DNA from: Bacillota bacterium
Lineage (GTDB): Bacteria; Bacillota; Clostridia; Lachnospirales; Lachnospiraceae
Assembly (NCBI GenBank): GCA_023663285.1
Contig: JAMPHT010000009.1
Location: 19,414 to 83,413 of the forward strand
Direction: 5' to 3'
DNA length: 64,000 nucleotides
This document shows, in pieces, positions 1 through 64,000 of the stretch. How positions within the stretch are numbered: position 1 is the first letter of the stretch; every line of letters begins with the position of its first letter. The notes under the pieces are model-generated. The model did no database searches, had not been told where the DNA came from, and saw nothing but the letters and a program-made list of their open reading frames with translations. The translations under genes were made by a program, and so were the position numbers.

Positions 1-438
1 ACAGACCAGCCTGGTAAAATCATACTCATGCTTGGGAAGGTAGGGGCTGATCAGCACCCACTCCTCCTTGCCGTCCTTATCCACTACCAGCGTATGCTTT
101 CCGTCTGTAGCAGGATCGTTTTCCACCTTCTCCTGCTCCTCCGGTTCCTGAGGCGGCGCCGTCTCCTCTTCCTCCGGGGGATATTTATCCCAAAAGTCAA
201 AATCATCCGGGTGCAGCCCACTCCCTGTGGGGATGCTGTCCGGCTCCGAGGCCAGTATAACGGGAGACGTACTCTCCGGCTGTTCTACCGTATTCTGGGA
301 ACCGCCTCTCCTGCCTCCGCTGTTCGCCATGAGAACCACCACCAGGATAATGGCAATGAACACCGTCACCGCCACAATGGTCATGACTACTGTAGGCGTC
401 ATTCCGGAACGGTCGTCAAAATCGTCACGCAATTTCAT
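1..438 (-). CDS. Hypothetical single-pass membrane protein, coupled to rnfB (partial)
   Basis: The frame is open from an ATG at 438 to the window edge, so at least 146 residues are present and the C-terminus is missing. The start overlaps the rnfB stop as ATGA, which implies translational coupling to the Rnf operon. The N-terminus is short and charged (MKLRDDFDDRSGM), then one hydrophobic segment spans about residues 14-38. After it come a Gly/Arg stretch, an acidic Pro/Glu-rich linker (PPEEEETAPPQEPEEQEK) and the beginning of a possible folded domain near residue 120. The topology fits an extracytoplasmic or tethered domain after one membrane anchor. I do not recognise the family; its place as a seventh gene after rnfB is the only functional hint. 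Confidence 0.8.
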   Translation of the reverse strand, partial: MKLRDDFDDRSGMTPTVVMTIVAVTVFIAIILVVVLMANSGGRRGGSQNTVEQPESTSPVILASEPDSIPTGSGLHPDDFDFWDKYPPEEEETAPPQEPEEQEKVENDPATDGKHTLVVDKDGKEEWVLISPYLPKHEYDFTRLVC

Positions 439-1232
439 AGTTTTATGATCGCTTTCTTCGGGCATTTTTCCGCGCAGGCGCCGCAGCCCGTACATTTTTC
501 CTGGTCAATGACCGCATGGAAGTCTGTCACCGCCACCGCCTGGCTGGGACAGTTTTTCACACAGATACCGCAGCCGATACATCCTGCCTGACAGGCTTTC
601 ATGGTAACCGGCCCCTTATCGCCGGAATTACACGCCACCGCCAGCTTTGCCTTATAAGGCACCAGAGAGATCAGCTTTTTGGGACACACGGCGATACACT
701 TACCGCAGGCTTTACATTTCTCCTTATCCACCACCGCAACGCCGTTTACCACATGGATCGCATCAAAGGGACAGACCTTTGCACAGGTGCCGAAGCCCAG
801 ACAGCCGCTGTTACAGGACTTGGGGCCGCCTCCGGGCACAAAGCTCATCATCCGGCAGTCCTCTATGCCGTAATAATCATAATCCTTCTTTGCCTTCTCA
901 CAGTCGCCCTGACAGGCCACAAAAGCCACCCGTCTCTCTGTGCTCTCCGCTTCCACACCCATGATTTCCGCAATCTTTTTTCCCACCGCTTCGCCGCCCA
1001 CCGGACAGGCGTTCACCGGCGCTTCGCCCTTTGCGATCGCCGCCGCCAGGCCGGAACAGCCCGCAAACCCGCAGCCGCCGCAGTTATTTCCCGGCAGCGC
1101 TCCCAGCACTGCCTCTTCCTTCTCGTCAACCTTCACCTTGAACCTGATACCCGCAACACCCAGAAAGAGGCCCACAAAGATACCAACCGCCCCCACCACC
1201 GTGGTGGCTGTAAGAATTCCTATCCCGCTCAT
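435..1232 (-). CDS. rnfB: Electron transport complex subunit RnfB
   Basis: Iron-sulfur subunit of the Rnf complex, which couples electron flow from ferredoxin to NAD+ with Na+ or H+ export; RnfB is thought to take electrons from ferredoxin. One N-terminal membrane helix (about residues 5-28) is followed by the CGGCGFAGC cluster motif with Cys51, 54, 59 and 76. Four ferredoxin-type 4Fe-4S motifs then follow (about 140-154, 173-183, 214-228 and 247-257). At 265 aa it is the clostridial form with extra ferredoxin modules, longer than proteobacterial RnfB. It is the last Rnf gene in the order C-D-G-E-A-B. The stop overlaps the ATG of the next gene, so the operon continues. Confidence 0.97.
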   Translation of the reverse strand: MSGIGILTATTVVGAVGIFVGLFLGVAGIRFKVKVDEKEEAVLGALPGNNCGGCGFAGCSGLAAAIAKGEAPVNACPVGGEAVGKKIAEIMGVEAESTERRVAFVACQGDCEKAKKDYDYYGIEDCRMMSFVPGGGPKSCNSGCLGFGTCAKVCPFDAIHVVNGVAVVDKEKCKACGKCIAVCPKKLISLVPYKAKLAVACNSGDKGPVTMKACQAGCIGCGICVKNCPSQAVAVTDFHAVIDQEKCTGCGACAEKCPKKAIIKL

Positions 1233-1247
1233 GTGTCGTCCTCCTCT

Positions 1248-1856
1248 CTACATTGCTCCGGACAGTCCGGAAAATCCCATAAAGGCGATTGCCATCAGCC
1301 CCGCAGTCAACAGCACCAGAGGCATCCCCTTAAAAGACTCCGGCACATCATTATATGCAATCTTCTCACGAATCCCCGCCAGTATCACAATGGCAATGGT
1401 AAATCCCACCGCTGTGCCAAAGCCCACCAGCGTTCCCATACCGATACCGTACTCTGCCTGTTCATTGCTGATCGCTACGCCAAGCACCGCACAGTTGGTG
1501 GTGATCAGAGGCAGATACACACCCAGCGCCTCATAGAGGGAGGGCATCGCCTTTTTCAAAAACATCTCCACAAACTGGACCAGCGCCGCGATCACCAGGA
1601 TAAATACAATGGTGTCCAGATACTGTACATGAAACCTGATCAGCACAAATTTGTTGATGACCCCCGCCACGGCGCTGGCAAGGGTGATGACGAAGATGAC
1701 CGCTCCTCCCATACCGCCCGCAGTTTTCACCTTCTTGGACACTCCCAGGAAAGGACACAGCCCCAGAAACTGGCTGAGGACAACATTGCTCACCAGGGAT
1801 GTGCTGACAAGCAGCAGCAGGAACTCCCCGATTTTATGAATTCCCATGGCAACCAT
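1248..1856 (-). CDS. rnfA: Electron transport complex subunit RnfA
   Basis: Integral membrane subunit of Rnf, a paralogue of RnfE; the pair form the inverted-topology membrane core that carries electrons across the membrane. The 202 residues are almost wholly hydrophobic with about six helices. Typical family motifs are seen, such as SNVVLSQFLGLCPFLGVS near the N-terminus and TTNCAVLG around the second half, with conserved Cys residues. I chose the first ATG at 1856 because AGGAGG lies 8 nt upstream; a second ATG three codons later is spaced worse. It begins right after the rnfE stop, and rnfB follows 15 nt downstream. Confidence 0.96.
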   Translation of the reverse strand: MVAMGIHKIGEFLLLLVSTSLVSNVVLSQFLGLCPFLGVSKKVKTAGGMGGAVIFVITLASAVAGVINKFVLIRFHVQYLDTIVFILVIAALVQFVEMFLKKAMPSLYEALGVYLPLITTNCAVLGVAISNEQAEYGIGMGTLVGFGTAVGFTIAIVILAGIREKIAYNDVPESFKGMPLVLLTAGLMAIAFMGFSGLSGAM

Positions 1857-2585
1857 CTATTTCCCCTCCTTTTCCAAATCCGCGGTCTGTGCGCTTTCGT
1901 CGTAAAACCGTCTTGAGCAGCCCTGCTCCGAGCAGTTCATACAATCCTCACTGCAGCCGGAGCCGATTTTCTCATAAGCTTTTCCCGCCTTCTTCCGCTT
2001 TTCCTTCACAAAGTTCTGCAATGCCACCAGACAGGCCAGCACGAAAAACGCCCCCGGAGCCTGCCCGAATATTCTGATGGGTTCAAAGGAGTCCGGCAGC
2101 AGCGCCAGACCGAAAAGCTTCCCTGCCCCCAGCAATTCTCTCACAGCGCCGATGCAGGTCAGCGCAAAGGAAAAGCCAAGCCCCATACCGATACCGTCAA
2201 ACAGAGAGGCAAGGGGCGGATTGGAATAAGCATATGCCTCCGCCCGGCCCAGAATAATACAATTCACCACGATCAGAGGGATGTAGACCCCCAGCGACTT
2301 GTTCAGGAAGGGCAGATAGGCTTCCAGCAGCAGCTGCACAATGGTGACAAAGGATGCAATGATCACAATAAACGCCGGAATACGTACCCTGTTAGGAATG
2401 ATCTTTCTCAGCAGGGAAATAAACAGATTGCTCAGCGCCAGCACCACCATGGTGGTCAGGCCCATGCCCAGTCCGTTGACGGCCGATGTGGTGACAGCCA
2501 GCGTGGGGCACATCCCCAGCATCAGCACAAAGGTGGGATTCTCCTTAATAAAACCGTTATAAAGTCTTTCTGCAGCTTTATTCAT
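1857..2585 (-). CDS. rnfE: Electron transport complex subunit RnfE
   Basis: Membrane core subunit of Rnf, homologous to RnfA. The protein has 242 residues with about six transmembrane helices, the family segment NPTFVLMLGMCPTLAVT near the N-terminus and VNCIILGRAEAYA in the middle. The cytoplasmic C-terminal tail is unusual: it is charged and Cys-rich (CSEDCMNCSEQGC near residues 210-225), which could bind metal or a cluster. I chose ATG 2585 with GGAGG 8 nt upstream; an upstream in-frame GTG at 2594 would lie too close to that site. The start overlaps the end of rnfG. Confidence 0.95.
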   Translation of the reverse strand: MNKAAERLYNGFIKENPTFVLMLGMCPTLAVTTSAVNGLGMGLTTMVVLALSNLFISLLRKIIPNRVRIPAFIVIIASFVTIVQLLLEAYLPFLNKSLGVYIPLIVVNCIILGRAEAYAYSNPPLASLFDGIGMGLGFSFALTCIGAVRELLGAGKLFGLALLPDSFEPIRIFGQAPGAFFVLACLVALQNFVKEKRKKAGKAYEKIGSGCSEDCMNCSEQGCSRRFYDESAQTADLEKEGK

Positions 2586-3216
2586 TGACAGCACCTCCCC
2601 CCAGCAGTATCAGGGCGACCTTCAGCCCGCCGTTTGCCGCGTTGGTGACAGCCCTGGTGGTAATGGTGGCGCCGCTGATGGCGTCCACCTCATTCTCCGC
2701 AGCCGCACCGGTTTTGGTAAAGACAAAGCTCTCTACCTTTTTCCCTGCAAACTGAGGCGTCAGCACATTGGGCGCCTCCATGCCCAGCCCGGCAGTCTCG
2801 GAGATCTCTGTGATGGAAACGCCGTTTACCGTTTTGTCCGTCCCCACGCCCACGTAGAGCACAATACTGCCGCCGTAGCCCTTGGTGGACACGGACTCCA
2901 CCACATACCCGTAAAGCGCGCCGTTATTATAAGCTGCAAATACCTTGCCGATCTTTACGTTATTTTCTGCCAGCTCCGCCGCAAGGGCTTCGTCCGGCAC
3001 ATAACCCGTGTCCTCAAACTGCAGTTCAATGCCCTGCTCCGCCGCTTTTGGGAACACTGCTATACACGCTTCCTGAACGGCCTTCTCCTGCTGGATCCGT
3101 CTGGGTTCCTTCGTCAGTTCATAGACAAAGCCCAGCAGAAGTCCTGCAATCAATGTAATGCAGAAAAGAATCCCTGCCTCCTTCAGCATTACGGAAATAT
3201 CACTCTTATTTTTCAC
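2578..3216 (-). CDS. rnfG: Electron transport complex subunit RnfG
   Basis: Membrane-anchored flavoprotein of Rnf. It has one N-terminal helix (about residues 12-34) and an extracytoplasmic FMN-binding domain. The covalent FMN motif SGAT is seen at residues 181-184 within DAISGATITT, with Thr184 the expected attachment site. The start codon is GTG at 3216 (GGAGG about 9 nt upstream), inside the last codons of rnfD. The length (212 aa) is normal for the family. Covalent flavinylation needs an ApbE-type transferase, which is not in this window. Confidence 0.95.
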   Translation of the reverse strand: MKNKSDISVMLKEAGILFCITLIAGLLLGFVYELTKEPRRIQQEKAVQEACIAVFPKAAEQGIELQFEDTGYVPDEALAAELAENNVKIGKVFAAYNNGALYGYVVESVSTKGYGGSIVLYVGVGTDKTVNGVSITEISETAGLGMEAPNVLTPQFAGKKVESFVFTKTGAAAENEVDAISGATITTRAVTNAANGGLKVALILLGGGAVNE

Positions 3217-4156
3217 GGCGTCCGCCTCCCTTCCCGTATCCGAAGGCTGTAGGCTTCGTGATCCTCTCTATCAGCGGCACCAGCAGATTCCCCAGGATGA
3301 TGGCGTAGGAAACGCCTTCCGCCCCGGAGCCGAACACCCTGAATATACCGGTCATGAGCCCCAGGAAAATTCCGAACAAATACTGCCCTTTCACGGTAAT
3401 GGGTCTGGTCACATAATCCGTAGCCATAAAGAAAGCGCCCAGCATCAGTCCGCCGCCTGACAGCTGTGCAGTGAGGTACGCCGGTGAGACCCATTGTCCC
3501 TTCGCCAGATTTACCACCACCAGAAATACCACAAAGGTGACTATGTAGCTTCCGGGTATCCGCAGATCAATGACGCCCAGCAGGATCAGGATACACGCCC
3601 CGATAACCAATGCTATGACAGAGGTCTCTCCGATAGTACCCGCAGTGCGACCAATGACCATATCCATCACATTGACCTGTCCCCCCTCCTTTAACACCGC
3701 CAGAGGCGTGGCTCCTGTATAGGCGTCGCAGTCAAAAGCCGTCATGGCCGTGGGAAAGGAGATCAGCAGAAAACACCTTGCCGCCAGCGCCGGGTTCATA
3801 AAATTCTGTCCCAGGCCGCCAAACAGCATTTTTACTACCAGAATTGCAAACACACCTCCAAGGGCCGCCATCCAGAGCGGAATGTTCACCGGCAGGTTCA
3901 ACGCCAGCAAAAGCCCTGTCACCACTGCGGAAAGGTCGGTGATCGTCATTTTCTTTTTGTACAGCCCGAACAAAAACTCAGTCAGGACCGTGCTGACGAT
4001 CGTCACCAGTATAACGGCAACCGCCCTGGGGCCGAAATTATAGATCCCAAAGCCGGCGGCAGGCATCAATGCAATAATAACAGCCAGCATAATGCCATTG
4101 GTCGTCATTCCGGAACGAATATGGGGATTTGATGATACTTTCAATAATTCGCTCAT
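3206..4156 (-). CDS. rnfD: Electron transport complex subunit RnfD
   Basis: Integral membrane flavoprotein of Rnf, related to NqrB. It has 316 residues with many hydrophobic helices. The covalent FMN motif TGAT lies at residues 147-150 (in DAYTGATPLAVL), with Thr150 the expected attachment site. Its ATG overlaps the rnfC stop (ATGA, 4 nt), a classic coupled arrangement, and its end overlaps the rnfG start. Confidence 0.96.
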   Translation of the reverse strand: MSELLKVSSNPHIRSGMTTNGIMLAVIIALMPAAGFGIYNFGPRAVAVILVTIVSTVLTEFLFGLYKKKMTITDLSAVVTGLLLALNLPVNIPLWMAALGGVFAILVVKMLFGGLGQNFMNPALAARCFLLISFPTAMTAFDCDAYTGATPLAVLKEGGQVNVMDMVIGRTAGTIGETSVIALVIGACILILLGVIDLRIPGSYIVTFVVFLVVVNLAKGQWVSPAYLTAQLSGGGLMLGAFFMATDYVTRPITVKGQYLFGIFLGLMTGIFRVFGSGAEGVSYAIILGNLLVPLIERITKPTAFGYGKGGGRREK

Positions 4157-5496
4157 GCCTTTCCTCCTGTTTTCTTCTTTGCCAGCTGTATTTTACGCAT
4201 GGACTTGATTTCCTGTGTCAGCGGTCTCTTTGCCGGACAGATATAGCTGCAGCAGCCGCACTCGCAGCACTCCATGCCGTGATTTGCCAGAAAAGCCTCC
4301 TCGTCGAAATGCTCCGCATAGTCCGCGAGCCTGCTGGGGATCACTCTGCCGGGACATACCTCCACACAGCGCCCGCAGTTGATGCAGGGACCCGGCTCCA
4401 TGGCCGCCACATCGTCTCTGGACAGCCCCAGAAGCGCCGTAGAGGTCTTTGTGGATGGCACGTTTAAGTCAAACATACCGAATCCCATCATGGGACCGCC
4501 GCAGATGATCTTTTCCGGATCGGTCTTAAAACCGCCCGCCGCCTCCAGAATCTCCTGATAGCTCATGCCGATCCTCACCCGGAAATTCCCCGGTGCTGCC
4601 ACGGCGTCTCCGGTGACGGTGACGATCCTCTCCATCAGGGGCTTTCCTTCCATAACGGCACGATATACGGCTACAATGGTATCCACATTATTTACCACAC
4701 ACCCCACATCTGCAGGAAGCATAGTGGAATTGATCTTTCTGCCTGTGGTGGCATAGATCAACTGCCGCTCGCCTCCCTGGGGATACTTGGTTTTAAGCGC
4801 CCTGACGCTGATCCCCGGCTCATCCTTTGTAAGCTTCTTCATAAGGGCAATGCAGTCGGGCTTGTTGTCCTCCACCGCAATAATGCCATGGGCATACTTA
4901 CCCGGCGCATTTTCAAAAAGCCTTACCATGATTTTCAGACCGCCGATCAGCTTCTCCGGCTCCTCCAGCATTCTCCGGTAATCGGAGGTAAGATAGGGCT
5001 CGCACTCCGCGCAGTTTGCAATCACATATTCTATCTTTTCCGGCTCCTTGGGCGACAGCTTCACATGAGTGGGAAAGCCCGCTCCTCCCATGCCTACGAT
5101 CCCCGCCTCCCGGATAATGTCAATGATCTCTTCTCTGCTCAGCTTCTCCGGCGATTCCCTGTGACAAAAATCCGTTTCCTCATAGAGTCCGTCGTTTTCC
5201 ACCACAACGCTCATGATCATGTCACCTGTAACCACCCGCCTGGGTTCAATCGTCTTTACCGTCCCAGACACAGTGGCATAGATCGGCGCGGAGACAAACC
5301 CGCCGCTCTCGGCTATCTTCTGCCCGACAAGCACCCTGTCCCCCTTGGCAACTATGGCCTTCGCCGGGGCGCCGATGTGCTGGGAAAGCGGATATACCAG
5401 TTCCTTTCCCGGAAGTACGTCCTGAATCGTTTTATCTTTGGACAGTTCCTTGCCGTCATAGGGATGTATGCCGCCCAAAAATGTCAACTTTGCCAT
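4153..5496 (-). CDS. rnfC: Electron transport complex subunit RnfC
   Basis: Peripheral NADH/NAD+-interacting subunit of Rnf and first gene of the operon. The Gly-rich nucleotide-site motif GMGGAGFP lies at about residues 135-142. Two C-terminal 4Fe-4S motifs, CINCGRCVEVCP (from 371) and CCECGCCSYICP (from 410), complete the usual RnfC plan. I start at ATG 5496 (MAKLTFLGG), which matches the family N-terminus and has AAAGGA upstream; the eight-residue upstream extension to 5520 has no good ribosome binding site. The length is 447 aa. The divergent neighbour is the YprB-like nuclease. Confidence 0.96.
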   Translation of the reverse strand: MAKLTFLGGIHPYDGKELSKDKTIQDVLPGKELVYPLSQHIGAPAKAIVAKGDRVLVGQKIAESGGFVSAPIYATVSGTVKTIEPRRVVTGDMIMSVVVENDGLYEETDFCHRESPEKLSREEIIDIIREAGIVGMGGAGFPTHVKLSPKEPEKIEYVIANCAECEPYLTSDYRRMLEEPEKLIGGLKIMVRLFENAPGKYAHGIIAVEDNKPDCIALMKKLTKDEPGISVRALKTKYPQGGERQLIYATTGRKINSTMLPADVGCVVNNVDTIVAVYRAVMEGKPLMERIVTVTGDAVAAPGNFRVRIGMSYQEILEAAGGFKTDPEKIICGGPMMGFGMFDLNVPSTKTSTALLGLSRDDVAAMEPGPCINCGRCVEVCPGRVIPSRLADYAEHFDEEAFLANHGMECCECGCCSYICPAKRPLTQEIKSMRKIQLAKKKTGGKA

Positions 5497-5601
5497 ACCA
5501 TTTCTACGTCCTTTCCCCATTCATACTGTATTCTGCAGATTCCTGTCGAACTTTGCAGAACCACTCACATTAAATATACTATTTTTTTTGCAGAAATACT
5601 A

Positions 5602-5630
5602 CTGTTTTATTCAAAAAATTATGCTATAAT
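5602..5630 (+). promoter_or_regulatory. Probable sigma-A promoter of the YprB-like gene (extended -10)
   Basis: TATAAT at 5625-5630 is preceded by TG at 5622-5623, giving an extended -10. The -35 region (5602-5607, CTGTTT) is weak, as is often seen with extended -10 promoters. The ribosome binding site AGGAGG (5691-5696) follows 61 nt downstream. Confidence 0.55.
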
Positions 5631-5702
5631 AAATGCAAAAAGCAGCAAAAAAACAGTTACGCCGCGGATACCGCAGTGTGCTGGCAGATTAGGAGGTTTG
5701 TT

Positions 5703-6806
5703 ATGAGAATTTCCGAGGAGACCCTGGAAAACTTTTCTGTTTCCTACCCCCTGGAAAGGCTTGCGCCCCTTGAGCGCATCCTGTTTTTTGATATTGAGAC
5801 CACCGGCTTTACCGCCCGTTCCTCCAGCCTGTACCTTATAGGCTGTGCCTATTATCTTGCCGGAAAGTGGCGTACTACCCAGTGGCTTGCCGAAAATACA
5901 AACCAGGAAGCTGATATTTTAAGCGCCTTTTTTGAATTTGCAAAGCTGTACCGCTATCTGATCCATTTTAACGGCAACAATTTTGACCTGCCCTTTATCA
6001 CTCAAAAGTGCGAGCAGCTTTCTCTGCCCTTCCGCTTCGACCAGTTTCAGGGCATTGACCTGTACCGGCGGATCGCGCCCTACAAGTTCTTTCTGAAGCT
6101 TCCCAACTGCAAGCAAAAGACCCTGGAGCAGTTTCTGGGGAAGGAACGCAGAGAACCCTTTTCCGGCGGTGAGCTGATTGGACTTTACCACGATTATGTG
6201 AAGAATCCCAACGAATTTTCCGAGAACGTCCTCTTCCTGCACAATGCTTCCGACCTTAAGGGGATGCTGGAAACTTTACCCATGCTGGCTTACTACGACC
6301 TTTTCAACCAGCCGGTGAAGGCAAAGAAGGTGCAGGCAAATTATTATAAGGATTCAAACGGCAGCTCCCGCAGGGAACTGGTCATCACCATTGTGCCCGA
6401 CACGCCGCTTCCCAAGGCAGTGCTCACCTCCGCCGGCGGCTGTTACTTCCGGGGAAAAGGTTCCGAGGCCACTTTAAAAATCCCCATTTATGAGGAAGAG
6501 CTGAAGTACTTCTATTCCAATTACAGGGATTACTACTATCTTCCCACCGAGGATGTTGCCCTGCATAAATCCGTGGCGGGCTTCGTGGACAGGGAGCATC
6601 GGCTTCCCGCCTCCGCCGCCAACTGCTACACCAGAAAGTTCGCCAGCTATCTTCCCCAGTGGGATGTGGTGTTTGAGCCTTTCTTCAAGAGAGATTATAA
6701 GAGCCGGGAGCTGTTCTTTGAACTCACCGAGGAATTGAAAAGGGACCGTCAGGCATTTTCCAAATACGCCACCCATGTGCTGGCTATGATGGCGTCTACA
6801 TACTGA
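5703..6806 (+). CDS. YprB-like RNase H-fold exonuclease
   Basis: A 367-aa protein with an N-terminal DnaQ/RNase H-like nuclease fold of the YprB type. The metal-binding acidic motif FFDIET (Asp30, Glu32) is present, followed by HFNGNNFDLPF around residues 90-100 and an HNASDLKGM acidic motif near 180. The rest (about 200-367) is a helical region usual for the family. Its cellular substrate is not established; 3'-5' exonuclease activity is inferred from the fold. I chose ATG 5703 because AGGAGG lies 7 nt upstream; the in-frame ATG at 5676 lacks a binding site. It is one of only two forward-strand genes and is convergent with cheR across a shared terminator. Confidence 0.85.
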   Translation: MRISEETLENFSVSYPLERLAPLERILFFDIETTGFTARSSSLYLIGCAYYLAGKWRTTQWLAENTNQEADILSAFFEFAKLYRYLIHFNGNNFDLPFITQKCEQLSLPFRFDQFQGIDLYRRIAPYKFFLKLPNCKQKTLEQFLGKERREPFSGGELIGLYHDYVKNPNEFSENVLFLHNASDLKGMLETLPMLAYYDLFNQPVKAKKVQANYYKDSNGSSRRELVITIVPDTPLPKAVLTSAGGCYFRGKGSEATLKIPIYEEELKYFYSNYRDYYYLPTEDVALHKSVAGFVDREHRLPASAANCYTRKFASYLPQWDVVFEPFFKRDYKSRELFFELTEELKRDRQAFSKYATHVLAMMASTY

Positions 6807-6839
6807 AACAGCATTGTTTCTGCTTTAATCTTTAATATA

Positions 6840-6876
6840 GAAAAACCCGGTCATTCTGCAATGACCGGGACTTTTT
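6840..6876. terminator. Bidirectional rho-independent terminator
   Basis: A perfect 10-bp stem, CCCGGTCATT (6846-6855) with AATGACCGGG (6860-6869), closes a CTGC loop. There is a run of A before it (6841-6845) and T after it (6872-6876), so it can end both the forward YprB-like gene and the reverse cheR operon. Confidence 0.9.
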
Positions 6877-6881
6877 ATGTA

Positions 6882-7661
6882 CTACAGCGGCTTCTGATAG
6901 AAGAAGGAATTCTTCCTCTCAAAGCCTATCTCCTTGTAATTCACGATCTGCTCCGTGCTTCCGATGAAAAGCACGCCGCCGGGCGCCAGAGATTTAAAGT
7001 ACTTGCGGAATACCTCATCCTTTGCCTCCTCCGTAAAATAGATCAGCACATTGCGGCACACGATCATGTGATAACCCGTGGGATAGGTATCCTTCAGCAG
7101 ATTATGTTCCTTGAATTCCACCCTCGACTTGATCTCATCCGCCACCTTAAAGGAGGGCCCCACCGGGGTAAAATACTTCTTTTTCAGATCCGCAGGCACG
7201 GACTGGATACTCTTGCTGTTGTACAGACCCACTTTCGCCTTTGCTATGATCTGTTTATCCAGATCCGTTGCAAAAATCTTAACGTTTGTCAGCGGCATAT
7301 GCTTCGACAAAGCCATTACCAGAGAATAAGGCTCATCACCGGTAGAACAGGCGGCGCTCCAGACCTTCAGGTTATTTCCGAACTTCTGGATCAGTTCGGG
7401 AATCACCTGTTCATCCATCAGCTTCCACTGATCGGGGTTTCGGTAGAACTCAGATACATTGATCGTAATGTAACTTACAAACTCCTCAAACAGCTCTTTA
7501 TCTGTCCTCAGCCCCTGAATATACTTGTCATAACCGTCAATCTTGTGCTTTGCGATCAAAGTGTCTATCCGACGCTTCATCTGCTTCTCTTTGTAGCAAT
7601 TTAAGTCAATTGAGGTCAGAGCCAGCACTTCTTTTTTAAAATACTCATAATCATATGTCAC
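6882..7661 (-). CDS. cheR: Chemotaxis methyltransferase CheR
   Basis: S-adenosylmethionine-dependent methyltransferase that methylates Glu residues of chemoreceptors. The N-terminal helical domain (about 1-75) is followed by the Rossmann catalytic domain with the SAM motif SAACSTGDEPYS (from about 123) and the family motif CRNVLIYF near residue 205. The length (259 aa) is typical. It starts at GTG 7661 with GGAG 8 nt upstream. It is the last gene of the run flavoprotein-cmk-ispH-S1-cheR. No cheB or cheA is adjacent, but an MCP-type protein lies at 54.6 kb. Confidence 0.95.
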   Translation of the reverse strand: MTYDYEYFKKEVLALTSIDLNCYKEKQMKRRIDTLIAKHKIDGYDKYIQGLRTDKELFEEFVSYITINVSEFYRNPDQWKLMDEQVIPELIQKFGNNLKVWSAACSTGDEPYSLVMALSKHMPLTNVKIFATDLDKQIIAKAKVGLYNSKSIQSVPADLKKKYFTPVGPSFKVADEIKSRVEFKEHNLLKDTYPTGYHMIVCRNVLIYFTEEAKDEVFRKYFKSLAPGGVLFIGSTEQIVNYKEIGFERKNSFFYQKPL

Positions 7662-7689
7662 GGCACACTCTCCCGCCCTGTTTAATATT

Positions 7690-8829
7690 TTATTCCTCTT
7701 CCTGTGCTGCGATCACAGCGTCAATATCCACGGAAACCACATCTGCATCGGGATCTTCCTCTTCTCTGCCGGCTTCCGGAACAAGCATAGCCTTGACGCT
7801 CAAAGAGATCTTTCTGTCAGCTTCGTTAAAGTCAACCACCTTTGCGGTCACTTCCTCGCCGACGCTCAGCACATCAGCAGGCTTCTCCACGTGCTCCTTG
7901 GCGATCTGAGAAACATGAAGCAGAGCATCCACACCGGGCTCCAACTCCACAAACGCTCCAAAATCAGTCATCCTCGCCACCCTGCCGGTGACCACATTGC
8001 CTACGGCATATTTTTCCGCTGCGTCCTTCCAGGGATTTGCGTCATCAAACTTCAGAGAAAGTGCGATCTTGCTGCCGTTGATCTCTTTGATCAGGACCTT
8101 CAGCTGGTCGCCTACCTTGAACACTTTCTTGGGATGCTCCACCCGTCCCCAGGACATCTCGGAGATATGAAGCAGGCCGTCTGCCCCGCCCAGGTCAATG
8201 AACGCACCGAAGTCAGTGACATTTTTCACAGTACCCTCCACGATATCTCCCTCATGGATCCTGGCAAACAATTCCTTCTGAAGCTCCGCCTTCTGCGCCG
8301 CCACAAGCTGTCTGCGGTCACCGATGTACCTTCTTCTCTTGGGATTGTACTCGCTGATCACAAACTCGATCTCCTGTCCCGCGTACTTGGAAAGATCCCT
8401 TTCATAGGTATCCGAAACAAGGCTTGCAGGGATAAATATCCTTACTTCGTCCACAATGACGCTTAAGCCCCCTTCCAGCACCTGTGCCACAGTTGCCTTC
8501 AGGACCTCTTTGTTATTATATGCTTCTTCGATCCTCTTATTCCCTCTGTCTGCGGCAAGTCTCTTGTAGGTCAGCACCACCTGGCCCTCACCGTCATTTA
8601 CCTTCAGGACCTTGACCTCCATGGTATCGCCGGGCTTCACTACCGTGGTCAGGTCAACGCTGGAATCGTTGGTATATTCGTTTCTTGTAAGAATACCGTC
8701 TGACTTGTATCCGATGTTCAACACGATCTCATCCGCTTTGACATCAATGACTGTGCCCTCGACTACCTCTCCTGAATGTATTGTCTTGATTGAATCTTCC
8801 AACATTTGTTCAAAAGTTAATTCTGACAT
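7690..8829 (-). CDS. S1 RNA-binding domain protein (ribosomal protein S1-like)
   Basis: A 379-aa protein with four S1 OB-fold repeats (about residues 17-85, 103-168, 187-256 and 273-343). Repeats three and four have the typical GxVxxVTDFGAFVDLGG-type pattern. Low-GC Gram-positive S1-like proteins have three to four domains and are involved in mRNA binding on the ribosome. The acidic tail (EEDPDADV...) is unconserved. Many Clostridia encode IspH and S1 as one fused protein; here S1 is a separate frame whose ATG lies 20 nt inside the end of ispH, with GAGG upstream. Confidence 0.9.
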   Translation of the reverse strand: MSELTFEQMLEDSIKTIHSGEVVEGTVIDVKADEIVLNIGYKSDGILTRNEYTNDSSVDLTTVVKPGDTMEVKVLKVNDGEGQVVLTYKRLAADRGNKRIEEAYNNKEVLKATVAQVLEGGLSVIVDEVRIFIPASLVSDTYERDLSKYAGQEIEFVISEYNPKRRRYIGDRRQLVAAQKAELQKELFARIHEGDIVEGTVKNVTDFGAFIDLGGADGLLHISEMSWGRVEHPKKVFKVGDQLKVLIKEINGSKIALSLKFDDANPWKDAAEKYAVGNVVTGRVARMTDFGAFVELEPGVDALLHVSQIAKEHVEKPADVLSVGEEVTAKVVDFNEADRKISLSVKAMLVPEAGREEEDPDADVVSVDIDAVIAAQEEE

Positions 8830-9793
8830 AATTTTGAACCTCCTCGATTAATTTGTTTGGGGTGGAAGCCCCCGCTGTAATACCCACCAGGCCAACAGAT
8901 TTAGGCAGTTCTAAATGCAAGTCATCCAGTGTCTGTATAAAATAGGTGTCCGCACACTCCTCACAGCATATATCATACAGCTTTTTGGTATTGGAGCTGT
9001 GCCTGCCTCCTATTACGATCATCACGTCAGCTTCCCTTGCAAGATCCCTTGCAGAGCGCTGGCGCTCCTCTGTCGCGCTACACACAGTATTCACAACACT
9101 AACATTGTAACCTTTTTTTTCAAAAATTTCAACTATATAATAAAATTTATTGTAGTTAAATGTCGTTTGGGAGACGACGCAGATCTCCCGTCCCGCAGGC
9201 GGAACAAACTTTTCCGCTTCCTCAGCGGTTTCCAGCACCGTTGCATCCCCCCGGCACCAGCCCAGGATCCCCTCCACCTCAGGGTGTCCCGGATTGCCTA
9301 CAACGACAATGTGCTTTCCCGCTGCGCTCTCTTTCTCCACGATTCCATGGATGCGCTTCACAAAGGGACAGGTGGCGTCCACACATTCCAGTCCCTTCTC
9401 CTCCAGGATCCCATAGACGGTTCTTGGCACCCCATGGGCACGGATGATCACCACCGGCGGCTGTCCGCTGCCTCTTTCGGGGTGTCTCTCCACACTTTCT
9501 TCCCGGTGCAGACCCGTTCCCCTTGTCTCCCCGGAACGCTCTTCCTCACTTTCTTCCCGGTGCAGATCCGTCGCGGAACGCCTCTCGTCTGCGGTGGGAA
9601 TCGCTTCCAGCGCCTCTACATCCGCCAGCACTCTGACGCCCCTTTCCGCCAGTTCCCGAATCACTTCCTCATTGTGTACAATGGGACCATAGGTATATAT
9701 AGTTTTCCCTGTTTTCAGCTGTTCATACACCGTATCTACTGCCCGTTTTACGCCGAAACAGAATCCGGCACACTTATCAAGCCTGACCTCCAT
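8810..9793 (-). CDS. ispH: 4-hydroxy-3-methylbut-2-enyl diphosphate reductase IspH (with repetitive insertion)
   Basis: Last enzyme of the non-mevalonate isoprenoid pathway, converting HMBPP to IPP and DMAPP with a 4Fe-4S cluster. The three cluster cysteines are present: Cys12 (GFCFGV), Cys142 (DATCP) and Cys238 (NTVCSATEERQ). The proton-donor region is also recognisable. Start ATG 9793 is chosen by the family N-terminus MEVRLDKCAGFCFGV; a longer frame overlaps cmk. Residues 68-111 form a low-complexity insertion, rich in Arg, Glu and Ser, that separates the usual RVLADVEALEAIPT and VVIIRAHGV segments. It contains two LHREES copies from a DNA repeat. The insertion lies between structural elements, so the enzyme may still work. 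Confidence 0.94.
   Translation of the reverse strand: MEVRLDKCAGFCFGVKRAVDTVYEQLKTGKTIYTYGPIVHNEEVIRELAERGVRVLADVEALEAIPTADERRSATDLHREESEEERSGETRGTGLHREESVERHPERGSGQPPVVIIRAHGVPRTVYGILEEKGLECVDATCPFVKRIHGIVEKESAAGKHIVVVGNPGHPEVEGILGWCRGDATVLETAEEAEKFVPPAGREICVVSQTTFNYNKFYYIVEIFEKKGYNVSVVNTVCSATEERQRSARDLAREADVMIVIGGRHSSNTKKLYDICCEECADTYFIQTLDDLHLELPKSVGLVGITAGASTPNKLIEEVQNYVRINF
9461..9592 (-). repeat. In-frame repetitive insertion within ispH
   Basis: Codons 68-111 of ispH are not part of the normal family alignment. Two identical 20-nt stretches (9493-9512 and 9547-9566) lie exactly 54 nt apart, so copies keep the reading frame and both encode LHREES. The remaining units are diverged. This looks like a short minisatellite that has expanded in a surface loop. 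Confidence 0.75.
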
Positions 9794-9831
9794 AGCTTCT
9801 CTCCGTTTCCTGTTCTCAAGCCCGCTCTGCA

Positions 9832-10494
9832 TCACTTATCACTGCAGAGAAGAATCACCTGCTCTATCACTTCCTCCTTTGTCATATCCGAGGTATCCAG
9901 CAGGACCGCGTCCTCCGCCTGCTTCAGGGGAGACACCTCCCGATTCATATCGCGGTGATCCCGCTCTTCGATATCCTCCCGGATCTTTGCCAGCTCGCAG
10001 GCTTCCCCCTTCGCTGTCAGCTGGTCATAGCGGCGCTTTGCACGCACCGCACTGCTTGCGGTGAGATAGATCTTTTTCTGAGCATTCGGCAGCACACAGG
10101 TGCCGATGTCCCGTCCGTCCATGATGCAGTCTTTTTTCTCCGCCAGCTTCCGCTGCAGCTCCACCAGCTTGCTGCGGACCTCCGGTATGGGACTGATAAC
10201 GGAAGCCGTGCTTCCAACCTCTTCGGTGCGCAGCAGAGCGCTCACATTCTCCCCGTTTAAATATACCATCTGCACGCCATCCTCATAGCGTATGGTGACA
10301 TCCGCATCCTTGCAGGCTTCCGCGATCTTCTCCCTGTCCTGCAGGTCTGTTCCCTGTCTCAGCACATAAAGGGCCATGGCCCGATACATCATTCCTGTGT
10401 CTACATAGATCAGATTCATTCTCTCAGCCACCGCCTTTGCGATGGTGCTCTTCCCCGCGCCTGCAGGACCGTCGATTGCTATGTTGTAAGCCAT
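9832..10494 (-). CDS. cmk: (d)CMP kinase (cytidylate kinase)
   Basis: Phosphorylates CMP and dCMP using ATP. The P-loop GPAGAGKST lies at residues 9-17, followed by the NMP-binding region VDTGMMYRA and the CMP-kinase motif DGRDIGTCVLP near residue 130. The length (220 aa) is normal. I use ATG 10494 (MAYNIAIDG) with GGAG upstream; a GTG at 10506 would sit directly against the ribosome binding site. It lies between the flavoprotein gene (7 nt to the first possible GTG) and ispH. Confidence 0.96.
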   Translation of the reverse strand: MAYNIAIDGPAGAGKSTIAKAVAERMNLIYVDTGMMYRAMALYVLRQGTDLQDREKIAEACKDADVTIRYEDGVQMVYLNGENVSALLRTEEVGSTASVISPIPEVRSKLVELQRKLAEKKDCIMDGRDIGTCVLPNAQKKIYLTASSAVRAKRRYDQLTAKGEACELAKIREDIEERDHRDMNREVSPLKQAEDAVLLDTSDMTKEEVIEQVILLCSDK

Positions 10495-10512
10495 ATCAGT
10501 AACCACTCCTTT

Positions 10513-11901
10513 CTACTGCTGAAGATCCGCTGCGCTCTGCCCCGCCAGGTGCCCTGTTGACCAGGCTATCTGCAGATTAAAGCCTCCGGTCAGCCCGTCC
10601 AGATCCAGCACCTCCCCGGCAAAGTAAAGCCCGGCTGCCTTCTTTGATTCCATGGTGGACGGATCCACATCCTTTACGGACACTCCGCCCCCGGTGATGA
10701 TCGCCTCCTCAAAGCCCCTGGTCCCCGTCACCGTCAGCGGAAGGTTTTTTATCAGCTTCACAAAGGCCCGCCGTTCCTCCCTGGTAACCTCGTTCACTTT
10801 CTTTTCGGGACAGATACCGGACAGATCCACCATCACCGGGATCAATTTTGCAGGGAACAACGCCCCCAGTCCGTTTTTAAACTGTCTGTTACTGTTTTCC
10901 TCAAAATCCCTGAGCAGGCGCTTGTCCAGCTTTTCCTCCTCCAGAGCCGGTTTCAGATCGATCAGCAGCGTCCCGTCGCCTTTTTTATAATAACTGCTTG
11001 CCGTCAGCGCCAGCGGGCCGCTGACGCCAAAGTGGGTAAACAGCATCTCGCCCAAGCCCTCATACACCTTTCTGCCTTCGCACATCAGCCTCAAAGAAAC
11101 ATTCTTCAGGGAAAGCCCCATAAGCTGACCGCACCAGGGCTCCTTCACCTGTAAGGGAACCAGCGCCGGCCGGGGCTCCGCCAGCTTATGCCCCGCTTTT
11201 TTTGCAAAACGGTAACCGTCTCCGGTGGAACCGGTGGCGGGATAAGACATACCGCCGGTGCAGATAATACATTTATCTCCCTGTATCACCCTTCCGTCGG
11301 AAAGCACCACTCCCTCAAACGCCATTGTTCTTTCCTGTTTTCCATGGACCTTGCGATACCTTTTCCGGGGCTCACCCGTGCCTTGTGTTTCCGCCGTGCT
11401 TTCCGCTTCCACTGCGCCTTGGGCTCCCGCCGTGCCTTGGGCTTCCGCTGCACCTTGGGCTCCCGCCGTGCTTTCTGCTTCCTGCAGCCCCGTAAGGATA
11501 TCTGCTACCCTTGTATTCAACAGCACCTCTACCCCCCGCTTCTTCAACTCCCGCTGAAGCGCCCCTATCACATCCGAGGAATGATCGGATACAGGGAACA
11601 CTCTGTCTCCCCGCTCTGTTTTCAGACGGCATCCCGCCTGCTCCAGGAAATTCATAACATCTGTATTGTTAAATCCGTAAAAAGCGCTGTACAAAAACTT
11701 TGCATTGGTACAGACATTTGCAAACAGGGTATCCATGTCCCCGGCGTTTGTCACGTTACAGCGCCCTTTACCTGTAATAAAAAGCTTCTTTCCCAGCTTC
11801 TCGTTTTTCTCGATCAGGCAGACCCTGCCTCCGGCCCCGGCCGCTGCCAGCGCCGCCATCATCCCCGCCGGACCGCCGCCCACCACGATTATCCTGTTCA
11901 T
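10513..11901 (-). CDS. NAD(P)/FAD-dependent oxidoreductase, HI0933/BaiN-like (with hexapeptide repeat)
   Basis: A flavoprotein of the HI0933 (YhiN/BaiN) family. The FAD-binding GGGPAGMMAA motif is at residues 8-17, KLFITGKGRCNVTN follows at about 40, and the C-terminal GGVSVKDVDPSTMESK and GGFNLQIAWSTG motifs are present. The physiological substrate of most members is unknown; BaiN-type bile-acid activity should not be assumed. Around residues 138-175 there is an Ala/Gln/Gly-rich insertion made of six-residue repeats encoded by an 18-bp tandem array. The gene is the first of the cmk-ispH-S1-cheR run and lies just downstream of hairpin element A. Confidence 0.88.
   Translation of the reverse strand: MNRIIVVGGGPAGMMAALAAAGAGGRVCLIEKNEKLGKKLFITGKGRCNVTNAGDMDTLFANVCTNAKFLYSAFYGFNNTDVMNFLEQAGCRLKTERGDRVFPVSDHSSDVIGALQRELKKRGVEVLLNTRVADILTGLQEAESTAGAQGAAEAQGTAGAQGAVEAESTAETQGTGEPRKRYRKVHGKQERTMAFEGVVLSDGRVIQGDKCIICTGGMSYPATGSTGDGYRFAKKAGHKLAEPRPALVPLQVKEPWCGQLMGLSLKNVSLRLMCEGRKVYEGLGEMLFTHFGVSGPLALTASSYYKKGDGTLLIDLKPALEEEKLDKRLLRDFEENSNRQFKNGLGALFPAKLIPVMVDLSGICPEKKVNEVTREERRAFVKLIKNLPLTVTGTRGFEEAIITGGGVSVKDVDPSTMESKKAAGLYFAGEVLDLDGLTGGFNLQIAWSTGHLAGQSAADLQQ
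11381..11488. repeat. 18-bp tandem repeat (six units) inside the flavoprotein gene
   Basis: Six consecutive 18-bp units; units three and five (CCTTGGGCTCCCGCCGTG) are identical and the others differ at a few positions. On the coding strand each unit encodes a hexapeptide of the type (Q/E)(G/S)(A/T)(A/V)(G/E)A. Multiples of three keep the frame, so copy number may vary between strains. Confidence 0.85.
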
Positions 11902-11931
11902 CCCCTAAGCCTCCATCCTTTGGTTCGCAGC

Positions 11932-12055
11932 CATGCCGCCTCCGGCGGCACAAACAATCCTTGAGAAGAATCGCTTCCCTTGCGATTCTTCAGTGTGAGA
12001 TTAGAATTTCTTTGCGAAATGCCCTCTGGCATGAGCATTAGAAATTCTTCTCACA
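11932..12055 (-). repeat. Dispersed hairpin element, copy A
   Basis: Intergenic element between the RpiR gene and the flavoprotein gene. Hairpins are separated by linkers shared with copy B (42013-42161). Arms: TGCCGCC/GGCGGCA, GAAGAATCGC/GCGATTCTTC, and TGTGAGA..AGAATTTCT/AGAAATTCT..TCTCACA, which encloses ATGCC/GGCAT. The linkers CACAAACAATCC and the segment around CAGTGTGAGATTAG are identical in both copies while the inner stems differ. The RpiR stop codon (12051-12053) lies inside its left edge as read on the minus strand. Confidence 0.8.
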
Positions 12056-12983
12056 TTTCTTTGCGCAGGGAATAATTCAGCATAGGCTCATCGTCAATAA
12101 AGTTGATCTCGTCATTCAGGTACACCTGATAATTATTCCAGGTCTCCTCCAGCATCTCCAGATTCCGCTTCACATCCTGGGGGCACTTTAAGCACAGCGC
12201 CACCACCAGCGCGTTGATAACGCTCAGCGGCGCTACCAGAGAGTCAACAATGGACACCATATCGCTTCTTGCCAGAAGATTACAGGAGGAATACAGACTC
12301 ATGGGCGAGTGGGTGGAATCCGTTATGGCAATCACCTTTGCGTTTCTGTCGCTGGCAAATTCCATTGCCTTCAACGTACGCATGGAATATCTGGGGAAGC
12401 TGATACCGATGAAGCAATCCTTCTCATTGATCCGTATCATCTGCTCAAAGGTCTCGCTGACACTGGTGGTCTTTAACAACACCACCCCGCCTCTGATCAT
12501 ATTGAGGTAAAAATGCAGGAATTCTGCCAGGGGCTCGTTGCTGCGCAGGCCCATGATATAAATAGTCTCCGCCTCCAAAATGGTATTCACCGACAGTTCA
12601 AAGGCCGTGGGATCCAGATGGTCTATTGTATGCTGCAGCTTTTCAATATCAGCCGTTATCACGGATGTAAGCACCTCGGACTGGGAGCTTCTTCCGTATT
12701 TTGCATCCATTTTCTGGATACTGCTGAGTTTCCCCTTGACGCACTCTTCCAGCGCCCGCTGAAACTCCGGGTATCCCTCGTACCCGATACCGGAAGCAAA
12801 ACGAACTACTGTAGATTCACTGATCCCCAGCATTTCTCCAAGCCTTGCCGCAGTCATGAACACAGCCTGATCATAGTGCTCCAGGATAAATGAGGCAATG
12901 GCCTTGTGGCTTTTGCTCATCTTATTGTATTTATCCGATATCCGGCTCAACACATCATATTCTTTTCCCACGATCTCCTCCAT
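12051..12983 (-). CDS. RpiR/MurR-family transcriptional regulator
   Basis: A 310-aa regulator with an N-terminal helix-turn-helix domain of the RpiR type (about residues 10-85; AARLGEMLGISESTVVRFA is the HTH) and a SIS sugar-phosphate-binding domain (about 125-260; IYIMGLRSNEPLAEF begins it). Family members respond to phosphosugars and often control sugar or amino-sugar catabolism, but no such genes are adjacent, so the target is unknown. The stop codon is within hairpin element A. A palindrome CGGCAG..CTGCCG (13044-13057) lies upstream and could be its operator. Confidence 0.9.
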   Translation of the reverse strand: MEEIVGKEYDVLSRISDKYNKMSKSHKAIASFILEHYDQAVFMTAARLGEMLGISESTVVRFASGIGYEGYPEFQRALEECVKGKLSSIQKMDAKYGRSSQSEVLTSVITADIEKLQHTIDHLDPTAFELSVNTILEAETIYIMGLRSNEPLAEFLHFYLNMIRGGVVLLKTTSVSETFEQMIRINEKDCFIGISFPRYSMRTLKAMEFASDRNAKVIAITDSTHSPMSLYSSCNLLARSDMVSIVDSLVAPLSVINALVVALCLKCPQDVKRNLEMLEETWNNYQVYLNDEINFIDDEPMLNYSLRKEM

Positions 12984-13043
12984 TTTTGAACTGTATCCCT
13001 TTCACCCTGCCGCCCTGTTCTATATTCATTCTATCCATGCAGA

Positions 13044-13057
13044 CGGCAGTTCTGCCG
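13044..13057. promoter_or_regulatory. Palindrome upstream of the RpiR gene (possible operator)
   Basis: CGGCAGTTCTGCCG is a 6-bp inverted repeat with a 2-nt centre, about 60 nt upstream of the RpiR start. Autoregulation is possible but unproven, and no clear promoter accompanies it. Confidence 0.3.
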
Positions 13058-13069
13058 GGGCTATATCCG

Positions 13070-13120
13070 GTATGACTCACTTTAATTATCCCTATGTTTC
13101 GCCCGGCTGGTGAGTCATAC
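13070..13120. repeat. Spaced inverted repeat between the TetR and RpiR genes
   Basis: The 11-nt arms GTATGACTCAC (13070-13080) and GTGAGTCATAC (13110-13120) are perfect complements 29 nt apart. The right arm touches the TetR stop codon. No T-run follows on either strand, so it is not a standard terminator. Confidence 0.6.
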
Positions 13121-13668
13121 TAGGACATAAACGCCTTGCAGGAGTGTTCCAGCAGTTCAAGGGTCTCCACGTCGGACAGGTCGTAATCCCCTGTCAGCGA
13201 CATACAGGCCGCACCATGTATCAATATCCACATTCTCATAAACAGGTTTCCGGGGTCCGAGCAGCCTGCAGATCTTGCAAGATTGATTTCATATACCACA
13301 TTTCCCTCCCCGCCGTTCAAGAGCTCATACATACTCTTTCTGCCGGGCCTGCTGTTTACAAACAGTAATTCAAACAGGTGTTTTTCTTCCCGCGCAAACC
13401 CTATGTACGCCATCCCCAGGTTGGAGAAGGGCGCCTTCCCGATCCTGGGGTACAGGCTGTAGTAATCCTGAAAGTACGCCGCCGCCCGCTCATAAACCGC
13501 ATCCCAAAGCTCGTCCATATTCTTATATACACGAAAAATGGGCTGGGTAGAACAGCCTGCTTTTGCCGCCACCCGGCGGGCCGTCACATTGGAAAAGCCT
13601 TCCTCCCTGGTCATTGCAAAGGCGGTATCCAAAATCATTTGTAGTGTTATTGTTTCCTTTCGTGCCAT
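13120..13668 (-). CDS. TetR/AcrR-family transcriptional regulator
   Basis: A 182-aa repressor-type protein. The N-terminal TetR helix-turn-helix occupies about residues 8-55 (FSNVTARRVAAKAGCSTQPIF is the recognition region), followed by a helical ligand-binding domain. Start ATG 13668 has GGGAG upstream. The promoter region holds a 19-nt palindrome directly over the -10 box, so negative autoregulation is very likely. Its ligand and other targets cannot be read here. Confidence 0.92.
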   Translation of the reverse strand: MARKETITLQMILDTAFAMTREEGFSNVTARRVAAKAGCSTQPIFRVYKNMDELWDAVYERAAAYFQDYYSLYPRIGKAPFSNLGMAYIGFAREEKHLFELLFVNSRPGRKSMYELLNGGEGNVVYEINLARSAGCSDPGNLFMRMWILIHGAACMSLTGDYDLSDVETLELLEHSCKAFMS

Positions 13669-13723
13669 AGCACTCTCCCCTCAATTTTATCTGTCCTGCA
13701 GCCCATTGTTTCAGGCATCGTTA

Positions 13724-13742
13724 GTAACATATGTTATGTTAC
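13724..13742. promoter_or_regulatory. TetR operator (palindrome over the -10 box)
   Basis: GTAACATA-tgt-TATGTTAC has perfect 8-nt arms around a 3-nt centre, a typical TetR-family site. It overlaps the -10 box of the gene's own promoter, so binding would block transcription. Confidence 0.7.
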
Positions 13743-13764
13743 AGAAATATTTCCTTTCTGTCAA
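13736..13764 (-). promoter_or_regulatory. Promoter of the TetR gene
   Basis: On the minus strand, TTGACA (13759-13764) is followed after 17 nt by TAACAT (13736-13741). The -35 is consensus. The -10 is inside the palindromic operator. Confidence 0.65.
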
Positions 13765-13856
13765 GCAATTCCTTTTTACTATATGCGCGGCGTTGTTTTA
13801 ATGTTATGATGAGATATTTATTAGAGGTGCAACAGACTATTATGTATATAGAGAAA

Positions 13857-13888
13857 GAAAAGCACCCACTCCAAAGCGGATGCTTTCC
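13857..13888 (-). terminator. Terminator of the Dlt-like operon
   Basis: Just downstream of the lipoprotein stop, AAAGCATCC pairs with GGGTGCTTT (minus strand, with one wobble) and is followed by a TTCTTTC tract. It closes the seven-gene operon that begins at 21418. Confidence 0.6.
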
Positions 13889-13893
13889 AGCCC

Positions 13894-14466
13894 CTACTCG
13901 TCCAGTACGGTGGAAAAATATTGGATAGATGTCACGGTATCATTCTCTATGAGAATGCAGAGCTTCATGCCGTCCTTATAATATACCAGCATACTGCCCT
14001 GCTCCGTATAATCCGTTCCATAGGCATTCGTCACATCTGTCAGCGTGCTGCCGATTGAAATATTTTCAGCGGTAGATACTGCGTCGTCCTTTAAAATGAT
14101 TGTTGAAATATAGTCTTTTTCGCCCTGAGGATAGGTCTCTATCACAAAGCTGTTATAGGTATATGTCTTATCCAGTCCCTCAAAGGCACAGCTTGCAGCT
14201 TCAAAATAGTTATTGGGTTCTCCCAGCCCCGCCAGAACAACCGCCATGTCCTCATCCACCGACACAGTCACGCCGTTATACTGAAAAACATAACCCTTAG
14301 CGGCAGCCTGGGCTCCGCCCGACTGAGTTCCTGCGGAATCCCCCGCTGTCTGGGACGCGCCCCCCGGCACATCCGAGACCTCTCCGTCGATGACCTTCTC
14401 GCTGTCTCCACAGCCCGTCATCAAAAGCATACCTGCTGTCAATAAAATACTGATCCACTTTTTCAT
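13894..14466 (-). CDS. Small secreted lipoprotein, last gene of the Dlt-like operon
   Basis: A 190-aa protein with a lipoprotein signal peptide: positive start MKKW, hydrophobic core and lipobox LMTGC with Cys19. A Gly/Ser/Gln-rich linker (about 25-60) leads to a folded domain (about 65-190) with YNGVTVSVDEDMA and a repeated pattern (VLAGLGEPNNYFEA, and later DVTNAYGTDYTEQG) that resembles two half-domains of an extracytoplasmic fold. I do not recognise the family. It starts 14 nt after the DltD-like gene and is followed by a terminator, so it belongs to that operon. It may act at the cell surface with the modified polymer. Confidence 0.8.
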   Translation of the reverse strand: MKKWISILLTAGMLLMTGCGDSEKVIDGEVSDVPGGASQTAGDSAGTQSGGAQAAAKGYVFQYNGVTVSVDEDMAVVLAGLGEPNNYFEAASCAFEGLDKTYTYNSFVIETYPQGEKDYISTIILKDDAVSTAENISIGSTLTDVTNAYGTDYTEQGSMLVYYKDGMKLCILIENDTVTSIQYFSTVLDE

Positions 14467-14479
14467 AAGTACCCTCCTG

Positions 14480-15517
14480 TTATTTTATTCCATATTGAAT
14501 ATACTGTTGCTGCTTTTCCTGTTCGTAGGCCGAAAGCTTCTCCGCCCACGCTTTCTCCAGCTTAGCCTCTCCCCGCCTGTCCGGAACCTCTGTCTCATCC
14601 GCAAGTATCTGCCCGAAATATGCGCTCAGCTTCTCCGCCCCCGACAGATTCAGATGCAGTCCCCCGTCGTAGGTATCCGTCTGAAAGTCCAGCCCGATCT
14701 CCTCCGCACATTCCAGAAAATTCACATAGAGCAGACCATGGTCCTTAGCGTATTCCTCCATCTGGCTCTCCCACTGATCATACCAGTGAGGATACAGGCT
14801 GGGGGCCTTGATGAGGACCAGCTGAACATCCTTTTCCTCACACAGCTTCCTCATTTTGTCCAGATAGTCATAAGCGTTTTCTCCAAACCGATAATCCCCT
14901 AATGGTACCGGATCGGGCATATCTCCCGCCGCCTTTACATCCACCCGCATATAGTAGCCGTTGTGGGACACCTTCGGCACCTGAAACATATTTTCAAGAT
15001 CGCTTCTCTGCAGCTCGCTCCATCGGGAATGGTATCTGAGAATGGGGAACAGATAATCCTCAAAATTCTCTTTTGAAGTCATGGAAGCATATATGGACTT
15101 TACCTTGGAAGCGGACCATTTCATGCCCTCCAGCGTCATCCGGTTGTAGGCTTCCTTCTGAGGCTCGTTGTACTGCATGGCCAGTACGTTGAATACCACC
15201 ACCTTCGGCGTCTCATACCGCAGCGTGTCCTCCAGCAGATAATAGGACTGCCAGATAAGCTGCTGGGCGCTTCCCCTGATATAGCTGTTGATGCCGTACT
15301 CCTGCCACAAGACCGCGGGAGAAAAATTCTCATACACCTCGCAGTCTCCTATGAAGATAACGTCATGGTCCTTTTCCTCGCCATAGTATTCCGCTATCAA
15401 CGCTCCTTCGATTATACCGTCGGTGTACTTCGGTGTCAACAGCCTTTGCAACAGGGCAAGGCTACATACCACAATACAAACCGAGGCGATCGCCCTGCCG
15501 ATTTTTTTCCCTTTCAT
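14480..15517 (-). CDS. DltD-like SGNH-fold membrane-anchored protein (Cys at nucleophile position)
   Basis: A 345-aa protein with one N-terminal membrane helix (about 7-26) and an extracytoplasmic SGNH-like domain. Block I reads DVIFIGDCEV, so Cys59 stands where a Ser is usual (GDS). Block II is RGSAQQ (Gly82), block III contains FNVLAMQ (Asn110) and block V is DGGLH (Asp284, His288). In Dlt and alginate-acetylation systems the partner of the MBOAT protein has this fold and completes acyl transfer outside the cell. Start ATG 15517 is preferred (GAGGGG upstream); a longer frame to 15559 has no signal-like N-terminus. It follows the MBOAT gene. Confidence 0.82.
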   Translation of the reverse strand: MKGKKIGRAIASVCIVVCSLALLQRLLTPKYTDGIIEGALIAEYYGEEKDHDVIFIGDCEVYENFSPAVLWQEYGINSYIRGSAQQLIWQSYYLLEDTLRYETPKVVVFNVLAMQYNEPQKEAYNRMTLEGMKWSASKVKSIYASMTSKENFEDYLFPILRYHSRWSELQRSDLENMFQVPKVSHNGYYMRVDVKAAGDMPDPVPLGDYRFGENAYDYLDKMRKLCEEKDVQLVLIKAPSLYPHWYDQWESQMEEYAKDHGLLYVNFLECAEEIGLDFQTDTYDGGLHLNLSGAEKLSAYFGQILADETEVPDRRGEAKLEKAWAEKLSAYEQEKQQQYIQYGIK

Positions 15518-15597
15518 AATTGTACCCCTCTGTGTGCATAAAGAGGGGTGTTTATACACCCTCTTACGCCAATCAATACTTGAAACTGTCCACAGCT

Positions 15598-17190
15598 TTA
15601 AAACTGATTATAGATGAACTGGCTGGAATCATAGCCTGCGCCGTAAGCGCCCGCCAGCAGCACCACCAGAAACAGTCCGTACCAAATCGCAAACCTGCCC
15701 CAATAGGGCAATCTCCCAATTTTTGCCCGCACACTCCCCGACCGCTGCACAAGGCTCACCGTGATAAGCAGCACCAGGCCGCACAAAAGAATGACATAGT
15801 CCACCGCCGACAGTCCGATATTCAGCAGGGCGCCGTTCCACAGAATATTCCAGTTCCCCTCGCTGAACATACTGCCGAACATCCGAAAGGTCAGCGGCAC
15901 ATCCCTGTAACAGTCGAAAAGGCGCAAAACACTCATCAGCAGGACCGTGCGCACCACCTGAAAAAGCCGGAAGCCGAATCTGCCCCTGACGGCAAACCTG
16001 TGGTGGAACCTTTTATACAGAGGCTCCAGTTCCTGAGATACCATGATCACCAGCCAGTTTCCCAGACCCCAGGCGATAAAGTTCCAGCTTGCGCCGTGCC
16101 AGATACCGGTGGCGAACCAGACCACAAAAGAGGACAGGTACACAGGCACTCGTTTCCCGATGACCTCCCCGAAATGGCTCCTGGAAAATTTGGAAAGCTT
16201 CAACATGGGCTTGCACACGGATATGGGATAGAAAATATAATCCGTGAACCAGGAGCCCATGGTGATATGCCATCGGTTCCAGTATTCCTTGATGTTTTTT
16301 GAAAAATAGGGGCGGTTGAAGTTCTCCGTCACCTTTATGCCAAGAGTCTGGGCGATTCCTATGGTAATGTCGATGCCGCCGGTAAAGTCCGCATAAAGCT
16401 CCAACGCATAAAACAGCATCCCCACAAACACATAGGCCCCCCGGTAGGTATCTGCGTCATGGATCAGCGTATTGACGCCCGCCAGTATTCTGTCCGCTAT
16501 CACCAGCTTCTTAAAAAAGCCCCACAGGATCCGCTGCAGCCCCAGATAAACCGTCTGCCGGTCAAAGGAATGCTCTTCAAAAAGAGTCTGCTTCAAATCG
16601 CCGAATCGGCTGATGGGTCCCTGGATCAACTGGGGAAAAAAGGACACAAAAAGAGCAAACCGGAAGGGATTCTTTTCCGCCTCCACTGTTCCCCGGTATA
16701 CGTCAATGATGTAACCCATACTCTGGAAGGTATAAAAGGAGATCCCCAGAGGCACGATAATGTCCAGAAAGTCCAGCTTTCCTCCACTTCCCACTGTCTC
16801 CAGCACCGAGTTTATGTTGGCGATCACAAAGTTCGTATATTTGACTACCGCCAGTATTCCCAGATTCAGAAGCAGGCAGCCTAAAGTCCAAAGCCAGGTC
16901 CTGTGCTTTATTTTAGTCTTATAGCTCTTTTTCTCTTCCTTACTTAAAGAGCCCTTATGCTCCTGCAGCCAGCTGTCTCTTTTGCTTCGCGCCGCCTCTA
17001 TCCTGCGTCCGGCAAACCAGGTAGTCAGAATCGTTACCGCAATATAGACACAGTACACCGGCCCCGCATAAAAATAGAACAAAAAGCTTGCCCCCAGCAG
17101 CAGCTTCCACTGCCACCGGCGGGGAAGGATATAATATAGCAGGAAAAGGAGCAGCAGGAATTCCAGAAATTCATAGGATGTAAAAAGCAT
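15598..17190 (-). CDS. MBOAT-family O-acyltransferase (DltB-like)
   Basis: A 530-aa polytopic membrane protein of the MBOAT family, related to DltB and AlgI. The conserved segment KEYWNRWHITMGSWFTDY contains His308, and the catalytic His365 lies in GIWHGASWNF. The N-terminal half has many helices with a basic loop near residues 62-98. In Dlt systems this protein moves the aminoacyl group from the carrier protein through the membrane. It starts 2 nt after the carrier-protein gene, so the two are made together. At 530 aa it is longer than typical DltB (about 400) and closer to AlgI-type members. Confidence 0.93.
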   Translation of the reverse strand: MLFTSYEFLEFLLLLFLLYYILPRRWQWKLLLGASFLFYFYAGPVYCVYIAVTILTTWFAGRRIEAARSKRDSWLQEHKGSLSKEEKKSYKTKIKHRTWLWTLGCLLLNLGILAVVKYTNFVIANINSVLETVGSGGKLDFLDIIVPLGISFYTFQSMGYIIDVYRGTVEAEKNPFRFALFVSFFPQLIQGPISRFGDLKQTLFEEHSFDRQTVYLGLQRILWGFFKKLVIADRILAGVNTLIHDADTYRGAYVFVGMLFYALELYADFTGGIDITIGIAQTLGIKVTENFNRPYFSKNIKEYWNRWHITMGSWFTDYIFYPISVCKPMLKLSKFSRSHFGEVIGKRVPVYLSSFVVWFATGIWHGASWNFIAWGLGNWLVIMVSQELEPLYKRFHHRFAVRGRFGFRLFQVVRTVLLMSVLRLFDCYRDVPLTFRMFGSMFSEGNWNILWNGALLNIGLSAVDYVILLCGLVLLITVSLVQRSGSVRAKIGRLPYWGRFAIWYGLFLVVLLAGAYGAGYDSSQFIYNQF

Positions 17191-17192
17191 TT

Positions 17193-17423
17193 TCAGTCCT
17201 CATCTCCCAGCTTCTCGATCAGGGCATACAGCGCCTTTGCCGAATTAAAGTACTCCGGCAGAATGTACTCTGCGGAGATCACCACATCAAACTCTTCCGC
17301 TATCTCCGAAATCACAGAAATGATGTCAAAGGAGTCCAGTATCTTGTTGTCAACCAGATGCTCCTCCTTCTCAAAATCCACATCCGGATGCAGGTCCTTT
17401 AAAATATTCAGCAGTTCTTCCAT
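17193..17423 (-). CDS. Acyl/aminoacyl carrier protein (DltC-like)
   Basis: A 76-aa acidic four-helix carrier protein. The phosphopantetheine attachment site is Ser31 in LDSFDIISVISEI. It lies between the adenylation enzyme (5 nt upstream) and the MBOAT gene (2 nt downstream), so it should carry the activated amino acid as a thioester. The gene order adenylation-carrier-MBOAT-DltD differs from the canonical dltA-B-C-D. Confidence 0.92.
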   Translation of the reverse strand: MEELLNILKDLHPDVDFEKEEHLVDNKILDSFDIISVISEIAEEFDVVISAEYILPEYFNSAKALYALIEKLGDED

Positions 17424-17428
17424 GTTTT

Positions 17429-18970
17429 TTACCTCTTTTCTTTCCGAGAGCTTTCTCCTGTACTCTCCTGATGATACTTCATCAGCGTTACCCTGTCAAT
17501 TTTTCCGTTGGCTGTATGGGGCATCTGCTCCAGCCTTCTGACATAATTGGGAATCATATACCGGGGCAGCTTATCCTTCAAAAGGACGATCAGCGCCTTT
17601 TCCTCCACAGCTCCCACATAATACAGCACGATCTTCCCCTTTGCCTGGTCATAGATACAGCCGGCGCTTTTTATGCCCTCCAGCATATTGACGTTGACCT
17701 CTATTTCTCCCAGTTCAATGCGGTGTCCCATATGCTTGATCTGATAATCCTTTCGGGATACGAATACCAGCTCCCCGGCAGCATTGAGCCTGCCAAGGTC
17801 CCCTGTGCGGTATATCAGCTCCGGATAAGCCGTATTCAGCGGGTTCTGTACAAACACCTCATTGGTTTTCTCGAAATTATTGTAATACCCAAGAGTCAGG
17901 GAGGTGCCTCTGATACAGATCTCTCCTGTCTCTCCGGCGCCTGCAGGCGTATTATCCTCCTTCAGCAGGAGAATTTCCGTGTTGGCAAAGGGGCGGCCAA
18001 TGGGTATGGCCTCATCCGGTTCAAAGTCCCGCTCCACCTTGTAATAGCAGCACATACCCGTTCCCTCCGTAGGGCCGTACAGGTTGGTAAACTTTGCCTG
18101 GGGAAGCGCTTCCCGCCACCGCTTAAACTGCTTGATGGGAAAGACCTCGCTCCCAAAGGCTACCGTATGCAGATATTTGGGAACCACTGTCTTAAAGGTG
18201 TCAAATGCCGAGATAAAGGTCAGGGCGGACACTACCCAGCAAACCGTATTGATCTGGAAGGTATTCAGATATTCCACCAGCTTCACCGGCAGCATAAACA
18301 GCTCCTTGGGGATCAGATAGGTGGTTGCTCCGTATTTCAAGGTAGGATACAGCTCCTTCAGGCACGCATCGAAATACAGGGGCGTCTGATTGCCAAACAC
18401 CGTATTTTCATTGAACTCCAGCACCTCCGAAAGATGCTCGATATAATCCAGCACCGAACGGTGGCACGCCGCCACTCCCTTTGGTACTCCCGTAGAGCCT
18501 GAGGTAAACACCACATAAATGGGATCGGTATCAATAGCCCTGTCATGGATCTCCTGCAATGCCTCCCTGTCGATCTTGGTACGGCAGATGTCATCATACA
18601 GCACGATCTTCGCTCCGCCCGAAAAGCTCTCCGCTGCTTTGGCAGTCTCTGAGTCACAGAGGATCACCTCCGGCTGCAGATTCTCCAGGATCAGATCAAT
18701 GCGTGCTGCCGGCATTTCCGCATCTATGGGTACATAGAAGCATCCCCCCCTGACCACGCCGAAAAAGGCAGTCACCTCTTTCGGGTGCTTATTCATAAAG
18801 ACCACGACCGGCTTTCTGTAGATTCCCCTTTTGTGCAGCCAGGTTCCCACCCCCCGGCTTTCCCGGTCCACCTCCTCGAAGGTCATCCCCTCTGTACCGT
18901 TGGAAAACGCAAGCTTGTCCGGTACTCTTAAAACCGTCTCATCCAGATAGTCTAAAACATTATTCTGCAT
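17429..18970 (-). CDS. Amino acid adenylation enzyme (DltA-like, altered specificity pocket)
   Basis: A 513-aa stand-alone adenylation domain that activates an amino acid with ATP and loads the adjacent carrier. Core motifs: FTSGSTGVPKG (155-165), YFDACLKE (A4, Asp201 for the alpha-amino group), NLYGPTEGT (A5), YRTGDLGR (A7) and the C-terminal NGKIDR with the catalytic Lys. Hand alignment to GrsA gives pocket residues Asp201, Ala202, Lys205, Cys244, Val270, Phe272, Leu297, Gly305 and Met306. DltA has Cys at the Phe272 position and Met at the Lys205 position, so D-Ala is doubtful. The Asp-Ala-Lys start resembles published Glu-type codes. Start ATG 18970 is chosen over 18991. Confidence 0.9.
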   Translation of the reverse strand: MQNNVLDYLDETVLRVPDKLAFSNGTEGMTFEEVDRESRGVGTWLHKRGIYRKPVVVFMNKHPKEVTAFFGVVRGGCFYVPIDAEMPAARIDLILENLQPEVILCDSETAKAAESFSGGAKIVLYDDICRTKIDREALQEIHDRAIDTDPIYVVFTSGSTGVPKGVAACHRSVLDYIEHLSEVLEFNENTVFGNQTPLYFDACLKELYPTLKYGATTYLIPKELFMLPVKLVEYLNTFQINTVCWVVSALTFISAFDTFKTVVPKYLHTVAFGSEVFPIKQFKRWREALPQAKFTNLYGPTEGTGMCCYYKVERDFEPDEAIPIGRPFANTEILLLKEDNTPAGAGETGEICIRGTSLTLGYYNNFEKTNEVFVQNPLNTAYPELIYRTGDLGRLNAAGELVFVSRKDYQIKHMGHRIELGEIEVNVNMLEGIKSAGCIYDQAKGKIVLYYVGAVEEKALIVLLKDKLPRYMIPNYVRRLEQMPHTANGKIDRVTLMKYHQESTGESSRKEKR

Positions 18971-18998
18971 CGCTCCATGCCTTTCTCTCACCCAAATT

Positions 18999-19715
18999 CT
19001 ATCTTGTGATCAGATCCTGATACTGCGGATCGAAACGACCGCACTCCTGCACCGCGCATTTTGCCAGCACCTCCAACACATCCAGATAGCCGGCAGGAAG
19101 CGTATAGTCCCGCTTTAACAGGGACAACTCCGTACACCCCAGCAAATTGACCTGCGCCCCCTCTGCGCACAGTTCTTCTCCCACCCGGATGAATTCCTCC
19201 AGATTTCCCTTTTCACCGGATTTTATCTGACCATAGATCAGATCCATAACGATCCGCTGGGATTCCTCCCCCGGATTCACCGTTGCGATCCCATAACTGC
19301 GAAACACACCGTCAAACAGCCCGCTTTTTACCGTTCCGTCCGTGGCAAGGATCCCCACCTTCTCCACCCCTGCCTGCCTCAGATACTCCGCCGTCTCCCT
19401 CACGGCGTGCAATACCTGAAGCCCTGTGGACTTCTCCAGTTCCTCATGAAAATAATGAGCCGTAATGCAGGGAATTGCCAGCAGTTCTGCACCCATTGCC
19501 TTCAGTTCCCGCCCTATTTCCGCCATCTCCACAGCAGGATCATCCTGACTTAACCCCAGAATATAACGGGTGCGGTCCGGAATAGAAGGCTTGCTGTGCA
19601 TCAGTAGCTCCATATGCTCCTGGTCGCTCTCCGCTTTGCTCATCCGGGTCAACAAATATAAGAAATAGGTGGTGGCCATAGGACCCAGCCCACCGATGAT
19701 CCCCAGCTTTTTCAT
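18999..19715 (-). CDS. Aspartate/glutamate racemase family protein
   Basis: A 238-aa member of the Asp/Glu/hydantoin racemase family, which uses two Cys residues as acid and base to invert the alpha carbon. Both are seen: Cys83 (IPCITAHYF) and Cys194 (LLGCTELS). The N-terminal IIGGLGPMAT motif is typical. The usual Asn after the first Cys (PCNTAH) is Ile here, a possible change in substrate range. Its place directly before the adenylation gene (28 nt) suggests that it supplies the D-amino acid that is activated. Canonical dlt operons lack a racemase because D-Ala is made by Alr. Confidence 0.9.
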   Translation of the reverse strand: MKKLGIIGGLGPMATTYFLYLLTRMSKAESDQEHMELLMHSKPSIPDRTRYILGLSQDDPAVEMAEIGRELKAMGAELLAIPCITAHYFHEELEKSTGLQVLHAVRETAEYLRQAGVEKVGILATDGTVKSGLFDGVFRSYGIATVNPGEESQRIVMDLIYGQIKSGEKGNLEEFIRVGEELCAEGAQVNLLGCTELSLLKRDYTLPAGYLDVLEVLAKCAVQECGRFDPQYQDLITR

Positions 19716-19738
19716 CCTATATACCTCAATTCTTTTCG

Positions 19739-21418
19739 CTATGGTACCTCCGGATACAGTTCATGGTCATAATTATGTGAGTTCCCATGTTTCGCTGAAT
19801 AATCCATCATCTCAGCCTCTGTCCAGTAAAAAATAACAGGATGATCCTTTCTGGGCGTAGTATCCAGATGATGCCAGCCTTCTCCGATATCCACCAGGTT
19901 CCAGTAATGCATCGTCTTTGCCGGAATCTTTTCAATGTCCATATTTGTAATCCCTGCCCGATCCAACAGAACCTTTGTGGTACAGGCAAAGACATAGCAG
20001 TCCCCCTGCTTGTTTACAAGGCCTTCATAGGCGGCTTTTACCCAGTCTCCCTTGTCAGAGTGGCTGATATAGCCTACATTACCCTTCACATAATCATAGA
20101 TAGCGCGCAGCTTTTCATATTCCGTCATTCCCTCTGTAAATATAGAGGCAAGCACGGCATCTGCATAACCGTAAACCTCATTCACGTCATAGGTCATGGG
20201 AATTACCGTCACATTTATGGTTACCGTCGCAGCGTTGCCCGAATCATCCATTGCAGAGTACGTGACAGGATATACTCCTTCCGCATCCAGATTCACCTGG
20301 CTGTTATCCACATTAAGAGGAATCTCACTGCCGCTGTTGTCCGACACTGTAACATTCTTTTTGTAGGAAATGGACGTTCCCATAACATATGTAAAGTCCC
20401 TGGCGCCCGTGATGACCGGCGGCTCCGTGTCCGCCTCCAGAGTGAGCATCGCCGAGGCCTTTGTTTCATTCCCGCCCTCATCCGTAAACACCAGCGCCAC
20501 CTCCCGGCTGCCCGGAACAGTAATGTCCGGCTCCTCTGCAAACGCCGCCGTCACTGTTGTAATATCCTGTACGGACAGCACAAAGTCCTCCGCCGATATG
20601 GGCGTATTGGTGAAACGAGTCAGATCCCGCACCTCTACCACCGGTGGAACGGTATCCACAATATTTAAAATAGAATCATAGGTAACTCCGTCTACCTCTA
20701 TACTTACTGTCTGTCTGGACGGCCTTGACGTATCAATATCCGTAGTCAGCAGTCTTTTTTCAATGCCCGCCAATGTAAAGTCATCCGCCGTGGGCGCTGC
20801 CGTTCCCACATTCCACTGAAGCTCCGCCAGAACAGGCGTAATAAACAGCGTCGTCTCCAGCCGTACAACGTTCCCGCCTCTGTCACTCAACAGGACAATG
20901 ACTGCCTGCTCCCCCCACTGCCCGAAATCCGGCGCCTGCTCAAAGACCACCGACACGGTAGTGGCGTCCTGTATATCGGATACAAAATCCTCCGGCCTGC
21001 AGAACTGTCCGTAGTCAAGCTCAATGGCGTTCACTGCAGCCCGCGGAGCGATGGTATCCCGAATGCAAAGCGTACACTCATGGGTAAACAGACCGCTCCT
21101 GACCCTGACCTTATATTCCCCCGGCGCATGAATGTCAAATGCAGGACTGTTTTCGGCAAATACAGCATCGGGAGTAGGATTTTTAAAGAAATCCCCGGCC
21201 TGGACCTCCACTCCAGCCTCCGCATAGCAGACCTTATAGGTCAGATCGTCAAGATAAAAACAGCCGCCCACAAGCAGCCCCGAAATCAAAAGAATACCTG
21301 TCAGCAAAAGATTCCATTTTCTTCGTCTCTTCCTTTTTCTGATATCCTGACGCCTGCCGCCGTTCCCGGCCGCTCCCGGCCGCTGTCCGGCGCCTCTTGT
21401 CATTTCTCCGTCCCGCAT
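19739..21418 (-). CDS. Exported transglutaminase-like protein with Ig-like repeats
   Basis: A 559-aa protein, first gene of the Dlt-like operon. The very basic cytoplasmic start (about 1-35) is followed by a single membrane segment (about 36-56) and an extracytoplasmic part. Several beta-sandwich, cadherin/Ig-like repeats (about 70-410) share the pattern DTxPP..., then a transglutaminase-like domain follows (about 425-545). The catalytic triad is Cys474 (GDCYVF), His504 (MHYWN) and Asp519 (HHLD). Such domains can be cysteine proteases or cross-linkers; which applies here cannot be told. A strong promoter lies upstream and the racemase gene follows 23 nt later. Confidence 0.88.
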   Translation of the reverse strand: MRDGEMTRGAGQRPGAAGNGGRRQDIRKRKRRRKWNLLLTGILLISGLLVGGCFYLDDLTYKVCYAEAGVEVQAGDFFKNPTPDAVFAENSPAFDIHAPGEYKVRVRSGLFTHECTLCIRDTIAPRAAVNAIELDYGQFCRPEDFVSDIQDATTVSVVFEQAPDFGQWGEQAVIVLLSDRGGNVVRLETTLFITPVLAELQWNVGTAAPTADDFTLAGIEKRLLTTDIDTSRPSRQTVSIEVDGVTYDSILNIVDTVPPVVEVRDLTRFTNTPISAEDFVLSVQDITTVTAAFAEEPDITVPGSREVALVFTDEGGNETKASAMLTLEADTEPPVITGARDFTYVMGTSISYKKNVTVSDNSGSEIPLNVDNSQVNLDAEGVYPVTYSAMDDSGNAATVTINVTVIPMTYDVNEVYGYADAVLASIFTEGMTEYEKLRAIYDYVKGNVGYISHSDKGDWVKAAYEGLVNKQGDCYVFACTTKVLLDRAGITNMDIEKIPAKTMHYWNLVDIGEGWHHLDTTPRKDHPVIFYWTEAEMMDYSAKHGNSHNYDHELYPEVP

Positions 21419-21457
21419 CTTCTGTCCTTACCTCATCATTATCTATACATCCCTGCT

Positions 21458-21487
21458 ATTTTAACTCAATATCGGAAAATCTGTCAA
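21458..21487 (-). promoter_or_regulatory. Promoter of the Dlt-like operon
   Basis: On the minus strand, TTGACA (21482-21487) is followed after 18 nt by TAAAAT (21458-21463), about 40 nt upstream of the first ATG. AAGGA is the ribosome binding site. Confidence 0.75.
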
Positions 21488-21544
21488 TACAAAGGCGCAT
21501 ATTATCATGCTATGCCTGAAATGCGTCCGATTTGTATCATGCAA

Positions 21545-21581
21545 ATCCCCGCCGAAAAACAGCTTCCTTTTCGGCGGGGAT
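21545..21581 (-). terminator. Terminator after the decarboxylase operon
   Basis: A perfect 14-bp stem, ATCCCCGCCGAAAA (21545-21558) with TTTTCGGCGGGGAT (21568-21581), lies 23 nt after the oadA stop. The T tract is weak (ATTTGC on the minus strand), but the stem is strong. Confidence 0.75.
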
Positions 21582-21604
21582 CACAATTCCATATGCTACT
21601 TTTT

Positions 21605-23032
21605 TTATACGGGATAGGCTCCGTTCTTCGTATCCGCCTGAGTCATATCCACCTTTTCCTGCTGCGCCTGCCGATACTTGAAGAAATCCATGGCAACCTG
21701 GGGGAACAGTGCATAAGACAGAACATCCTCATCCTGCTGCTTCCATTCCTTCATCTCATTCTCCAGCTTATCCATCTCGTTGCTTAAGGTATCCGCAAAA
21801 CGGCCGGTGAGCCTGGTCTCTCCGGGAATTACCTTGTCGATGACCTCCTGGTTCATGGGCTTTACAGTCTGTCCGTACTCACCGCGGAGCACTGCCTTGG
21901 TCTCCTTGGTAGCCATCTTGTATCTCTCGCCCATCAGTACGTTGAATACCGCCTGGGTCCCCACGATCTGAGAGGAAGGCGTGACCAGAGGGGGCTCGCC
22001 CAGATCTTTACGAACCTGGGGGATCTCTTTCAGCACATCATAATATCTGTCCTCCGCGTTCTGCTCCTTCAGCTGACTTACCATGTTGGAAAGCATACCG
22101 CCGGGTACCTGGTAAAGCAGGGTCTTGATATCCACGCCCATGACCTTGGGATTCAACAGGCCGTTCTTCAGGCACTCGTCTCTGAAAGGACGGAAGTAAT
22201 CTGCGATCTCCGCCAGCAGATTCTGATCAAAGCCGGTGTCATAGGGCGTGCCCCGGAAGGTCTCCACCATGACCTCAGTTGCGGGCTGGGAGGTTCCCAT
22301 AGCCAGAGGACTCATAGCGGTATCAATGACATCCACTCCTGCCTCTACTGCCTTCAAATAGGTCATGCCTGCCACGCCGGAGGTATAATGGGTATGCAGC
22401 TGAATAGGAAGCTTGGTATTTTCCTTCATGGCCGCGATCAGCTCACTTGCCTTATAGGGAACCAGCAGTCCTGCCATATCCTTGATACAGATGGAGTCAG
22501 CTCCCATCTCCTCGATCTTCTTTGCCATGTCAGCCCAATACTCAAGAGTATAAGCGTCGCCCAGAGTATAGGACAGGGCCACCTGAGCATGGCCTCTGCC
22601 TTCCTGCTGCTTCATCCTGTTGGTGGCGTTCACCGCCTCCTGCAGATTGGGCAGATAGTTCAGACAGTCAAAGATACGGATGATATCAATACCGTTTGAA
22701 ATAGACTTCTGTACAAATGCATCCACTACATCATCTGCATAGGGTCTGTATCCTAAGATATTCTGTCCGCGGAACAGCATCTGCAGCTTGGTATTCTTAA
22801 AGCCGTCCCGCAGCTTGCGAAGTCTGTCCCAGGGATCTTCCTTCAGGAAACGCAGAGATGCGTCAAAGGTCGCGCCGCCCCAGCATTCTACGGAATGATA
22901 TCCCACCTTATCCATTTTCTCCACGATAGGAAGCATGAATTCCGTAGGCATTCTGGTTGCAATCAGAGACTGGTGCGCGTCACGCAGTATAGTTTCCGTA
23001 ATTTTAATCGGTTTTTTTGTGGTTTCTGACAT
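21605..23032 (-). CDS. oadA: Oxaloacetate decarboxylase alpha / pyruvate carboxylase-type carboxyltransferase
   Basis: Carboxyltransferase that moves CO2 between oxaloacetate/pyruvate and biotin on a separate carrier protein. The N-terminal TIM barrel has the motifs TILRDAHQS (about 13-21), GRPY-like YRPYADDVVD and the metal-binding HTHYTSG near residue 210. The C-terminal conserved carboxylase domain (about 300-440) follows. No biotinyl domain is attached; the carrier is encoded in the same operon. At 475 aa it fits the short form of OadA/PycB. Start ATG 23032 has GGAGG upstream. It is the last gene, separated from oadB by a hairpin tandem repeat. Confidence 0.93.
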   Translation of the reverse strand: MSETTKKPIKITETILRDAHQSLIATRMPTEFMLPIVEKMDKVGYHSVECWGGATFDASLRFLKEDPWDRLRKLRDGFKNTKLQMLFRGQNILGYRPYADDVVDAFVQKSISNGIDIIRIFDCLNYLPNLQEAVNATNRMKQQEGRGHAQVALSYTLGDAYTLEYWADMAKKIEEMGADSICIKDMAGLLVPYKASELIAAMKENTKLPIQLHTHYTSGVAGMTYLKAVEAGVDVIDTAMSPLAMGTSQPATEVMVETFRGTPYDTGFDQNLLAEIADYFRPFRDECLKNGLLNPKVMGVDIKTLLYQVPGGMLSNMVSQLKEQNAEDRYYDVLKEIPQVRKDLGEPPLVTPSSQIVGTQAVFNVLMGERYKMATKETKAVLRGEYGQTVKPMNQEVIDKVIPGETRLTGRFADTLSNEMDKLENEMKEWKQQDEDVLSYALFPQVAMDFFKYRQAQQEKVDMTQADTKNGAYPV

Positions 23033-23062
23033 TGCGAATCTCCTCCATGTTTTTATTGTCAA

Positions 23063-23398
23063 AAGCCCTGACGGGCTTATTTCATCGCGCTATGCGCGAT
23101 ATACATCCATGATCGTACGCCCGGCTGCTCGTGCAAGCACGGCATCCGCTCGCAGGTTACTGTGCAAGTCACGCTGTGCATTCATAAGCCCTGCGGGCTT
23201 ATTTCATCACGCTATGCGCTCTATATGGCCGAAAGCAAATCCCCGCCTGCTCATGCAAGCATGGCATCCGCTCGCAGGTTACTGTGCAAGTCACGCAATG
23301 CATTCATAAGCCCTGACGGGCTTATTTCATCGCGCTATGCGCGATATACATCCATGATCGTACGCCCGGCTGCTCGTGCAAGCACGGCATCCGCTCGT
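23063..23398. repeat. Three-unit tandem hairpin repeat between oadB and oadA
   Basis: This fills the only gene-free stretch over 300 nt (23033-23419). Unit 1 is 23063-23185, unit 2 is 23186-23307 and unit 3 is 23308-23398 (truncated, identical to the first 91 nt of unit 1). Each unit has AAGCCC/GGGCTT, ATCGCGC/GCGCGAT and CGTG/CACG hairpins. In unit 2 the last stem is CATG/CATG, a paired change that keeps the stem. Both flanking genes are in one operon, so the repeat would be transcribed into its mRNA. Confidence 0.85.
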
Positions 23399-23419
23399 AC
23401 GATCATGTCTGTGCATTGC

Positions 23420-24571
23420 TTAAAAGACCCCGAATATGGCCATGAATGTGCCGGCGGCTACGGCGGTTCCGATCACGCCTGCCACATTAGGCCCCATGGC
23501 GTGCATCAGCAGGAAGTTGGTGGGATCTGCCTCCGCGCCCACCTTCTGGGACACACGGGCCGCCATGGGAACGGCGGAAACGCCCGCAGAGCCAATCAAC
23601 GGATTCACCTTGCCGTGAGTCGCCCAGCACATCAGCTTGCCGAACAGCACGCCGGCAATGGTGCCCACGATGAAGGCAAGCAGGCCAAGCGCTACGATCT
23701 TCAGGGTATCTGCGTTCAGAAATGCCTCTGCACTGGTGGTTGCACCCACAGAGGTTCCCAGCAGGATGACCACAATATACATCAACGCGTTGGAAGCCGT
23801 CTCTGTCAGCTGTCTTACCACACCGGACTCCCTGAACAGGTTGCCCAGCATCAACATTCCCACAAGAGGCGCCGTAGTGGGCAGGATCAGGCTTACCACA
23901 ATAGTAACAATGATAGGGAACAGGATCTTCTCCAGCTTGGAAACGGGTCTGAGCTGTCCCATCTTGATTTTTCTCTCTTTCTCCGTGGTAAAGAGCTTCA
24001 TGAAAGGAGGCTGGATAACGGGCACCAGAGCCATATAGGAGTATGCCGCCACCGCGATGGGACCCATGATCGCCGTCTGCCCCAGCTTGCTGGCGAGGAA
24101 GATGGAGGTAGGACCGTCGGCGCCGCCGATGATGGAGATCGCTGCAGCCGCCATATCGTTAAAGCCCAGAGCAATAGCTCCGAAATATGCGGTAAAAATA
24201 CCGAACTGTGCAGCCGCCCCCAGAAGGAAGCTTTTGGGATTGGCAATCAGCGGCCCAAAGTCCGTCATGGCGCCCACACCCATGAAGATCAGGGAGGGCA
24301 GGATCGCCAGCTCATCCAGTTTATAGAAGTAATACAGCAGTCCGCCCACACCGTTGGAGGCGTCCTCTGCGTGAAGCATGATGTCGGGATAAATGTTTAC
24401 CAACAGCATACCAAAGGCTATCGGAACTAAGAGCAGTGGCTCAAATTCATGACGGATAGCCAGATAAAGGAAAAAGCACGCAACCGCTATCATGACATAA
24501 TTCCCTACGGTCAGGTTGAAAAACGCCGTCTGATGAAGCAGGTTGTTCAGCGTAGAACCTATATATTCCAT
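23420..24571 (-). CDS. oadB: Na+-translocating decarboxylase beta subunit
   Basis: Polytopic membrane subunit that decarboxylates carboxybiotin and exports Na+ (OadB/MmdB/GcdB family). It has 383 residues, with about nine to eleven helices. The conserved regions include GGADGPTSIF (about 148-157), where the Asp is essential in characterised homologues, and a C-terminal GSAGVSAVPMAARV segment. It sits between the biotin carrier gene and oadA, as usual for these pumps. It should serve whichever carboxyltransferase loads the carrier. Confidence 0.95.
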   Translation of the reverse strand: MEYIGSTLNNLLHQTAFFNLTVGNYVMIAVACFFLYLAIRHEFEPLLLVPIAFGMLLVNIYPDIMLHAEDASNGVGGLLYYFYKLDELAILPSLIFMGVGAMTDFGPLIANPKSFLLGAAAQFGIFTAYFGAIALGFNDMAAAAISIIGGADGPTSIFLASKLGQTAIMGPIAVAAYSYMALVPVIQPPFMKLFTTEKERKIKMGQLRPVSKLEKILFPIIVTIVVSLILPTTAPLVGMLMLGNLFRESGVVRQLTETASNALMYIVVILLGTSVGATTSAEAFLNADTLKIVALGLLAFIVGTIAGVLFGKLMCWATHGKVNPLIGSAGVSAVPMAARVSQKVGAEADPTNFLLMHAMGPNVAGVIGTAVAAGTFMAIFGVF

Positions 24572-24612
24572 TTGTTGACCTCCTGTTGTCGTTGTCTATA
24601 GTGGATGTAAGC

Positions 24613-24987
24613 TTAGTTCATGGTTGCCAGAACCGCACCCGCTTCTACCGCATCGCCGACAGCGACATCAATGCTTGCAACCGTTCCGTCCTGAGGAGCA
24701 ACAACGGGGATCTCCATCTTCATGGCCTCGATGATGACAACGGCGTCACCGGCCTTCACTGCGTCACCCGCCTTCTTCTCCAGCTTAAATACCTTTCCTG
24801 CCGCTCCTGCCTCGATCTTAACGCTGCCTGCGCCGCCGGACGCCTTAGGAGCCGCTGCGGGAGCCGCTTTCGGCGCTGCCTTGGGAGCCGCGGGAGCCTT
24901 TGCCGCCACAGGTGCTCCTGTAGATGCGCCTTCTTCCACTGTCACATCGTATACATTTCCGTTTACCGTAATGGTATAATTTTTCAT
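24613..24987 (-). CDS. Biotin carboxyl carrier protein
   Basis: A 124-aa carrier. The N-terminal strand-rich start (MKNYTITVNG) and an Ala/Pro/Lys-rich flexible linker (about 22-52) precede the biotinyl domain, with the attachment site Lys90 in EAMKM. It shuttles the carboxyl group from the carboxyltransferases to the membrane beta subunit. Start ATG 24987 has the family N-terminus and a GGAGG upstream; the longer frame begins inside that site. Its neighbours are the gamma subunit upstream and oadB downstream. Confidence 0.95.
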   Translation of the reverse strand: MKNYTITVNGNVYDVTVEEGASTGAPVAAKAPAAPKAAPKAAPAAAPKASGGAGSVKIEAGAAGKVFKLEKKAGDAVKAGDAVVIIEAMKMEIPVVAPQDGTVASIDVAVGDAVEAGAVLATMN

Positions 24988-25073
24988 TTTATTTTCCTCC
25001 AAAATAATATTTGTCATTGCTGCTTATCTGATATTTGCCAAAACTTATCTGTCGCTATATCTGTCTTATTTCA

Positions 25074-25868
25074 TCAGCGCCGTACCACAGAACGCACCAC
25101 AAATCCGTCTGCTGACGCCTCGCCCCGGCTTGCCGCTATGGCCGCCGCTATCACCGCCACAAGCTCCGTATCATCCGTCTCGTCCGCTGATGACTCCTGT
25201 ACCGTCTCCTGCGCCGCCACATTGTCGGCATTCTCACCGCTGTCCCCGATCTTCGCCAGCGCTCGCTTCGCCGCTGCATCCTGCGCCTTGTTGATAAATC
25301 GGAAACAGGAAATGATAAGGGAGATCAATATCAGTACGGCAAACACGGTACACATTCCGATCAGAGTATTCATTGCCGCCTTTGCCATCAGCTGGCCCAT
25401 TGAGGCAGTGGGATTCAGCGCCACGGATTCCAGCCGCATGAACAGGTCATTGGAAAAGACGATCTCCGCCACTGCGTCCTGCTTCTCCCCTGTGACAGGA
25501 AGCTCCACGATGATCTGCTTTCCGTCAAGCTTTACCTCCGCTTCACCCGTTCCGGTGATGCTTCCTATGGTATTCAGACCTGATTCAAAGGACTGTACGC
25601 CGGTCACCACCGCGTTTCCTTCCACCATTATTCCAAAATACTGCTCACACAGATACTCGATCTCCTCATTGGTCTCCATTTCCGCTACGGCAAAGGGTAC
25701 GTCATTGCAAAGGTAATCGTTAAAAAGGGATACGACGGCAGCCGATGCATCCCCGGCGCTGTCCACCCTGCTCTGCTCGTAGGCCGTCATCCCCTCGCCT
25801 TCCCCGCAGGCAGTCAGTCCAAATACACAGGCGATCATACAAACATAAGCCAATAGTTTCTTCTTCAT
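25074..25868 (-). CDS. OadG-type gamma subunit fused to a secreted lipoprotein-like domain
   Basis: A 264-aa protein. Residues 1-21 form a lipoprotein signal with lipobox GLTAC (Cys21). Residues 25-155 are an extracytoplasmic domain that resembles DUF3887-type folds (compare GKQIIVELPVTGEKQDA). A membrane helix follows (about 168-190), whose pattern NTLIGMCTVFAVLILISLII matches the OadG family. A charged, Ala-rich cytoplasmic tail completes it. OadG anchors the soluble subunits to the beta subunit. Family members are usually about 80-130 aa, so the N-terminal domain is an addition. It is the second gene of the operon. Confidence 0.8.
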   Translation of the reverse strand: MKKKLLAYVCMIACVFGLTACGEGEGMTAYEQSRVDSAGDASAAVVSLFNDYLCNDVPFAVAEMETNEEIEYLCEQYFGIMVEGNAVVTGVQSFESGLNTIGSITGTGEAEVKLDGKQIIVELPVTGEKQDAVAEIVFSNDLFMRLESVALNPTASMGQLMAKAAMNTLIGMCTVFAVLILISLIISCFRFINKAQDAAAKRALAKIGDSGENADNVAAQETVQESSADETDDTELVAVIAAAIAASRGEASADGFVVRSVVRR

Positions 25869-25886
25869 TTTGCTCTCATCACCTCT

Positions 25887-27317
25887 CTATACTGTTCCGT
25901 GCTTTTTAACGGGACGGTCCTCGCTCTTGGTAAAGAGCATCTCAAAGGCGCCGATGACATACTTTCTGGTATCCGCAGCCTCCACGATCCTGTCCACATA
26001 CCCTCTTCTTGCAGCGCCTGCCGCCGAAAGCTGCAGAGCCTCATAGGCTGCCGCCTTCTCGCTGATCACGTCAGCCCCCTGGCCATCATACATGATCTTC
26101 GCGGCCAGCTTGCCCTCCATGGCGCCGATCTCCGCATCCGGCCAGGCATAGGTGATATCCGCCCCGATTGCCTTGGAATTCATCACCACAGCCGCTGTTC
26201 CAAGCGCCTTGCCGATCACCACGTTCACCTTGGGAACGGTTGCGTTTGCAAAAGCATAGGTAAGCCTTGCCGCGGCCCTGGCAATGCCCTTTTCCGAGCA
26301 CATATCAGCCTTATAGCCCTTCACATTGGTGAGCGTCAGAACGGGAATGTCGAAAGCGTCGCAGAAATTCACGAAGTCCGCCGCCTTGTCGCAGCCCTGT
26401 TTTGACAGGACAGCATCCAGCTTCTCCGCCACCTTGCCTTCTTCGTCGCACACCTCGCTGCGATTTGCCACAGCGCCTACGGTCACGCCGTCCAGCTTCA
26501 TAAAGCCCACTACCATATCCTTCGCGTAGTTCGCCTTCAACTCAAAGAAATCATTGTTGTCCGCCAGCATGGACAGAGCGATGGATGTGTCTCCCACACA
26601 GCTTGCCAGCTCCCCGCAGATACGGTTCAGATCGTCCGTACACTCCACAATGTCACTGCCCTCATTATTGTTTGCAGGCAGGAATCCGATCAGATCGCGG
26701 ATACCTGCCAGAATAGCCGTCTCATCCGCAACCACATCCACTATGCCGCTCTCCTCAGACTGGAATGCCGCAGAAGCGGAATCGCACTTTGTGACCACAT
26801 TGCCGTCCAGCGCATTGGGCGCATTGACAAAAAGCTTTGCGTTCTTCTCCTCCATAAAGGTAAAATCCGTCAGGGTGGAGAACAGGGCAAGTCCACCGCC
26901 GCAGCTGCCCAGAACTGCCGTGATCTGGGGAATCACGCCGGATGCAAGGGTCTGCTTCTTATAGATGGCGCCAAAAGCATTCAGCGCATCCGTCGCCTCC
27001 TGTAATCTCAACCCGGCGGAATCAATGAGGCCAATGACAGGGGACCCTGTTTTCATGGCCAGATCATATAGATTGGTGATTTTTTTCGCGTGCATCTCGC
27101 CCACCGTACCGTTCATCACGGACACGTCCTGGCTGTACACGTACACAGGCTTGCCGCCTATCACTCCATAGCCGGTCACGCAACCGTCAGAAGGAGTTTC
27201 GTCCGGTTTCATATTGAAATCCGTGGCTCTTGCAGTTACAAGTCCGCCGATCTCAACGAAACTGTTGTCATCGAGCAAAGCTGCTATTCTTTGACTCGCT
27301 TTTGATGTACTACTCAT
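25887..27317 (-). CDS. Carboxyltransferase, methylmalonyl-CoA/propionyl-CoA decarboxylase alpha-type
   Basis: A 476-aa crotonase-fold carboxyltransferase of the MmdA/AccD-like family, which binds an acyl-CoA and biotin. Both halves are visible: an N-terminal domain with GYGVIGGKPVYVYSQD (about 50-66) and GLRLQEA, with an oxyanion GSCGGG near 120, and a C-terminal domain with VIGKALGTAAVVMNSK near 385 and PDAEIGAMEG near 410. It is the first gene, with OadG, carrier, OadB and OadA-type genes behind it. The likely substrate is methylmalonyl-CoA or a related acyl-CoA. Sequence identity to known MmdA looks only moderate by eye. Start ATG 27317 has GGAGG upstream. Confidence 0.85.
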   Translation of the reverse strand: MSSTSKASQRIAALLDDNSFVEIGGLVTARATDFNMKPDETPSDGCVTGYGVIGGKPVYVYSQDVSVMNGTVGEMHAKKITNLYDLAMKTGSPVIGLIDSAGLRLQEATDALNAFGAIYKKQTLASGVIPQITAVLGSCGGGLALFSTLTDFTFMEEKNAKLFVNAPNALDGNVVTKCDSASAAFQSEESGIVDVVADETAILAGIRDLIGFLPANNNEGSDIVECTDDLNRICGELASCVGDTSIALSMLADNNDFFELKANYAKDMVVGFMKLDGVTVGAVANRSEVCDEEGKVAEKLDAVLSKQGCDKAADFVNFCDAFDIPVLTLTNVKGYKADMCSEKGIARAAARLTYAFANATVPKVNVVIGKALGTAAVVMNSKAIGADITYAWPDAEIGAMEGKLAAKIMYDGQGADVISEKAAAYEALQLSAAGAARRGYVDRIVEAADTRKYVIGAFEMLFTKSEDRPVKKHGTV

Positions 27318-27360
27318 GCTTTCAGCCCTCCGTTTATATAAATAAATGCAGAACATTCCG

Positions 27361-27387
27361 AATCGGGAAAACAAATTTCCCCCGATT
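27361..27387. promoter_or_regulatory. Inverted repeat downstream of the decarboxylase promoter (possible operator)
   Basis: AATCGGGAAAA and TTTCCCCCGATT form a near-perfect palindrome just after the expected transcription start. It could be a repressor site or a 5'-UTR hairpin; which cannot be told. Confidence 0.45.
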
Positions 27388-27397
27388 ATCCCTTTCA

Positions 27398-27426
27398 GTA
27401 TACCATAAAAAAAGCAACTCGCAAAG
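27398..27426 (-). promoter_or_regulatory. Likely promoter of the decarboxylase operon
   Basis: On the minus strand, TTGCGA (27420-27425) is followed after 16 nt by TATACT (27398-27403). It overlaps the terminator of the upstream dac gene. Confidence 0.45.
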
Positions 27427-27436
27427 AACGAATTGC
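27407..27436 (-). terminator. Terminator after the dac gene
   Basis: GCAATTCG (minus strand) pairs with CGAGTTGC, with one mismatch, across a short loop and is followed by seven T (plus-strand A-run 27407-27413). It lies about 31 nt after the carboxypeptidase stop. Confidence 0.7.
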
Positions 27437-27467
27437 ATTTTTTTCTAAATTTTACCGATTTATTTTT

Positions 27468-28934
27468 TTATCCTTTGCATGAACCCAGAAACCTGTTCAG
27501 TATCTGCTTCACACACCACTCCAGACTGATCTTGGGCACGGTATCCACGGTGACGATCTTCTCCCGCTTATAGACGTTCTCGCCTACCGCATACCGGATC
27601 TCCCCCACCTGAGTCCTGCTTTCCACCGGGGCGGTCAGATTTTTTTCCCATTCATACTCCACCCTGATCTCCTCATCCGCCCGCAGAAGCAGCCCATCCA
27701 CATTCCGGCAGACCGTCTCTCCGCTTTCCATGCTTCCGCTTTCCATCCCTTTCGGCTCCGTATTTTCTCCCTTGGTTTCAAACCCTTCCGGTTCCCCTGT
27801 TTCCGTATTTTCTTCCGCCACGGCCAGATTCGTATAAGCCAGATCTCCCAGGCGGTCCGTCTGCCCGTTCTGTACGGGGACCGGTTCCAGCAGGCTTTCG
27901 TCAAAGGCGGTCCCTGCCTCATCAAAGCTCCTGTAAAAGTAATTCTCCAGGCCGTATTCCATCAGCTCTTTTGTGTCGCTCCACTTCCAGGTCTTATGGC
28001 TCGGCCAGCCGCAGGCAAGCAGGGCCACCACAAAGGTTCTGCCGTCCCGCTCCAGAGCTCCTACATAGCAGTACCCTGCTTTGTTTGTAAAACCGGTCTT
28101 TCCGCTGAGCGCGCCGCTCATCATGTTCAAAAAAGCATTGTGGTTGGTACAGGAAAAGCTGCGCCCGTTTGCATAAAAGCTGTGATTTGCCGTTCTCGTG
28201 ATCTCCAGAAAAGCGTCCTTCTGCGGGGACTCTCTCACACAATAAGACATGATCCTTGCCAGCTCCGCCGCCGTGGTACAATGCTCTTTCTGTATGACAG
28301 TACCGTCCCGCAGGGTAAACTCCTGGGTGGCGTCCAGCCCATTTGGCGTGATAAACCAGCTGTCCCTGCACCCCAGCTCCACGGCCTTTTCATTCATCAG
28401 TCTGGCAAACGCCGCCACTGCTTTCCCGCTCTCCTCCGCAGTGTACTCCCCCGCCGGCTTATCCCGCAGGGGCTGCTCCAGCAGACGCTTTCCCACATAC
28501 TCCGCCAACGCCACCGCCGAATCATTGTGGGACTCCAGCATCAGGGAATACAGCAGGTCTCCCACCGTATACTGCTCCCCTTTCTGTAAGTACAGCTTTA
28601 CCTTCGGCATACCCGCCGCATAGGAGGACACCTCAAGAGTCTCATCCAAAGAGGCATTTTCCAGCACCAGGATACAGGTCAGTATTTTGGTGGTGCTGGC
28701 CATTGCCATAGGCGTATCCGCGTTTTTCCCGTACAGCACCCTCCCCGTATCCCCATCCATAAGCACCGCTGCCGTGGCATACAGGGAAATATCCGCCTCC
28801 GGATAAACTCCGTTCACCTCCGCATACAAGGGTGTATCCGCCTCCGAAAGCGCCGCCTCCCCGACGCTGCCCGCACTCAGCCCTACCGTCAAAAAAAGGG
28901 CGCAAAAAAAGCCCCATATTATTTTCATCCGCAT
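27468..28934 (-). CDS. D-alanyl-D-alanine carboxypeptidase (serine PBP, DacF-like)
   Basis: A 488-aa low-molecular-weight penicillin-binding protein that trims the terminal D-Ala of peptidoglycan stem peptides. A signal peptide (about 1-28) is followed by the peptidase domain with Ser80-X-X-Lys83 (STTK), Ser135-His-Asn137 and KTGF near residue 275. After it come a Glu/Gly-rich linker with repeated EGFETKGENTEPKG-type units (about 375-405) and a C-terminal domain ending in an amphipathic, possibly membrane-binding helix (about 470-488). It lies 65 nt after scpB, so it is probably in the scpA-scpB operon. Confidence 0.93.
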   Translation of the reverse strand: MRMKIIWGFFCALFLTVGLSAGSVGEAALSEADTPLYAEVNGVYPEADISLYATAAVLMDGDTGRVLYGKNADTPMAMASTTKILTCILVLENASLDETLEVSSYAAGMPKVKLYLQKGEQYTVGDLLYSLMLESHNDSAVALAEYVGKRLLEQPLRDKPAGEYTAEESGKAVAAFARLMNEKAVELGCRDSWFITPNGLDATQEFTLRDGTVIQKEHCTTAAELARIMSYCVRESPQKDAFLEITRTANHSFYANGRSFSCTNHNAFLNMMSGALSGKTGFTNKAGYCYVGALERDGRTFVVALLACGWPSHKTWKWSDTKELMEYGLENYFYRSFDEAGTAFDESLLEPVPVQNGQTDRLGDLAYTNLAVAEENTETGEPEGFETKGENTEPKGMESGSMESGETVCRNVDGLLLRADEEIRVEYEWEKNLTAPVESRTQVGEIRYAVGENVYKREKIVTVDTVPKISLEWCVKQILNRFLGSCKG

Positions 28935-28999
28935 TTTTTCATCTCACAAAACATGGATTTTTAATAATATATGAGGCCGCTCTTTCAAATAGAAACAGC

Positions 29000-29569
29000 T
29001 CAGACATCCAACTGCATTTGTACTTCCGCTTCCGCCTGCTGCTTGAACTCTTCTATCTGCACCGGGTTCAGCTCAGGCAGCTCCTCCAGGCTCTTCACGC
29101 CGAAGCTGCGCAGGAACTGCTCCGTGGTTCCGAACAGCAGGGGCCTTCCGGGAGCATTCAGTCTCCCAAGCTCCGTTATCAGATCATATTCCAACAGCTT
29201 GTTGATGGCATGGTCGCAGCTGACCCCGCGGACCCGCTCGATCTCCGCTCTGGTTATGGGCTGCTTATAGGCAATAATAGACAGGGTCTCCAGCACAGTG
29301 TCCGTCAACGCCATCTTCCTGGGCGCCCTGGCGATCTTGATCAGATACTCATACATCTCCGCCTTGGTACAAAGCTGCACCGCATCCTCAAACCAGACGA
29401 GGGCGATCCCCCGGTCCTCTCCGGCGTACCGCTCCTCCATCTCTTTCAATATTTCTCTTGTGACCTTTACATCCTCTTCTATCACATCGGCAAGGCTCTT
29501 CACCTCCACCGAGTCTCCCATGGTAAACAGTACTGCCTCCAGTACCGCCGCCGCTCTGGTCCGCTCCAT
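29000..29569 (-). CDS. scpB: Segregation and condensation protein B
   Basis: Kleisin-associated winged-helix subunit of the SMC-ScpA-ScpB condensin complex, needed for chromosome segregation. The 189 residues hold two winged-helix domains (about 1-80 and 90-165). Typical motifs include YKQPITRAEIERVRGVS near 100 and GRPLLFGTTEQFL near 150. It follows scpA after 77 nt. A GAGG site lies upstream of ATG 29569. Confidence 0.96.
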   Translation of the reverse strand: MERTRAAAVLEAVLFTMGDSVEVKSLADVIEEDVKVTREILKEMEERYAGEDRGIALVWFEDAVQLCTKAEMYEYLIKIARAPRKMALTDTVLETLSIIAYKQPITRAEIERVRGVSCDHAINKLLEYDLITELGRLNAPGRPLLFGTTEQFLRSFGVKSLEELPELNPVQIEEFKQQAEAEVQMQLDV

Positions 29570-29646
29570 ATGTATACCTCTCTGCGTGCCCTAAACACTC
29601 ATACCAACAATGGAATCCACCTGAAAAACGCTGATTTTGTGTTCTC

Positions 29647-30402
29647 TTAGTGTGCGCCTGCCAATTGTGAAGTAATGATGATATCGTCAAAAATATTTTC
29701 CTGACTGATCACTATTTTACCCACCTTCATCAGCTCAAGTATGATCAAAAATGTTACGATCAGCTCCATCTTGCTGGACTGCTTCTCTAAAAGCCTGCGA
29801 AAGCTGAAGCATTTGTGTTCTCTGGCATATGCCTCCACATAAAGGGACTTTGCCTCCATATCTACCTCTTCCTTCTCGATATTTCCATATCGGCTCCGGA
29901 TGGGGTCGATCTTGTCCTCCTGCTTCCGTACAATAAACTTAAAGATCTCATGGAGCTTATTCAGCGTCATATCCCCGATCAGCTCCTCATAATCAATGGG
30001 CTGCCTGTATGCCGCCACCTCCTCCGGCAGCTTCTGCACCCGGTACAGATTACGCTCCGCGTCCACCTGCCTGTCCCGAAGTTCAAAGGACATGAACCGG
30101 TACATCTTGTACTCTAACAGCTTCTGTACCAGCTCCGCTCTCGGATCCTCTTCCTCCCCTTCCTCATTTACCTCCTTTGGCAGAAGCATACGGCACTTAA
30201 TGTCGATCAGGGTCGCCGCCATCACAAGGAACTCGCTCATCACGTTCATATCGCTGCTTTCCATCTGTTTGATGTAATCCAGATACTGCTCCGTGATCTC
30301 CACAATGGGGATGTCATAAATATCAATTTTATTTTTATCGATCAGATGAAGCAAAAGGTCCAAAGGTCCTTCAAACACTTCAAGCTTTACAGGTATCGCC
30401 AT
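29647..30402 (-). CDS. scpA: Segregation and condensation protein A
   Basis: Kleisin subunit that bridges the SMC dimer heads. The family N-terminus VFEGPLDLLLHLIDKNKIDIYDIPI begins at about residue 8. ScpA's central helices and a C-terminal winged helix (about 175-251) complete the 251 residues. I chose ATG 30402 with GAGG upstream; the frame to 30471 adds a region that is not conserved. It precedes scpB. Confidence 0.96.
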   Translation of the reverse strand: MAIPVKLEVFEGPLDLLLHLIDKNKIDIYDIPIVEITEQYLDYIKQMESSDMNVMSEFLVMAATLIDIKCRMLLPKEVNEEGEEEDPRAELVQKLLEYKMYRFMSFELRDRQVDAERNLYRVQKLPEEVAAYRQPIDYEELIGDMTLNKLHEIFKFIVRKQEDKIDPIRSRYGNIEKEEVDMEAKSLYVEAYAREHKCFSFRRLLEKQSSKMELIVTFLIILELMKVGKIVISQENIFDDIIITSQLAGAH

Positions 30403-30499
30403 AATTTCCTCGCAAATGAAAATCTGTTCCCTATTGTAGCAGACTTCACCCTGAAATCGCAAGAGGAACATATGTTTCAGTCTCGCTCATTATGGGGCG

Positions 30500-31372
30500 C
30501 TAGGTGGTCTCCTGTTCTTCCGGATAAAGCTCCACCACCCACAGCTCTCCCGGATTAAAGATCCTGACAGGAATCGTGTGCATCCCTAAGCCCCGGCTCA
30601 GGAGCATCACCGCCCGGCCATCCTCAAAAACACCTCCGTCATACTTTGGAAAAGGCCGCAGGCTGGGAGAAATGACCCCTCTGCCCAGAAAAGGGATGCG
30701 GATCACGCCGCCATGCACGTGCCCCGCCACTGTCAAGTCAGCCCCCCACTGTGCATATTCAGGGAAAAAGTCCGGATTATGGGCAATGAGCAATGTATAA
30801 CGACTGTTATCCGGCGTTCCCAGAATCTGTCTCAGGTACTCCTTCTCCATCTGTTTTTTCTGAAACCGCCGATAATAATTTTTAGCGATCTCCGCGCCAT
30901 ACACTGTGATTCCGCTGTCCTCCAGATTCACATGGCTGTTTACAAGAGGCTCGATCCCCATGTCTTTCAGGGCTTGTCCATACTCCTCCGCCATACTGCC
31001 GTAGGTCTGGGGATATAGCTTCAGGCGGTGCTCGTGGTTTCCGTTACCGTAATATACCGGGAACTCCTTCGACAGCTCACCCAGGAAATGAATCGCCGGC
31101 TCCAAAGACTTCCCCGGCCGGGCAGTCAAAATATCACCCGCTATCAATATCATATCCGGCTTCTGCGCCCGGATCGCCTCCAAAAGCAATCGGTTCTCCT
31201 TCCCATAACATTTGTTATGCAAGTCTGCCAGCACCACCGCCCGCACAGGCTTTCTGATGCGCCGGTCCCGCAGACCCAGCCGGCGCACCACAAAGCGGTT
31301 GCTGTCATACAACGTCACCCACATTATCAAAATACAGAGGACCCCAAAAAGGGTAACCAAAACATCTGTCAT
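30500..31372 (-). CDS. Membrane-anchored metallophosphoesterase (YkuE-like)
   Basis: A 290-aa calcineurin-type phosphoesterase with one N-terminal helix (about 3-22). The dinuclear metal motifs are present: ADLHN (about 48-52), GDIL (about 78), GNHEH (110-114), and further on the histidines in AHNPDF and GHVHGG. Related YkuE proteins act on lipids or on UDP-diacyl substrates near the membrane. The substrate here is unknown. It lies 48 nt after a dac gene and 97 nt before scpA. Confidence 0.9.
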   Translation of the reverse strand: MTDVLVTLFGVLCILIMWVTLYDSNRFVVRRLGLRDRRIRKPVRAVVLADLHNKCYGKENRLLLEAIRAQKPDMILIAGDILTARPGKSLEPAIHFLGELSKEFPVYYGNGNHEHRLKLYPQTYGSMAEEYGQALKDMGIEPLVNSHVNLEDSGITVYGAEIAKNYYRRFQKKQMEKEYLRQILGTPDNSRYTLLIAHNPDFFPEYAQWGADLTVAGHVHGGVIRIPFLGRGVISPSLRPFPKYDGGVFEDGRAVMLLSRGLGMHTIPVRIFNPGELWVVELYPEEQETT

Positions 31373-31420
31373 TCTATTCCTCCATGCCAGAGCAGTTCCT
31401 CCACCGCCCTTATTTCCGGC

Positions 31421-32581
31421 TTACAGAAGAAAGAATCCCCATGCCTTCTTCATATAGTCTGTAAAACCGGCCTTTTCCACTGTATCCGCATACAGAACAG
31501 ACACACTCCCTATCTCAACTCCATCCAGATAATACCGCACTCTGCCTGCCTCACCGCCCTCCACCGCAGGCGCCTGCACAGCTTCAGGCAGCTCCATGAC
31601 CCTTTCCACCGAGGACAGATCGCTTCCCTGGGTATCCAGATATCGGAACTCCCCCTCATACTTCAGCGGTACGCTTTCCTTTACTCCGCCTTTTACCTCC
31701 AGCGGATCTAAGGGCTGCGTATTCTCATCTATGTATAGCTTGCAGCTGCCGAAGCCATAGGTCATAAGGGTCTGCACGTCTCCCGACCGGGTCTTTGAGT
31801 CCGGCGCGCCCATAACTACTGCTATTAAATCTATGCCATCCTTGCTTGCCGTAGCCGAAATACAGTATTTTGCCTTGCTTGTAAAACCGGTTTTCAACCC
31901 GGTGGTATACTGATACTGCTTCAGCAGCTTATTGGTACTGCTTAAGGTAAAATTACTTGTTCCCTGAGGCGTCACATGGGTGATGTCCTCCATCCAGATC
32001 TTTGTATAATCAAAAATCTCCGGATGGTTTACCGTCAGTTCCCTGGACATGACTGCAATATCCCTGGCGCAGGAATAATGATCGTCGGAATCAGTCAGTC
32101 CGCAGCAGTCCTCAAAATGAGTGTCCACCATTCCCAGCTCCAGAGCTCTTTCGTTCATCATCTCCACAAAGCTCTCCTCGCTGCCCGCAACGTGCTCCGC
32201 CACAGCCACACTGGCGTCATTTCCCGACGCCACCACAATACACTTGATCATGGTTTCCAGAGACTGTACCTCTCCCTGGGCCAGAAACACCTGGGATCCG
32301 CCCATGGAACTGGCGTGCTCACTGGTAAGCACATCATCCGTCAGCTTCACCTTCCCCGCATCCAGCGCCTCGAAGGTCAGCAGCAGGGTCATGATCTTCG
32401 TGACGCTGGCCAGACTGCGCCGCTCCGTGGAATTTGATTCATAAATGACCTGCCCCGTGGAGCTTTCTATCAGGATGACCGATGGGGATGAAACCGACAC
32501 GCCGGCGCTTACCGACAACGCTGCCGTTACCCAGCAGACCACTGCCATAAGCAGCGCTGCCAAAGATTTTTTCAAATACAT
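31421..32581 (-). CDS. D-alanyl-D-alanine carboxypeptidase (serine PBP, DacA/DacB-like)
   Basis: A second 386-aa class C penicillin-binding protein, related to but distinct from the one at 27.5 kb. It has a signal peptide (about 1-26), Ser59-X-X-Lys62 (SVTK), Ser119-Gly-Asn121 and KTGF near residue 232. The C-terminal beta-rich domain ends in an amphipathic, hydrophobic tail for membrane association. In some clostridia this gene is linked to sporulation, but no spore gene is seen nearby. A terminator lies between it and rpsU. Confidence 0.93.
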   Translation of the reverse strand: MYLKKSLAALLMAVVCWVTAALSVSAGVSVSSPSVILIESSTGQVIYESNSTERRSLASVTKIMTLLLTFEALDAGKVKLTDDVLTSEHASSMGGSQVFLAQGEVQSLETMIKCIVVASGNDASVAVAEHVAGSEESFVEMMNERALELGMVDTHFEDCCGLTDSDDHYSCARDIAVMSRELTVNHPEIFDYTKIWMEDITHVTPQGTSNFTLSSTNKLLKQYQYTTGLKTGFTSKAKYCISATASKDGIDLIAVVMGAPDSKTRSGDVQTLMTYGFGSCKLYIDENTQPLDPLEVKGGVKESVPLKYEGEFRYLDTQGSDLSSVERVMELPEAVQAPAVEGGEAGRVRYYLDGVEIGSVSVLYADTVEKAGFTDYMKKAWGFFLL

Positions 32582-32649
32582 AATGCCTCACTTCCATTTT
32601 CCAAATTCCTATTCAAAGATATGAAGCAGCCATATTTGATAGAACAGGA

Positions 32650-32676
32650 AACCCCCGGTTTATGCAACCGAGGGTC
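32650..32676 (-). terminator. Terminator after rpsU
   Basis: On the minus strand ACCCTCGGTT pairs with AACCGGGGGT (one G-T wobble) about 13 nt after the rpsU stop. The T tract is short (TTTCCTGTT). Confidence 0.6.
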
Positions 32677-32687
32677 CGTTTACGCTT

Positions 32688-32864
32688 TTAGTTATATTTA
32701 CGTTTTCTTGCCGCTTCGGACTTTTTCTTACGTCTTACACTGGGCTTTTCGTAATGCTCGCGCTTACGAATCTCCTGCTGAATACCCGCCTTGGCGCAGC
32801 TTCTCTTGAAACGGCGCAATGCGCTGTCCAAAGTCTCATTTTCTTTTACGATTACGTTTGACAT
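32688..32864 (-). CDS. rpsU: 30S ribosomal protein S21
   Basis: A short gene encoding 58 residues, beginning [20 protein letters not shown] and ending in the strongly basic tail typical of bS21 (ARKRKYN). S21 binds the small subunit near the 16S rRNA 3' end and helps initiation. The ribosome binding site GGGAGG lies 5 nt upstream. A consensus-like extended -10 promoter lies about 90 nt upstream and a terminator follows, so this is a single-gene unit. Confidence 0.97.
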
Positions 32865-32951
32865 CTCTACCCTCCCTTCAGTCCCTCAAGCGTCTTGACT
32901 GATTGGGTTAATATTATGTAATACAGCATTCCTGCCACATACACAATAAGT

Positions 32952-32979
32952 ATTATAACATAAATGTCCCATTCGTCAA
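32952..32979 (-). promoter_or_regulatory. Promoter of rpsU
   Basis: On the minus strand, TTGACG (32974-32979) is followed after 16 nt by TATAAT (32952-32957), with an upstream TG that makes an extended -10. This is a strong sigma-A promoter. Confidence 0.8.
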
Positions 32980-33007
32980 CTGTTTTTTGCCGCATATTTC
33001 AAAAACT

Positions 33008-33024
33008 TCTGCAAAACTTTTGCA
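33008..33024 (-). terminator. Possible terminator after alaS
   Basis: CTGCAAAA and TTTTGCAG form a compact palindrome followed on the minus strand by AAGTTTTTG. It lies 22 nt after the alaS stop. The stem is AT-rich, so confidence is low. Confidence 0.35.
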
Positions 33025-33045
33025 GATTTAACAATCGCGGCAGTT

Positions 33046-35703
33046 TTACGCCAGCTGGCTCTCCAGCACCTTAACAGCCTCTGCGATCGCGGCGGGAATC
33101 CCGCCCGGATCTTTTCCTCCGGCCTGGGCCATGTTGGGGCGTCCGCCGCCGCCGCCGCCCACAAGCCCGGCGATCCCTTTGATCAGATTGCCTGCGTGTG
33201 CGCCCTTTGCCAGCGCGCCCTCGGTAGCCATTGCCACCATGTTCACACGGCCGCCGTCCTGGTTGGACAGAAGCACCACGACGCCTTCTCCCAGCTTACC
33301 CTTAAGCTGATCGCCCAGATCACGCAGCCCGTTCATGTCCACGCCATCCACACTGACAGCCAGCAGTTTTACCCCCCTGACCTCCCTGACCTGGTCCATG
33401 ACGTCGCCCAGGGCGTCCTGTGCCGCCTTCGCCTTCAGGGACTCCAGTTCGGAATGCAGGCTCTTTATCTCCGCCATGATATGGCTGCACTTTTCCACCA
33501 GCGCTGCAGGATTGGTTTTCAACACTCTGCCTGCCTCTTCCAGGGTATTCTCCAGATTTCTGTAATAGCTCATAACGCCGCTGCCGGTCAGGGCCTCGAT
33601 ACGCCTTACCCCGGCCGCCACTCCGTTTTCGGACAGAATCTTAAAGCAGCTGATATTTCCTGTATTTGCCACATGGGTACCGCCGCAGAGCTCCACGGAG
33701 AAGTCTCCCATCCTGACCACCCGTACACGATCGCCGTACTTCTCTCCGAACAGCGCCATAGCCCCTGTTTTCTTCGCGTCCTCAATACTCATGACCTCTG
33801 TGACAACAGGAAGGTTCTCGGCAATTTTTTCATTTACCATAGCCTCGACCCTGTCCAGCTCTTCCCCGGTCATTGCCGCCGAATGGCTGAAGTCAAACCG
33901 CAGCCTCTCACCGTCCACATAGGAGCCGGACTGCTCCACATGGGTGCCCAGCACCTCCCGCAGGGCTTTCTGGAGCAGATGGGTGGCGCTGTGGTTTTTG
34001 CAGGTATTTCTGCGGTTCTTAGGATCCACCTCCAGAAATGCCTTCTCGTCTGTGCTGATGGTTCCCCTCAACACCCTGCCCACGTGTCCGATCCTTTCAC
34101 CGGAAAGCTTTACGGTATCCTGCACCTCAAACTCACCGCCCGGCGTGCGGATGATACCGGTATCTCCCCTCTGGCCGCCCATGGTGGCGTAAAAGGGTGT
34201 CTTTCTCACAATGATCGTACCGTCCTGTCCCGCCTCCAGGCATCCTCTTACCTCCGTCTCGGAAGCCAGAGCGGCTATTCTGTCCTCGCCGGTCAATGTG
34301 TCATAGCCCGCAAATTCGCTTGTGATCCCGCTGTCCAGCCCGTCGAACAGACCGGCTCCCACATTCAGCTTTGCAGAAAAGCTCTGGTTGTCCCTTGCCA
34401 TCTGCTTCTGACCTTCCATGGCTTCTGCAAAGCCTTTCTCATCCACCTTCAGACCTTCCTCCTCCGCCAGCTCCACAGTAAGCTCCAGCGGGAACCCAAA
34501 GGTATCATAGAGATAGAACGCAGACTTCCCGTCGATGACCTGTGCCTTTTCTTCCTTCCTTGCATCCAGGATCTTGCGGAATTCTTTCATGCCGTTCTCC
34601 AGCGTACTCTCGAAGCGGTCGATCTCCTTCTTCAGCTCGGACAACACAAATTCCTGATTCTTTACCAGAAGAGGATAGCTCTCACCGTAAATATCCCTGA
34701 TAAACATTTCTGCGATCTTCAGTACATCATCGGTCCTTAAGTTCAGTACCCTTGCGTGCCGCACCGCCCGGCGGATCAGACGCCGGAGCACATAGCCCGC
34801 CCCGGCATTGGCAGGAAGAAGCTTTGCCTCATCCCCCATCAGCATGACGCTGGTACGGATATGGTCAGCCAGTATCCGCATGGATCTGGTCAGCTTTTCA
34901 TCCTCCTCATACTTTGTGCCGGAAACCTTTTCTATATAGGCGATGATCGGCGCATACAGATCGGTCCTGTAAACATCCTTTGTGCCGTTTAAGAAAGCCA
35001 GGACCCGCTCCAGTCCCCAGCCGGTGTCTACATTCTTCTGCTTCAGCGGCGTCAGCGTCCCGTCCTGATGCTTCTCATACTGCATAAACACATCATTTCC
35101 CAGCTCGGTATACTTGCCGCAGTGGCATCCGGGCCCGCAGTCCGGCCCGCAGTCCGGCCGGTCCTCAATGTAGAACATTTCACTGTCGGGGCCGCAGGGA
35201 CCGTACTCCAGCCCCCACCAGTTGTCCTTCGCCGGAAGGTAATATATATTTTCCTTTTTAAATCCGGAGGCAATACGGTACTGGGCTCCCTCCTCATCCC
35301 TGGGTGCGTTCTCATCCCCCGCAAACACGGTTGCGGCAAGATGGTCCGCGTCAAAACCAAAGACCTCCGTCAAGAGCTCATAGCTCCACTGGCAGCGTTC
35401 CTTCTTAAAATAATCTCCCAGGCTCCAGCTTCCCAGCATCTCAAAGAAGGTTCCGTGACTCTTATCTCCCACCGAATCAATGTCATTGGTACGGACACAG
35501 CCCTGCACATTACAGAGCCTATTCCCCAGAGGATGCTTCTGCCCCAGCAGATAGGGCATTAAGGGCTGCATTCCGGCCACATTGAAAAGAACCCCCGTGG
35601 AACCGTCTGAGACCAGGGAAACAGCCCCCACATCCTTATGTCCCCTGTCGATATAAAATTGCTTCCAGGTCTTTCTGAGCTCGTCCGATGTAAATTGTTT
35701 CAT
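33046..35703 (-). CDS. alaS: Alanyl-tRNA synthetase
   Basis: Charges tRNA-Ala. It has an N-terminal class II catalytic domain, the editing domain with zinc-binding HSATHLL and CGGTHV motifs, and a C-terminal oligomerisation/DHHA1 domain that ends in a Gly-rich GGGGGGRPNMAQAGG segment. With 885 aa the length is normal. I prefer ATG 35703 (MKQFTSDELRK) because it aligns with the family start; ATG 35712-35715 upstream lies almost on its ribosome binding site. An unusual Cys-Pro-Asp-rich CGPDCGPGCHCG stretch near residue 190 might bind metal. It has its own consensus promoter, with no T-box. Confidence 0.97.
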   Translation of the reverse strand: MKQFTSDELRKTWKQFYIDRGHKDVGAVSLVSDGSTGVLFNVAGMQPLMPYLLGQKHPLGNRLCNVQGCVRTNDIDSVGDKSHGTFFEMLGSWSLGDYFKKERCQWSYELLTEVFGFDADHLAATVFAGDENAPRDEEGAQYRIASGFKKENIYYLPAKDNWWGLEYGPCGPDSEMFYIEDRPDCGPDCGPGCHCGKYTELGNDVFMQYEKHQDGTLTPLKQKNVDTGWGLERVLAFLNGTKDVYRTDLYAPIIAYIEKVSGTKYEEDEKLTRSMRILADHIRTSVMLMGDEAKLLPANAGAGYVLRRLIRRAVRHARVLNLRTDDVLKIAEMFIRDIYGESYPLLVKNQEFVLSELKKEIDRFESTLENGMKEFRKILDARKEEKAQVIDGKSAFYLYDTFGFPLELTVELAEEEGLKVDEKGFAEAMEGQKQMARDNQSFSAKLNVGAGLFDGLDSGITSEFAGYDTLTGEDRIAALASETEVRGCLEAGQDGTIIVRKTPFYATMGGQRGDTGIIRTPGGEFEVQDTVKLSGERIGHVGRVLRGTISTDEKAFLEVDPKNRRNTCKNHSATHLLQKALREVLGTHVEQSGSYVDGERLRFDFSHSAAMTGEELDRVEAMVNEKIAENLPVVTEVMSIEDAKKTGAMALFGEKYGDRVRVVRMGDFSVELCGGTHVANTGNISCFKILSENGVAAGVRRIEALTGSGVMSYYRNLENTLEEAGRVLKTNPAALVEKCSHIMAEIKSLHSELESLKAKAAQDALGDVMDQVREVRGVKLLAVSVDGVDMNGLRDLGDQLKGKLGEGVVVLLSNQDGGRVNMVAMATEGALAKGAHAGNLIKGIAGLVGGGGGGRPNMAQAGGKDPGGIPAAIAEAVKVLESQLA

Positions 35704-35746
35704 ACTGATATCCATGCCTTTCTGTAAACTCTTATACTAAAAAAAT

Positions 35747-35775
35747 ATTATAATTTCATTTGTCCTGATTGTCAA
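35747..35775 (-). promoter_or_regulatory. Consensus sigma-A promoter of alaS
   Basis: On the minus strand, TTGACA (35770-35775) is followed by exactly 17 nt and TATAAT (35747-35752). Both boxes match the consensus fully. The leader is only about 40 nt, so there is no room for a T-box. Confidence 0.9.
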
Positions 35776-35789
35776 ATTTTGGGGCCGCC

Positions 35790-37475
35790 TTACTCGTCTT
35801 CCTCCTCCAGAATCTCATTTAAAGCCTCTCTGGTTTCCATTATTTCGTCATGGTCCCCCCGCTTCAAAGCCGCCTCAAAAGCCGTGATGTAATGATCCAG
35901 CTTCTTCCTCCTGTCTCCCAGGGCTTCCTCATACATACGCTCGGCCCGCAGGAGCACCAGCCGATTCTCCTCGTAATCCCTGGGCTGGATCTTCAAATAA
36001 GCCAGTTCCTCCATACGCCTGCTGATCTCCTCGTCAGTCATCTGATTATCCTGGCCTTTGATGATCATTTTTCGGGAAAGACCCGTGGACACTACCGTCA
36101 CCTCCACCTCCAGCAGAGAATTGATATCGTAGGTGTAGGTCACATCCACCGACTCCTGTCCTTTCGGCCCCTTGGGCACCTCGATCTCCAGTTCTCCCAG
36201 AAACAGATTGTTTCTTGCAAAACGGCTCTCTCCCTGCAGCACCCTGACCCGGACTGAGGTCTGATTATCCCTGACTGTGTAAAGGCGCTCCGTGTGGCTG
36301 GCAGGAATGACTGTATTCCTCTCTATGATGGGACAGAACCTGCCGTCCTCAAATTTGCCTTCCTCGTATTCCACCACGACTTCAGTCCCCAGGGTGAAAG
36401 AGCATACATCCGTCAGGATGACCTCCTTCACTTCCTCCCGACGCTCCTTCATGGCTCCCTGCACCGCTGCTCCCAGGGCAACAGTCTCGTCCGGATTCAT
36501 TCTGGTATCCGGGAACTTTCTGAAAAGCCGGATCAGGAAATCCCGGACAACAGACAGCCTGGTGGCGCCGCCGATGAGCAGTACCTCGTCTATATCGCCA
36601 AGCTTTAATCCCGCGTCGGAAAGACTCTTTTTCACAGGCTCTCTGATCTTCATCAGCAGATCCTCACAGGCTTCCTCATATTCCTTATAGGTGATGCGCT
36701 GCTCCAGCGTCTCCTCATGGTACAGAAAGGTCATAAGTACCTCCGCATTGTCGCTGATGGCACATTTTGCCTTTTCCGCCTGGCGGTATAAGCGCACCTG
36801 CTCTTTCTCTGTCATTCCCGCAAGCTGCAGCCCTGCCTTCTGTAAAAACAGCTTTGCCATCACCTCCGTAAAGTCCTCGCCGCCCAGATAGTTATCCCCG
36901 GCAACCGCCCGAACCTCCAGAATATTATGGTACAGCTCCAGAATAGAGACGTCAAAGGTTCCGCCTCCCAAGTCAAACACCAGGAAACGGGTATCCTGAT
37001 TTTTATCATACAGGCCATACGCCACCGCAGCGGCAGTGGGCTCGGAGATCATCCGCTCCACTTTAAGCCCCGCCAGCTCTCCCGCCCGCTTTGTAGCCTT
37101 CCGCCTCTTGTCGTCAAAATAGGCAGGAACGCTGATGACCGCCTCGGTGACCTCCTCTCCCAGGAAGCTTTCCGCATCCTCCTTCAGCGCCCGCAGCACC
37201 ATGCTGGAAAGCTCCTCCGGTTTAAAATGTCTGCCGCTCAAAATATACTCCCGCTCCGTCCCCATACTCCGCTTAAAGGTCTGGGCAACGGAATCCGGGT
37301 ACAGACTCATACGTTCTCTGGCCGTCTCCCCTACATAGACATTTCCCTCTCCGTCCACGCTGACAACCGAGGGCGTCAGGTTTTTGCCAAGCCTGTTGGG
37401 TATTATCCGGGGGCCGTCCTCTGTGAAATATGCGATCAAACTGTTCGTTGTGCCCAAATCAATTCCTACTATCAT
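35790..37475 (-). CDS. Hsp70-family chaperone, HscC-like
   Basis: A 561-aa Hsp70 protein, shorter than DnaK (about 610-640) and similar in size to HscC. The ATPase motifs are GIDLGTTNS (about 4-12), [17 protein letters not shown] near 140, [10 protein letters not shown] near 193 and [12 protein letters not shown] near 335. The substrate-binding domain and a short helical lid with an acidic end follow. Start ATG 37475 has GAGG 6 nt upstream. It comes directly after the gene for the J/TPR protein (32 nt), which suggests that the two work as a dedicated pair. Confidence 0.92.
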
Positions 37476-37507
37476 ATCATGCCTCATTTCTGTTTCTGTC
37501 TGCTCTG

Positions 37508-40500
37508 CTATCGTTCCGCGAACACATTATGCTTCAGGGCAAGCATATACTCGTCCGATGGCTGGCGCTCTAAACTGCGCAAAAGGCGTTCTTCCGCTTC
37601 CTTCCGCTTTCCCTTCCGAATCAAAAACAGAATGCGCAGGGATTCCAACTCCTTGCACACCGCGCTGGTACAGAAGTGGCAGAGGCCGCACTCCTGCTCT
37701 CTGTCCAGAAGCGCCTGTATTTCATCCTCCTCTTTCGTGTACCAGGCTGCCAGGATCTCCTTCTGCAAATGTGCCTTCTCCCGGTTAAAGTATTTGTCAT
37801 CTCCGGAAAGCTTTTCGCTCTGCAGCCACTTTCTTAACTGTTCGCCATATTTTCTCCCCAGCTTGTCCATGCCGCTGACGATGCAGGCAAACACGGCGTC
37901 CGACAGTGTGCCTTCGCCTCCTGCGCTGTCCCGGTAGTATACCGCCTCCGCCATATAGTCCGCCAGATCCTTTTTTTCTCCAAACAGAAGCTCCGCCCAG
38001 AAAGCCTGCAGATAAAAGCTGCCAAGCTCCCCGCCTTTCCCCTGGGGCGTTTTCATGCGGCCGATCAGCCTTCCGATGCCGTCCTTTTTTATTTTAAGCT
38101 CCCCTGCCCACTCTGTCAGCAGCTGTCTCGCCTGTTTTTCTTCCCCGCACGTGATATATGCCTCCACACTCTTTTCATAATATTTCCATTTGCTGCCGTT
38201 TTGGCATTTGCCGTACCACTCACAGGCATCCGCAGCTCTTCCCAGATTGATATACACCTCCGCCATCTGATTCAGGAACCACGTGCTTTGTTCCTTTACG
38301 ATCTCATTATACTGTCTGCAGGCTGCAAGCGCCATCTCATAATCGCCCAGCAGGGAATACAGATTTGCCATATCCGTATAAATAACAGGTGACATTTCTT
38401 CATCCATATATAAAATTGCCTTTTTTATGTAAAATAATGCCTTTTCAAAATCACCCGTGTACTTATAGACAAAGCTCAGGCCGTTAAGGGCATAAGGATT
38501 GGAGGGATTCAGCGCCAGCGCCTTCTCAAAATCCTCCCGCGCCTCTTTATAATGATGAGCGGCCCTGTGGAAGATCCCGCGCTCCACAAACATATAACTG
38601 TCCGGACAGTTATAAAGATATTCCGTCAATACCGGCAGCCCGCTTTCGTAAAAGGACAGCTTTCCGTCCTCCACCTGCTTTCTGAAATGCTTTCTGAATG
38701 CTTTCAGCTTTTTGTTTAAGACGTCCAGCTCCATCATCCCGTGAGCCTGCTGGTACTTATATGCCTCCAGCACGTCGCTTTTGACTCCGTTTTTCTCTGC
38801 GTCCTCAAATACTCTCTTCAGTTCCTCCGGCTGTTCCAGGTCAAAATATACCTTCGCCACATACTCATAGGGCTTGACAAAAGTCGGAAAATACTGAATA
38901 CATCGGCTTCCCGCCCGAATCACTCCGCCCGGATCCAGCTGCCTTCTGTAAGCCTCCAGAGAGGCTGCATAAGCCGCATACACCTGATGATCCTCCACCA
39001 GACTCCTGACCGTTTCCTCACATTTTTCATACTCCTGCATCTCAGTATAGATCTGTGCCATTTCCAGCAGGATCCCAATGTCCCTGGCGTTTCCCTCCAG
39101 GACGGCCCGGCCCTCACGTATTGCCTCTGCGAACTTTGCTTCTTCCTGAAAGCCCAGATTGTGAAAGCACTGCATACGAATCATATGTGCCTGCTTCTGC
39201 CGGTCCCTGTCCTTTTCCCGCTCTTCTTCGCTCTCATCGGCAAGCAGCTTCTTTTCCAGGGCTTCCTCCCAGGCATGGGTCATGGTTATGGATGCGTCAT
39301 ATTCCGCCTCCTCCACGTAAAGCTTTGCCATAAGGCCGTTCCACTCTGCTTCCTTCTCCTCCGGCAGCTGCTTCTCAAGCTGCAACGCAAGTCTGATTCC
39401 TCTGGCTATTTTCCCGTCCTGAAGATAACACCAGCATAATTCCAGTGCAGAAGCGCTGTTTTTATTTTTACGCCAGTCCTCCTCCAGCTCCTCCTCTATT
39501 TCTTCGTTCACCCTGCACAGCAGCTCCATAAACTCGTCGCCGCTTCCTGCAGAAAGCACCTTTTCGGCGCACTTCTTGGCCTCCTTGAACTGCCGATTAT
39601 CGTAATACCACTCCGTCAGGCGCACATTGGCCATATAATGTCCGTCATTTTCCTCCTTCAGGCTTTCGTAAATCTTAGCGGAACGCCGTCGGAAAGCTCC
39701 CTCCTCAGCCTGACCCTGCCGCCAGAGCATCTCGGCTGCATTGTAACAGAGCATTGCGTCCCCCGGATACTTTTCCAGAAGCTTATCCAGAAGGGCGATG
39801 GCTTCCTGCAGTCTGCCCTGCTTTTCCAGAAGCTCCGCACGGCAGACCTCCATGGCAGGGTGGCTGATCTTCAGCCCGTCCGCATTCTCAATATTCTGAC
39901 GGGCCTGCTCTAAGTCGTCGCTCTGCAGCGCCTGCCAGCAGCGGTCATAATATTGCAGGAACAAATCATAGGGGGCGTCTTCCTCTCCCTCGAACTGGTC
40001 GAACTCCACGTCCTCCCCCCGCTCGCACTTGGCCAGAATATAGCGGATAAAATCTGCCGGAAATTTTTCCCGCAGGGCCGCGGCGTCTGTCGTAATGCAA
40101 AGCTTCCTGTCCAGGAGCTTCCAGACGTCCCCCGGCAGCCTGAAATGATCCATGATAAACCGCAGCAGCTTGACACGACAGTTCTCCTCTTCCTCCAGAG
40201 AAAGGAAACAGTCGTCTGCAAATAAGGCTTCCCACGCTTTTACGTCCCGTCTGCTTTTGATATTGCCGTAAAGAGAAGCAGCCTTTTCCACCCAGACGCC
40301 GGAGGCCGTCTCATCCCGCCGCTCTTCTTCGCTCTCATCGGACTCCTTTGCCAGGCGGCAGGCTTCCTCATAAGCCTCTCTGAGCCGCTTAAAACCCTCC
40401 GGATCATCTTCCGGATTCGTCACTGAAAGTCTCTCCCTGTAGGCATTTTTAATACTTTTTTCATCCTTTGTGGGCTCAATGCCAAGTATTTGAAACACTT

Positions 40501-40513
40501 CGATCCTGTCCAT
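37508..40513 (-). CDS. J-domain-like and TPR protein, partner of HscC-like Hsp70
   Basis: A 1001-aa protein with an N-terminal J-like domain (about 1-60, [29 protein letters not shown]...), followed by a long helical TPR solenoid (about 180-860). In the J domain the canonical HPD tripeptide is replaced by [10 protein letters not shown], as is usual in the HscC-associated class. TPR units are evident, for example [19 protein letters not shown] near 670 and [19 protein letters not shown] near 730. The C-terminal region carries a CGLCHFC motif near residue 940 that may bind metal. It is likely a client-recruiting cochaperone for the downstream Hsp70. Confidence 0.88.
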
Positions 40514-40583
40514 CTGAACACTCCATTCATATCAAGACAAAGGAGCAGAATATCACTCCCGCTCCCCGACTTTTCATTATCCC

Positions 40584-41972
40584 TTAAAACGTAAACTTAT
40601 CCGCAAAATATGCCTCCAACTCCGCAATGGCAACCCTTTCCTGCTCCATGGAATCTCTGAAACGAACAGTTACACAGCCATCTGTCTCGGAATCAAAATC
40701 ATAAGTAACGCAGAAAGGAGTTCCGATCTCATCCTGACGGCGATAACGCTTACCGATATTTCCTCTGTCGTCAAATTCACAGTTATAGCTCTTGGACAGC
40801 TGTGTAAAAATCTTCTCCGCCCCCTCGTTCAGCTTTTTGGAAAGAGGCAGCACGCCGATCTTTATCGGCGCCAGGGCAGGATGAAAGCGAAGCACGGTGC
40901 GCATATCGCCGCCCTCCAGCTCTTCCTCGTCATAGGCGGCGCACAAAAATGCCAGAACCACACGGTCTGCGCCAAGAGAAGGCTCGATCACATAAGGTAT
41001 GTACTTTTCCTTCTTTTCGTCGTCAAAGTAACTCATATCCTCGCCGGAGGTATTGGCGTGCTGGGTCAGATCATAGTCAGTCCTGTCTGCGATCCCCCAC
41101 AGCTCGCCCCACCCGAAGGGGAACAGAAACTCAATGTCGGTAGTCCCCTTGCTGTAGAAACAAAGCTCTTCCGGGCTGTGATCCCGAAGGCGCATCTCAT
41201 CCTCCTTCATCCCCAGAGACAGCAGCCAGTCACGGCAGAACCCTCTCCAGTACCGGAACCATTCCAGATCGGTGCCCGGCTCACAGAAGAACTCCAGCTC
41301 CATCTGCTCGAATTCTCTTGTACGGAAGGTAAAATTACCGGGTGTGATCTCATTGCGGAAAGACTTCCCGATCTGCCCGATGCCAAAGGGAATCTTCTTT
41401 CTGGAGGTCCGCTGCACATTCTTAAAATTCACGAAAATGCCCTGGGCCGTCTCAGGACGGAGATATACCACGCTTTTCGCATCCTCCGTGACGCCCTGGA
41501 AGGTCTTGAACATCAGGTTGAACTGGCGGATATCCGTAAAATTATGCTTGCCGCAGCCGGGACAGGGAATATTATGCTCTTCAATAAAATTCTTCATCTG
41601 TTCCTGGCTCCAGGCATCCACGCTCTCTTCCAGCGCGATTTCCTTCTCTGCGCAGAAATCCTCTATCAGCTTATCTGCCCGGAAACGCTCATGGCACTCC
41701 TTACAGTCCATCAGCGGGTCCGAAAACCCACCCAAATGCCCGCTGGCCACCCAGGTCTGGGGATTCATCAGAATCGCACAGTCTACACCCACGTTATAGG
41801 GGTTCTCCTGAATAAATTTCTGCCACCAGGCTTTCTTCACATTATTTTTCAGTTCCACCCCAAGATTGCCATAGTCCCATGTATTTGCCAATCCGCCGTA
41901 TATCTCCGAGCCGGGATACACAAAGCCTCTCGCTTTCGCCAGCGCAACAATTTTTTCCATCGTCTTTTCCAT
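40584..41972 (-). CDS. glyS: Glycyl-tRNA synthetase (dimeric type)
   Basis: Class II synthetase that charges tRNA-Gly, in the single-chain alpha2 form. It has 462 residues with motifs [10 protein letters not shown] (about 180), [14 protein letters not shown] (about 230) and EPSLGADR near 360, and the C-terminal anticodon-binding domain (about 370-462). Start ATG 41972 has AAGGA upstream and a family-like N-terminus ([21 protein letters not shown]). The gene order era-yqzL-recO-glyS resembles that of many Firmicutes, with a lipoprotein inserted. Hairpin element B lies directly upstream. Confidence 0.96.
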
Positions 41973-42012
41973 CTTGTCCTTACCCTCGCATTTCTTTATT
42001 CTTACTTCCAAT

Positions 42013-42161
42013 CATGCCTGCACAAACAATCCATGAGAAGAATGCCCGCCCAAAGCGAACTTGTTCGCTTGGCATTCTTCAGTGTGAGATTAGAATTTCT
42101 TCGCAAAACAGCCTATGCTGTGAGCGAAAATTGCCGAAGGCAATTGGAAATTCTTCTCACA
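42013..42161 (-). repeat. Dispersed hairpin element, copy B
   Basis: Intergenic between the lipoprotein gene and glyS. It shares the linkers CACAAACAATCC and the segment around CAGTGTGAGATTAG with copy A. Arms here are AAGAATGCC/GGCATTCTT with an inner AAGCGAAC/GTTCGCTT, and TGTGAGA..AGAATTTC/GAAATTCT..TCTCACA enclosing ACAGC/GCTGT and AATTGCC/GGCAATT. The arm sequences differ from copy A but still pair. It begins right after the lipoprotein stop, matching the site of copy A. Confidence 0.8.
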
Positions 42162-42162
42162 C

Positions 42163-42789
42163 TTATTTCATCAAAATGTACACTGTTTCTTCCACAGCGG
42201 AAGCATCCACGCTTCCATCCTCATTTAAAACCGCCCCCGGACTGAGATAGGTGACTTTTGCCGGACAGTAGATAATGGCTTTCCCATCCGTCACGATCAG
42301 TTTTCTGCTTCCTTCCTGCTTCAGCTGTTCCTCCGTTTTCAGACTTTCATCCCTGATGCTCTTCAACACTGCATCCTTGATGTATCCCTGCTCAAAAGCC
42401 TCGTCCACGGTTCCGTAAAAAAAGCTTCCGAATTGCTTATTGAACTGTTCATTGAACGCATTAAAGCTGGTATATCCGTCGAATCTGCAGACGATCAATA
42501 TCCTGTTTTCAGCCTCCGACAGCGCCTCTACCCTATCCACCGTAACAGCCTGCTTCTCTCCTGCGCCTCCGTTGAACCTCTCCGCCTCCTCCGCCGCCAT
42601 GTCGGACAGCTCTGACAGACTGTAATAATCTCTGTCAAACTCCCCTACCAGATAATAGGTCATTCCGCCGTTCCTGTCCACAGAGATCGTGGTAGCATCA
42701 ACGGTTTCCTGCACCCCTGTCTGCCCGCACCCCGCAAGCGCCACAGCCAACAGACAGGCCAAAGCCCAAAACCTCCTGCTTTTATTCAT
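42163..42789 (-). CDS. Lipoprotein of unknown function
   Basis: A 208-aa secreted lipoprotein: signal MNKSRRFWALACLLAVALAGC with lipobox ALAGC (Cys21). The mature part begins with a segment (VQETVDATTISVDRNGG) typical of a family found next to glyS or recO in Lachnospiraceae, followed by a helical and beta-strand domain without motifs that I know. A strong promoter lies upstream inside the end of recO. Hairpin element B directly follows its stop codon. Confidence 0.85.
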   Translation of the reverse strand: MNKSRRFWALACLLAVALAGCGQTGVQETVDATTISVDRNGGMTYYLVGEFDRDYYSLSELSDMAAEEAERFNGGAGEKQAVTVDRVEALSEAENRILIVCRFDGYTSFNAFNEQFNKQFGSFFYGTVDEAFEQGYIKDAVLKSIRDESLKTEEQLKQEGSRKLIVTDGKAIIYCPAKVTYLSPGAVLNEDGSVDASAVEETVYILMK

Positions 42790-42841
42790 TCCATAACTCC
42801 TTGATCAATCTGTCACATTTCCAGTCATGCCTAGCTAATTT

Positions 42842-42870
42842 ATTGTATCAAAAACACTCTTCTTTTTCAA
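42842..42870 (-). promoter_or_regulatory. Promoter of the lipoprotein-glyS unit
   Basis: On the minus strand, TTGAAA (42865-42870) is followed by 17 nt and TACAAT (42842-42847). The -35 overlaps the last codons of recO. Confidence 0.7.
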
Positions 42871-43517
42871 CAGAGAGTTTGCAGAACCTCCAGACTTTTA
42901 AACGTATGTCCCACGATTTTTTTCATATAATCCCCGGCTACCTGCCGAAGCTGTGCCAGAACGGAGTCTGTCACGGCAAAGGTGTACAATTTTTCCACCG
43001 GGCTTGCCGCTATGTATTGCAGCGCGTATATGGTAGATTCCTCAAGCCGCCTGTCAGCAGGCGGTCCCGGAAACTCTCCGTTGATTGCGATTGCCTTACA
43101 TTCAAAAATACACTGCACCAGAGGGTTGGGCAGGCTGTCTGCGCAGAGCGCCCGAAGCGACTGATACAGCAATTTCATCATTTCTCTTTCGTCATTGTTT
43201 TCTCTGGTATAATAATCCGCCACCTCGGCAAAGTACATACCGTAACAGGCGCCCTCGTAATCCGTCCGAAGCTCCTCGAAATAATTCTGAATATCCGCCT
43301 CTGCAAGGGTGTATGAATTCTTTCCCTCATAAAGCTTGAATCTGCCGAAAGAAAAGGGCGCCGCTGCCGCCGCCAGCTTATTGCCCGGCCGCCTGGCGCC
43401 TCTGGCAAACGCGGAGAGCTTACCCCTCTCCCTGGTCAAAATGCTGATATGTCTGTCGTACTCCCCCACGGGAGACTGCTTCAATACGATTCCCGTCACT
43501 ATGATATATTCCTGCAT
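42867..43517 (-). CDS. recO: DNA repair protein RecO
   Basis: Mediator that helps load RecA on SSB-coated single strands in the RecFOR pathway. It has an N-terminal OB fold (about 1-80; IVTGIVLKQSPVGEYDRHISILT and KLSAFARGARRPGNKL are characteristic) and a helical C-terminal domain. The four-Cys zinc motif of some RecO proteins is not evident. Start ATG 43517 (MQEYIIVTG) is used, with GGGAG upstream. The C-terminal part of the yqzL frame overlaps the first 98 nt. Confidence 0.93.
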   Translation of the reverse strand: MQEYIIVTGIVLKQSPVGEYDRHISILTRERGKLSAFARGARRPGNKLAAAAAPFSFGRFKLYEGKNSYTLAEADIQNYFEELRTDYEGACYGMYFAEVADYYTRENNDEREMMKLLYQSLRALCADSLPNPLVQCIFECKAIAINGEFPGPPADRRLEESTIYALQYIAASPVEKLYTFAVTDSVLAQLRQVAGDYMKKIVGHTFKSLEVLQTLC

Positions 43518-43638
43518 ACAAGGCTTCTCCCGATGGGTTCTTTCCTGCGCTTTCCCCGTTTCCCCCGCCGGAGACAAACGACAGATAATCCTCTATCTTC
43601 CCGCTGTTTTCAAACCGCTTCCAGTATTCCATGTTCAT
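43420..43638 (-). CDS. yqzL: YqzL-like small protein
   Basis: A 72-aa protein between era and recO, the position of yqzL in Bacillus and many Firmicutes. The N-terminal MNMEYWKRFENSGKIEDYLSF segment matches the short conserved YqzL pattern (aromatic start, TG-D-I-Y-L type core). The tail (residues 23-72) is unconserved and overlaps the start of recO in another frame. Function is unknown. Start ATG 43638 has GGGGG 8 nt upstream; several other ATGs lie nearby. Confidence 0.65.
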   Translation of the reverse strand: MNMEYWKRFENSGKIEDYLSFVSGGGNGESAGKNPSGEALYAGIYHSDGNRIEAVSRGGVRQTYQHFDQGEG

Positions 43639-43710
43639 CTGCATATCCCCCGATCCCATTTGTATGAAGGCTTCCTGCCTGATAAGTAGAATTTGCAGAT
43701 TTCCCGTTTT

Positions 43711-44622
43711 CTATTCCTTGATCTCCTTCGGATCATATCCAAAATTTTTCAGAAGATAATCGCTGTCTCTCCAGTCCTTTTTCACCTTTACCCAAAGCTT
43801 AAGATTGACCTGCATCTCCAACAGCTCCTCGATCTCCGGCCTTGCGGCGGAACCGATTTTTTTAAGCATTGCGCCGCCTTTTCCGATAATGATCCCCTTG
43901 TGGGACTCTCTTTCACATACGATGGTGGCTTCAATATGGCAGATCTTTCCTCTTTCCTTCATGCTCTCCACCATCACTGCCACACCGTGGGGAATTTCCT
44001 CCTGCAGCAGGCGCAGTGCCTTCTCCCGAACCAGCTCCGCCACGATCTGCCGCATGGGCTGATCCGTAATGGTATCTTCGTCATAAAATGCCGGTCCATA
44101 TGGCAGATATTTGAAAATGCACTGCACCAGTTCCTCCGTATTGCTCCCTTTCAGGGCAGAGACAGGCACGATCTCCTGAAAGTCCAGTTCCCCGCGGTAG
44201 GTATCTATAAAAGAAAAAATTTCCTCCTTCTTTACGGTATCCGTCTTGTTGATAACCAAAATAACGGGTGTTTTTGTTTTTTTCAGCTGTTCTATGATAT
44301 GACGCTCCCCCGCGCCGATATAATTGGTAGGCTCCACCAGCCAGAGCACCACATCCACATCCGCCAGGGTACGCTCCGCCACATTCACCATATAATCTCC
44401 CAGTTTATTCTTTGACTTATGTATGCCGGGTGTATCTAAGAACACGATCTGCCCCTCCTGCCTGGTAAGCACCGTCTGAATACGGTTCCTGGTGGTCTGG
44501 GGCTTGCTGGAGGTGATCGCTATTTTTTGCCCGATAAGCCGGTTCATCAATGTGGACTTTCCCACATTGGGCCTTCCGATCAAAGCTGCAAAGCCCGCTT
44601 TCAGGGAACAATTCTCGTTCAT
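43711..44622 (-). CDS. era: GTPase Era
   Basis: Ribosome-assembly GTPase that binds the 3' end of 16S rRNA. It has 303 residues. G motifs are GRPNVGKST (G1, about 16-24), DTPGIH (G3), NKTD (G4) and SALKG (G5). The KH domain occupies about 210-290 with GKGGAMLKKIG. The AAAGGAG ribosome binding site precedes ATG 44622. It is followed by yqzL and recO. Confidence 0.97.
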   Translation of the reverse strand: MNENCSLKAGFAALIGRPNVGKSTLMNRLIGQKIAITSSKPQTTRNRIQTVLTRQEGQIVFLDTPGIHKSKNKLGDYMVNVAERTLADVDVVLWLVEPTNYIGAGERHIIEQLKKTKTPVILVINKTDTVKKEEIFSFIDTYRGELDFQEIVPVSALKGSNTEELVQCIFKYLPYGPAFYDEDTITDQPMRQIVAELVREKALRLLQEEIPHGVAVMVESMKERGKICHIEATIVCERESHKGIIIGKGGAMLKKIGSAARPEIEELLEMQVNLKLWVKVKKDWRDSDYLLKNFGYDPKEIKE

Positions 44623-44647
44623 CGGTTTCTCCTTTACAGATATATAT

Positions 44648-44680
44648 CCGGCTGATGCCTTTTAGTCTGGCATCAGCCGG
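44648..44680 (-). terminator. Hairpin between the M16C peptidase gene and era
   Basis: A perfect 12-bp stem, CCGGCTGATGCC (44648-44659) with GGCATCAGCCGG (44669-44680), around a 9-nt loop. No T tract follows, so it may be a terminator or an mRNA-stability element. Confidence 0.6.
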
Positions 44681-44711
44681 ATGTTTCCGCCTATGATATC
44701 TTCGGTATGAC

Positions 44712-47627
44712 TTACAACAGACTCTCCACCTTCGCAAATCTTTCTTTCTCTGCCGCGATCTGCTGCTCATTGCCCACGACACACAGGAACTCATCATCCA
44801 TAAATGCTCTGACATACCTGGAAAGCTCCCGTATATCCTCCGGCGCCGCATCCAGTACCTGATCCCTGGATTTCTGCAGCATTTCCGGGGTGATCCCGGT
44901 AAAATAATACTGCCTGGAACGAAGTCCCTTGCCTGCCGCGGTGAGGGGGGTATCCAGTTCACTGATCGCACCGATGATATACTGGGTCATGGTCCGCTCA
45001 TCCGCTTCATAATCTGCAATAAAATCCGCCGCCTTTTCAAACACATCCACGGTCTGCCCCAGATTCGGATCCCGGTAAGAGCAGAAATAACTGCCGCCAT
45101 CCCTGGAAAATCCGCAGAAGCAGCCGTAAGCGCCGCCCTTGACCCGGACATTGACCCACAGATATTCATAGCCCATCATGACACGCAGCACGTTTAATGC
45201 TCCGGTATAGGGAAGTCCCTTTTTTCTGAAATTGCCTGCCCTGCATACATAGTCCACCTGGCCGGGAGTGGTAAAGCCCTCGTTCTTCTTTACAGGCACA
45301 GGGGCATAAGCCGCCTTTTCCACCTCACAGGTATACAGCTTTGCCTTCAGAGCCGCCACAGGCCCTTCCAGCTTCTCCAGGGCAGCGGCTTCACCCGTAA
45401 AGTCGATCATCAGGTTCTCAGGACGGAATATCATCTTACAGAGGGTCTGAAGCTTCTCGATAAGCTCCTCCTTCTTCTCCTCAAACTTCCCTTCCAGTTC
45501 ACAGGTCAGACGGTACTGATCTACGCCGCTCACCGCTTCCTCTACAGCATCCTTGACGCTGCCGTAGGAAAGAGCTCTGGAAATCGCCACCCCATGCCCT
45601 GCCTGGTTTACATATTCACGGAACTTGGAATTGTTCTCGGCAAGAATTTCCTTCAGCCTCTTTGCATCCGTAAAGTCCGTGGTCAGGATCAGCTCCTCCA
45701 TAAGCTCTATGGCCCTGGGCAGATTCTCGTACAACGCCTTGGTGCAGACCTCCATTGTCATGGTATATCTGCCGTCGTTCTCTGCGCTCCCGTAATTGTT
45801 CTGGGCCACAAAGATCTCGCCTGTCACCAGATTGACCTCACTGCACAGATCCCCGTAAGTGTGTTTTGCCGTGTCCATATTGAAAAATACGTTTTTCAAC
45901 AGGCCCAAATAGGGGAAATACGCCTCCGGTATGTCCTTTATCTTAAATATCAGCCGGAAATAACCGATGCCGTTGGTAAAAATTTCATGGTGCAGCGCAA
46001 AAGTATCTCCCAGCTTTTTCTCCTGATTATAGACAGGCGCCGCCTGACGCTTCAGATCCGCCCTGCTCAACAGGGGGATCTTCGCTATATCTTCCGGCGC
46101 ATCCGGCGTTTCCCGGAAGGTATTCAGCCGCTCCATCATAGTGCGGACCTCCGCAAGCTCCTGCTCGCTCATGCTTTTCCTTATCTTCGCCAGCTTTTCC
46201 TTCAGAGCCGCTTCCTGCTTTGCGGCAAGCCCCTCCCTGGGCAGAAGGATGACCGTGGCAGAATGAGGATTCTCCAGAATATACTTCCGGATAATCTGCT
46301 CAAAATATCCCTCCTTCGCTTTCTTTCTCAGCGCCTTATAGGTTTCATTTGCCTCAATGTGGATAAAGGGCTTTTCATCATCATACAGCCAGCTGTCCAG
46401 CATCTGCAGGCCGTACATCAGTCCCTTTGGCGTGGTTCCGAAATCCGCCTCCCGATACTTGAATTCAAAATGGTTGATGGCGGAAAGCAGGGCTTTCTCG
46501 TCAAAACCGTTCTTTACAATGCCCTCCAGCACCTCCCGAATGACGCCCTTGAACTCTTCTTCCTTCGCCGCAGAGGTTCCCTTTGCCACCACGCCGAAAT
46601 ATGGCTGCTTGACGCCGTTGTCATACATACTGAAAACATCCTTGCCTATCCCCCTGTTGATCAGCGCCTGCTTCAAGGGCGCTCCGGGGACGGTACAAAG
46701 CGCAAAATCCAGCACCTTCATGGCAATCACAAGCTCCCTGTCCAGACAGTCCCCCGCCGAGAAGCACTGTGCCAGATAGGTGTTTTCCTCCGGGTCCTCC
46801 CCGCTGCTCAACGGGATCTCCTTTACATGGCGGACCGGCTCTTTAAAAACAGGCTCCTCCGTAATTTCGGAATCCACCTTCAGATAATCAAATTTTGACA
46901 GATACTGCTCGTCGATATAGGTCAGCTTCTCCGCCATATCCATATCGCCGTAAAGATAAATATAGCTGTTGGAGGGATGATAGTAGGTCCTGTGGAACTC
47001 CAGGAACTGCTCGTAGCTCAGATCCGGAATGTTTTCCGGGTCGCCGCCGGACTCCACCCCATAGGTGGTGTGGGGATACAGCGCTGTGGGTACCTCCCGC
47101 CACAGTATACTGTCAGGATTGGAGAAAGCTCCCTTCATCTCATTGTATACCACGCCGTTGTATATCAGCTCTCCCTGATCGTTCAGTTCATAGTGCCAGC
47201 CCTCCTGCCTGAAGATCGCCTCGTTCTGGTAGGTATTGGGGTAAAAAACCGCGTCCAGATAAACGTGCATCAGATTCTGGAAGTCCTTGTCATTGCAGCT
47301 TGCCACGGGATACACCGTCTTGTCCGCATAAGTCATGGCATTCAGAAAAGTATTCAGGGAGCCCTTCACCAGCTCCACAAAAGGATCCTTCACAGGAAAG
47401 TCCCTGGAACCGCAGAGCACGGAATGCTCCGTGATATGCGCAACGCCTGTGGAATCCTTAGGCGTAGTACGAAAGCCGATATAAAAAACCTTATTGTCGT
47501 CATTGTTGGAAATCAGCGCCACCCTTGCTCCGGTCTTTTTATGCCGGCAGAGATAGGTCACGCTGTCAATGTCCTTTATCTCCCTCCTTTCCAATACCTC
47601 GTAAGCGGTCAAATCTTCTACTCTCAT
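44712..47627 (-). CDS. M16C-family zinc peptidase (presequence protease-like)
   Basis: A 971-aa peptidase related to mitochondrial PreP and to bacterial HypA/Cym1-type proteins. The inverted zinc motif HITEH has His64, Glu67 and His68. Four peptidase-like halves and the M16C-associated central region (about 450-700) are present, and the C-terminal end carries a typical CGFSRDGGSYFCSYRDPN segment. It likely degrades unstructured peptides in the cytoplasm because no signal is seen. It is the last gene of a run with the sigma-like and rhomboid-like genes. Confidence 0.93.
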   Translation of the reverse strand: MRVEDLTAYEVLERREIKDIDSVTYLCRHKKTGARVALISNNDDNKVFYIGFRTTPKDSTGVAHITEHSVLCGSRDFPVKDPFVELVKGSLNTFLNAMTYADKTVYPVASCNDKDFQNLMHVYLDAVFYPNTYQNEAIFRQEGWHYELNDQGELIYNGVVYNEMKGAFSNPDSILWREVPTALYPHTTYGVESGGDPENIPDLSYEQFLEFHRTYYHPSNSYIYLYGDMDMAEKLTYIDEQYLSKFDYLKVDSEITEEPVFKEPVRHVKEIPLSSGEDPEENTYLAQCFSAGDCLDRELVIAMKVLDFALCTVPGAPLKQALINRGIGKDVFSMYDNGVKQPYFGVVAKGTSAAKEEEFKGVIREVLEGIVKNGFDEKALLSAINHFEFKYREADFGTTPKGLMYGLQMLDSWLYDDEKPFIHIEANETYKALRKKAKEGYFEQIIRKYILENPHSATVILLPREGLAAKQEAALKEKLAKIRKSMSEQELAEVRTMMERLNTFRETPDAPEDIAKIPLLSRADLKRQAAPVYNQEKKLGDTFALHHEIFTNGIGYFRLIFKIKDIPEAYFPYLGLLKNVFFNMDTAKHTYGDLCSEVNLVTGEIFVAQNNYGSAENDGRYTMTMEVCTKALYENLPRAIELMEELILTTDFTDAKRLKEILAENNSKFREYVNQAGHGVAISRALSYGSVKDAVEEAVSGVDQYRLTCELEGKFEEKKEELIEKLQTLCKMIFRPENLMIDFTGEAAALEKLEGPVAALKAKLYTCEVEKAAYAPVPVKKNEGFTTPGQVDYVCRAGNFRKKGLPYTGALNVLRVMMGYEYLWVNVRVKGGAYGCFCGFSRDGGSYFCSYRDPNLGQTVDVFEKAADFIADYEADERTMTQYIIGAISELDTPLTAAGKGLRSRQYYFTGITPEMLQKSRDQVLDAAPEDIRELSRYVRAFMDDEFLCVVGNEQQIAAEKERFAKVESLL

Positions 47628-47650
47628 CCTTCTTCTCCTTCATTTATTAT

Positions 47651-48070
47651 TTACAGCCCCACCAGAGCAAGCTTACTTACGGAAAGCTCCTGAATGACCA
47701 GCCCGCAGGCTTCCTTTTCTTCCTTTGTCATCCCCGTAAGCTGCTCTATGGTCAGCTGCTTTGTCACATATTCTCTTTTCCTTTTTCCAAGAGGACTTTT
47801 CCTCTCCTCGATCACATTGACCTTGATCCGGGCCTTCATCTGCCGATATAGCTTCACCAGGAATCCCCCGGACTCCAGATAGTACAGATGGCTCTCCAGT
47901 GTGTCCTCGCTGTCCGCCTCAGGCAAAATATATTTTTGCACCAGCATCCGGAATTTAAACAGCACATCCTCCGCCTCCAGCAGCTCCCCGAAGGTATACT
48001 TACAGCCCACATAAAGGCGGCCCACATCCTGCATACTGTATTTATAATCCTCATAAACTGTCTGATTCAT
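47651..48070 (-). CDS. Conserved hypothetical protein with acidic and basic segments
   Basis: A 139-aa protein that I cannot name. The N-terminal part (about 1-75) looks alpha-helical (KYTFGELLEAEDVLFKFRMLVQKYI). The centre has a very basic stretch (KSPLGKRKREYVTK). No signal or membrane segment is seen. Its start overlaps the end of the sigma-like gene by 20 nt, and the M16C gene follows 23 nt later, so it is likely co-translated with the sigma-like protein. A role as its partner or modulator is conceivable but unsupported. Confidence 0.7.
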   Translation of the reverse strand: MNQTVYEDYKYSMQDVGRLYVGCKYTFGELLEAEDVLFKFRMLVQKYILPEADSEDTLESHLYYLESGGFLVKLYRQMKARIKVNVIEERKSPLGKRKREYVTKQLTIEQLTGMTKEEKEACGLVIQELSVSKLALVGL

Positions 48071-48818
48071 GACTTGACCTCAACTGTATATCCTCGATTT
48101 TGTACCCGCTCATCCGGCAGGCGTCCAGGATTGCCTTCAGAGAAATCCCCGATTCCCTGGCCAGCTCCTCCGGCGTCACCTTTCTGTGTAGGGCCTCCGC
48201 CAGCTCTCCGGCCTTGTCCGCCACCAGATTCACTTTATCCGCCACCTTGCGGTCCGTCTTTTCGTTTGCCGCATTCTCCTGAATATGATCCTCCATGGCG
48301 TCCATCATCAGCCGTGCAAGCATTCCCGGCGCTTCGGAGGGCTTTTCCAGACTGCCCAGCATACTTACGCCCATGGCAAGGGCCAGATTTCCCTCTCCGA
48401 TCAGGTCCTCCAGAAATACTCCCTGTCCCGCGTAAAGCCTGGCTATGTCAACGGCATCCTTCAGATAGCAGTGTACCAGCTTCTGCTGCGCCTGAGATTC
48501 CCCCGCCATGGCGGACAGAGTGATCGCCTCAAGCTCCCCCTGACTGTATGTGGGCAGCGCGGCAATTTCATCCATATAATTCTGAAGATAGTTTTTCTCC
48601 TCATCTGTCAGATACTCGTCCAGATCCACAGGCTGCCCGACGCCAACCTTATGCTTCACCAGATAGTCAAACACCAGCTGCAGCTGCTCTTCTCCCAACT
48701 GCTGCCCTGCAAACGCTTCCCTGACCTGCTCTTCACTGACGCAGTTTCCCTGCTCCCGCGCCTTTGCCCGCACCTCCTCCAGCGTCCGGGCAAATAATAC
48801 TTCTCTGCTCTGGCTCAT
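48051..48818 (-). CDS. Sigma-70-like protein lacking the promoter-recognition regions
   Basis: A 255-aa protein. The N-terminal part (about 1-75) resembles the helical region 1.1 of primary sigma factors (SREVLFARTLEEVRAKAREQG). Residues about 85-155 resemble regions 1.2-2.2: YLKDAVDIARLYAGQGVFLEDLIGEGNLALAMG is the core-binding pattern. A short region-3-like HTH (RKVTPEELARESGISLKAIL) is near 215-234. The aromatic -10-melting motif of region 2.3-2.4 and the whole region 4 are missing, so it may not be a working sigma factor. It could be an anti-sigma or core-binding decoy. Start ATG 48818 has GGAGG upstream. Confidence 0.65.
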   Translation of the reverse strand: MSQSREVLFARTLEEVRAKAREQGNCVSEEQVREAFAGQQLGEEQLQLVFDYLVKHKVGVGQPVDLDEYLTDEEKNYLQNYMDEIAALPTYSQGELEAITLSAMAGESQAQQKLVHCYLKDAVDIARLYAGQGVFLEDLIGEGNLALAMGVSMLGSLEKPSEAPGMLARLMMDAMEDHIQENAANEKTDRKVADKVNLVADKAGELAEALHRKVTPEELARESGISLKAILDACRMSGYKIEDIQLRSSHESDSL

Positions 48819-48831
48819 GCCGCCTCCCTCC

Positions 48832-49725
48832 TCATGTCCTGTGCTGATGGGTATACAAATGTTCCTGGCAGTATTCATAATTTCCGTTGCACTTGGAGCA
48901 GAACCGGAATTCCAGCGTGGGATCGTCCTCCTCGGACCTGCCGCAGATGGCGCACTTATGCTTTGTGATCTTCGGGTTCGGATTCCGCCTGATATCTCTC
49001 TTAAATTCCATCTTCCGTTTAACCTGCTTCGGATTCAGGTGCATATGGTTCCTTGAGCGCAGCCAGAAAATCAGGAAATTCAGGAGGGATGCAGCGATAG
49101 CCGCCACGCCGAACCAGTACCAGACATAGCCGGATTTTCCCACCCTGAAATACCCCACCATCTGGTACACCAGCATAGCGCCGTAAATGATCCCTAAGAA
49201 CTTCACCTTAATGGGGATCACAAACATCAGCAGCACCTCTGCATTCGGAAAGGTTGCCGCATAAGCAAGAAATATGGACATATTGATAAAGTAGGTATTG
49301 AACTGACTTGCGCCAAGCGAACAGAGCCCCTTCATGACAACGGAAGCAGCTTCTCCGTAGGCCAGATAGAACACTCCCATACACAAAAAGCTTGCCGCAG
49401 CGGTCAGCAGGATACCCGTAAAAATATATACATTATACTGCCAGGTCCCCCACACCTTCTCCAGAGTGGTCCCCAGACTTAAGTAGAACATCAGCATGAT
49501 GATCGTAAAGAGATCAAAGGAAGAAGGCGGCGAGATGATCCATGTCACCAGCCTCCAGACCTGCCCGTGGAGGATCGCATAAGGGTCAAGGGTCATGTAC
49601 CCCATGATGGAGGGTGCCAGCCATTCCAAAAGATATCCGGCCACATAACAGCCGATCAATATAAACGTCAGATTCGGAATGGCATATCTCCCGAATTTCT
49701 TCTCCCATTTGCCCATATCATCCAT
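48832..49725 (-). CDS. Rhomboid-like membrane protein with C-terminal zinc ribbon
   Basis: A 297-aa protein with six hydrophobic helices (about 15-225), of the rhomboid/Derlin superfamily. No GxSG serine motif or catalytic His in a late helix is evident, although LGASQ occurs at about residue 148, so it is probably not a protease. The cytoplasmic tail (about 226-297) holds Cys/His pairs (CAIC, CSKC, CQEH) consistent with a zinc ribbon. It precedes the sigma-like gene and its ATG has AAAGGAG upstream. Confidence 0.78.
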   Translation of the reverse strand: MDDMGKWEKKFGRYAIPNLTFILIGCYVAGYLLEWLAPSIMGYMTLDPYAILHGQVWRLVTWIISPPSSFDLFTIIMLMFYLSLGTTLEKVWGTWQYNVYIFTGILLTAAASFLCMGVFYLAYGEAASVVMKGLCSLGASQFNTYFINMSIFLAYAATFPNAEVLLMFVIPIKVKFLGIIYGAMLVYQMVGYFRVGKSGYVWYWFGVAAIAASLLNFLIFWLRSRNHMHLNPKQVKRKMEFKRDIRRNPNPKITKHKCAICGRSEEDDPTLEFRFCSKCNGNYEYCQEHLYTHQHRT

Positions 49726-49786
49726 ACTCCTTTATCCGCTTTAAGCACACATACTGCCGCTGCATCTTCCGAAAAAACATGAATAC

Positions 49787-49815
49787 ATTGTACCATGCCC
49801 CACTTTATAAGTAAA
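49787..49815 (-). promoter_or_regulatory. Promoter of the rhomboid-like / sigma-like operon
   Basis: On the minus strand, TTTACT (49810-49815) is followed by 17 nt and TACAAT (49787-49792). Confidence 0.55.
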
Positions 49816-49879
49816 CCAAGCATTTCCAATTTTAATTAAAAAATCAGTATTTTAATAAACATTTCATCCCTTTGGTCCG

Positions 49880-49908
49880 TTGCTTTTTTTAGTTTCGTGT
49901 CGTATAAT
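49880..49908 (+). promoter_or_regulatory. Promoter of the activase gene
   Basis: TTGCTT (49880-49885) is followed by 17 nt and TATAAT (49903-49908). The AAGGA ribosome binding site lies 9 nt before ATG 49992. Confidence 0.75.
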
Positions 49909-49991
49909 AGCCTAGTGTGTCAGATCATGTCGGCACAGGCATCTGCGATAAATTTCAGGAAAAGCACCACCCACAGGAAGGACGTGTCTGT

Positions 49992-52900
49992 ATGGAAACA
50001 GTCAGCAAGGCTGCAGCTCTTGGCATCGATATCGGCTCCACCACCGTCAAGATAGCGATACTGGATGAACAGCATCATATTTTATTTTCCGATTATGAGC
50101 GCCATTACGCCAATATTCGGGAGACCCTCTCCTCACTTTTAAATAAAGCTTTAGGATCGCTGGGGAATCTGACTCTGTACCCCATGATCACCGGCTCCGG
50201 CGGCCTGACCCTGGCAAACCACCTGGGCGTTCCCTTTACCCAGGAGGTCATTGCCGTTGCCACCTCCTTAAAGGAGCTTGCCCCTGAGACCGACGTGGCT
50301 ATCGAGCTGGGCGGCGAGGACGCAAAAATAATTTATTTCGAGGACGGCAACGTGGAGCAGCGGATGAACGGTATCTGCGCCGGCGGCACCGGCTCCTTTA
50401 TAGACCAGATGGCGTCTCTGATCCAGACCGACGCCTCCGGCCTGAACGAATATGCAAAAAATTATAAGTCACTGTACGATATTGCCGCCCGCTGCGGCGT
50501 GTTTGCCAAGACGGACATCCAGCCCCTGATCAACGAGGGCGCTACCAAGGAGGACTTGTCCGCCTCCATCTTCCAGGCTGTGGTGAATCAGACTATCTCC
50601 GGCCTGGCCTGCGGCAAGCCCATCAGGGGGCACGTGGCGTTTTTAGGCGGTCCTCTGCACTTCCTGTCGGAGCTGAAGGCTGCCTTCATCCGCACCCTGA
50701 AGCTGGATCAGGAACACATTATCGACACGGACAACTCCCACCTGTTTGCCGCTATCGGCTCCGCGCTGAACGCAGACGGCAGCGTTTCCTTTACCATGGA
50801 GGAAATGGCGGGCAAGCTTTCCTCCGACATCAAAATGGAGTTTGAGGTAGAACGCATGGAGCCCCTGTTTGCAGACAGGGAAGCCTATGAAAGCTTTCGC
50901 GAACGCCACAGCCGCCATCACGTGGGCGCCGCAGAGCTTTCCTCCTATCGAGGAAACGCCTTTCTGGGCATAGACGCAGGCTCTACCACCACCAAGATCG
51001 CTCTGGTGGGCCAGGACGGGTCCCTGCTCTACTCCTTTTACAGCGGCAACGACGGAAGCCCCTTAAAGACTGCTATCGGCGCACTGAAAGAAATCTATGA
51101 GCAGCTGCCGGAGGACGTTCACATTGTCCGGGCCTGCTCCACAGGCTACGGCGAAGCACTGATGAAGGCTGCTTTCCTGCTGGACGACGGCGAAGTGGAA
51201 ACGGTAGCCCACTACTACGCGGCCGCTTTCTTTGATCCGGAGGTGGACTGTATCCTGGACATCGGCGGCCAGGACATGAAATGTATCAAGATCAAGGACC
51301 AGACGGTAGACAGCGTGCAGCTCAACGAGGCGTGCTCCTCCGGCTGCGGCTCCTTTATTGAAACCTTTGCAAAGTCCCTGAATTACAGCGTACAGGACTT
51401 TGCCCAGGCGGCTCTCTTTGCGGAGCATCCCATTGATTTGGGGACCCGCTGCACCGTATTTATGAATTCCAAGGTAAAGCAGGCCCAGAAGGAAGGCGCC
51501 AGCGTGGCGGATATTTCCGCCGGACTGGCCTATTCCGTCATCAAAAATGCCCTGTTCAAGGTCATCAAGGTATCCGACGCCTCTGAGCTTGGCAGAAATA
51601 TCGTGGTCCAGGGCGGCACTTTCTATAATGACGCCGTTCTGCGCAGCTTTGAAAAGATTGCGGACTGCGAAGCCATCCGTCCTGACATTGCGGGCATTAT
51701 GGGCGCCTTTGGCGCTGCCCTGATTGCAAGGGAGCGCTATGAGGAAGGCACACAGAGCAGTATGCTTTCCTACGAAAAGCTCTGCGCGCTTAAATATGAG
51801 ACCAGCATGGCAAAGTGCAGAGGCTGCACCAACAGCTGCAGGCTCACCATCAACAAGTTTTCCGGCGGACGACAGTTTATCTCCGGCAACCGCTGCGAGC
51901 GGGGCGTCGGCGGTCAGAAAAATGCAAACAATGTACCCAACCTGTTTGAGTACAAGCTGCAGAGACTCTTCTCCTATCCTTCCCTGGAGCCCACCCAGGC
52001 TCCAAGAGGCTCAGTGGGTATTCCCAGAGTCCTGAATATGTATGAAAATTATCCCTTCTGGCATACATTTTTCACCAGCTTAGGCTACCGGGTGGTGCTT
52101 TCCCCCAGCTCCAACCGCAAGATCTACGAGCTGGGTATAGAGTCCATTCCCAGCGAGTCGGAGTGCTACCCCGCCAAGCTGGCTCACGGCCATGTCACCT
52201 GGCTGATCAGACAGGGAGTGGATTTTATCTTCTACCCTGCCCTGTTTTACGAGCGAAACGAGGTGCCGGAGGCAAACAACCATTACAACTGTCCCATTGT
52301 CACCTCCTACTCTGAAAATATCAAAAATAACGTGGAAGAAATTTCCGGCGGAAGCTTCCGGCTGCGGAATCCTTTCATGTCCTTCCGGGACATTGACACC
52401 GTGACCCAGGCGCTGCTGAAAGAATTTTCCGAGCTTCCCGCCGAGGAGGTACAAAGCGCCGCCAGGCTCGCCTGGGAAGAGCTGGGCGCAGCCCGGAAAG
52501 ACATTCAAAGAAAAGGCGAGGAAACCTTAAAATTCCTGGAGGATACAGGGAAGCGCGGTATTGTGCTGGCAGGCCGCCCTTACCATATCGATCCGGAAAT
52601 CAACCACGGAATTCCCGAACTGATCACTTCCTTTGATATGGCGGTGCTGACGGAGGATTCCATCTCCCATCTGGGCGCTCCGGAGCGGCCGTTGATCGTC
52701 TCGGACCAGTGGATGTACCATTCCCGGCTTTATGCCGCCGCAAGCTTTGTAAAGCAAAGGGACGATTTGGATCTGATACAGCTGAATTCTTTCGGCTGCG
52801 GCCTGGATGCGGTGACCACCGACCAGGTGAACGACATTTTATCCGGCTCCGGCAAGATCTATACCTGCCTGAAGATCGACGAGGTAAATAACCTGGGAGC

Positions 52901-54230
52901 GGCCAGGATCCGCGTTCGTTCCCTGCTCTCCGCTATCAGGGTGCGGGAGAAGCTGCACAGACAGCGTATGCTCCACTCCTCCGCCATCGAAAGGGTGGCC
53001 TTTACCGAGGATATGCGGGATAAATATACCATTATCTGCCCTCAGATGTCCCCCATTCACTTTGAGATCCTGGAGCCTGCCTTCAATGCCTGCGGCTACC
53101 ATTTCGTAGTGCTTGACAATGATAACAGGCATTCCGTGGACGTAGGGCTGAAATATGTAAATAACGACGCCTGTTATCCTTCCTTGCTGGTGGTGGGACA
53201 GGTTATGGAAGCGCTGCTTTCCGGGAAGTATGATTTAAACAAAACAGCCGTTATTATGACCCAGACCGGCGGCGGCTGCCGTGCCACAAACTATGTGGGC
53301 TTCATCCGCCGGGCGCTGAAGAAGGCGGATATGGCACAGATCCCCGTCATCTCCTTAAACCTGGCAGGCATTGAAAGCAATCCCGGCTTCCATCTGAACG
53401 CGGACATGATCCTGCGGGCTGCCATTGGCGCCCAGTTCGGCGACATCTTCATGCGCTGCGTCTACCGTATGCGCCCCTATGAGGCCGTTCCCGGCAGCGT
53501 GGACGCAATGCATCAAAAATGGCTGAAAACGGTGCAGGGCTTTGTCGCCGGAAAGCACTTGAGCCTGTCCCGCTTTAACCGTCTCTGCAAAGAGATCATA
53601 CGGGATTTTGACAGCATTCCCCTGCGGGACATCCAAAAGCCGCGAGTGGGCATCGTAGGCGAGATCCTGGTGAAATTCTCCCCTGCGGGAAACAATCATC
53701 TGGTAGAGCTGCTGGAAAGCGAGGGCGCGGAGGCTGTAGTACCGGATCTGATGGACTTTATGCTCTACTGCTTCTACAACCAGCTTTATAAGGCGGAGAA
53801 TCTGGGCACCAGCAAAAGATCTGCCCGCAATGCCCGGCTGAGTATCTGGGCAATCGAGCATATATTGAGGGGAGCTTCCCTAAAGGGATTTAAGAAAAGC
53901 AGGCACTTTACGCCCCCTACCCCCATCAGGGAGATCGCAGGCTTTGCGGAGCCCATTGTCTCCATCGGCAACCAGACCGGCGAGGGCTGGTTCCTGACCG
54001 GCGAGATGGTGGAGCTGATCCACGACGGCGTGCCCAACATCGTATGTACCCAGCCCTTCGGCTGCCTGCCGAACCATGTGGTCGGCAAGGGCGTTATCAA
54101 GGCCCTGCGCAAGACATATCCGGCCTCCAATATCGTGGCCATCGATTACGATCCCGGCGCCAGCGAGGTAAACCAGCTGAACCGGATCAAGCTGATGCTT
54201 TCCACGGCGGCGAAAAACCTGAAGCAGTGA
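49992..54230 (+). CDS. Acyl-CoA dehydratase activase-related protein (tandem BcrAD-type ATPase plus DUF2229 / HgdB-like)
   Basis: A 1412-aa cytoplasmic protein. It has two BadF/BcrA/HgdC-type ATPase domains: [10 protein letters not shown] (about 11-20) with the Cys of [11 protein letters not shown] near residue 130, and [10 protein letters not shown] (about 320-330) with [11 protein letters not shown] near 445. The C-terminal half carries a DUF2229-type domain, with [12 protein letters not shown] near 620 and later Cys-rich motifs, and an HgdB-like region. Classic activases are homodimers with one 4Fe-4S cluster between subunits; here two ATPase domains are in one chain. The electron acceptor and substrate are unknown; some clostridia have several copies. 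It is forward-strand, with a strong promoter and a terminator. Confidence 0.9.
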
Positions 54231-54255
54231 GAGAACATTTGGCGCGAAAGTATAA

Positions 54256-54285
54256 AGAACAGGCGATATGTATCGCCTGTTCTTT
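54256..54285. terminator. Bidirectional terminator after the activase gene
   Basis: AAGAACAGGCGATA pairs with TATCGCCTGTTCTT around a 2-nt (or 4-6-nt) loop, with CTTTTATA on the plus side and CTTTATAC on the minus side. It sits between the converging activase and small coiled-coil genes. Confidence 0.85.
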
Positions 54286-54304
54286 TATAAAAACCTGCTA
54301 TCCG

Positions 54305-54544
54305 TCACGACGCCGCTTCCGCCCTGCTGTCCAGATACTGCTGTAATACGGCCGCCACCTCATCAGGCTGCAAGCCGGCATCGGAGATCAAGTCGTTTAC
54401 TACCTCCAACTCCTTCATTTTCTTCTCCTGATAGAGCTCTTCCAGTTCCCTTTTTTCTGACTCCACGCGGGTCATCAAAGCCTCTATCAGTTCCTCCTTC
54501 GCCGTGATCTTCTCCTCCAGTGTCTTACGTTGTCCTCTTGCCAT
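54305..54544 (-). CDS. Small coiled-coil hypothetical protein
   Basis: A 79-aa basic-then-acidic helical protein, MARGQRKTLEEKI followed by repeated EE/LK heptads (about 10-50) and a short C-terminal helix (QPDEVAAVLQQYLDSR). It resembles DUF4315-type small helical proteins, but I am not certain. The ribosome binding site AAAGGAG precedes ATG 54544. A -10-like TATAAT (54593-54598) with a poor -35 is upstream. No function can be given. Confidence 0.7.
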   Translation of the reverse strand: MARGQRKTLEEKITAKEELIEALMTRVESEKRELEELYQEKKMKELEVVNDLISDAGLQPDEVAAVLQQYLDSRAEAAS

Positions 54545-54630
54545 AGCTGTCTCCTTTCACAGTGATTTGTATTGCGCAATCATCCTGTTTACATTATATG
54601 GACAAGATGGAAAAATATGCATAAAACTTC

Positions 54631-56244
54631 TCACTGAGTCTCTATATACTGTTGAATGGCAAGATTATTCTCCGAGAGCCTGCATCCTAAAATATATTCT
54701 CCGTTTCCCTTTTTGCACCGCATGATACACGCCTGTACGGTGCGGGCCTTAGGAATAGGAAGCTCCGGGATCGTAACCGTTATCATTTTCTTTTCCGCCG
54801 TTTCAAAATCCGGTTCTGTGGAGGTAAACGCCATTCCGTTAGCGCTGATATCCAGCATTTTCCCATGATATGTCCTGGAGCTGCCGTCAATGACTATCTC
54901 ACAGGGACAATGAATGTCCAGCCGGGGATTTTTCTTGCGCTTCATCACCTTGGGATTGGCGCTTGTCACCACCCGATAATAAGTATCTTTGCCCTCCGTC
55001 AGTTCCAGGACCGTCACATCCGCCCAAAGATACAAAACATTTCCCAGGATCATCTGCAGCTGAAACTTTAGGGCAGCATCCGCCCCCTTCGGAATGGTCT
55101 TGGGCCGGATGTCTACTACCGCCTCCATCCCCTGCTGGCGCACCACCTGCCCATAGAATTCCTTATCGGGTACGCCATCCTTATCCAGCGCAATGATGGA
55201 AACCTTGCTGCCCGGCCTTGCGTCGTGGATACCCATGAAACCGCTCTCCCCCAGCTGCACCACCAGGTTTCCTACGGAAGCTTCGATCTTCCCCACATTC
55301 ACTGTGGTCTGCTCATATTTTTTCAGCATACTCTTGGCATTGTCCGAAGCGTTTTCCACATAATCGCTCATCACCGACATAGCCTCGGACATCTGCTGCA
55401 TATTCTCCACCATGCTCCGATTGGACTGCTCCACCTCCCGGACTGCGCTGTCGATGAGGGCAATATTGCTGTTCAACTGCCCTGCGTCACTGGAAATACT
55501 GACCACGCTGGTATCCACCTCCGTGATTTTTTCCAGATTCAGCTGAATGATTTCAATCACCTTTTCAATAGCATCTGTCATTCTTGCAGAAGTGGCTTCC
55601 AGTCGGTTCAGGGCGTTCATAATGCGGGCGGAGGAGCTTTGGGTCTCGTCGCTCAGCTTGCGGATCTCATCGGCAACCACTGCAAATCCCCGACCTGCCG
55701 CCCCGGCTCTGGCCGCCTCAATGGATGCGTTCAGGGAAAGCAGATTGGTCTGGGATGTGATATCCTCAATAGAGACCGTCTCCTCCTTCACCCTGGCAAA
55801 CTCTTCCGAGAATTCCTTGACGATCCGGCCTACGTCACCGGACAGATCCGCCATAGTGTGGGTAGATTCCACCACCCTCGCCAGCTCTTTAGAGCTGGTC
55901 CCCGCATGACTGTTGGTCTCATCCACCAGCTGCACCATCTGGGAGATCATGGCTGCTATATTTTCCACCTGTCGCTGTATATCGCTGGTCATATGTATGG
56001 AGGATTCTGTTTTTTCGGATAAGACCGCGTTCTGTCCTGTCAGCTCTTCCATGTTTCCCACCACGGTGTTTGCGCTGTGCTTGTTCTCATCGGCAAGGTC
56101 ACGGACTATGGTGACGCCGTTCACGATCTCCGTGCTGGCTGTCTTTACCTGCTCCACGGTAGAAAAAATAACATCCGTATCCCTATTCTGACCGGTTGTC
56201 TGCTCCTGCTTTGTCCTGCTGTTTCTGGAAAATGGATTTTTCAT
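54631..56244 (-). CDS. Soluble MCP signalling domain fused to a PilZ-type domain
   Basis: A 537-aa protein with no membrane helix. Residues about 20-320 form a methyl-accepting chemotaxis-type coiled coil; the hairpin tip [20 protein letters not shown] is the conserved CheA/CheW contact. Residues about 350-440 resemble a YcgR-type N-terminal (flagellar brake) beta-barrel, and about 440-537 a PilZ domain with DISANG (DxSxxG type) and RKKNPR, which is a shifted form of the usual RxxxR. This combination would link c-di-GMP levels to chemotaxis signalling. Start ATG 56244 has GGAGG upstream. Confidence 0.82.
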
Positions 56245-56291
56245 GGGTACACCTCCGAAATAACTTCTGAATCGGCTTTGCGGTTATTACA

Positions 56292-56344
56292 TCATAACTC
56301 ATAGGGCGTCATCTGGTACAAACGTATATCAGGGACGAGCTTCC
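56292..56344 (-). pseudogene. Remnant copy of the metA 3' end
   Basis: Right after the metA stop, the minus strand reads in another frame as PDIRLYQMTPYEL then stop, closely matching the real metA C-terminus (YYVYQVTPYNL then stop). At the DNA level the two tails share blocks such as GATATACG and CCCTATRA. It looks like a duplicated or recombined 3' end of a second metA-like gene; only about 15 codons are left. Confidence 0.55.
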
Positions 56345-57250
56345 CTACAAGTTATAGGGTGTGACCTGATATACGTAGTAATTGAGCCAGTTGCTGTAAA
56401 GATTGTTGCTGTGGGAACGCCACTGGAGCAGCGGGCGCTCCGCCGGGTCGTCTCCCGGATAATAATTGTAGGGAATCTGAATGGGCAGTCCCTTGTCAAG
56501 ATCCCTGTGGTATTCATTGTTCAGGGTATATCTGTCATATTCCGGATGACCGGTGACAAATATCTTCTTCCCGCCCTCCGCAATGGCAAGAAATACGCCA
56601 GCCACCGGAGACTCCGCCAGGACCGTCAGTTCCCCGCAGGCGTGGATCGCCTCCGCCGGGGTCTCGGTATGGCGGCTGTGAGGCGCCAGAAAAATATCAT
56701 CAAACCCGCGCACCAAGGGAATCTTCCGGTTAGAGACCTTGTGCTCATAAATTCCAAAAAGCTTTTGAGGCAGCTTTTTTTTGTTGATACCGTAATAATG
56801 GTAAAACCCCGCCTGGGCTGCCCAGCAGATATGCAGCGTAGAGGTCACATGGTTTTCCGCCCAGTCAAGGATCTCACAGGTCTCCTGCCAGTAATCCACC
56901 TCTTCAAAAGAAATATCCTCCACTGGGGCGCCGGTGACGATCATGCCGTCAAATTTCCTGTCCCGGATCTCATTCAGAGAGGTATAAAATTTGTTCAGGT
57001 GGCTTGCAGAAGTATTCAGTGAAATATGGCTCTGTACATTCATGAAAGTCACATCCACCTGCAGCGGCGTGTTTGACAGCGCCCTAAGCAGCTGCAGCTC
57101 CGTGTCCTGCTTGATCGGCATATTGTTCAATATCAACACCTGCAGGGGACGGATATCCTGATGCATGGCCCGGAATTCATCCATCACAAATATATTTTCA
57201 TTTTCCAGTATTTCTTTTGCAGGCAGATCGCTCTGTGTCTTAATAGGCAT
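56345..57250 (-). CDS. metA: Homoserine O-acetyltransferase (MetA family)
   Basis: Activates homoserine for methionine synthesis. It has 301 residues. The class I amidotransferase-like catalytic Cys142 (TLHICWAAQAG) and the substrate motif GAPVE are seen. Glu111 is present where characterised acetyltransferases have Glu and E. coli succinyltransferase has Gly, so acetyl-CoA is the likelier donor. No SAM riboswitch is seen in the 51-nt gap upstream. It is followed by a remnant of its own 3' end and the MCP-PilZ gene. Confidence 0.93.
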   Translation of the reverse strand: MPIKTQSDLPAKEILENENIFVMDEFRAMHQDIRPLQVLILNNMPIKQDTELQLLRALSNTPLQVDVTFMNVQSHISLNTSASHLNKFYTSLNEIRDRKFDGMIVTGAPVEDISFEEVDYWQETCEILDWAENHVTSTLHICWAAQAGFYHYYGINKKKLPQKLFGIYEHKVSNRKIPLVRGFDDIFLAPHSRHTETPAEAIHACGELTVLAESPVAGVFLAIAEGGKKIFVTGHPEYDRYTLNNEYHRDLDKGLPIQIPYNYYPGDDPAERPLLQWRSHSNNLYSNWLNYYVYQVTPYNL

Positions 57251-57301
57251 CTCGCATTATCCCCGTTTCTTCTTTATAATGACTTAGAAAATCTTCATTT
57301 C

Positions 57302-59269
57302 CTATACGCTGATTCCGTATTCCGCCAGGAAATCCTCCTCCGACAGAATGGGCACCCCCAGTTCCTTAGCTTTCTTATTTTTGGATGAGTTTGAGGTTAT
57401 ATCATTGTTGATCAGCGCCGTGGTCTTACCTGTGACGCTTCCCGTCACCTTGCCGCCTTTTGATTCAATGACGTCCTTCAAGTCATTCCTGTTGGCAAAG
57501 TGATTCAGGCTTCCGGTGATCACAAAATTCAGACCGGACATTGTCTGGCTGCCTTCCTCCACCACCGGCGTCTCCACCTGCAGCTCCGGCATCAGACGCT
57601 CTATTCTTTGCAGATTGTCCTCATCCTGCATATATTCCACAAACGCCGAGGCAATGACCTCCCCGATCCCTTCAATGGCGCTCAAAGTCTCCACATCCGC
57701 CTTCTGCAGCTGTTCCATATCATAGGAAAAATGCCGGCACAGCATTTTTGCGTTCGCCACTCCGATATTTGCAATTCCCAGTCCATAAATCACTCTGGGC
57801 AGCGTGGTATTTCTGGAAACGTTGATGCTGTCCATCAGGTTTTGGTAAGATTTCTCCCCGAACCCTTCCATCTCTATGATCTGCTCCCTGTACCTGTCCA
57901 GATGATACAGATCCGCATATTCCCTGATAAATCCCATGTCCACAAATTTTTCCAGAGTTGCCTCGGAAAGGCCCTCGATATTCATAGCATCCCGGCTGAC
58001 AAACAGGGTAAATGCCTTGATCCGCTTTGCCGCACATTTCTCATTGGTGCAGTACAGGGACTGTACATCGTTTGCCTGCCTGATCTTAGTTGCTCCGCCG
58101 CAGACCGGACATTCCTTCGGGATCTCAACAGTGCCGCTGCAGGTCAGGTTCTCCGCGATCTGCGGTATGATCATATTGGCCTTGTAGACCGTGATCCTGT
58201 CCCCGATTCCCAGCTTCAGCCCTCTTAAAATACTGATATTATGGACAGAAGCCCTGCTCACTGTGGTGCCCTCCAGCTCTACCGGCTCAAAGATAGCCAC
58301 CGGATTGATCAGTCCCGTGCGGCTGGCGCTCCACTCGATCTCCCGCAGTGTAGTCTCCCGCAGTTCGTCCGCCCATTTAAAGGCAATGGAATGCCTGGGG
58401 AATTTTGCCGTCCTGCCCAGGGACTGTCCATAGGCAATATCCTCATAGGTAAGCACCAGACCGTCGGAGGGTACGTCATACTCCTCGATTTTTTTCTCAA
58501 AAAACGCAATGGTGTCCAGGATATTTTCCTCTGTCACCATATAGTGCTCCACCACCTCAAAGCCCTGCCCCTGCAAAAAATCAAACTGCTCCTGTCTGGA
58601 ATTGTGAAAATCCACCCCCGCGGCACTGACCAGGCTGAATGCAAAAAAACGCACGTTACGCCTGGCTGTGATCTCACTGTTCAACTGGCGCACGGAACCG
58701 CTGCACAGATTTCGAGGATTCTTATATTTGGCGTCCTCTGCTTCAAACTCCGCATTCATGCGCTCAAAGTCGGAATAGGTTATGACTGCCTCCCCCCGCA
58801 GCACCAGTTCGCCGGTAAAGGGAATCGTCAGCGGAATATTTCGGAATGTCCGGGCATTATTTGTGACCACCTCTCCGATCTCACCGTTGCCCCGTGTGAC
58901 CGCTTTTGCAAGTTTTCCGTCATAATAGGTCAATACTACCGTCAAACCGTCCAGTTTCCAGCTTAAAATCGCAGGATTACCCTGCAGCCACTCCCGCAGC
59001 TCCTCACGATCTTTTGTCTTGCCCAGGGACAACATAGGGGTCTCATGCCGCTCTTTTGGAAGCTCTTCCACCGCCTCATACCCCACGCGGACCGTGGGGC
59101 TGTTTGCCAGCACAATACCTGTCTCCTGCTCCAGATGCTGCAGCTCGTCATACAGGGCGTCATACTCCTGATTGCTCATGATCTCCCTGTCCTCCGCATA
59201 ATACGCCTTTGCCGCACGGTTTAAAACATCCGCTAAATATTTGATTCGCTCCCTTTTTTCAGCCTGCAT
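57302..59269 (-). CDS. ligA: NAD-dependent DNA ligase
   Basis: Seals nicks using NAD+. The order is an N-terminal Ia domain (about 1-60), the adenylation domain with the nucleophilic Lys in WKLDG (about 105-109), an OB fold, a zinc finger with four Cys (CPVCGG and YCTNEKC near residue 390), helix-hairpin-helix motifs (about 440-560) and a C-terminal BRCT domain (about 580-655). With 655 aa the length is typical. It is preceded by rluF and followed by metA. Confidence 0.97.
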   Translation of the reverse strand: MQAEKRERIKYLADVLNRAAKAYYAEDREIMSNQEYDALYDELQHLEQETGIVLANSPTVRVGYEAVEELPKERHETPMLSLGKTKDREELREWLQGNPAILSWKLDGLTVVLTYYDGKLAKAVTRGNGEIGEVVTNNARTFRNIPLTIPFTGELVLRGEAVITYSDFERMNAEFEAEDAKYKNPRNLCSGSVRQLNSEITARRNVRFFAFSLVSAAGVDFHNSRQEQFDFLQGQGFEVVEHYMVTEENILDTIAFFEKKIEEYDVPSDGLVLTYEDIAYGQSLGRTAKFPRHSIAFKWADELRETTLREIEWSASRTGLINPVAIFEPVELEGTTVSRASVHNISILRGLKLGIGDRITVYKANMIIPQIAENLTCSGTVEIPKECPVCGGATKIRQANDVQSLYCTNEKCAAKRIKAFTLFVSRDAMNIEGLSEATLEKFVDMGFIREYADLYHLDRYREQIIEMEGFGEKSYQNLMDSINVSRNTTLPRVIYGLGIANIGVANAKMLCRHFSYDMEQLQKADVETLSAIEGIGEVIASAFVEYMQDEDNLQRIERLMPELQVETPVVEEGSQTMSGLNFVITGSLNHFANRNDLKDVIESKGGKVTGSVTGKTTALINNDITSNSSKNKKAKELGVPILSEEDFLAEYGISV

Positions 59270-59326
59270 ACCTATATCCCGCCATTTCTGTTATTATCCT
59301 GTATTTCTTCACACTTCCAAGAACAA

Positions 59327-60025
59327 TCAATGAACTGCCGCATATAAGCCCTCTATCTCCTGTTCCGATAATTCCCTGAATTCTCCCGGCTTCAAACTGC
59401 CAAGGGTCACGCTCATCACCCGGATACGCTTGATTTCTTTTACACGCCACCCGCAGGCGGCGCACATTCGCCTGAGCTGCCTGTTGACCCCCTGGGTCAA
59501 AATAATTTTGAACGTGTATTTGCCAATCTGTTCCAGCCTGCATTTTCTTGTCTTTATTTTCAGATCCTTTAAATAGATCCCATCTTCCATTTTCTTTAAA
59601 AAATCAGGTGTTATTTCTTTGTCCACCTTTACAATATATTCCTTTTCGTGGCGATTTGCCCCCTTCATCATCCCCTGGATCAGATCTCCGTCGTTGGTCA
59701 GAAGCAGCAGCCCCTCCGAATCCCTGTCCAGCCGCCCCGCATAGGTGACCCTGACAGGATACGGAACAATATCCCTGATGGTTTTCTCCGCATGGGCGTC
59801 TTTCTCCGTGCAGGTCACGCCCACCGGCTTATAAAACGCCAGCACTACTGTCCTCTCCGGTCCCCGGATTTTTCTCCCGTTTACGGTGATCTCATCCCTT
59901 TCGCTTACCTGCTGTCCCGGCTCCGACGGTCTGCCGTTTACCAGCACCCTGCCCTGTTCTATCAGCCTGTCCGCCTCACGCCTGGAACAGACGCCGGCAT
60001 GGGCAAGATATTTATTTAATCTCAT
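59327..60025 (-). CDS. 23S rRNA pseudouridine synthase, RluF/RluB family
   Basis: A 232-aa RsuA-family pseudouridine synthase. It has an N-terminal S4 RNA-binding domain (about 1-55, MRLNKYLAHAGVCSRREADRLI), and the catalytic Asp in AGRLDRDSEGLLL near residue 100. The C-terminal end GQNRQ-like motif is GVNRQLRRM near 180. RluF versus RluB cannot be settled by eye. Its start overlaps the end of the RNase H gene by 14 nt. Confidence 0.92.
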   Translation of the reverse strand: MRLNKYLAHAGVCSRREADRLIEQGRVLVNGRPSEPGQQVSERDEITVNGRKIRGPERTVVLAFYKPVGVTCTEKDAHAEKTIRDIVPYPVRVTYAGRLDRDSEGLLLLTNDGDLIQGMMKGANRHEKEYIVKVDKEITPDFLKKMEDGIYLKDLKIKTRKCRLEQIGKYTFKIILTQGVNRQLRRMCAACGWRVKEIKRIRVMSVTLGSLKPGEFRELSEQEIEGLYAAVH

Positions 60026-60755
60026 TATACTCTTCCATTTCTTCTAACGGCACTATCTTCGGCACCCCGTTTCCTTCCCGTAAGCCTTTTTTTGCCAGAC
60101 TGTCCGCAAGCTCATTGTACCGCACATTAGTATGTGCCGCCACCTTTTGAAACCTGATTTCAATGCTCCTGCCCCAATCCCGCATGGCCAGGGCATATTT
60201 CCGGGTCAGCTCCGTTTTGGAGCGCCATTCTCCTGTGACCCACTTTTCGATCCCCTGATAGTCATAGCGGATCTCGATCCCCTGAAAACCATTCACCATA
60301 GCTGTCTTTACCGCATACATGGCTCCCAGCATTTCCCCTGTCACATTTCTGTGCTGCAGGGACTGTTCCCTGTCTCCGTTTCCGTACTGAGTATAAATAT
60401 GTCCTTCCGGAGTGAGAAATACACAGCCAAAAGCATATTTTTTCAGAGAATCCTCATAGCTGCCATCCACATATGCCAGAAGCCTGCCTTCCTGCGGCCG
60501 CTCTGCCGCATCCGACGGATACTGTTTCTTCCCCTTCGCCCTATCTGTCCTGCCTGCTCTGTCTGCCTGAAGCTCTTCTTCAGTATCTTCGGACTGCTCC
60601 GTGATCCCCAGATAAGCATATGCCTCCTCCTGAGAAGAAAAGCCCCTGTATTCCGCTCCGGGAAAACCATCCACGGATTCCCTGCACTCCTCCCAGGTTT
60701 TAAAAACACCCGTTACCTTGCCTTTTTTTACGGCGTAGATCTTCTTTCCTGCCAT
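60012..60755 (-). CDS. Ribonuclease H with N-terminal viroplasmin domain
   Basis: A 247-aa protein. Residues about 4-50 are the caulimovirus-type (viroplasmin) RNA/DNA hybrid-binding domain (YAVKKGKVTGVFKTWEEC). A basic linker follows. The RNase H type 1 domain (about 90-225) has the first catalytic Asp in YVDGSYED, the second acidic Glu in GEMLGAMYAV and the last Asp in NELADSLAK. It removes RNA from RNA-DNA hybrids. It precedes rluF and ligA. Confidence 0.93.
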   Translation of the reverse strand: MAGKKIYAVKKGKVTGVFKTWEECRESVDGFPGAEYRGFSSQEEAYAYLGITEQSEDTEEELQADRAGRTDRAKGKKQYPSDAAERPQEGRLLAYVDGSYEDSLKKYAFGCVFLTPEGHIYTQYGNGDREQSLQHRNVTGEMLGAMYAVKTAMVNGFQGIEIRYDYQGIEKWVTGEWRSKTELTRKYALAMRDWGRSIEIRFQKVAAHTNVRYNELADSLAKKGLREGNGVPKIVPLEEMEEYNEIK

Positions 60756-60869
60756 TTTTCTGCTTTTCCCTTCTCTCCCTCACTCAGTCAACAACCCCGA
60801 TGCAAGCACTGGCACGTTTTGCTCGCGGGAATCGAGTAGGGAATACTTCATCTGGGCGCCCGTGTGCAT

Positions 60870-60897
60870 AAAAAGGCCCACCGAAAGGTGAGCCTTT
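60870..60897 (-). terminator. Terminator after the GGDEF gene
   Basis: AAAGGCTCACC and GGTGGGCCTTT (one mismatch) pair around a GAAA-type tetraloop on the minus strand and are followed by a T-run (plus-strand A-run 60870-60874). It is 17 nt after the stop. Confidence 0.85.
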
Positions 60898-60913
60898 GCT
60901 TTCAAACATTCCT

Positions 60914-62569
60914 TTAGATCTGCTGGGCACTGTAAAAAGCAAAGTCGTTCTTGCCGTTTTTCTTCACCTGATACATAGCGTCGTCTGCACAGACAATCAG
61001 CTTCTCCACATCATCCGAATCCTTCGGGTAAGACGCAATTCCGATACTGCCACACACCTTGGATTTCTTCCCATCCAGTATAAAGGGACTTGTAAAGACC
61101 TGTCTGCACTGATATGCAGTCTTTTCCACGATCTTGTACTGGGCGCTCTCCAGGATCAGAATAAATTCGTCTCCTGCAAAACGGTAAGGCGTCAGCAGCT
61201 GGGATTCCATGTCTCTCAGCCGGGAGGCAACCTGCTTCAGCGCCTCATCGCCTGCCGTATGTCCCAGGGTGTCATTGATACTCTTGAAATCGTCTATATC
61301 GATCATAATGACCGTACAGGGCTTCTTTTCTCCCACCAGTCGTTCAATGTCGCTCATAAACTTGCTTCTGTTGGGGATCCCCGTCAGGAAATCGTGCTGT
61401 GACGCAGATTCCATAAGCTTTTTCGTGCCCTCAAGCTCCACCATCAGATGGCGCCTCTTGATATTGTCAAACAAAGCCCAGCCCAACACCAACACGACCG
61501 CTATCCCCAGAATGCTGAACGGAACCATCGCCTCTTTATTTCGTTCAAAGAAGGTAGTCTTTTTATTGATGATCTCCGTATCCTTGGGCAATACGGACAT
61601 ACTGATATGGAATTTGTCCATGACGCGAGCATCCACGCAATAGGTCTGGGGACTGTCCGTCACCAGTTCAAAGCTGTCTGCAGGCTTCCCTGCCATGATC
61701 TCCATGGCCATCTGCGCCGCGATCTCTCCTGATTTACGCATGGAGACCATATTGCCTCCCAGAAGGCCGGTCCCGATACCGCCGTCCACCATACGTAGCA
61801 CAGGCACCGTAGCGCACTCCGTGATCAGATCAATGGCCTGCCTGTCCGTGTAAGTCCTGCCCTCAATGTCCTCTGTCATGATGATATAGATCAGTATGGT
61901 ATCCTCCGACAGGCTTCCCAGTGCGTAGCGAAGGGTAAAATTCCTGGACTGAGATACATTGAGCTCGTCAAACTCCAGCTCCGGATACTGCTCCGCACAC
62001 TTATAATAATTCTTCCGCTCCGCCTCGCCCGTAAGGCTGTCGTCCAGGATCGCCACGACCCGCTTTGCCTTCGGGTTGATCTTCAGCCCCAGCTCGATAT
62101 TCTTCTCCACGGAAAGCTGTTCCAAAACACCCGCTATCATGGGATTCTTCACTGCTTCCGCGGCAAGCTCCTCATCATTGACTCCCTCAAACACCATGGG
62201 TATCCCGGAAAACAGTTCCTCCTGATATTCCATGGCAAACCTTAAGGCTGCGTCGTCTCCTAAGATCACCGCATCATAGGGCTCTACCACGGAAAGCCTG
62301 TAGGCCAGTCCCTCATAAAAAAGCTGCAGAGACTCCTCCGTGTCCACACGCTTGGTATCCATGAACTCATAATCCAGCACTACATCCTCACCCAGTCCTG
62401 CCTTGATACCCTCTATCTGCAGCCGTGTCTGCTCCCAGGCATAAGAATAAGAGCTGATAAACAGCACCCTCTTATCTCCGTCGGCAGCTTCTGCAGTCCG
62501 TCCAAATATCATAAATAAGGAAAACAATATCAGAAGGAGTTGCAGCAGTTCTATTCGCAAAGTCCTCAT
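60914..62569 (-). CDS. Diguanylate cyclase with ABC-transporter-type periplasmic sensor
   Basis: A 551-aa protein. A signal or first helix (about 5-28) precedes a periplasmic substrate-binding domain of the TrpX-like type (about 34-330; RVLFISSYSYAWEQT and later ILGDDAALRFAMEYQ). A membrane helix lies at about 353-372 and a cytoplasmic GGDEF domain at about 395-551. The active-site motif is AGDEF (in FAGDEFILIL) rather than GGDEF; Ala is found in many active enzymes. No RxxD I-site is evident just before it. It should make c-di-GMP in response to an external solute. Start ATG 62569. Confidence 0.9.
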   Translation of the reverse strand: MRTLRIELLQLLLILFSLFMIFGRTAEAADGDKRVLFISSYSYAWEQTRLQIEGIKAGLGEDVVLDYEFMDTKRVDTEESLQLFYEGLAYRLSVVEPYDAVILGDDAALRFAMEYQEELFSGIPMVFEGVNDEELAAEAVKNPMIAGVLEQLSVEKNIELGLKINPKAKRVVAILDDSLTGEAERKNYYKCAEQYPELEFDELNVSQSRNFTLRYALGSLSEDTILIYIIMTEDIEGRTYTDRQAIDLITECATVPVLRMVDGGIGTGLLGGNMVSMRKSGEIAAQMAMEIMAGKPADSFELVTDSPQTYCVDARVMDKFHISMSVLPKDTEIINKKTTFFERNKEAMVPFSILGIAVVLVLGWALFDNIKRRHLMVELEGTKKLMESASQHDFLTGIPNRSKFMSDIERLVGEKKPCTVIMIDIDDFKSINDTLGHTAGDEALKQVASRLRDMESQLLTPYRFAGDEFILILESAQYKIVEKTAYQCRQVFTSPFILDGKKSKVCGSIGIASYPKDSDDVEKLIVCADDAMYQVKKNGKNDFAFYSAQQI

Positions 62570-62623
62570 TCTCTCTCTCGTATCGTTTTACCCCCCCTGG
62601 ATTTTCTCTGGTACTCTAGTACT

Positions 62624-62651
62624 ATTGTACCACTTCCTGCGAAATAATCAA
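62624..62651 (-). promoter_or_regulatory. Promoter of the GGDEF gene
   Basis: On the minus strand, TTGATT (62646-62651) is followed after 16 nt by TACAAT (62624-62629). Confidence 0.55.
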
Positions 62652-62721
62652 GACAATTTTACCACATCTTTGCCCGTTTGTCATATAATATATATAAAAA
62701 TTTCAAAAAATATGTAGCCGC

Positions 62722-62768
62722 AAAAAAACGCCGGTACATAACAGCACTTCGTCTGTCACATACCGGCG
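62722..62768 (-). terminator. Terminator after the coiled-coil gene
   Basis: On the minus strand, CGCCGGTA (and further inner pairing TGACAG/CTGTTA) pairs with TACCGGCG and is followed by seven T (plus-strand A-run 62722-62728). It lies 18 nt after the stop of the upstream gene. Confidence 0.85.
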
Positions 62769-62785
62769 CACAATGTAAGTCTTAT

Positions 62786-63775
62786 TTATGCGGAAGTGTC
62801 GATCATTCCGCCCTCCACCAGCTCCACCGCGTCCACCATCTGGGCGTCTATGGGAACATCCACCCCGCCCAGCTCCAGGGATACGCCTCCGGTGTCATAC
62901 CCGATGCTCCTTCCCCCGGCGCTGTCGGAGCTGCTGCTTCCGATGCTGTTTGCACTGCTCTGCTGCTCCTTTGCCAGCTTTTCAAACATGGCTTTCAGAT
63001 ATTTCATATCGGCTTCCATGATCTTTCTAAGTTCCTCAGAGCGGTGCTTTTTCTTCATCTGTTCCAGATCCTCCGGATCCATCTCGCCTCCGGCGCCTCC
63101 CAGCATCAGATCCTCCAGTTCGCTCATGCTTTCCATGTCCTCCATGGCTTCTTCCATGAGCTCCTGATATATCTCCATCAGCTCCTGCAGATCCTCCATA
63201 TTAAATTCCGGGGCCGATACAGAGCCGCCTTCCTCCTCCGAGACTTCGTTGTACCAATCTTCCTCCGCAGCCTCTTCCGTCTCCTCTGTCAGCTCGGCTT
63301 CACACACACCGCCCCGCAGCTTTACATTTTCTTCCTCCTCCAGGTGCTTCAGCTTCTTTTTCGCCACTCTGGTCATGGCTTCGGCATGGCGGATGGCATT
63401 CAGCAGATCCTGATTATCATAGTCGGACAGCTTCAGCTTTTTGCGCAGCTCCACCACCTTCTGTCTGGCGCTGGTCACCGCCCGTCTTGCATTGCCGGAG
63501 GTTTTCGCCCGCAGTATCTTCGTAGAGATCTGTTTGAAATTATAGTGCAGCTTTTTCTTTAGAAGCTGCTTTTTCTGCGCTTCCCTGGCTTTCTTGGCCT
63601 CTTTGGCTTTCTTCGCCTCTCTTGCCCGCTGCTCGGCTCTTGCCTTCGCCCTTGCCGCCGCCCTTTCCTCCAAAGTTTTCCTGGAAACGGAGATCTGGCT
63701 CGCCGAGGTTCCGTCCGTGTTCCTCAGCCCGTACCGGTTCACCCCGGCGCTGCTCCTGCTGGCTATGATATTCAT
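62786..63775 (-). CDS. Charged coiled-coil hypothetical protein
   Basis: A 329-aa protein that I cannot assign. Residues about 30-75 are a strongly basic Ala/Arg/Lys helix. A helical region (80-145) follows, then a very acidic segment (EELTEETEEAAEED-type, about 160-265) and a Ser/Gly-rich tail. No signal or membrane segment is seen. Residues 45-75 include KKAKEAKKAREAQ-type repeats. The GGAGG ribosome binding site precedes ATG 63775. Such highly charged, soluble, possibly disordered proteins are frequent in this group; its role is unknown. Confidence 0.8.
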   Translation of the reverse strand: MNIIASRSSAGVNRYGLRNTDGTSASQISVSRKTLEERAAARAKARAEQRAREAKKAKEAKKAREAQKKQLLKKKLHYNFKQISTKILRAKTSGNARRAVTSARQKVVELRKKLKLSDYDNQDLLNAIRHAEAMTRVAKKKLKHLEEEENVKLRGGVCEAELTEETEEAAEEDWYNEVSEEEGGSVSAPEFNMEDLQELMEIYQELMEEAMEDMESMSELEDLMLGGAGGEMDPEDLEQMKKKHRSEELRKIMEADMKYLKAMFEKLAKEQQSSANSIGSSSSDSAGGRSIGYDTGGVSLELGGVDVPIDAQMVDAVELVEGGMIDTSA

Positions 63776-63811
63776 GTCGTCATCCTCCCTGATTCGGACA
63801 AATATTTTCTA

Positions 63812-64000
63812 CCTGTGCGGTTGTAATCCAATGGTCTGCCTGTACGCAATTTATTGCGATACTGGCAGACCGTTGGATTAGCAACCCACTCCCAAATGAA
63901 CAAAATGCGGATGCGTAAGCAGACGCAGCAGCGCGTAAGCGCGAATTTTGCGAATGTGGGAGTCAGGTTGGATGCTCCTTGGAGCGTCCAACCGCACAGG
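63812..64000. repeat. Closed multi-arm palindromic element at the window edge
   Basis: The outer arms CCTGTGCGGTTG (63812-63823) and CAACCGCACAGG (63989-64000) are perfect 12-bp complements. Inside are arm 1 (63825-63840 with 63864-63879, one mismatch, enclosing CGCAAT/ATTGCG), arm 2 (ACTCCCA/TGGGAGT and CAAAAT/ATTTTG, enclosing GCGT/ACGC and CGCG/GCGCG) and arm 3 (63966-63978 with 63981-63993, one mismatch). Arm 3 and the outer stem share bases, so they are mutually exclusive. The element ends exactly at the last base of the window and may extend beyond it. No coding region is seen in 63776-64000. Confidence 0.8.

Follow-up and report, generated by a model that had tools for sequence, protein, structure and literature searches.

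The window (the whole analyzed stretch of 64,000 nucleotides) hosts a seven-gene operon on the minus strand, running from 21418 to 13894 (Table 1). The genes encode a transglutaminase-like protein (TG), a racemase (RAC), an adenylation enzyme (ADE), a carrier protein (ACP), an MBOAT protein, an SGNH enzyme, and a lipoprotein (LIPO). The open reading frames (ORFs) are spaced by 2–38 nt, in agreement with a preliminary description of this DNA that had reported seven genes without a gap over about 100 nt. In the case of ADE, a longer GTG ORF starts at 18991, and the ATG at 18970 is suggested by homologues; the SGNH gene can be read as a GTG ORF from 15559, with an ATG present at 15517. Promoter-like sites were counted 12 times versus 9.7 expected and terminator-like sites 11 times versus 6.7 expected. 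Given these counts, it is the positions of the two signals flanking the operon alone that are suggestive.

Table 1. Genes and candidate signals of the seven-gene operon
Feature	Position	Strand	Assignment and basis
Promoter-like site TTGACA-18-TAAAAT, upstream of TG	21487-21458	-	Consensus match alone
TG (ORF)	21418-19739	-	Pfam Transglut_core 35.3 bits (cut-off 23); InlK_D3 36.9 bits (cut-off 25)
RAC (ORF)	19715-18999	-	Asp_Glu_race; TIGR00035 188.3 bits (cut-off 93.1)
ADE	17429..18970	-	AMP-binding; TIGR01733 328.5 bits (cut-off 317.4)
ACP	17423-17193	-	Carrier with weak DltC similarity
MBOAT	17190-15598	-	PF03062 54.8 bits (cut-off 27)
SGNH	14480..15517	-	Lipase_GDSL_2 20.7 bits, below cut-off 32.9
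LIPO	14466-13894	-	Lipoprotein; no Pfam family
Terminator-like stem-loop directly after LIPO, 14 pairs then T-rich tail	13888-13857	-	Consensus match alone

ADE is predicted to be a stand-alone amino acid adenylation enzyme. Its pocket reads DAKCAGLGMK in PheA numbering with the last positions anchored by eye; this is the gap-free anchored version, as positions 299–301 and 330–331 are alignment-dependent and the MAFFT codes are partly at odds with the gap-free anchors. D235, A236, K239, C278, and L322 are shared by all 114 ADE rows. Lys239 was considered as a marker of the racemase-linked clade and dropped, because it also occurs in 24 of 36 outside-group ADEs, 23 of these without a linked racemase; it is taken here as a compatible feature only. 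ACP carries the phosphopantetheine attachment residue Ser31 within a DSFD motif, this position being Ser in 115/115 rows.

The MBOAT protein possesses His308, His365, and a C-terminal FIYNQF, and matches the DltB structures 6bug and 8jem. The underlying FxYxxF pattern was found in 97 of 101 relatives, the remaining four being cut or split ORFs, and is the motif that serves DltX and PatA as an acyl-tyrosine shuttle (PMC12148441). The MBOAT histidine in combination with this C-terminal motif is as in the MBOAT partner of MBOAT-SGNH envelope acyltransferases of the acyl-Tyr-shuttle type. Its neighbor is a predicted SGNH/GDSL-type acyltransferase in the DltD-like position, with Cys73 in place of the block-I serine and with Asp298 and His302 of block V kept (numbering from the GTG ORF). 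Cysteine occupies the serine position in all 106 rows, compared with serine in 22 of 23 scorable controls. Lipase_GDSL_2 was weakly matched by 34 of 39 relatives, and the DltD family (PF04914) was absent from the families listed for 39 SGNH rows at E 0.1.

TG combines an Ig-like region and a C-terminal transglutaminase-like domain with an N-terminal anchor, recognized by eye as either a membrane or a lipid anchor. Its profile score above the cut-off together with the triad Cys474-His504-Asp519 assigns it to the transglutaminase-like superfamily, and the triad is complete in 80/80 rows, i.e., the window's protein and 79 relatives selected by length. In LIPO, the lipid-bearing Cys19 is invariant in 57 rows and accompanied by the conserved motifs SCAFxGLDKxYTY and DDxVxT. 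No Pfam family is common to more than nine of its 57 relatives, and the sequence search against solved structures gave no credible relative; likewise, sequence searches against solved structures or Pfam returned no informative relative of the SGNH enzyme or TG.

RAC is predicted to be an amino acid racemase that works without a cofactor and belongs to the aspartate-racemase family. It scores above the TIGR00035 cut-off, has both catalytic cysteines, and finds its best PDB match in the aspartate racemase 1jfl. In 1jfl numbering, RAC shares the Cys pair, Arg48, and Lys164 with this family, whereas Asn83 is replaced by Ile. Within the linked racemases, Cys82, Cys194, and Arg48 are present in 108/108 and Lys164 in 107/108 with one unread. 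Of 17 unlinked racemases, 15 retain Asn83, whereas 101 of the 108 linked ones have Ile, Val, Met, or Phe at this position, so that the substrate could be something other than aspartate. The genome encodes a separate MurI (TIGR00067 263.8 bits, cut-off 146.65), which would already supply D-Glu without need of a second racemase and thus favors D-Asp. The amino acid is probably acidic, with D-Asp favored, as judged from the residues of the racemase and from a lysine of the ADE pocket that is also found in relatives lacking a racemase. The earlier proposal of a D-acidic loader accordingly stands in part: Arg48, Lys164, and the two Cys of RAC as well as Lys239 of ADE fit it, but Lys239 is not confined to racemase-linked systems. 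Its further statement that all catalytic motifs are present apart from some changes holds true, with two changes seen here: the Ile following the first racemase Cys and the Cys at the SGNH nucleophile. Neither this Cys nor the shuttle hexapeptide of the MBOAT protein figures in the text of that proposal.

The seven-gene unit is conserved and occurs in many Clostridia, among them the named strain Agathobacter ruminis JK623 (L091), where the set is complete. All seven gene families were present in 80 of 122 loci, a set in which many loci are truncated at contig ends and L155 is a DltA-like outgroup, and 49 loci showed the identical order, indicating an operon beyond chance. The MBOAT clade rows of this survey include the genome's three other MBOATs (L194–L196), of which L195 is the genome's other MBOAT-SGNH locus and not a clade member. 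A given species may be represented twice among the named and unnamed loci. A quick tree of 67 rows supported the ADE clade with an SH-aLRT value of 99. A literature search, judged at listing level, retrieved no description of the seven-gene operon.

Loci chosen by ADE alone contained a linked racemase in 75 of 80 named cases, and three of the five racemase-free ones are truncated at the ADE gene. Within 39 further loci, the racemase was found at 25 (5/10 in the window's family and 20/29 in other Clostridia families), leaving half of the 10 family loci and 9 of the 29 others without one in the fetched stretch. In five genomes with ADE located apart, the racemase lies on a different contig beside the carrier gene and that for MBOAT, SGNH, or both. 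Outside the ADE clade, 35 related loci comprised ACP in 35, MBOAT in 29, and a racemase in none. This linkage within the clade and absence outside of it show the racemase to be part of the system and, as the preliminary description had supposed, no accidental neighbor. On genome level, 26 of the 38 genomes that carry the ADE clade had racemases of at least 280 bits, versus 1 of 41 others, the count thresholds of 170 and 280 bits having been chosen post hoc with the scores already known. The single exception among the 41, G245, has the same ADE pocket and joins the clade. Four of the 38 ADE-clade genomes are without such a racemase at E 1e-20 and one has a fragment only; racemases of ~235 bits were detected in two genomes without the ADE clade. 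As a side observation, a LysA-like enzyme is encoded at 16 of 36 loci of neighboring clades, and formyltransferase-, acetyltransferase-, or aminomutase-like genes lie near ADE in single loci of these clades.

We regard it as fairly probable that the operon mediates a Dlt-like, carrier-dependent export acylation with its own amino acid supply, by which a D-amino acid is transferred to a surface acceptor; this amino acid is most likely acidic, with D-aspartate as the foremost candidate. By analogy to Dlt and PatA/PatB, RAC would produce this D-amino acid, and ADE would activate it and subsequently load ACP. The MBOAT protein would carry the amino acid from the ACP thioester across the membrane to the Tyr of its own FIYNQF, forming an ester there. 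The SGNH enzyme would then accept it on Cys73, as a thioester instead of the usual serine ester, and hand it to the surface acceptor, with TG and LIPO presumably working outside the cell on the acceptor side. The PatA/PatB system of peptidoglycan O-acetylation likewise has the hexapeptide at the MBOAT C terminus and a separate SGNH partner, but uses acetyl-CoA where a carrier protein and an adenylation enzyme are found here, and a further difference lies in the SGNH nucleophile, which is Cys in the present operon.

The dlt operon equally unites an adenylation enzyme, a carrier, an MBOAT protein, and a DltD-like enzyme, and acyl-Tyr shuttle chemistry is expected in both systems. With enzyme classes identical and with DltA models ranking next among the NCBIfam matches of ADE, behind the general adenylation model, the operon could be a drifted plain D-alanylation system, its racemase having a separate job. 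We consider this very unlikely, since ADE (277.2 bits, DltA model TIGR01734 cut-off 559.85), MBOAT (152.8 bits, DltB model TIGR04091 cut-off 375), and ACP (25.7 bits, DltC cut-off 68) all miss the NCBIfam cut-offs and the DltD family is unmatched. In addition, the ADE pocket is unlike that of the DltA-like L155 (DLLILCLVA), and the racemase remains beside the acyltransferase genes also in genomes whose ADE lies apart. The gene order ADE-ACP-MBOAT-SGNH also deviates from dltABCD. Moreover, the racemase is dedicated, the shuttle motif is fused to MBOAT in contrast to the separate DltX, the SGNH enzyme has Cys where dlt has Ser, and a transglutaminase-like protein and a lipoprotein are extra. The earlier notion of a Dlt-like logic distinct from dlt was thereby corroborated. 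NRPS modules are the best PDB matches of ADE, as would suit a compact gene cluster for a nonribosomal peptide or metabolite rather than a surface system; this reading is very unlikely, given that MBOAT, shuttle motif, SGNH enzyme, TG, and lipoprotein all point outward and that no condensation or thioesterase family was found in the seven proteins.

It is possible, if somewhat unlikely, that the pathway operates as proposed on another D-amino acid, namely cysteate, glutamate, or another non-standard substrate. RAC reaches 191.1 bits on the CuyB model (NF052483), borderline to its cut-off of 190, and this model was matched by 23/23 racemases at E <=1e-10, with the bit score known for the window's alone. 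The widespread loss of Asn83 points in the same direction. So does the ADE pocket, which shares only D235, A236, and K239 with the surfactin-type Glu/Asp code DAKDLGVV (PMC10548584) and diverges from its fourth letter (C278) onward. Against this, the closest solved RAC relative is an aspartate racemase and D-Glu is supplied by MurI. An unlikely scenario is further modification of the loaded group on carrier or acceptor, followed by cross-linking or trimming through the transglutaminase-like enzyme. It could draw on the LysA-like enzyme of the related clades (16/36 loci), the single-locus formyltransferase-, acetyltransferase-, or aminomutase-like genes, and the TG triad intact throughout, but the racemase is the sole tailoring gene in the operon. 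Extending our preferred reading of surface D-acylation, we tentatively put forward a bolder version, itself rather unlikely as a whole. Surface D-aspartylation (or that of another D-acid) would proceed via a Cys-thioester SGNH transferase, the thioester favoring amide-forming transfer, and the exported transglutaminase-like enzyme would cross-link a surface polymer or protein by the added amino acid. The operon would then be one branch of a Clostridia carrier-dependent acylation family with exchangeable supply genes.

What is known of amino acid decoration on Gram-positive surfaces concerns mainly D-alanylation, a modification that reduces the negative charge. Within 61 sampled genomes of the phylum, the DltA model gave one match at E 1e-100 and none above its cut-off. 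If an acidic D-amino acid were added, the surface charge would shift the opposite way, and such a system could change the contacts of gut and rumen Clostridia with antimicrobial peptides, phages, and the immune system. Mechanistically, a fused shuttle with a carrier protein and a Cys-SGNH enzyme depart from the current MBOAT-SGNH acylation mechanism.

Lipoteichoic acid was considered as a possible acceptor. PF04464 (TagB/TagF) had no match in this 86% complete genome, and the LtaS-like protein (84.9 bits on the LtaS model, cut-off 970) does not track the system closely. LtaS-like relatives (E 1e-30) were detected in 14 of 38 system genomes and 7 of 41 others, the latter divided into 1/21 of the outside group and 6/20 of the rest.

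All seven open reading frames of the run that the preliminary description had placed at 13894..21418 were confirmed at these positions, separated from TG to LIPO by gaps of 23, 7, 5, 2, 38, and 13 nt. A promoter-like site upstream of TG and a terminator-like stem downstream of LIPO were recognized by consensus match only. The operon very probably encodes a surface acylation pathway that depends on a carrier protein, has a racemase of its own, and works in a manner similar to dlt as well as PatA/PatB. Judged by the NCBIfam cut-offs, which are not reached, it is not dlt itself, in agreement with the earlier view of a system distinct from canonical dlt. A co-occurrence test with LtaS-like proteins did not single out lipoteichoic acid as acceptor. 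No published account was apparent among the open-licence papers listed by literature searches; a description elsewhere is possible.

Open reading frames of the operon (window coordinates) and their profile matches
Gene	Product	Coordinates	Strand	Type	Profile match
TG	transglutaminase-like protein	21418-19739	minus	ORF	Transglut_core
RAC	aspartate-type racemase	19715-18999	minus	ORF	Asp_Glu_race
ADE	adenylation enzyme	18991-17429	minus	ORF	AMP-binding/TIGR01733
ACP	carrier protein	17423-17193	minus	ORF	weak carrier match
MBOAT	membrane acyltransferase	17190-15598	minus	ORF	MBOAT
SGNH	DltD-like acyltransferase	15559-14480	minus	ORF	solely Lipase_GDSL_2, under cut-off; no DltD family match
LIPO	lipoprotein	14466-13894	minus	ORF	no family in Pfam and solved-structure searches

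Related loci were collected by the ADE protein alone, the racemase and the other genes playing no part in the choice, and their gene content was scored with profiles built from relatives. In the sample of the window's family, 173 of 397 genomes hold an ADE match at E 1e-60; among the matches listed, 42 reach E 1e-165 or better with at least 55% identity, while most others listed form a second group of 38-50% identity. The class sample yielded ADE matches at E 1e-170 in 39 of 391 genomes, which cover the window's family and nine others. The co-occurrence of racemase and ADE, for which a neighbourhood search had been suggested, was borne out in the named loci (the best 80 of 390 ADE matches), 75 of which carry RAC, with ACP in 74, MBOAT in 73, TG in 71, SGNH in 67, and LIPO in 66. 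Loci from further genomes of family and class gave RAC 5, ACP 7, MBOAT 8, and TG, SGNH, and LIPO 6 each (window's family, n = 10) and RAC 20, ACP, MBOAT, and TG 27 each, SGNH 26, and LIPO 25 (other families, n = 29). Contig ends account for some of the absences; of the five RAC-less named loci, three are truncated at the ADE gene, and L088 and L103 are not. The complete seven-gene set was found in 80 of 122 loci, 49 of them in the window's order, the remainder being rearranged or having an additional copy (e.g., ACP-MBO-DLTD-TG-RAC-ADE-LIPO in five, MBO denoting MBOAT and DLTD SGNH). Two further genomes of the same genus, G022 and G344, were examined and lack both ADE and RAC, so the system is patchy.

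From the second group, 36 loci with ADEs about 38-50% identical were fetched as an outside group, representing several clades in the tree and no single sister clade. All 36 hold ADE, 35 ACP, 29 MBOAT, and 25 SGNH; TG was scored in three, LIPO in two, and RAC only in L126. This locus has the window's pocket residues, and its ADE was placed within the window's clade (SH-aLRT 99, in a quick tree and on a long branch); without it, the outside group shows RAC in 0 of 35. A LysA-like PLP enzyme, with TIGR03099 and lysA as top NCBIfam matches under cut-off, is encoded near ADE and carrier in 16 of the 36 (L123, L125, L132-L136, L140-L144, L146, L148-L150) and might decarboxylate an aminoacyl-carrier. 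Other outside loci carry, between ADE and carrier, formyltransferase-like (L121, L124), acetyltransferase-like (L115), or AAC(3)-like (L131) genes, all below NCBIfam cut-offs; by eye, L129 was grouped with L121 and L124, and L147 with L115. Glutamate 2,3-aminomutase-like genes were seen in L118 (TIGR04368, 605 bits against a cut-off of 650) and, by eye, in L116; with Arg278 in both ADE pockets, these Dlt-like loci are candidates for a beta-amino acid system.

The racemase profile search was extended to 79 genomes, 38 with an ADE of the window's clade and 41 others (21 outside group, 20 ADE-less). All 18 clade genomes with an adjacent racemase score >280 bits. Among the 20 with none adjacent at first, 15 reach at least 170 bits, eight of these at least 280, one has a racemase fragment, and four have none at E 1e-20; in G174, G013, and G135 the racemase lies on the ADE contig, within about 8 kb. 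Only G245 (the L126 genome), G012, and G032 of the 41 others reach 170 bits, and only G245 reaches 280. Against an accidental neighbourhood of the racemase, considered in the preliminary description, stand G801, G719, G087, G364, and G386, where it lies on a different contig from ADE and still beside carrier and MBOAT and/or SGNH. No other observation ties the racemase to the pathway as strongly as these second loci (L238-L242). The inspected racemases of 170-250 bits in G334, G002, G551, G608, G591, G564, and G733 stand alone and may be ordinary aspartate racemases. G012 (L232) and G032 (L233), both lacking this ADE, hold racemases of ~235 bits, the latter with the motif CNTSH, not of the Ile type.

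In the numbering of the aspartate racemase structure 1jfl, all 108 racemases linked to the clade system have Cys82, Cys194, and Arg48, and 107 have Lys164, one being unread; Arg48 and Lys164 presumably hold the side-chain carboxylate. Where 1jfl has Asn83, the linked racemases show Ile (72), Val (23), Asn (7), Met (4), or Phe (2), and the 17 unlinked ones Asn (15) or Ile (2). A separate MurI is encoded in the window's genome.

Aligned with PheA, the ADE pocket reads D235 A236 K239 C278 A299 G301 L322 G330 M331 K517, positions 299-301 and 330-331 being set by gap-free anchors, and D235, A236, K239, C278, and L322 are invariant in 114 of 114 rows. Pockets of other types start with D-V-K (LysA-linked ADEs), D-A-K-D (L115, L117), D-A-I-R (L116, L118, L128), or D-L-L-I (the DltA-like outgroup L155). 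As K239 occurs in the surfactin Glu/Asp code DAKDLGVV (PMC10548584), Lys239 fits an acidic substrate, without proving one. We consider an acidic amino acid the somewhat favored load of the pathway, and D-Asp a tentative assignment.

For acyl transfer, the window MBOAT has its two His residues intact and FIYNQF at its C terminus. Of 101 clade MBOATs, 97 show FxYxxF; the four exceptions are truncated or split ORFs. For DltX and PatA, PMC12148441 describes the acyl group as borne by the motif Tyr. Carrier and MBOAT-fused motif occur together in the window and also in 16 of 29 outside-group MBOATs, the rest ending in variants. The SGNH block reads GDCE in the window's type versus G-x-S in the outside group: the nucleophile position is occupied by Cys in all 106 clade rows, the window's among them, while the 25 outside rows have Ser in 22, Cys in one, and a gap in two. 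A thioester probably forms on Cys73 of SGNH. The TG catalytic triad is complete in 80 of 80 rows. The lone outside Cys belongs to L137, the only one of those 25 loci with both TG and LIPO (scores >100 and >60). Because L137 lacks a racemase and has a pocket of another type, the acceptor side seems to form one module (Cys-SGNH, TG, and LIPO) and the donor side another (RAC and ADE), this single exception being the basis. In L137 (4318-10553), TG, carrier, MBOAT, Cys-SGNH, and LIPO are accompanied by an ADE on the opposite strand.

Elsewhere in the window's own genome, L195 on contig C77 has a second MBOAT with a Ser-type SGNH and no carrier match, perhaps an O-acetylation system, and two more MBOATs lie on contigs C77 and C8. 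Next upstream of the operon (21605-27374) is an apparent carboxylase/decarboxylase gene set, with a PYC_OADA domain protein assigned by profile and its neighbours by eye. Downstream (12051-13668) follow TetR-type and RpiR-type regulators, among the loci compared retained only in L035-L038.
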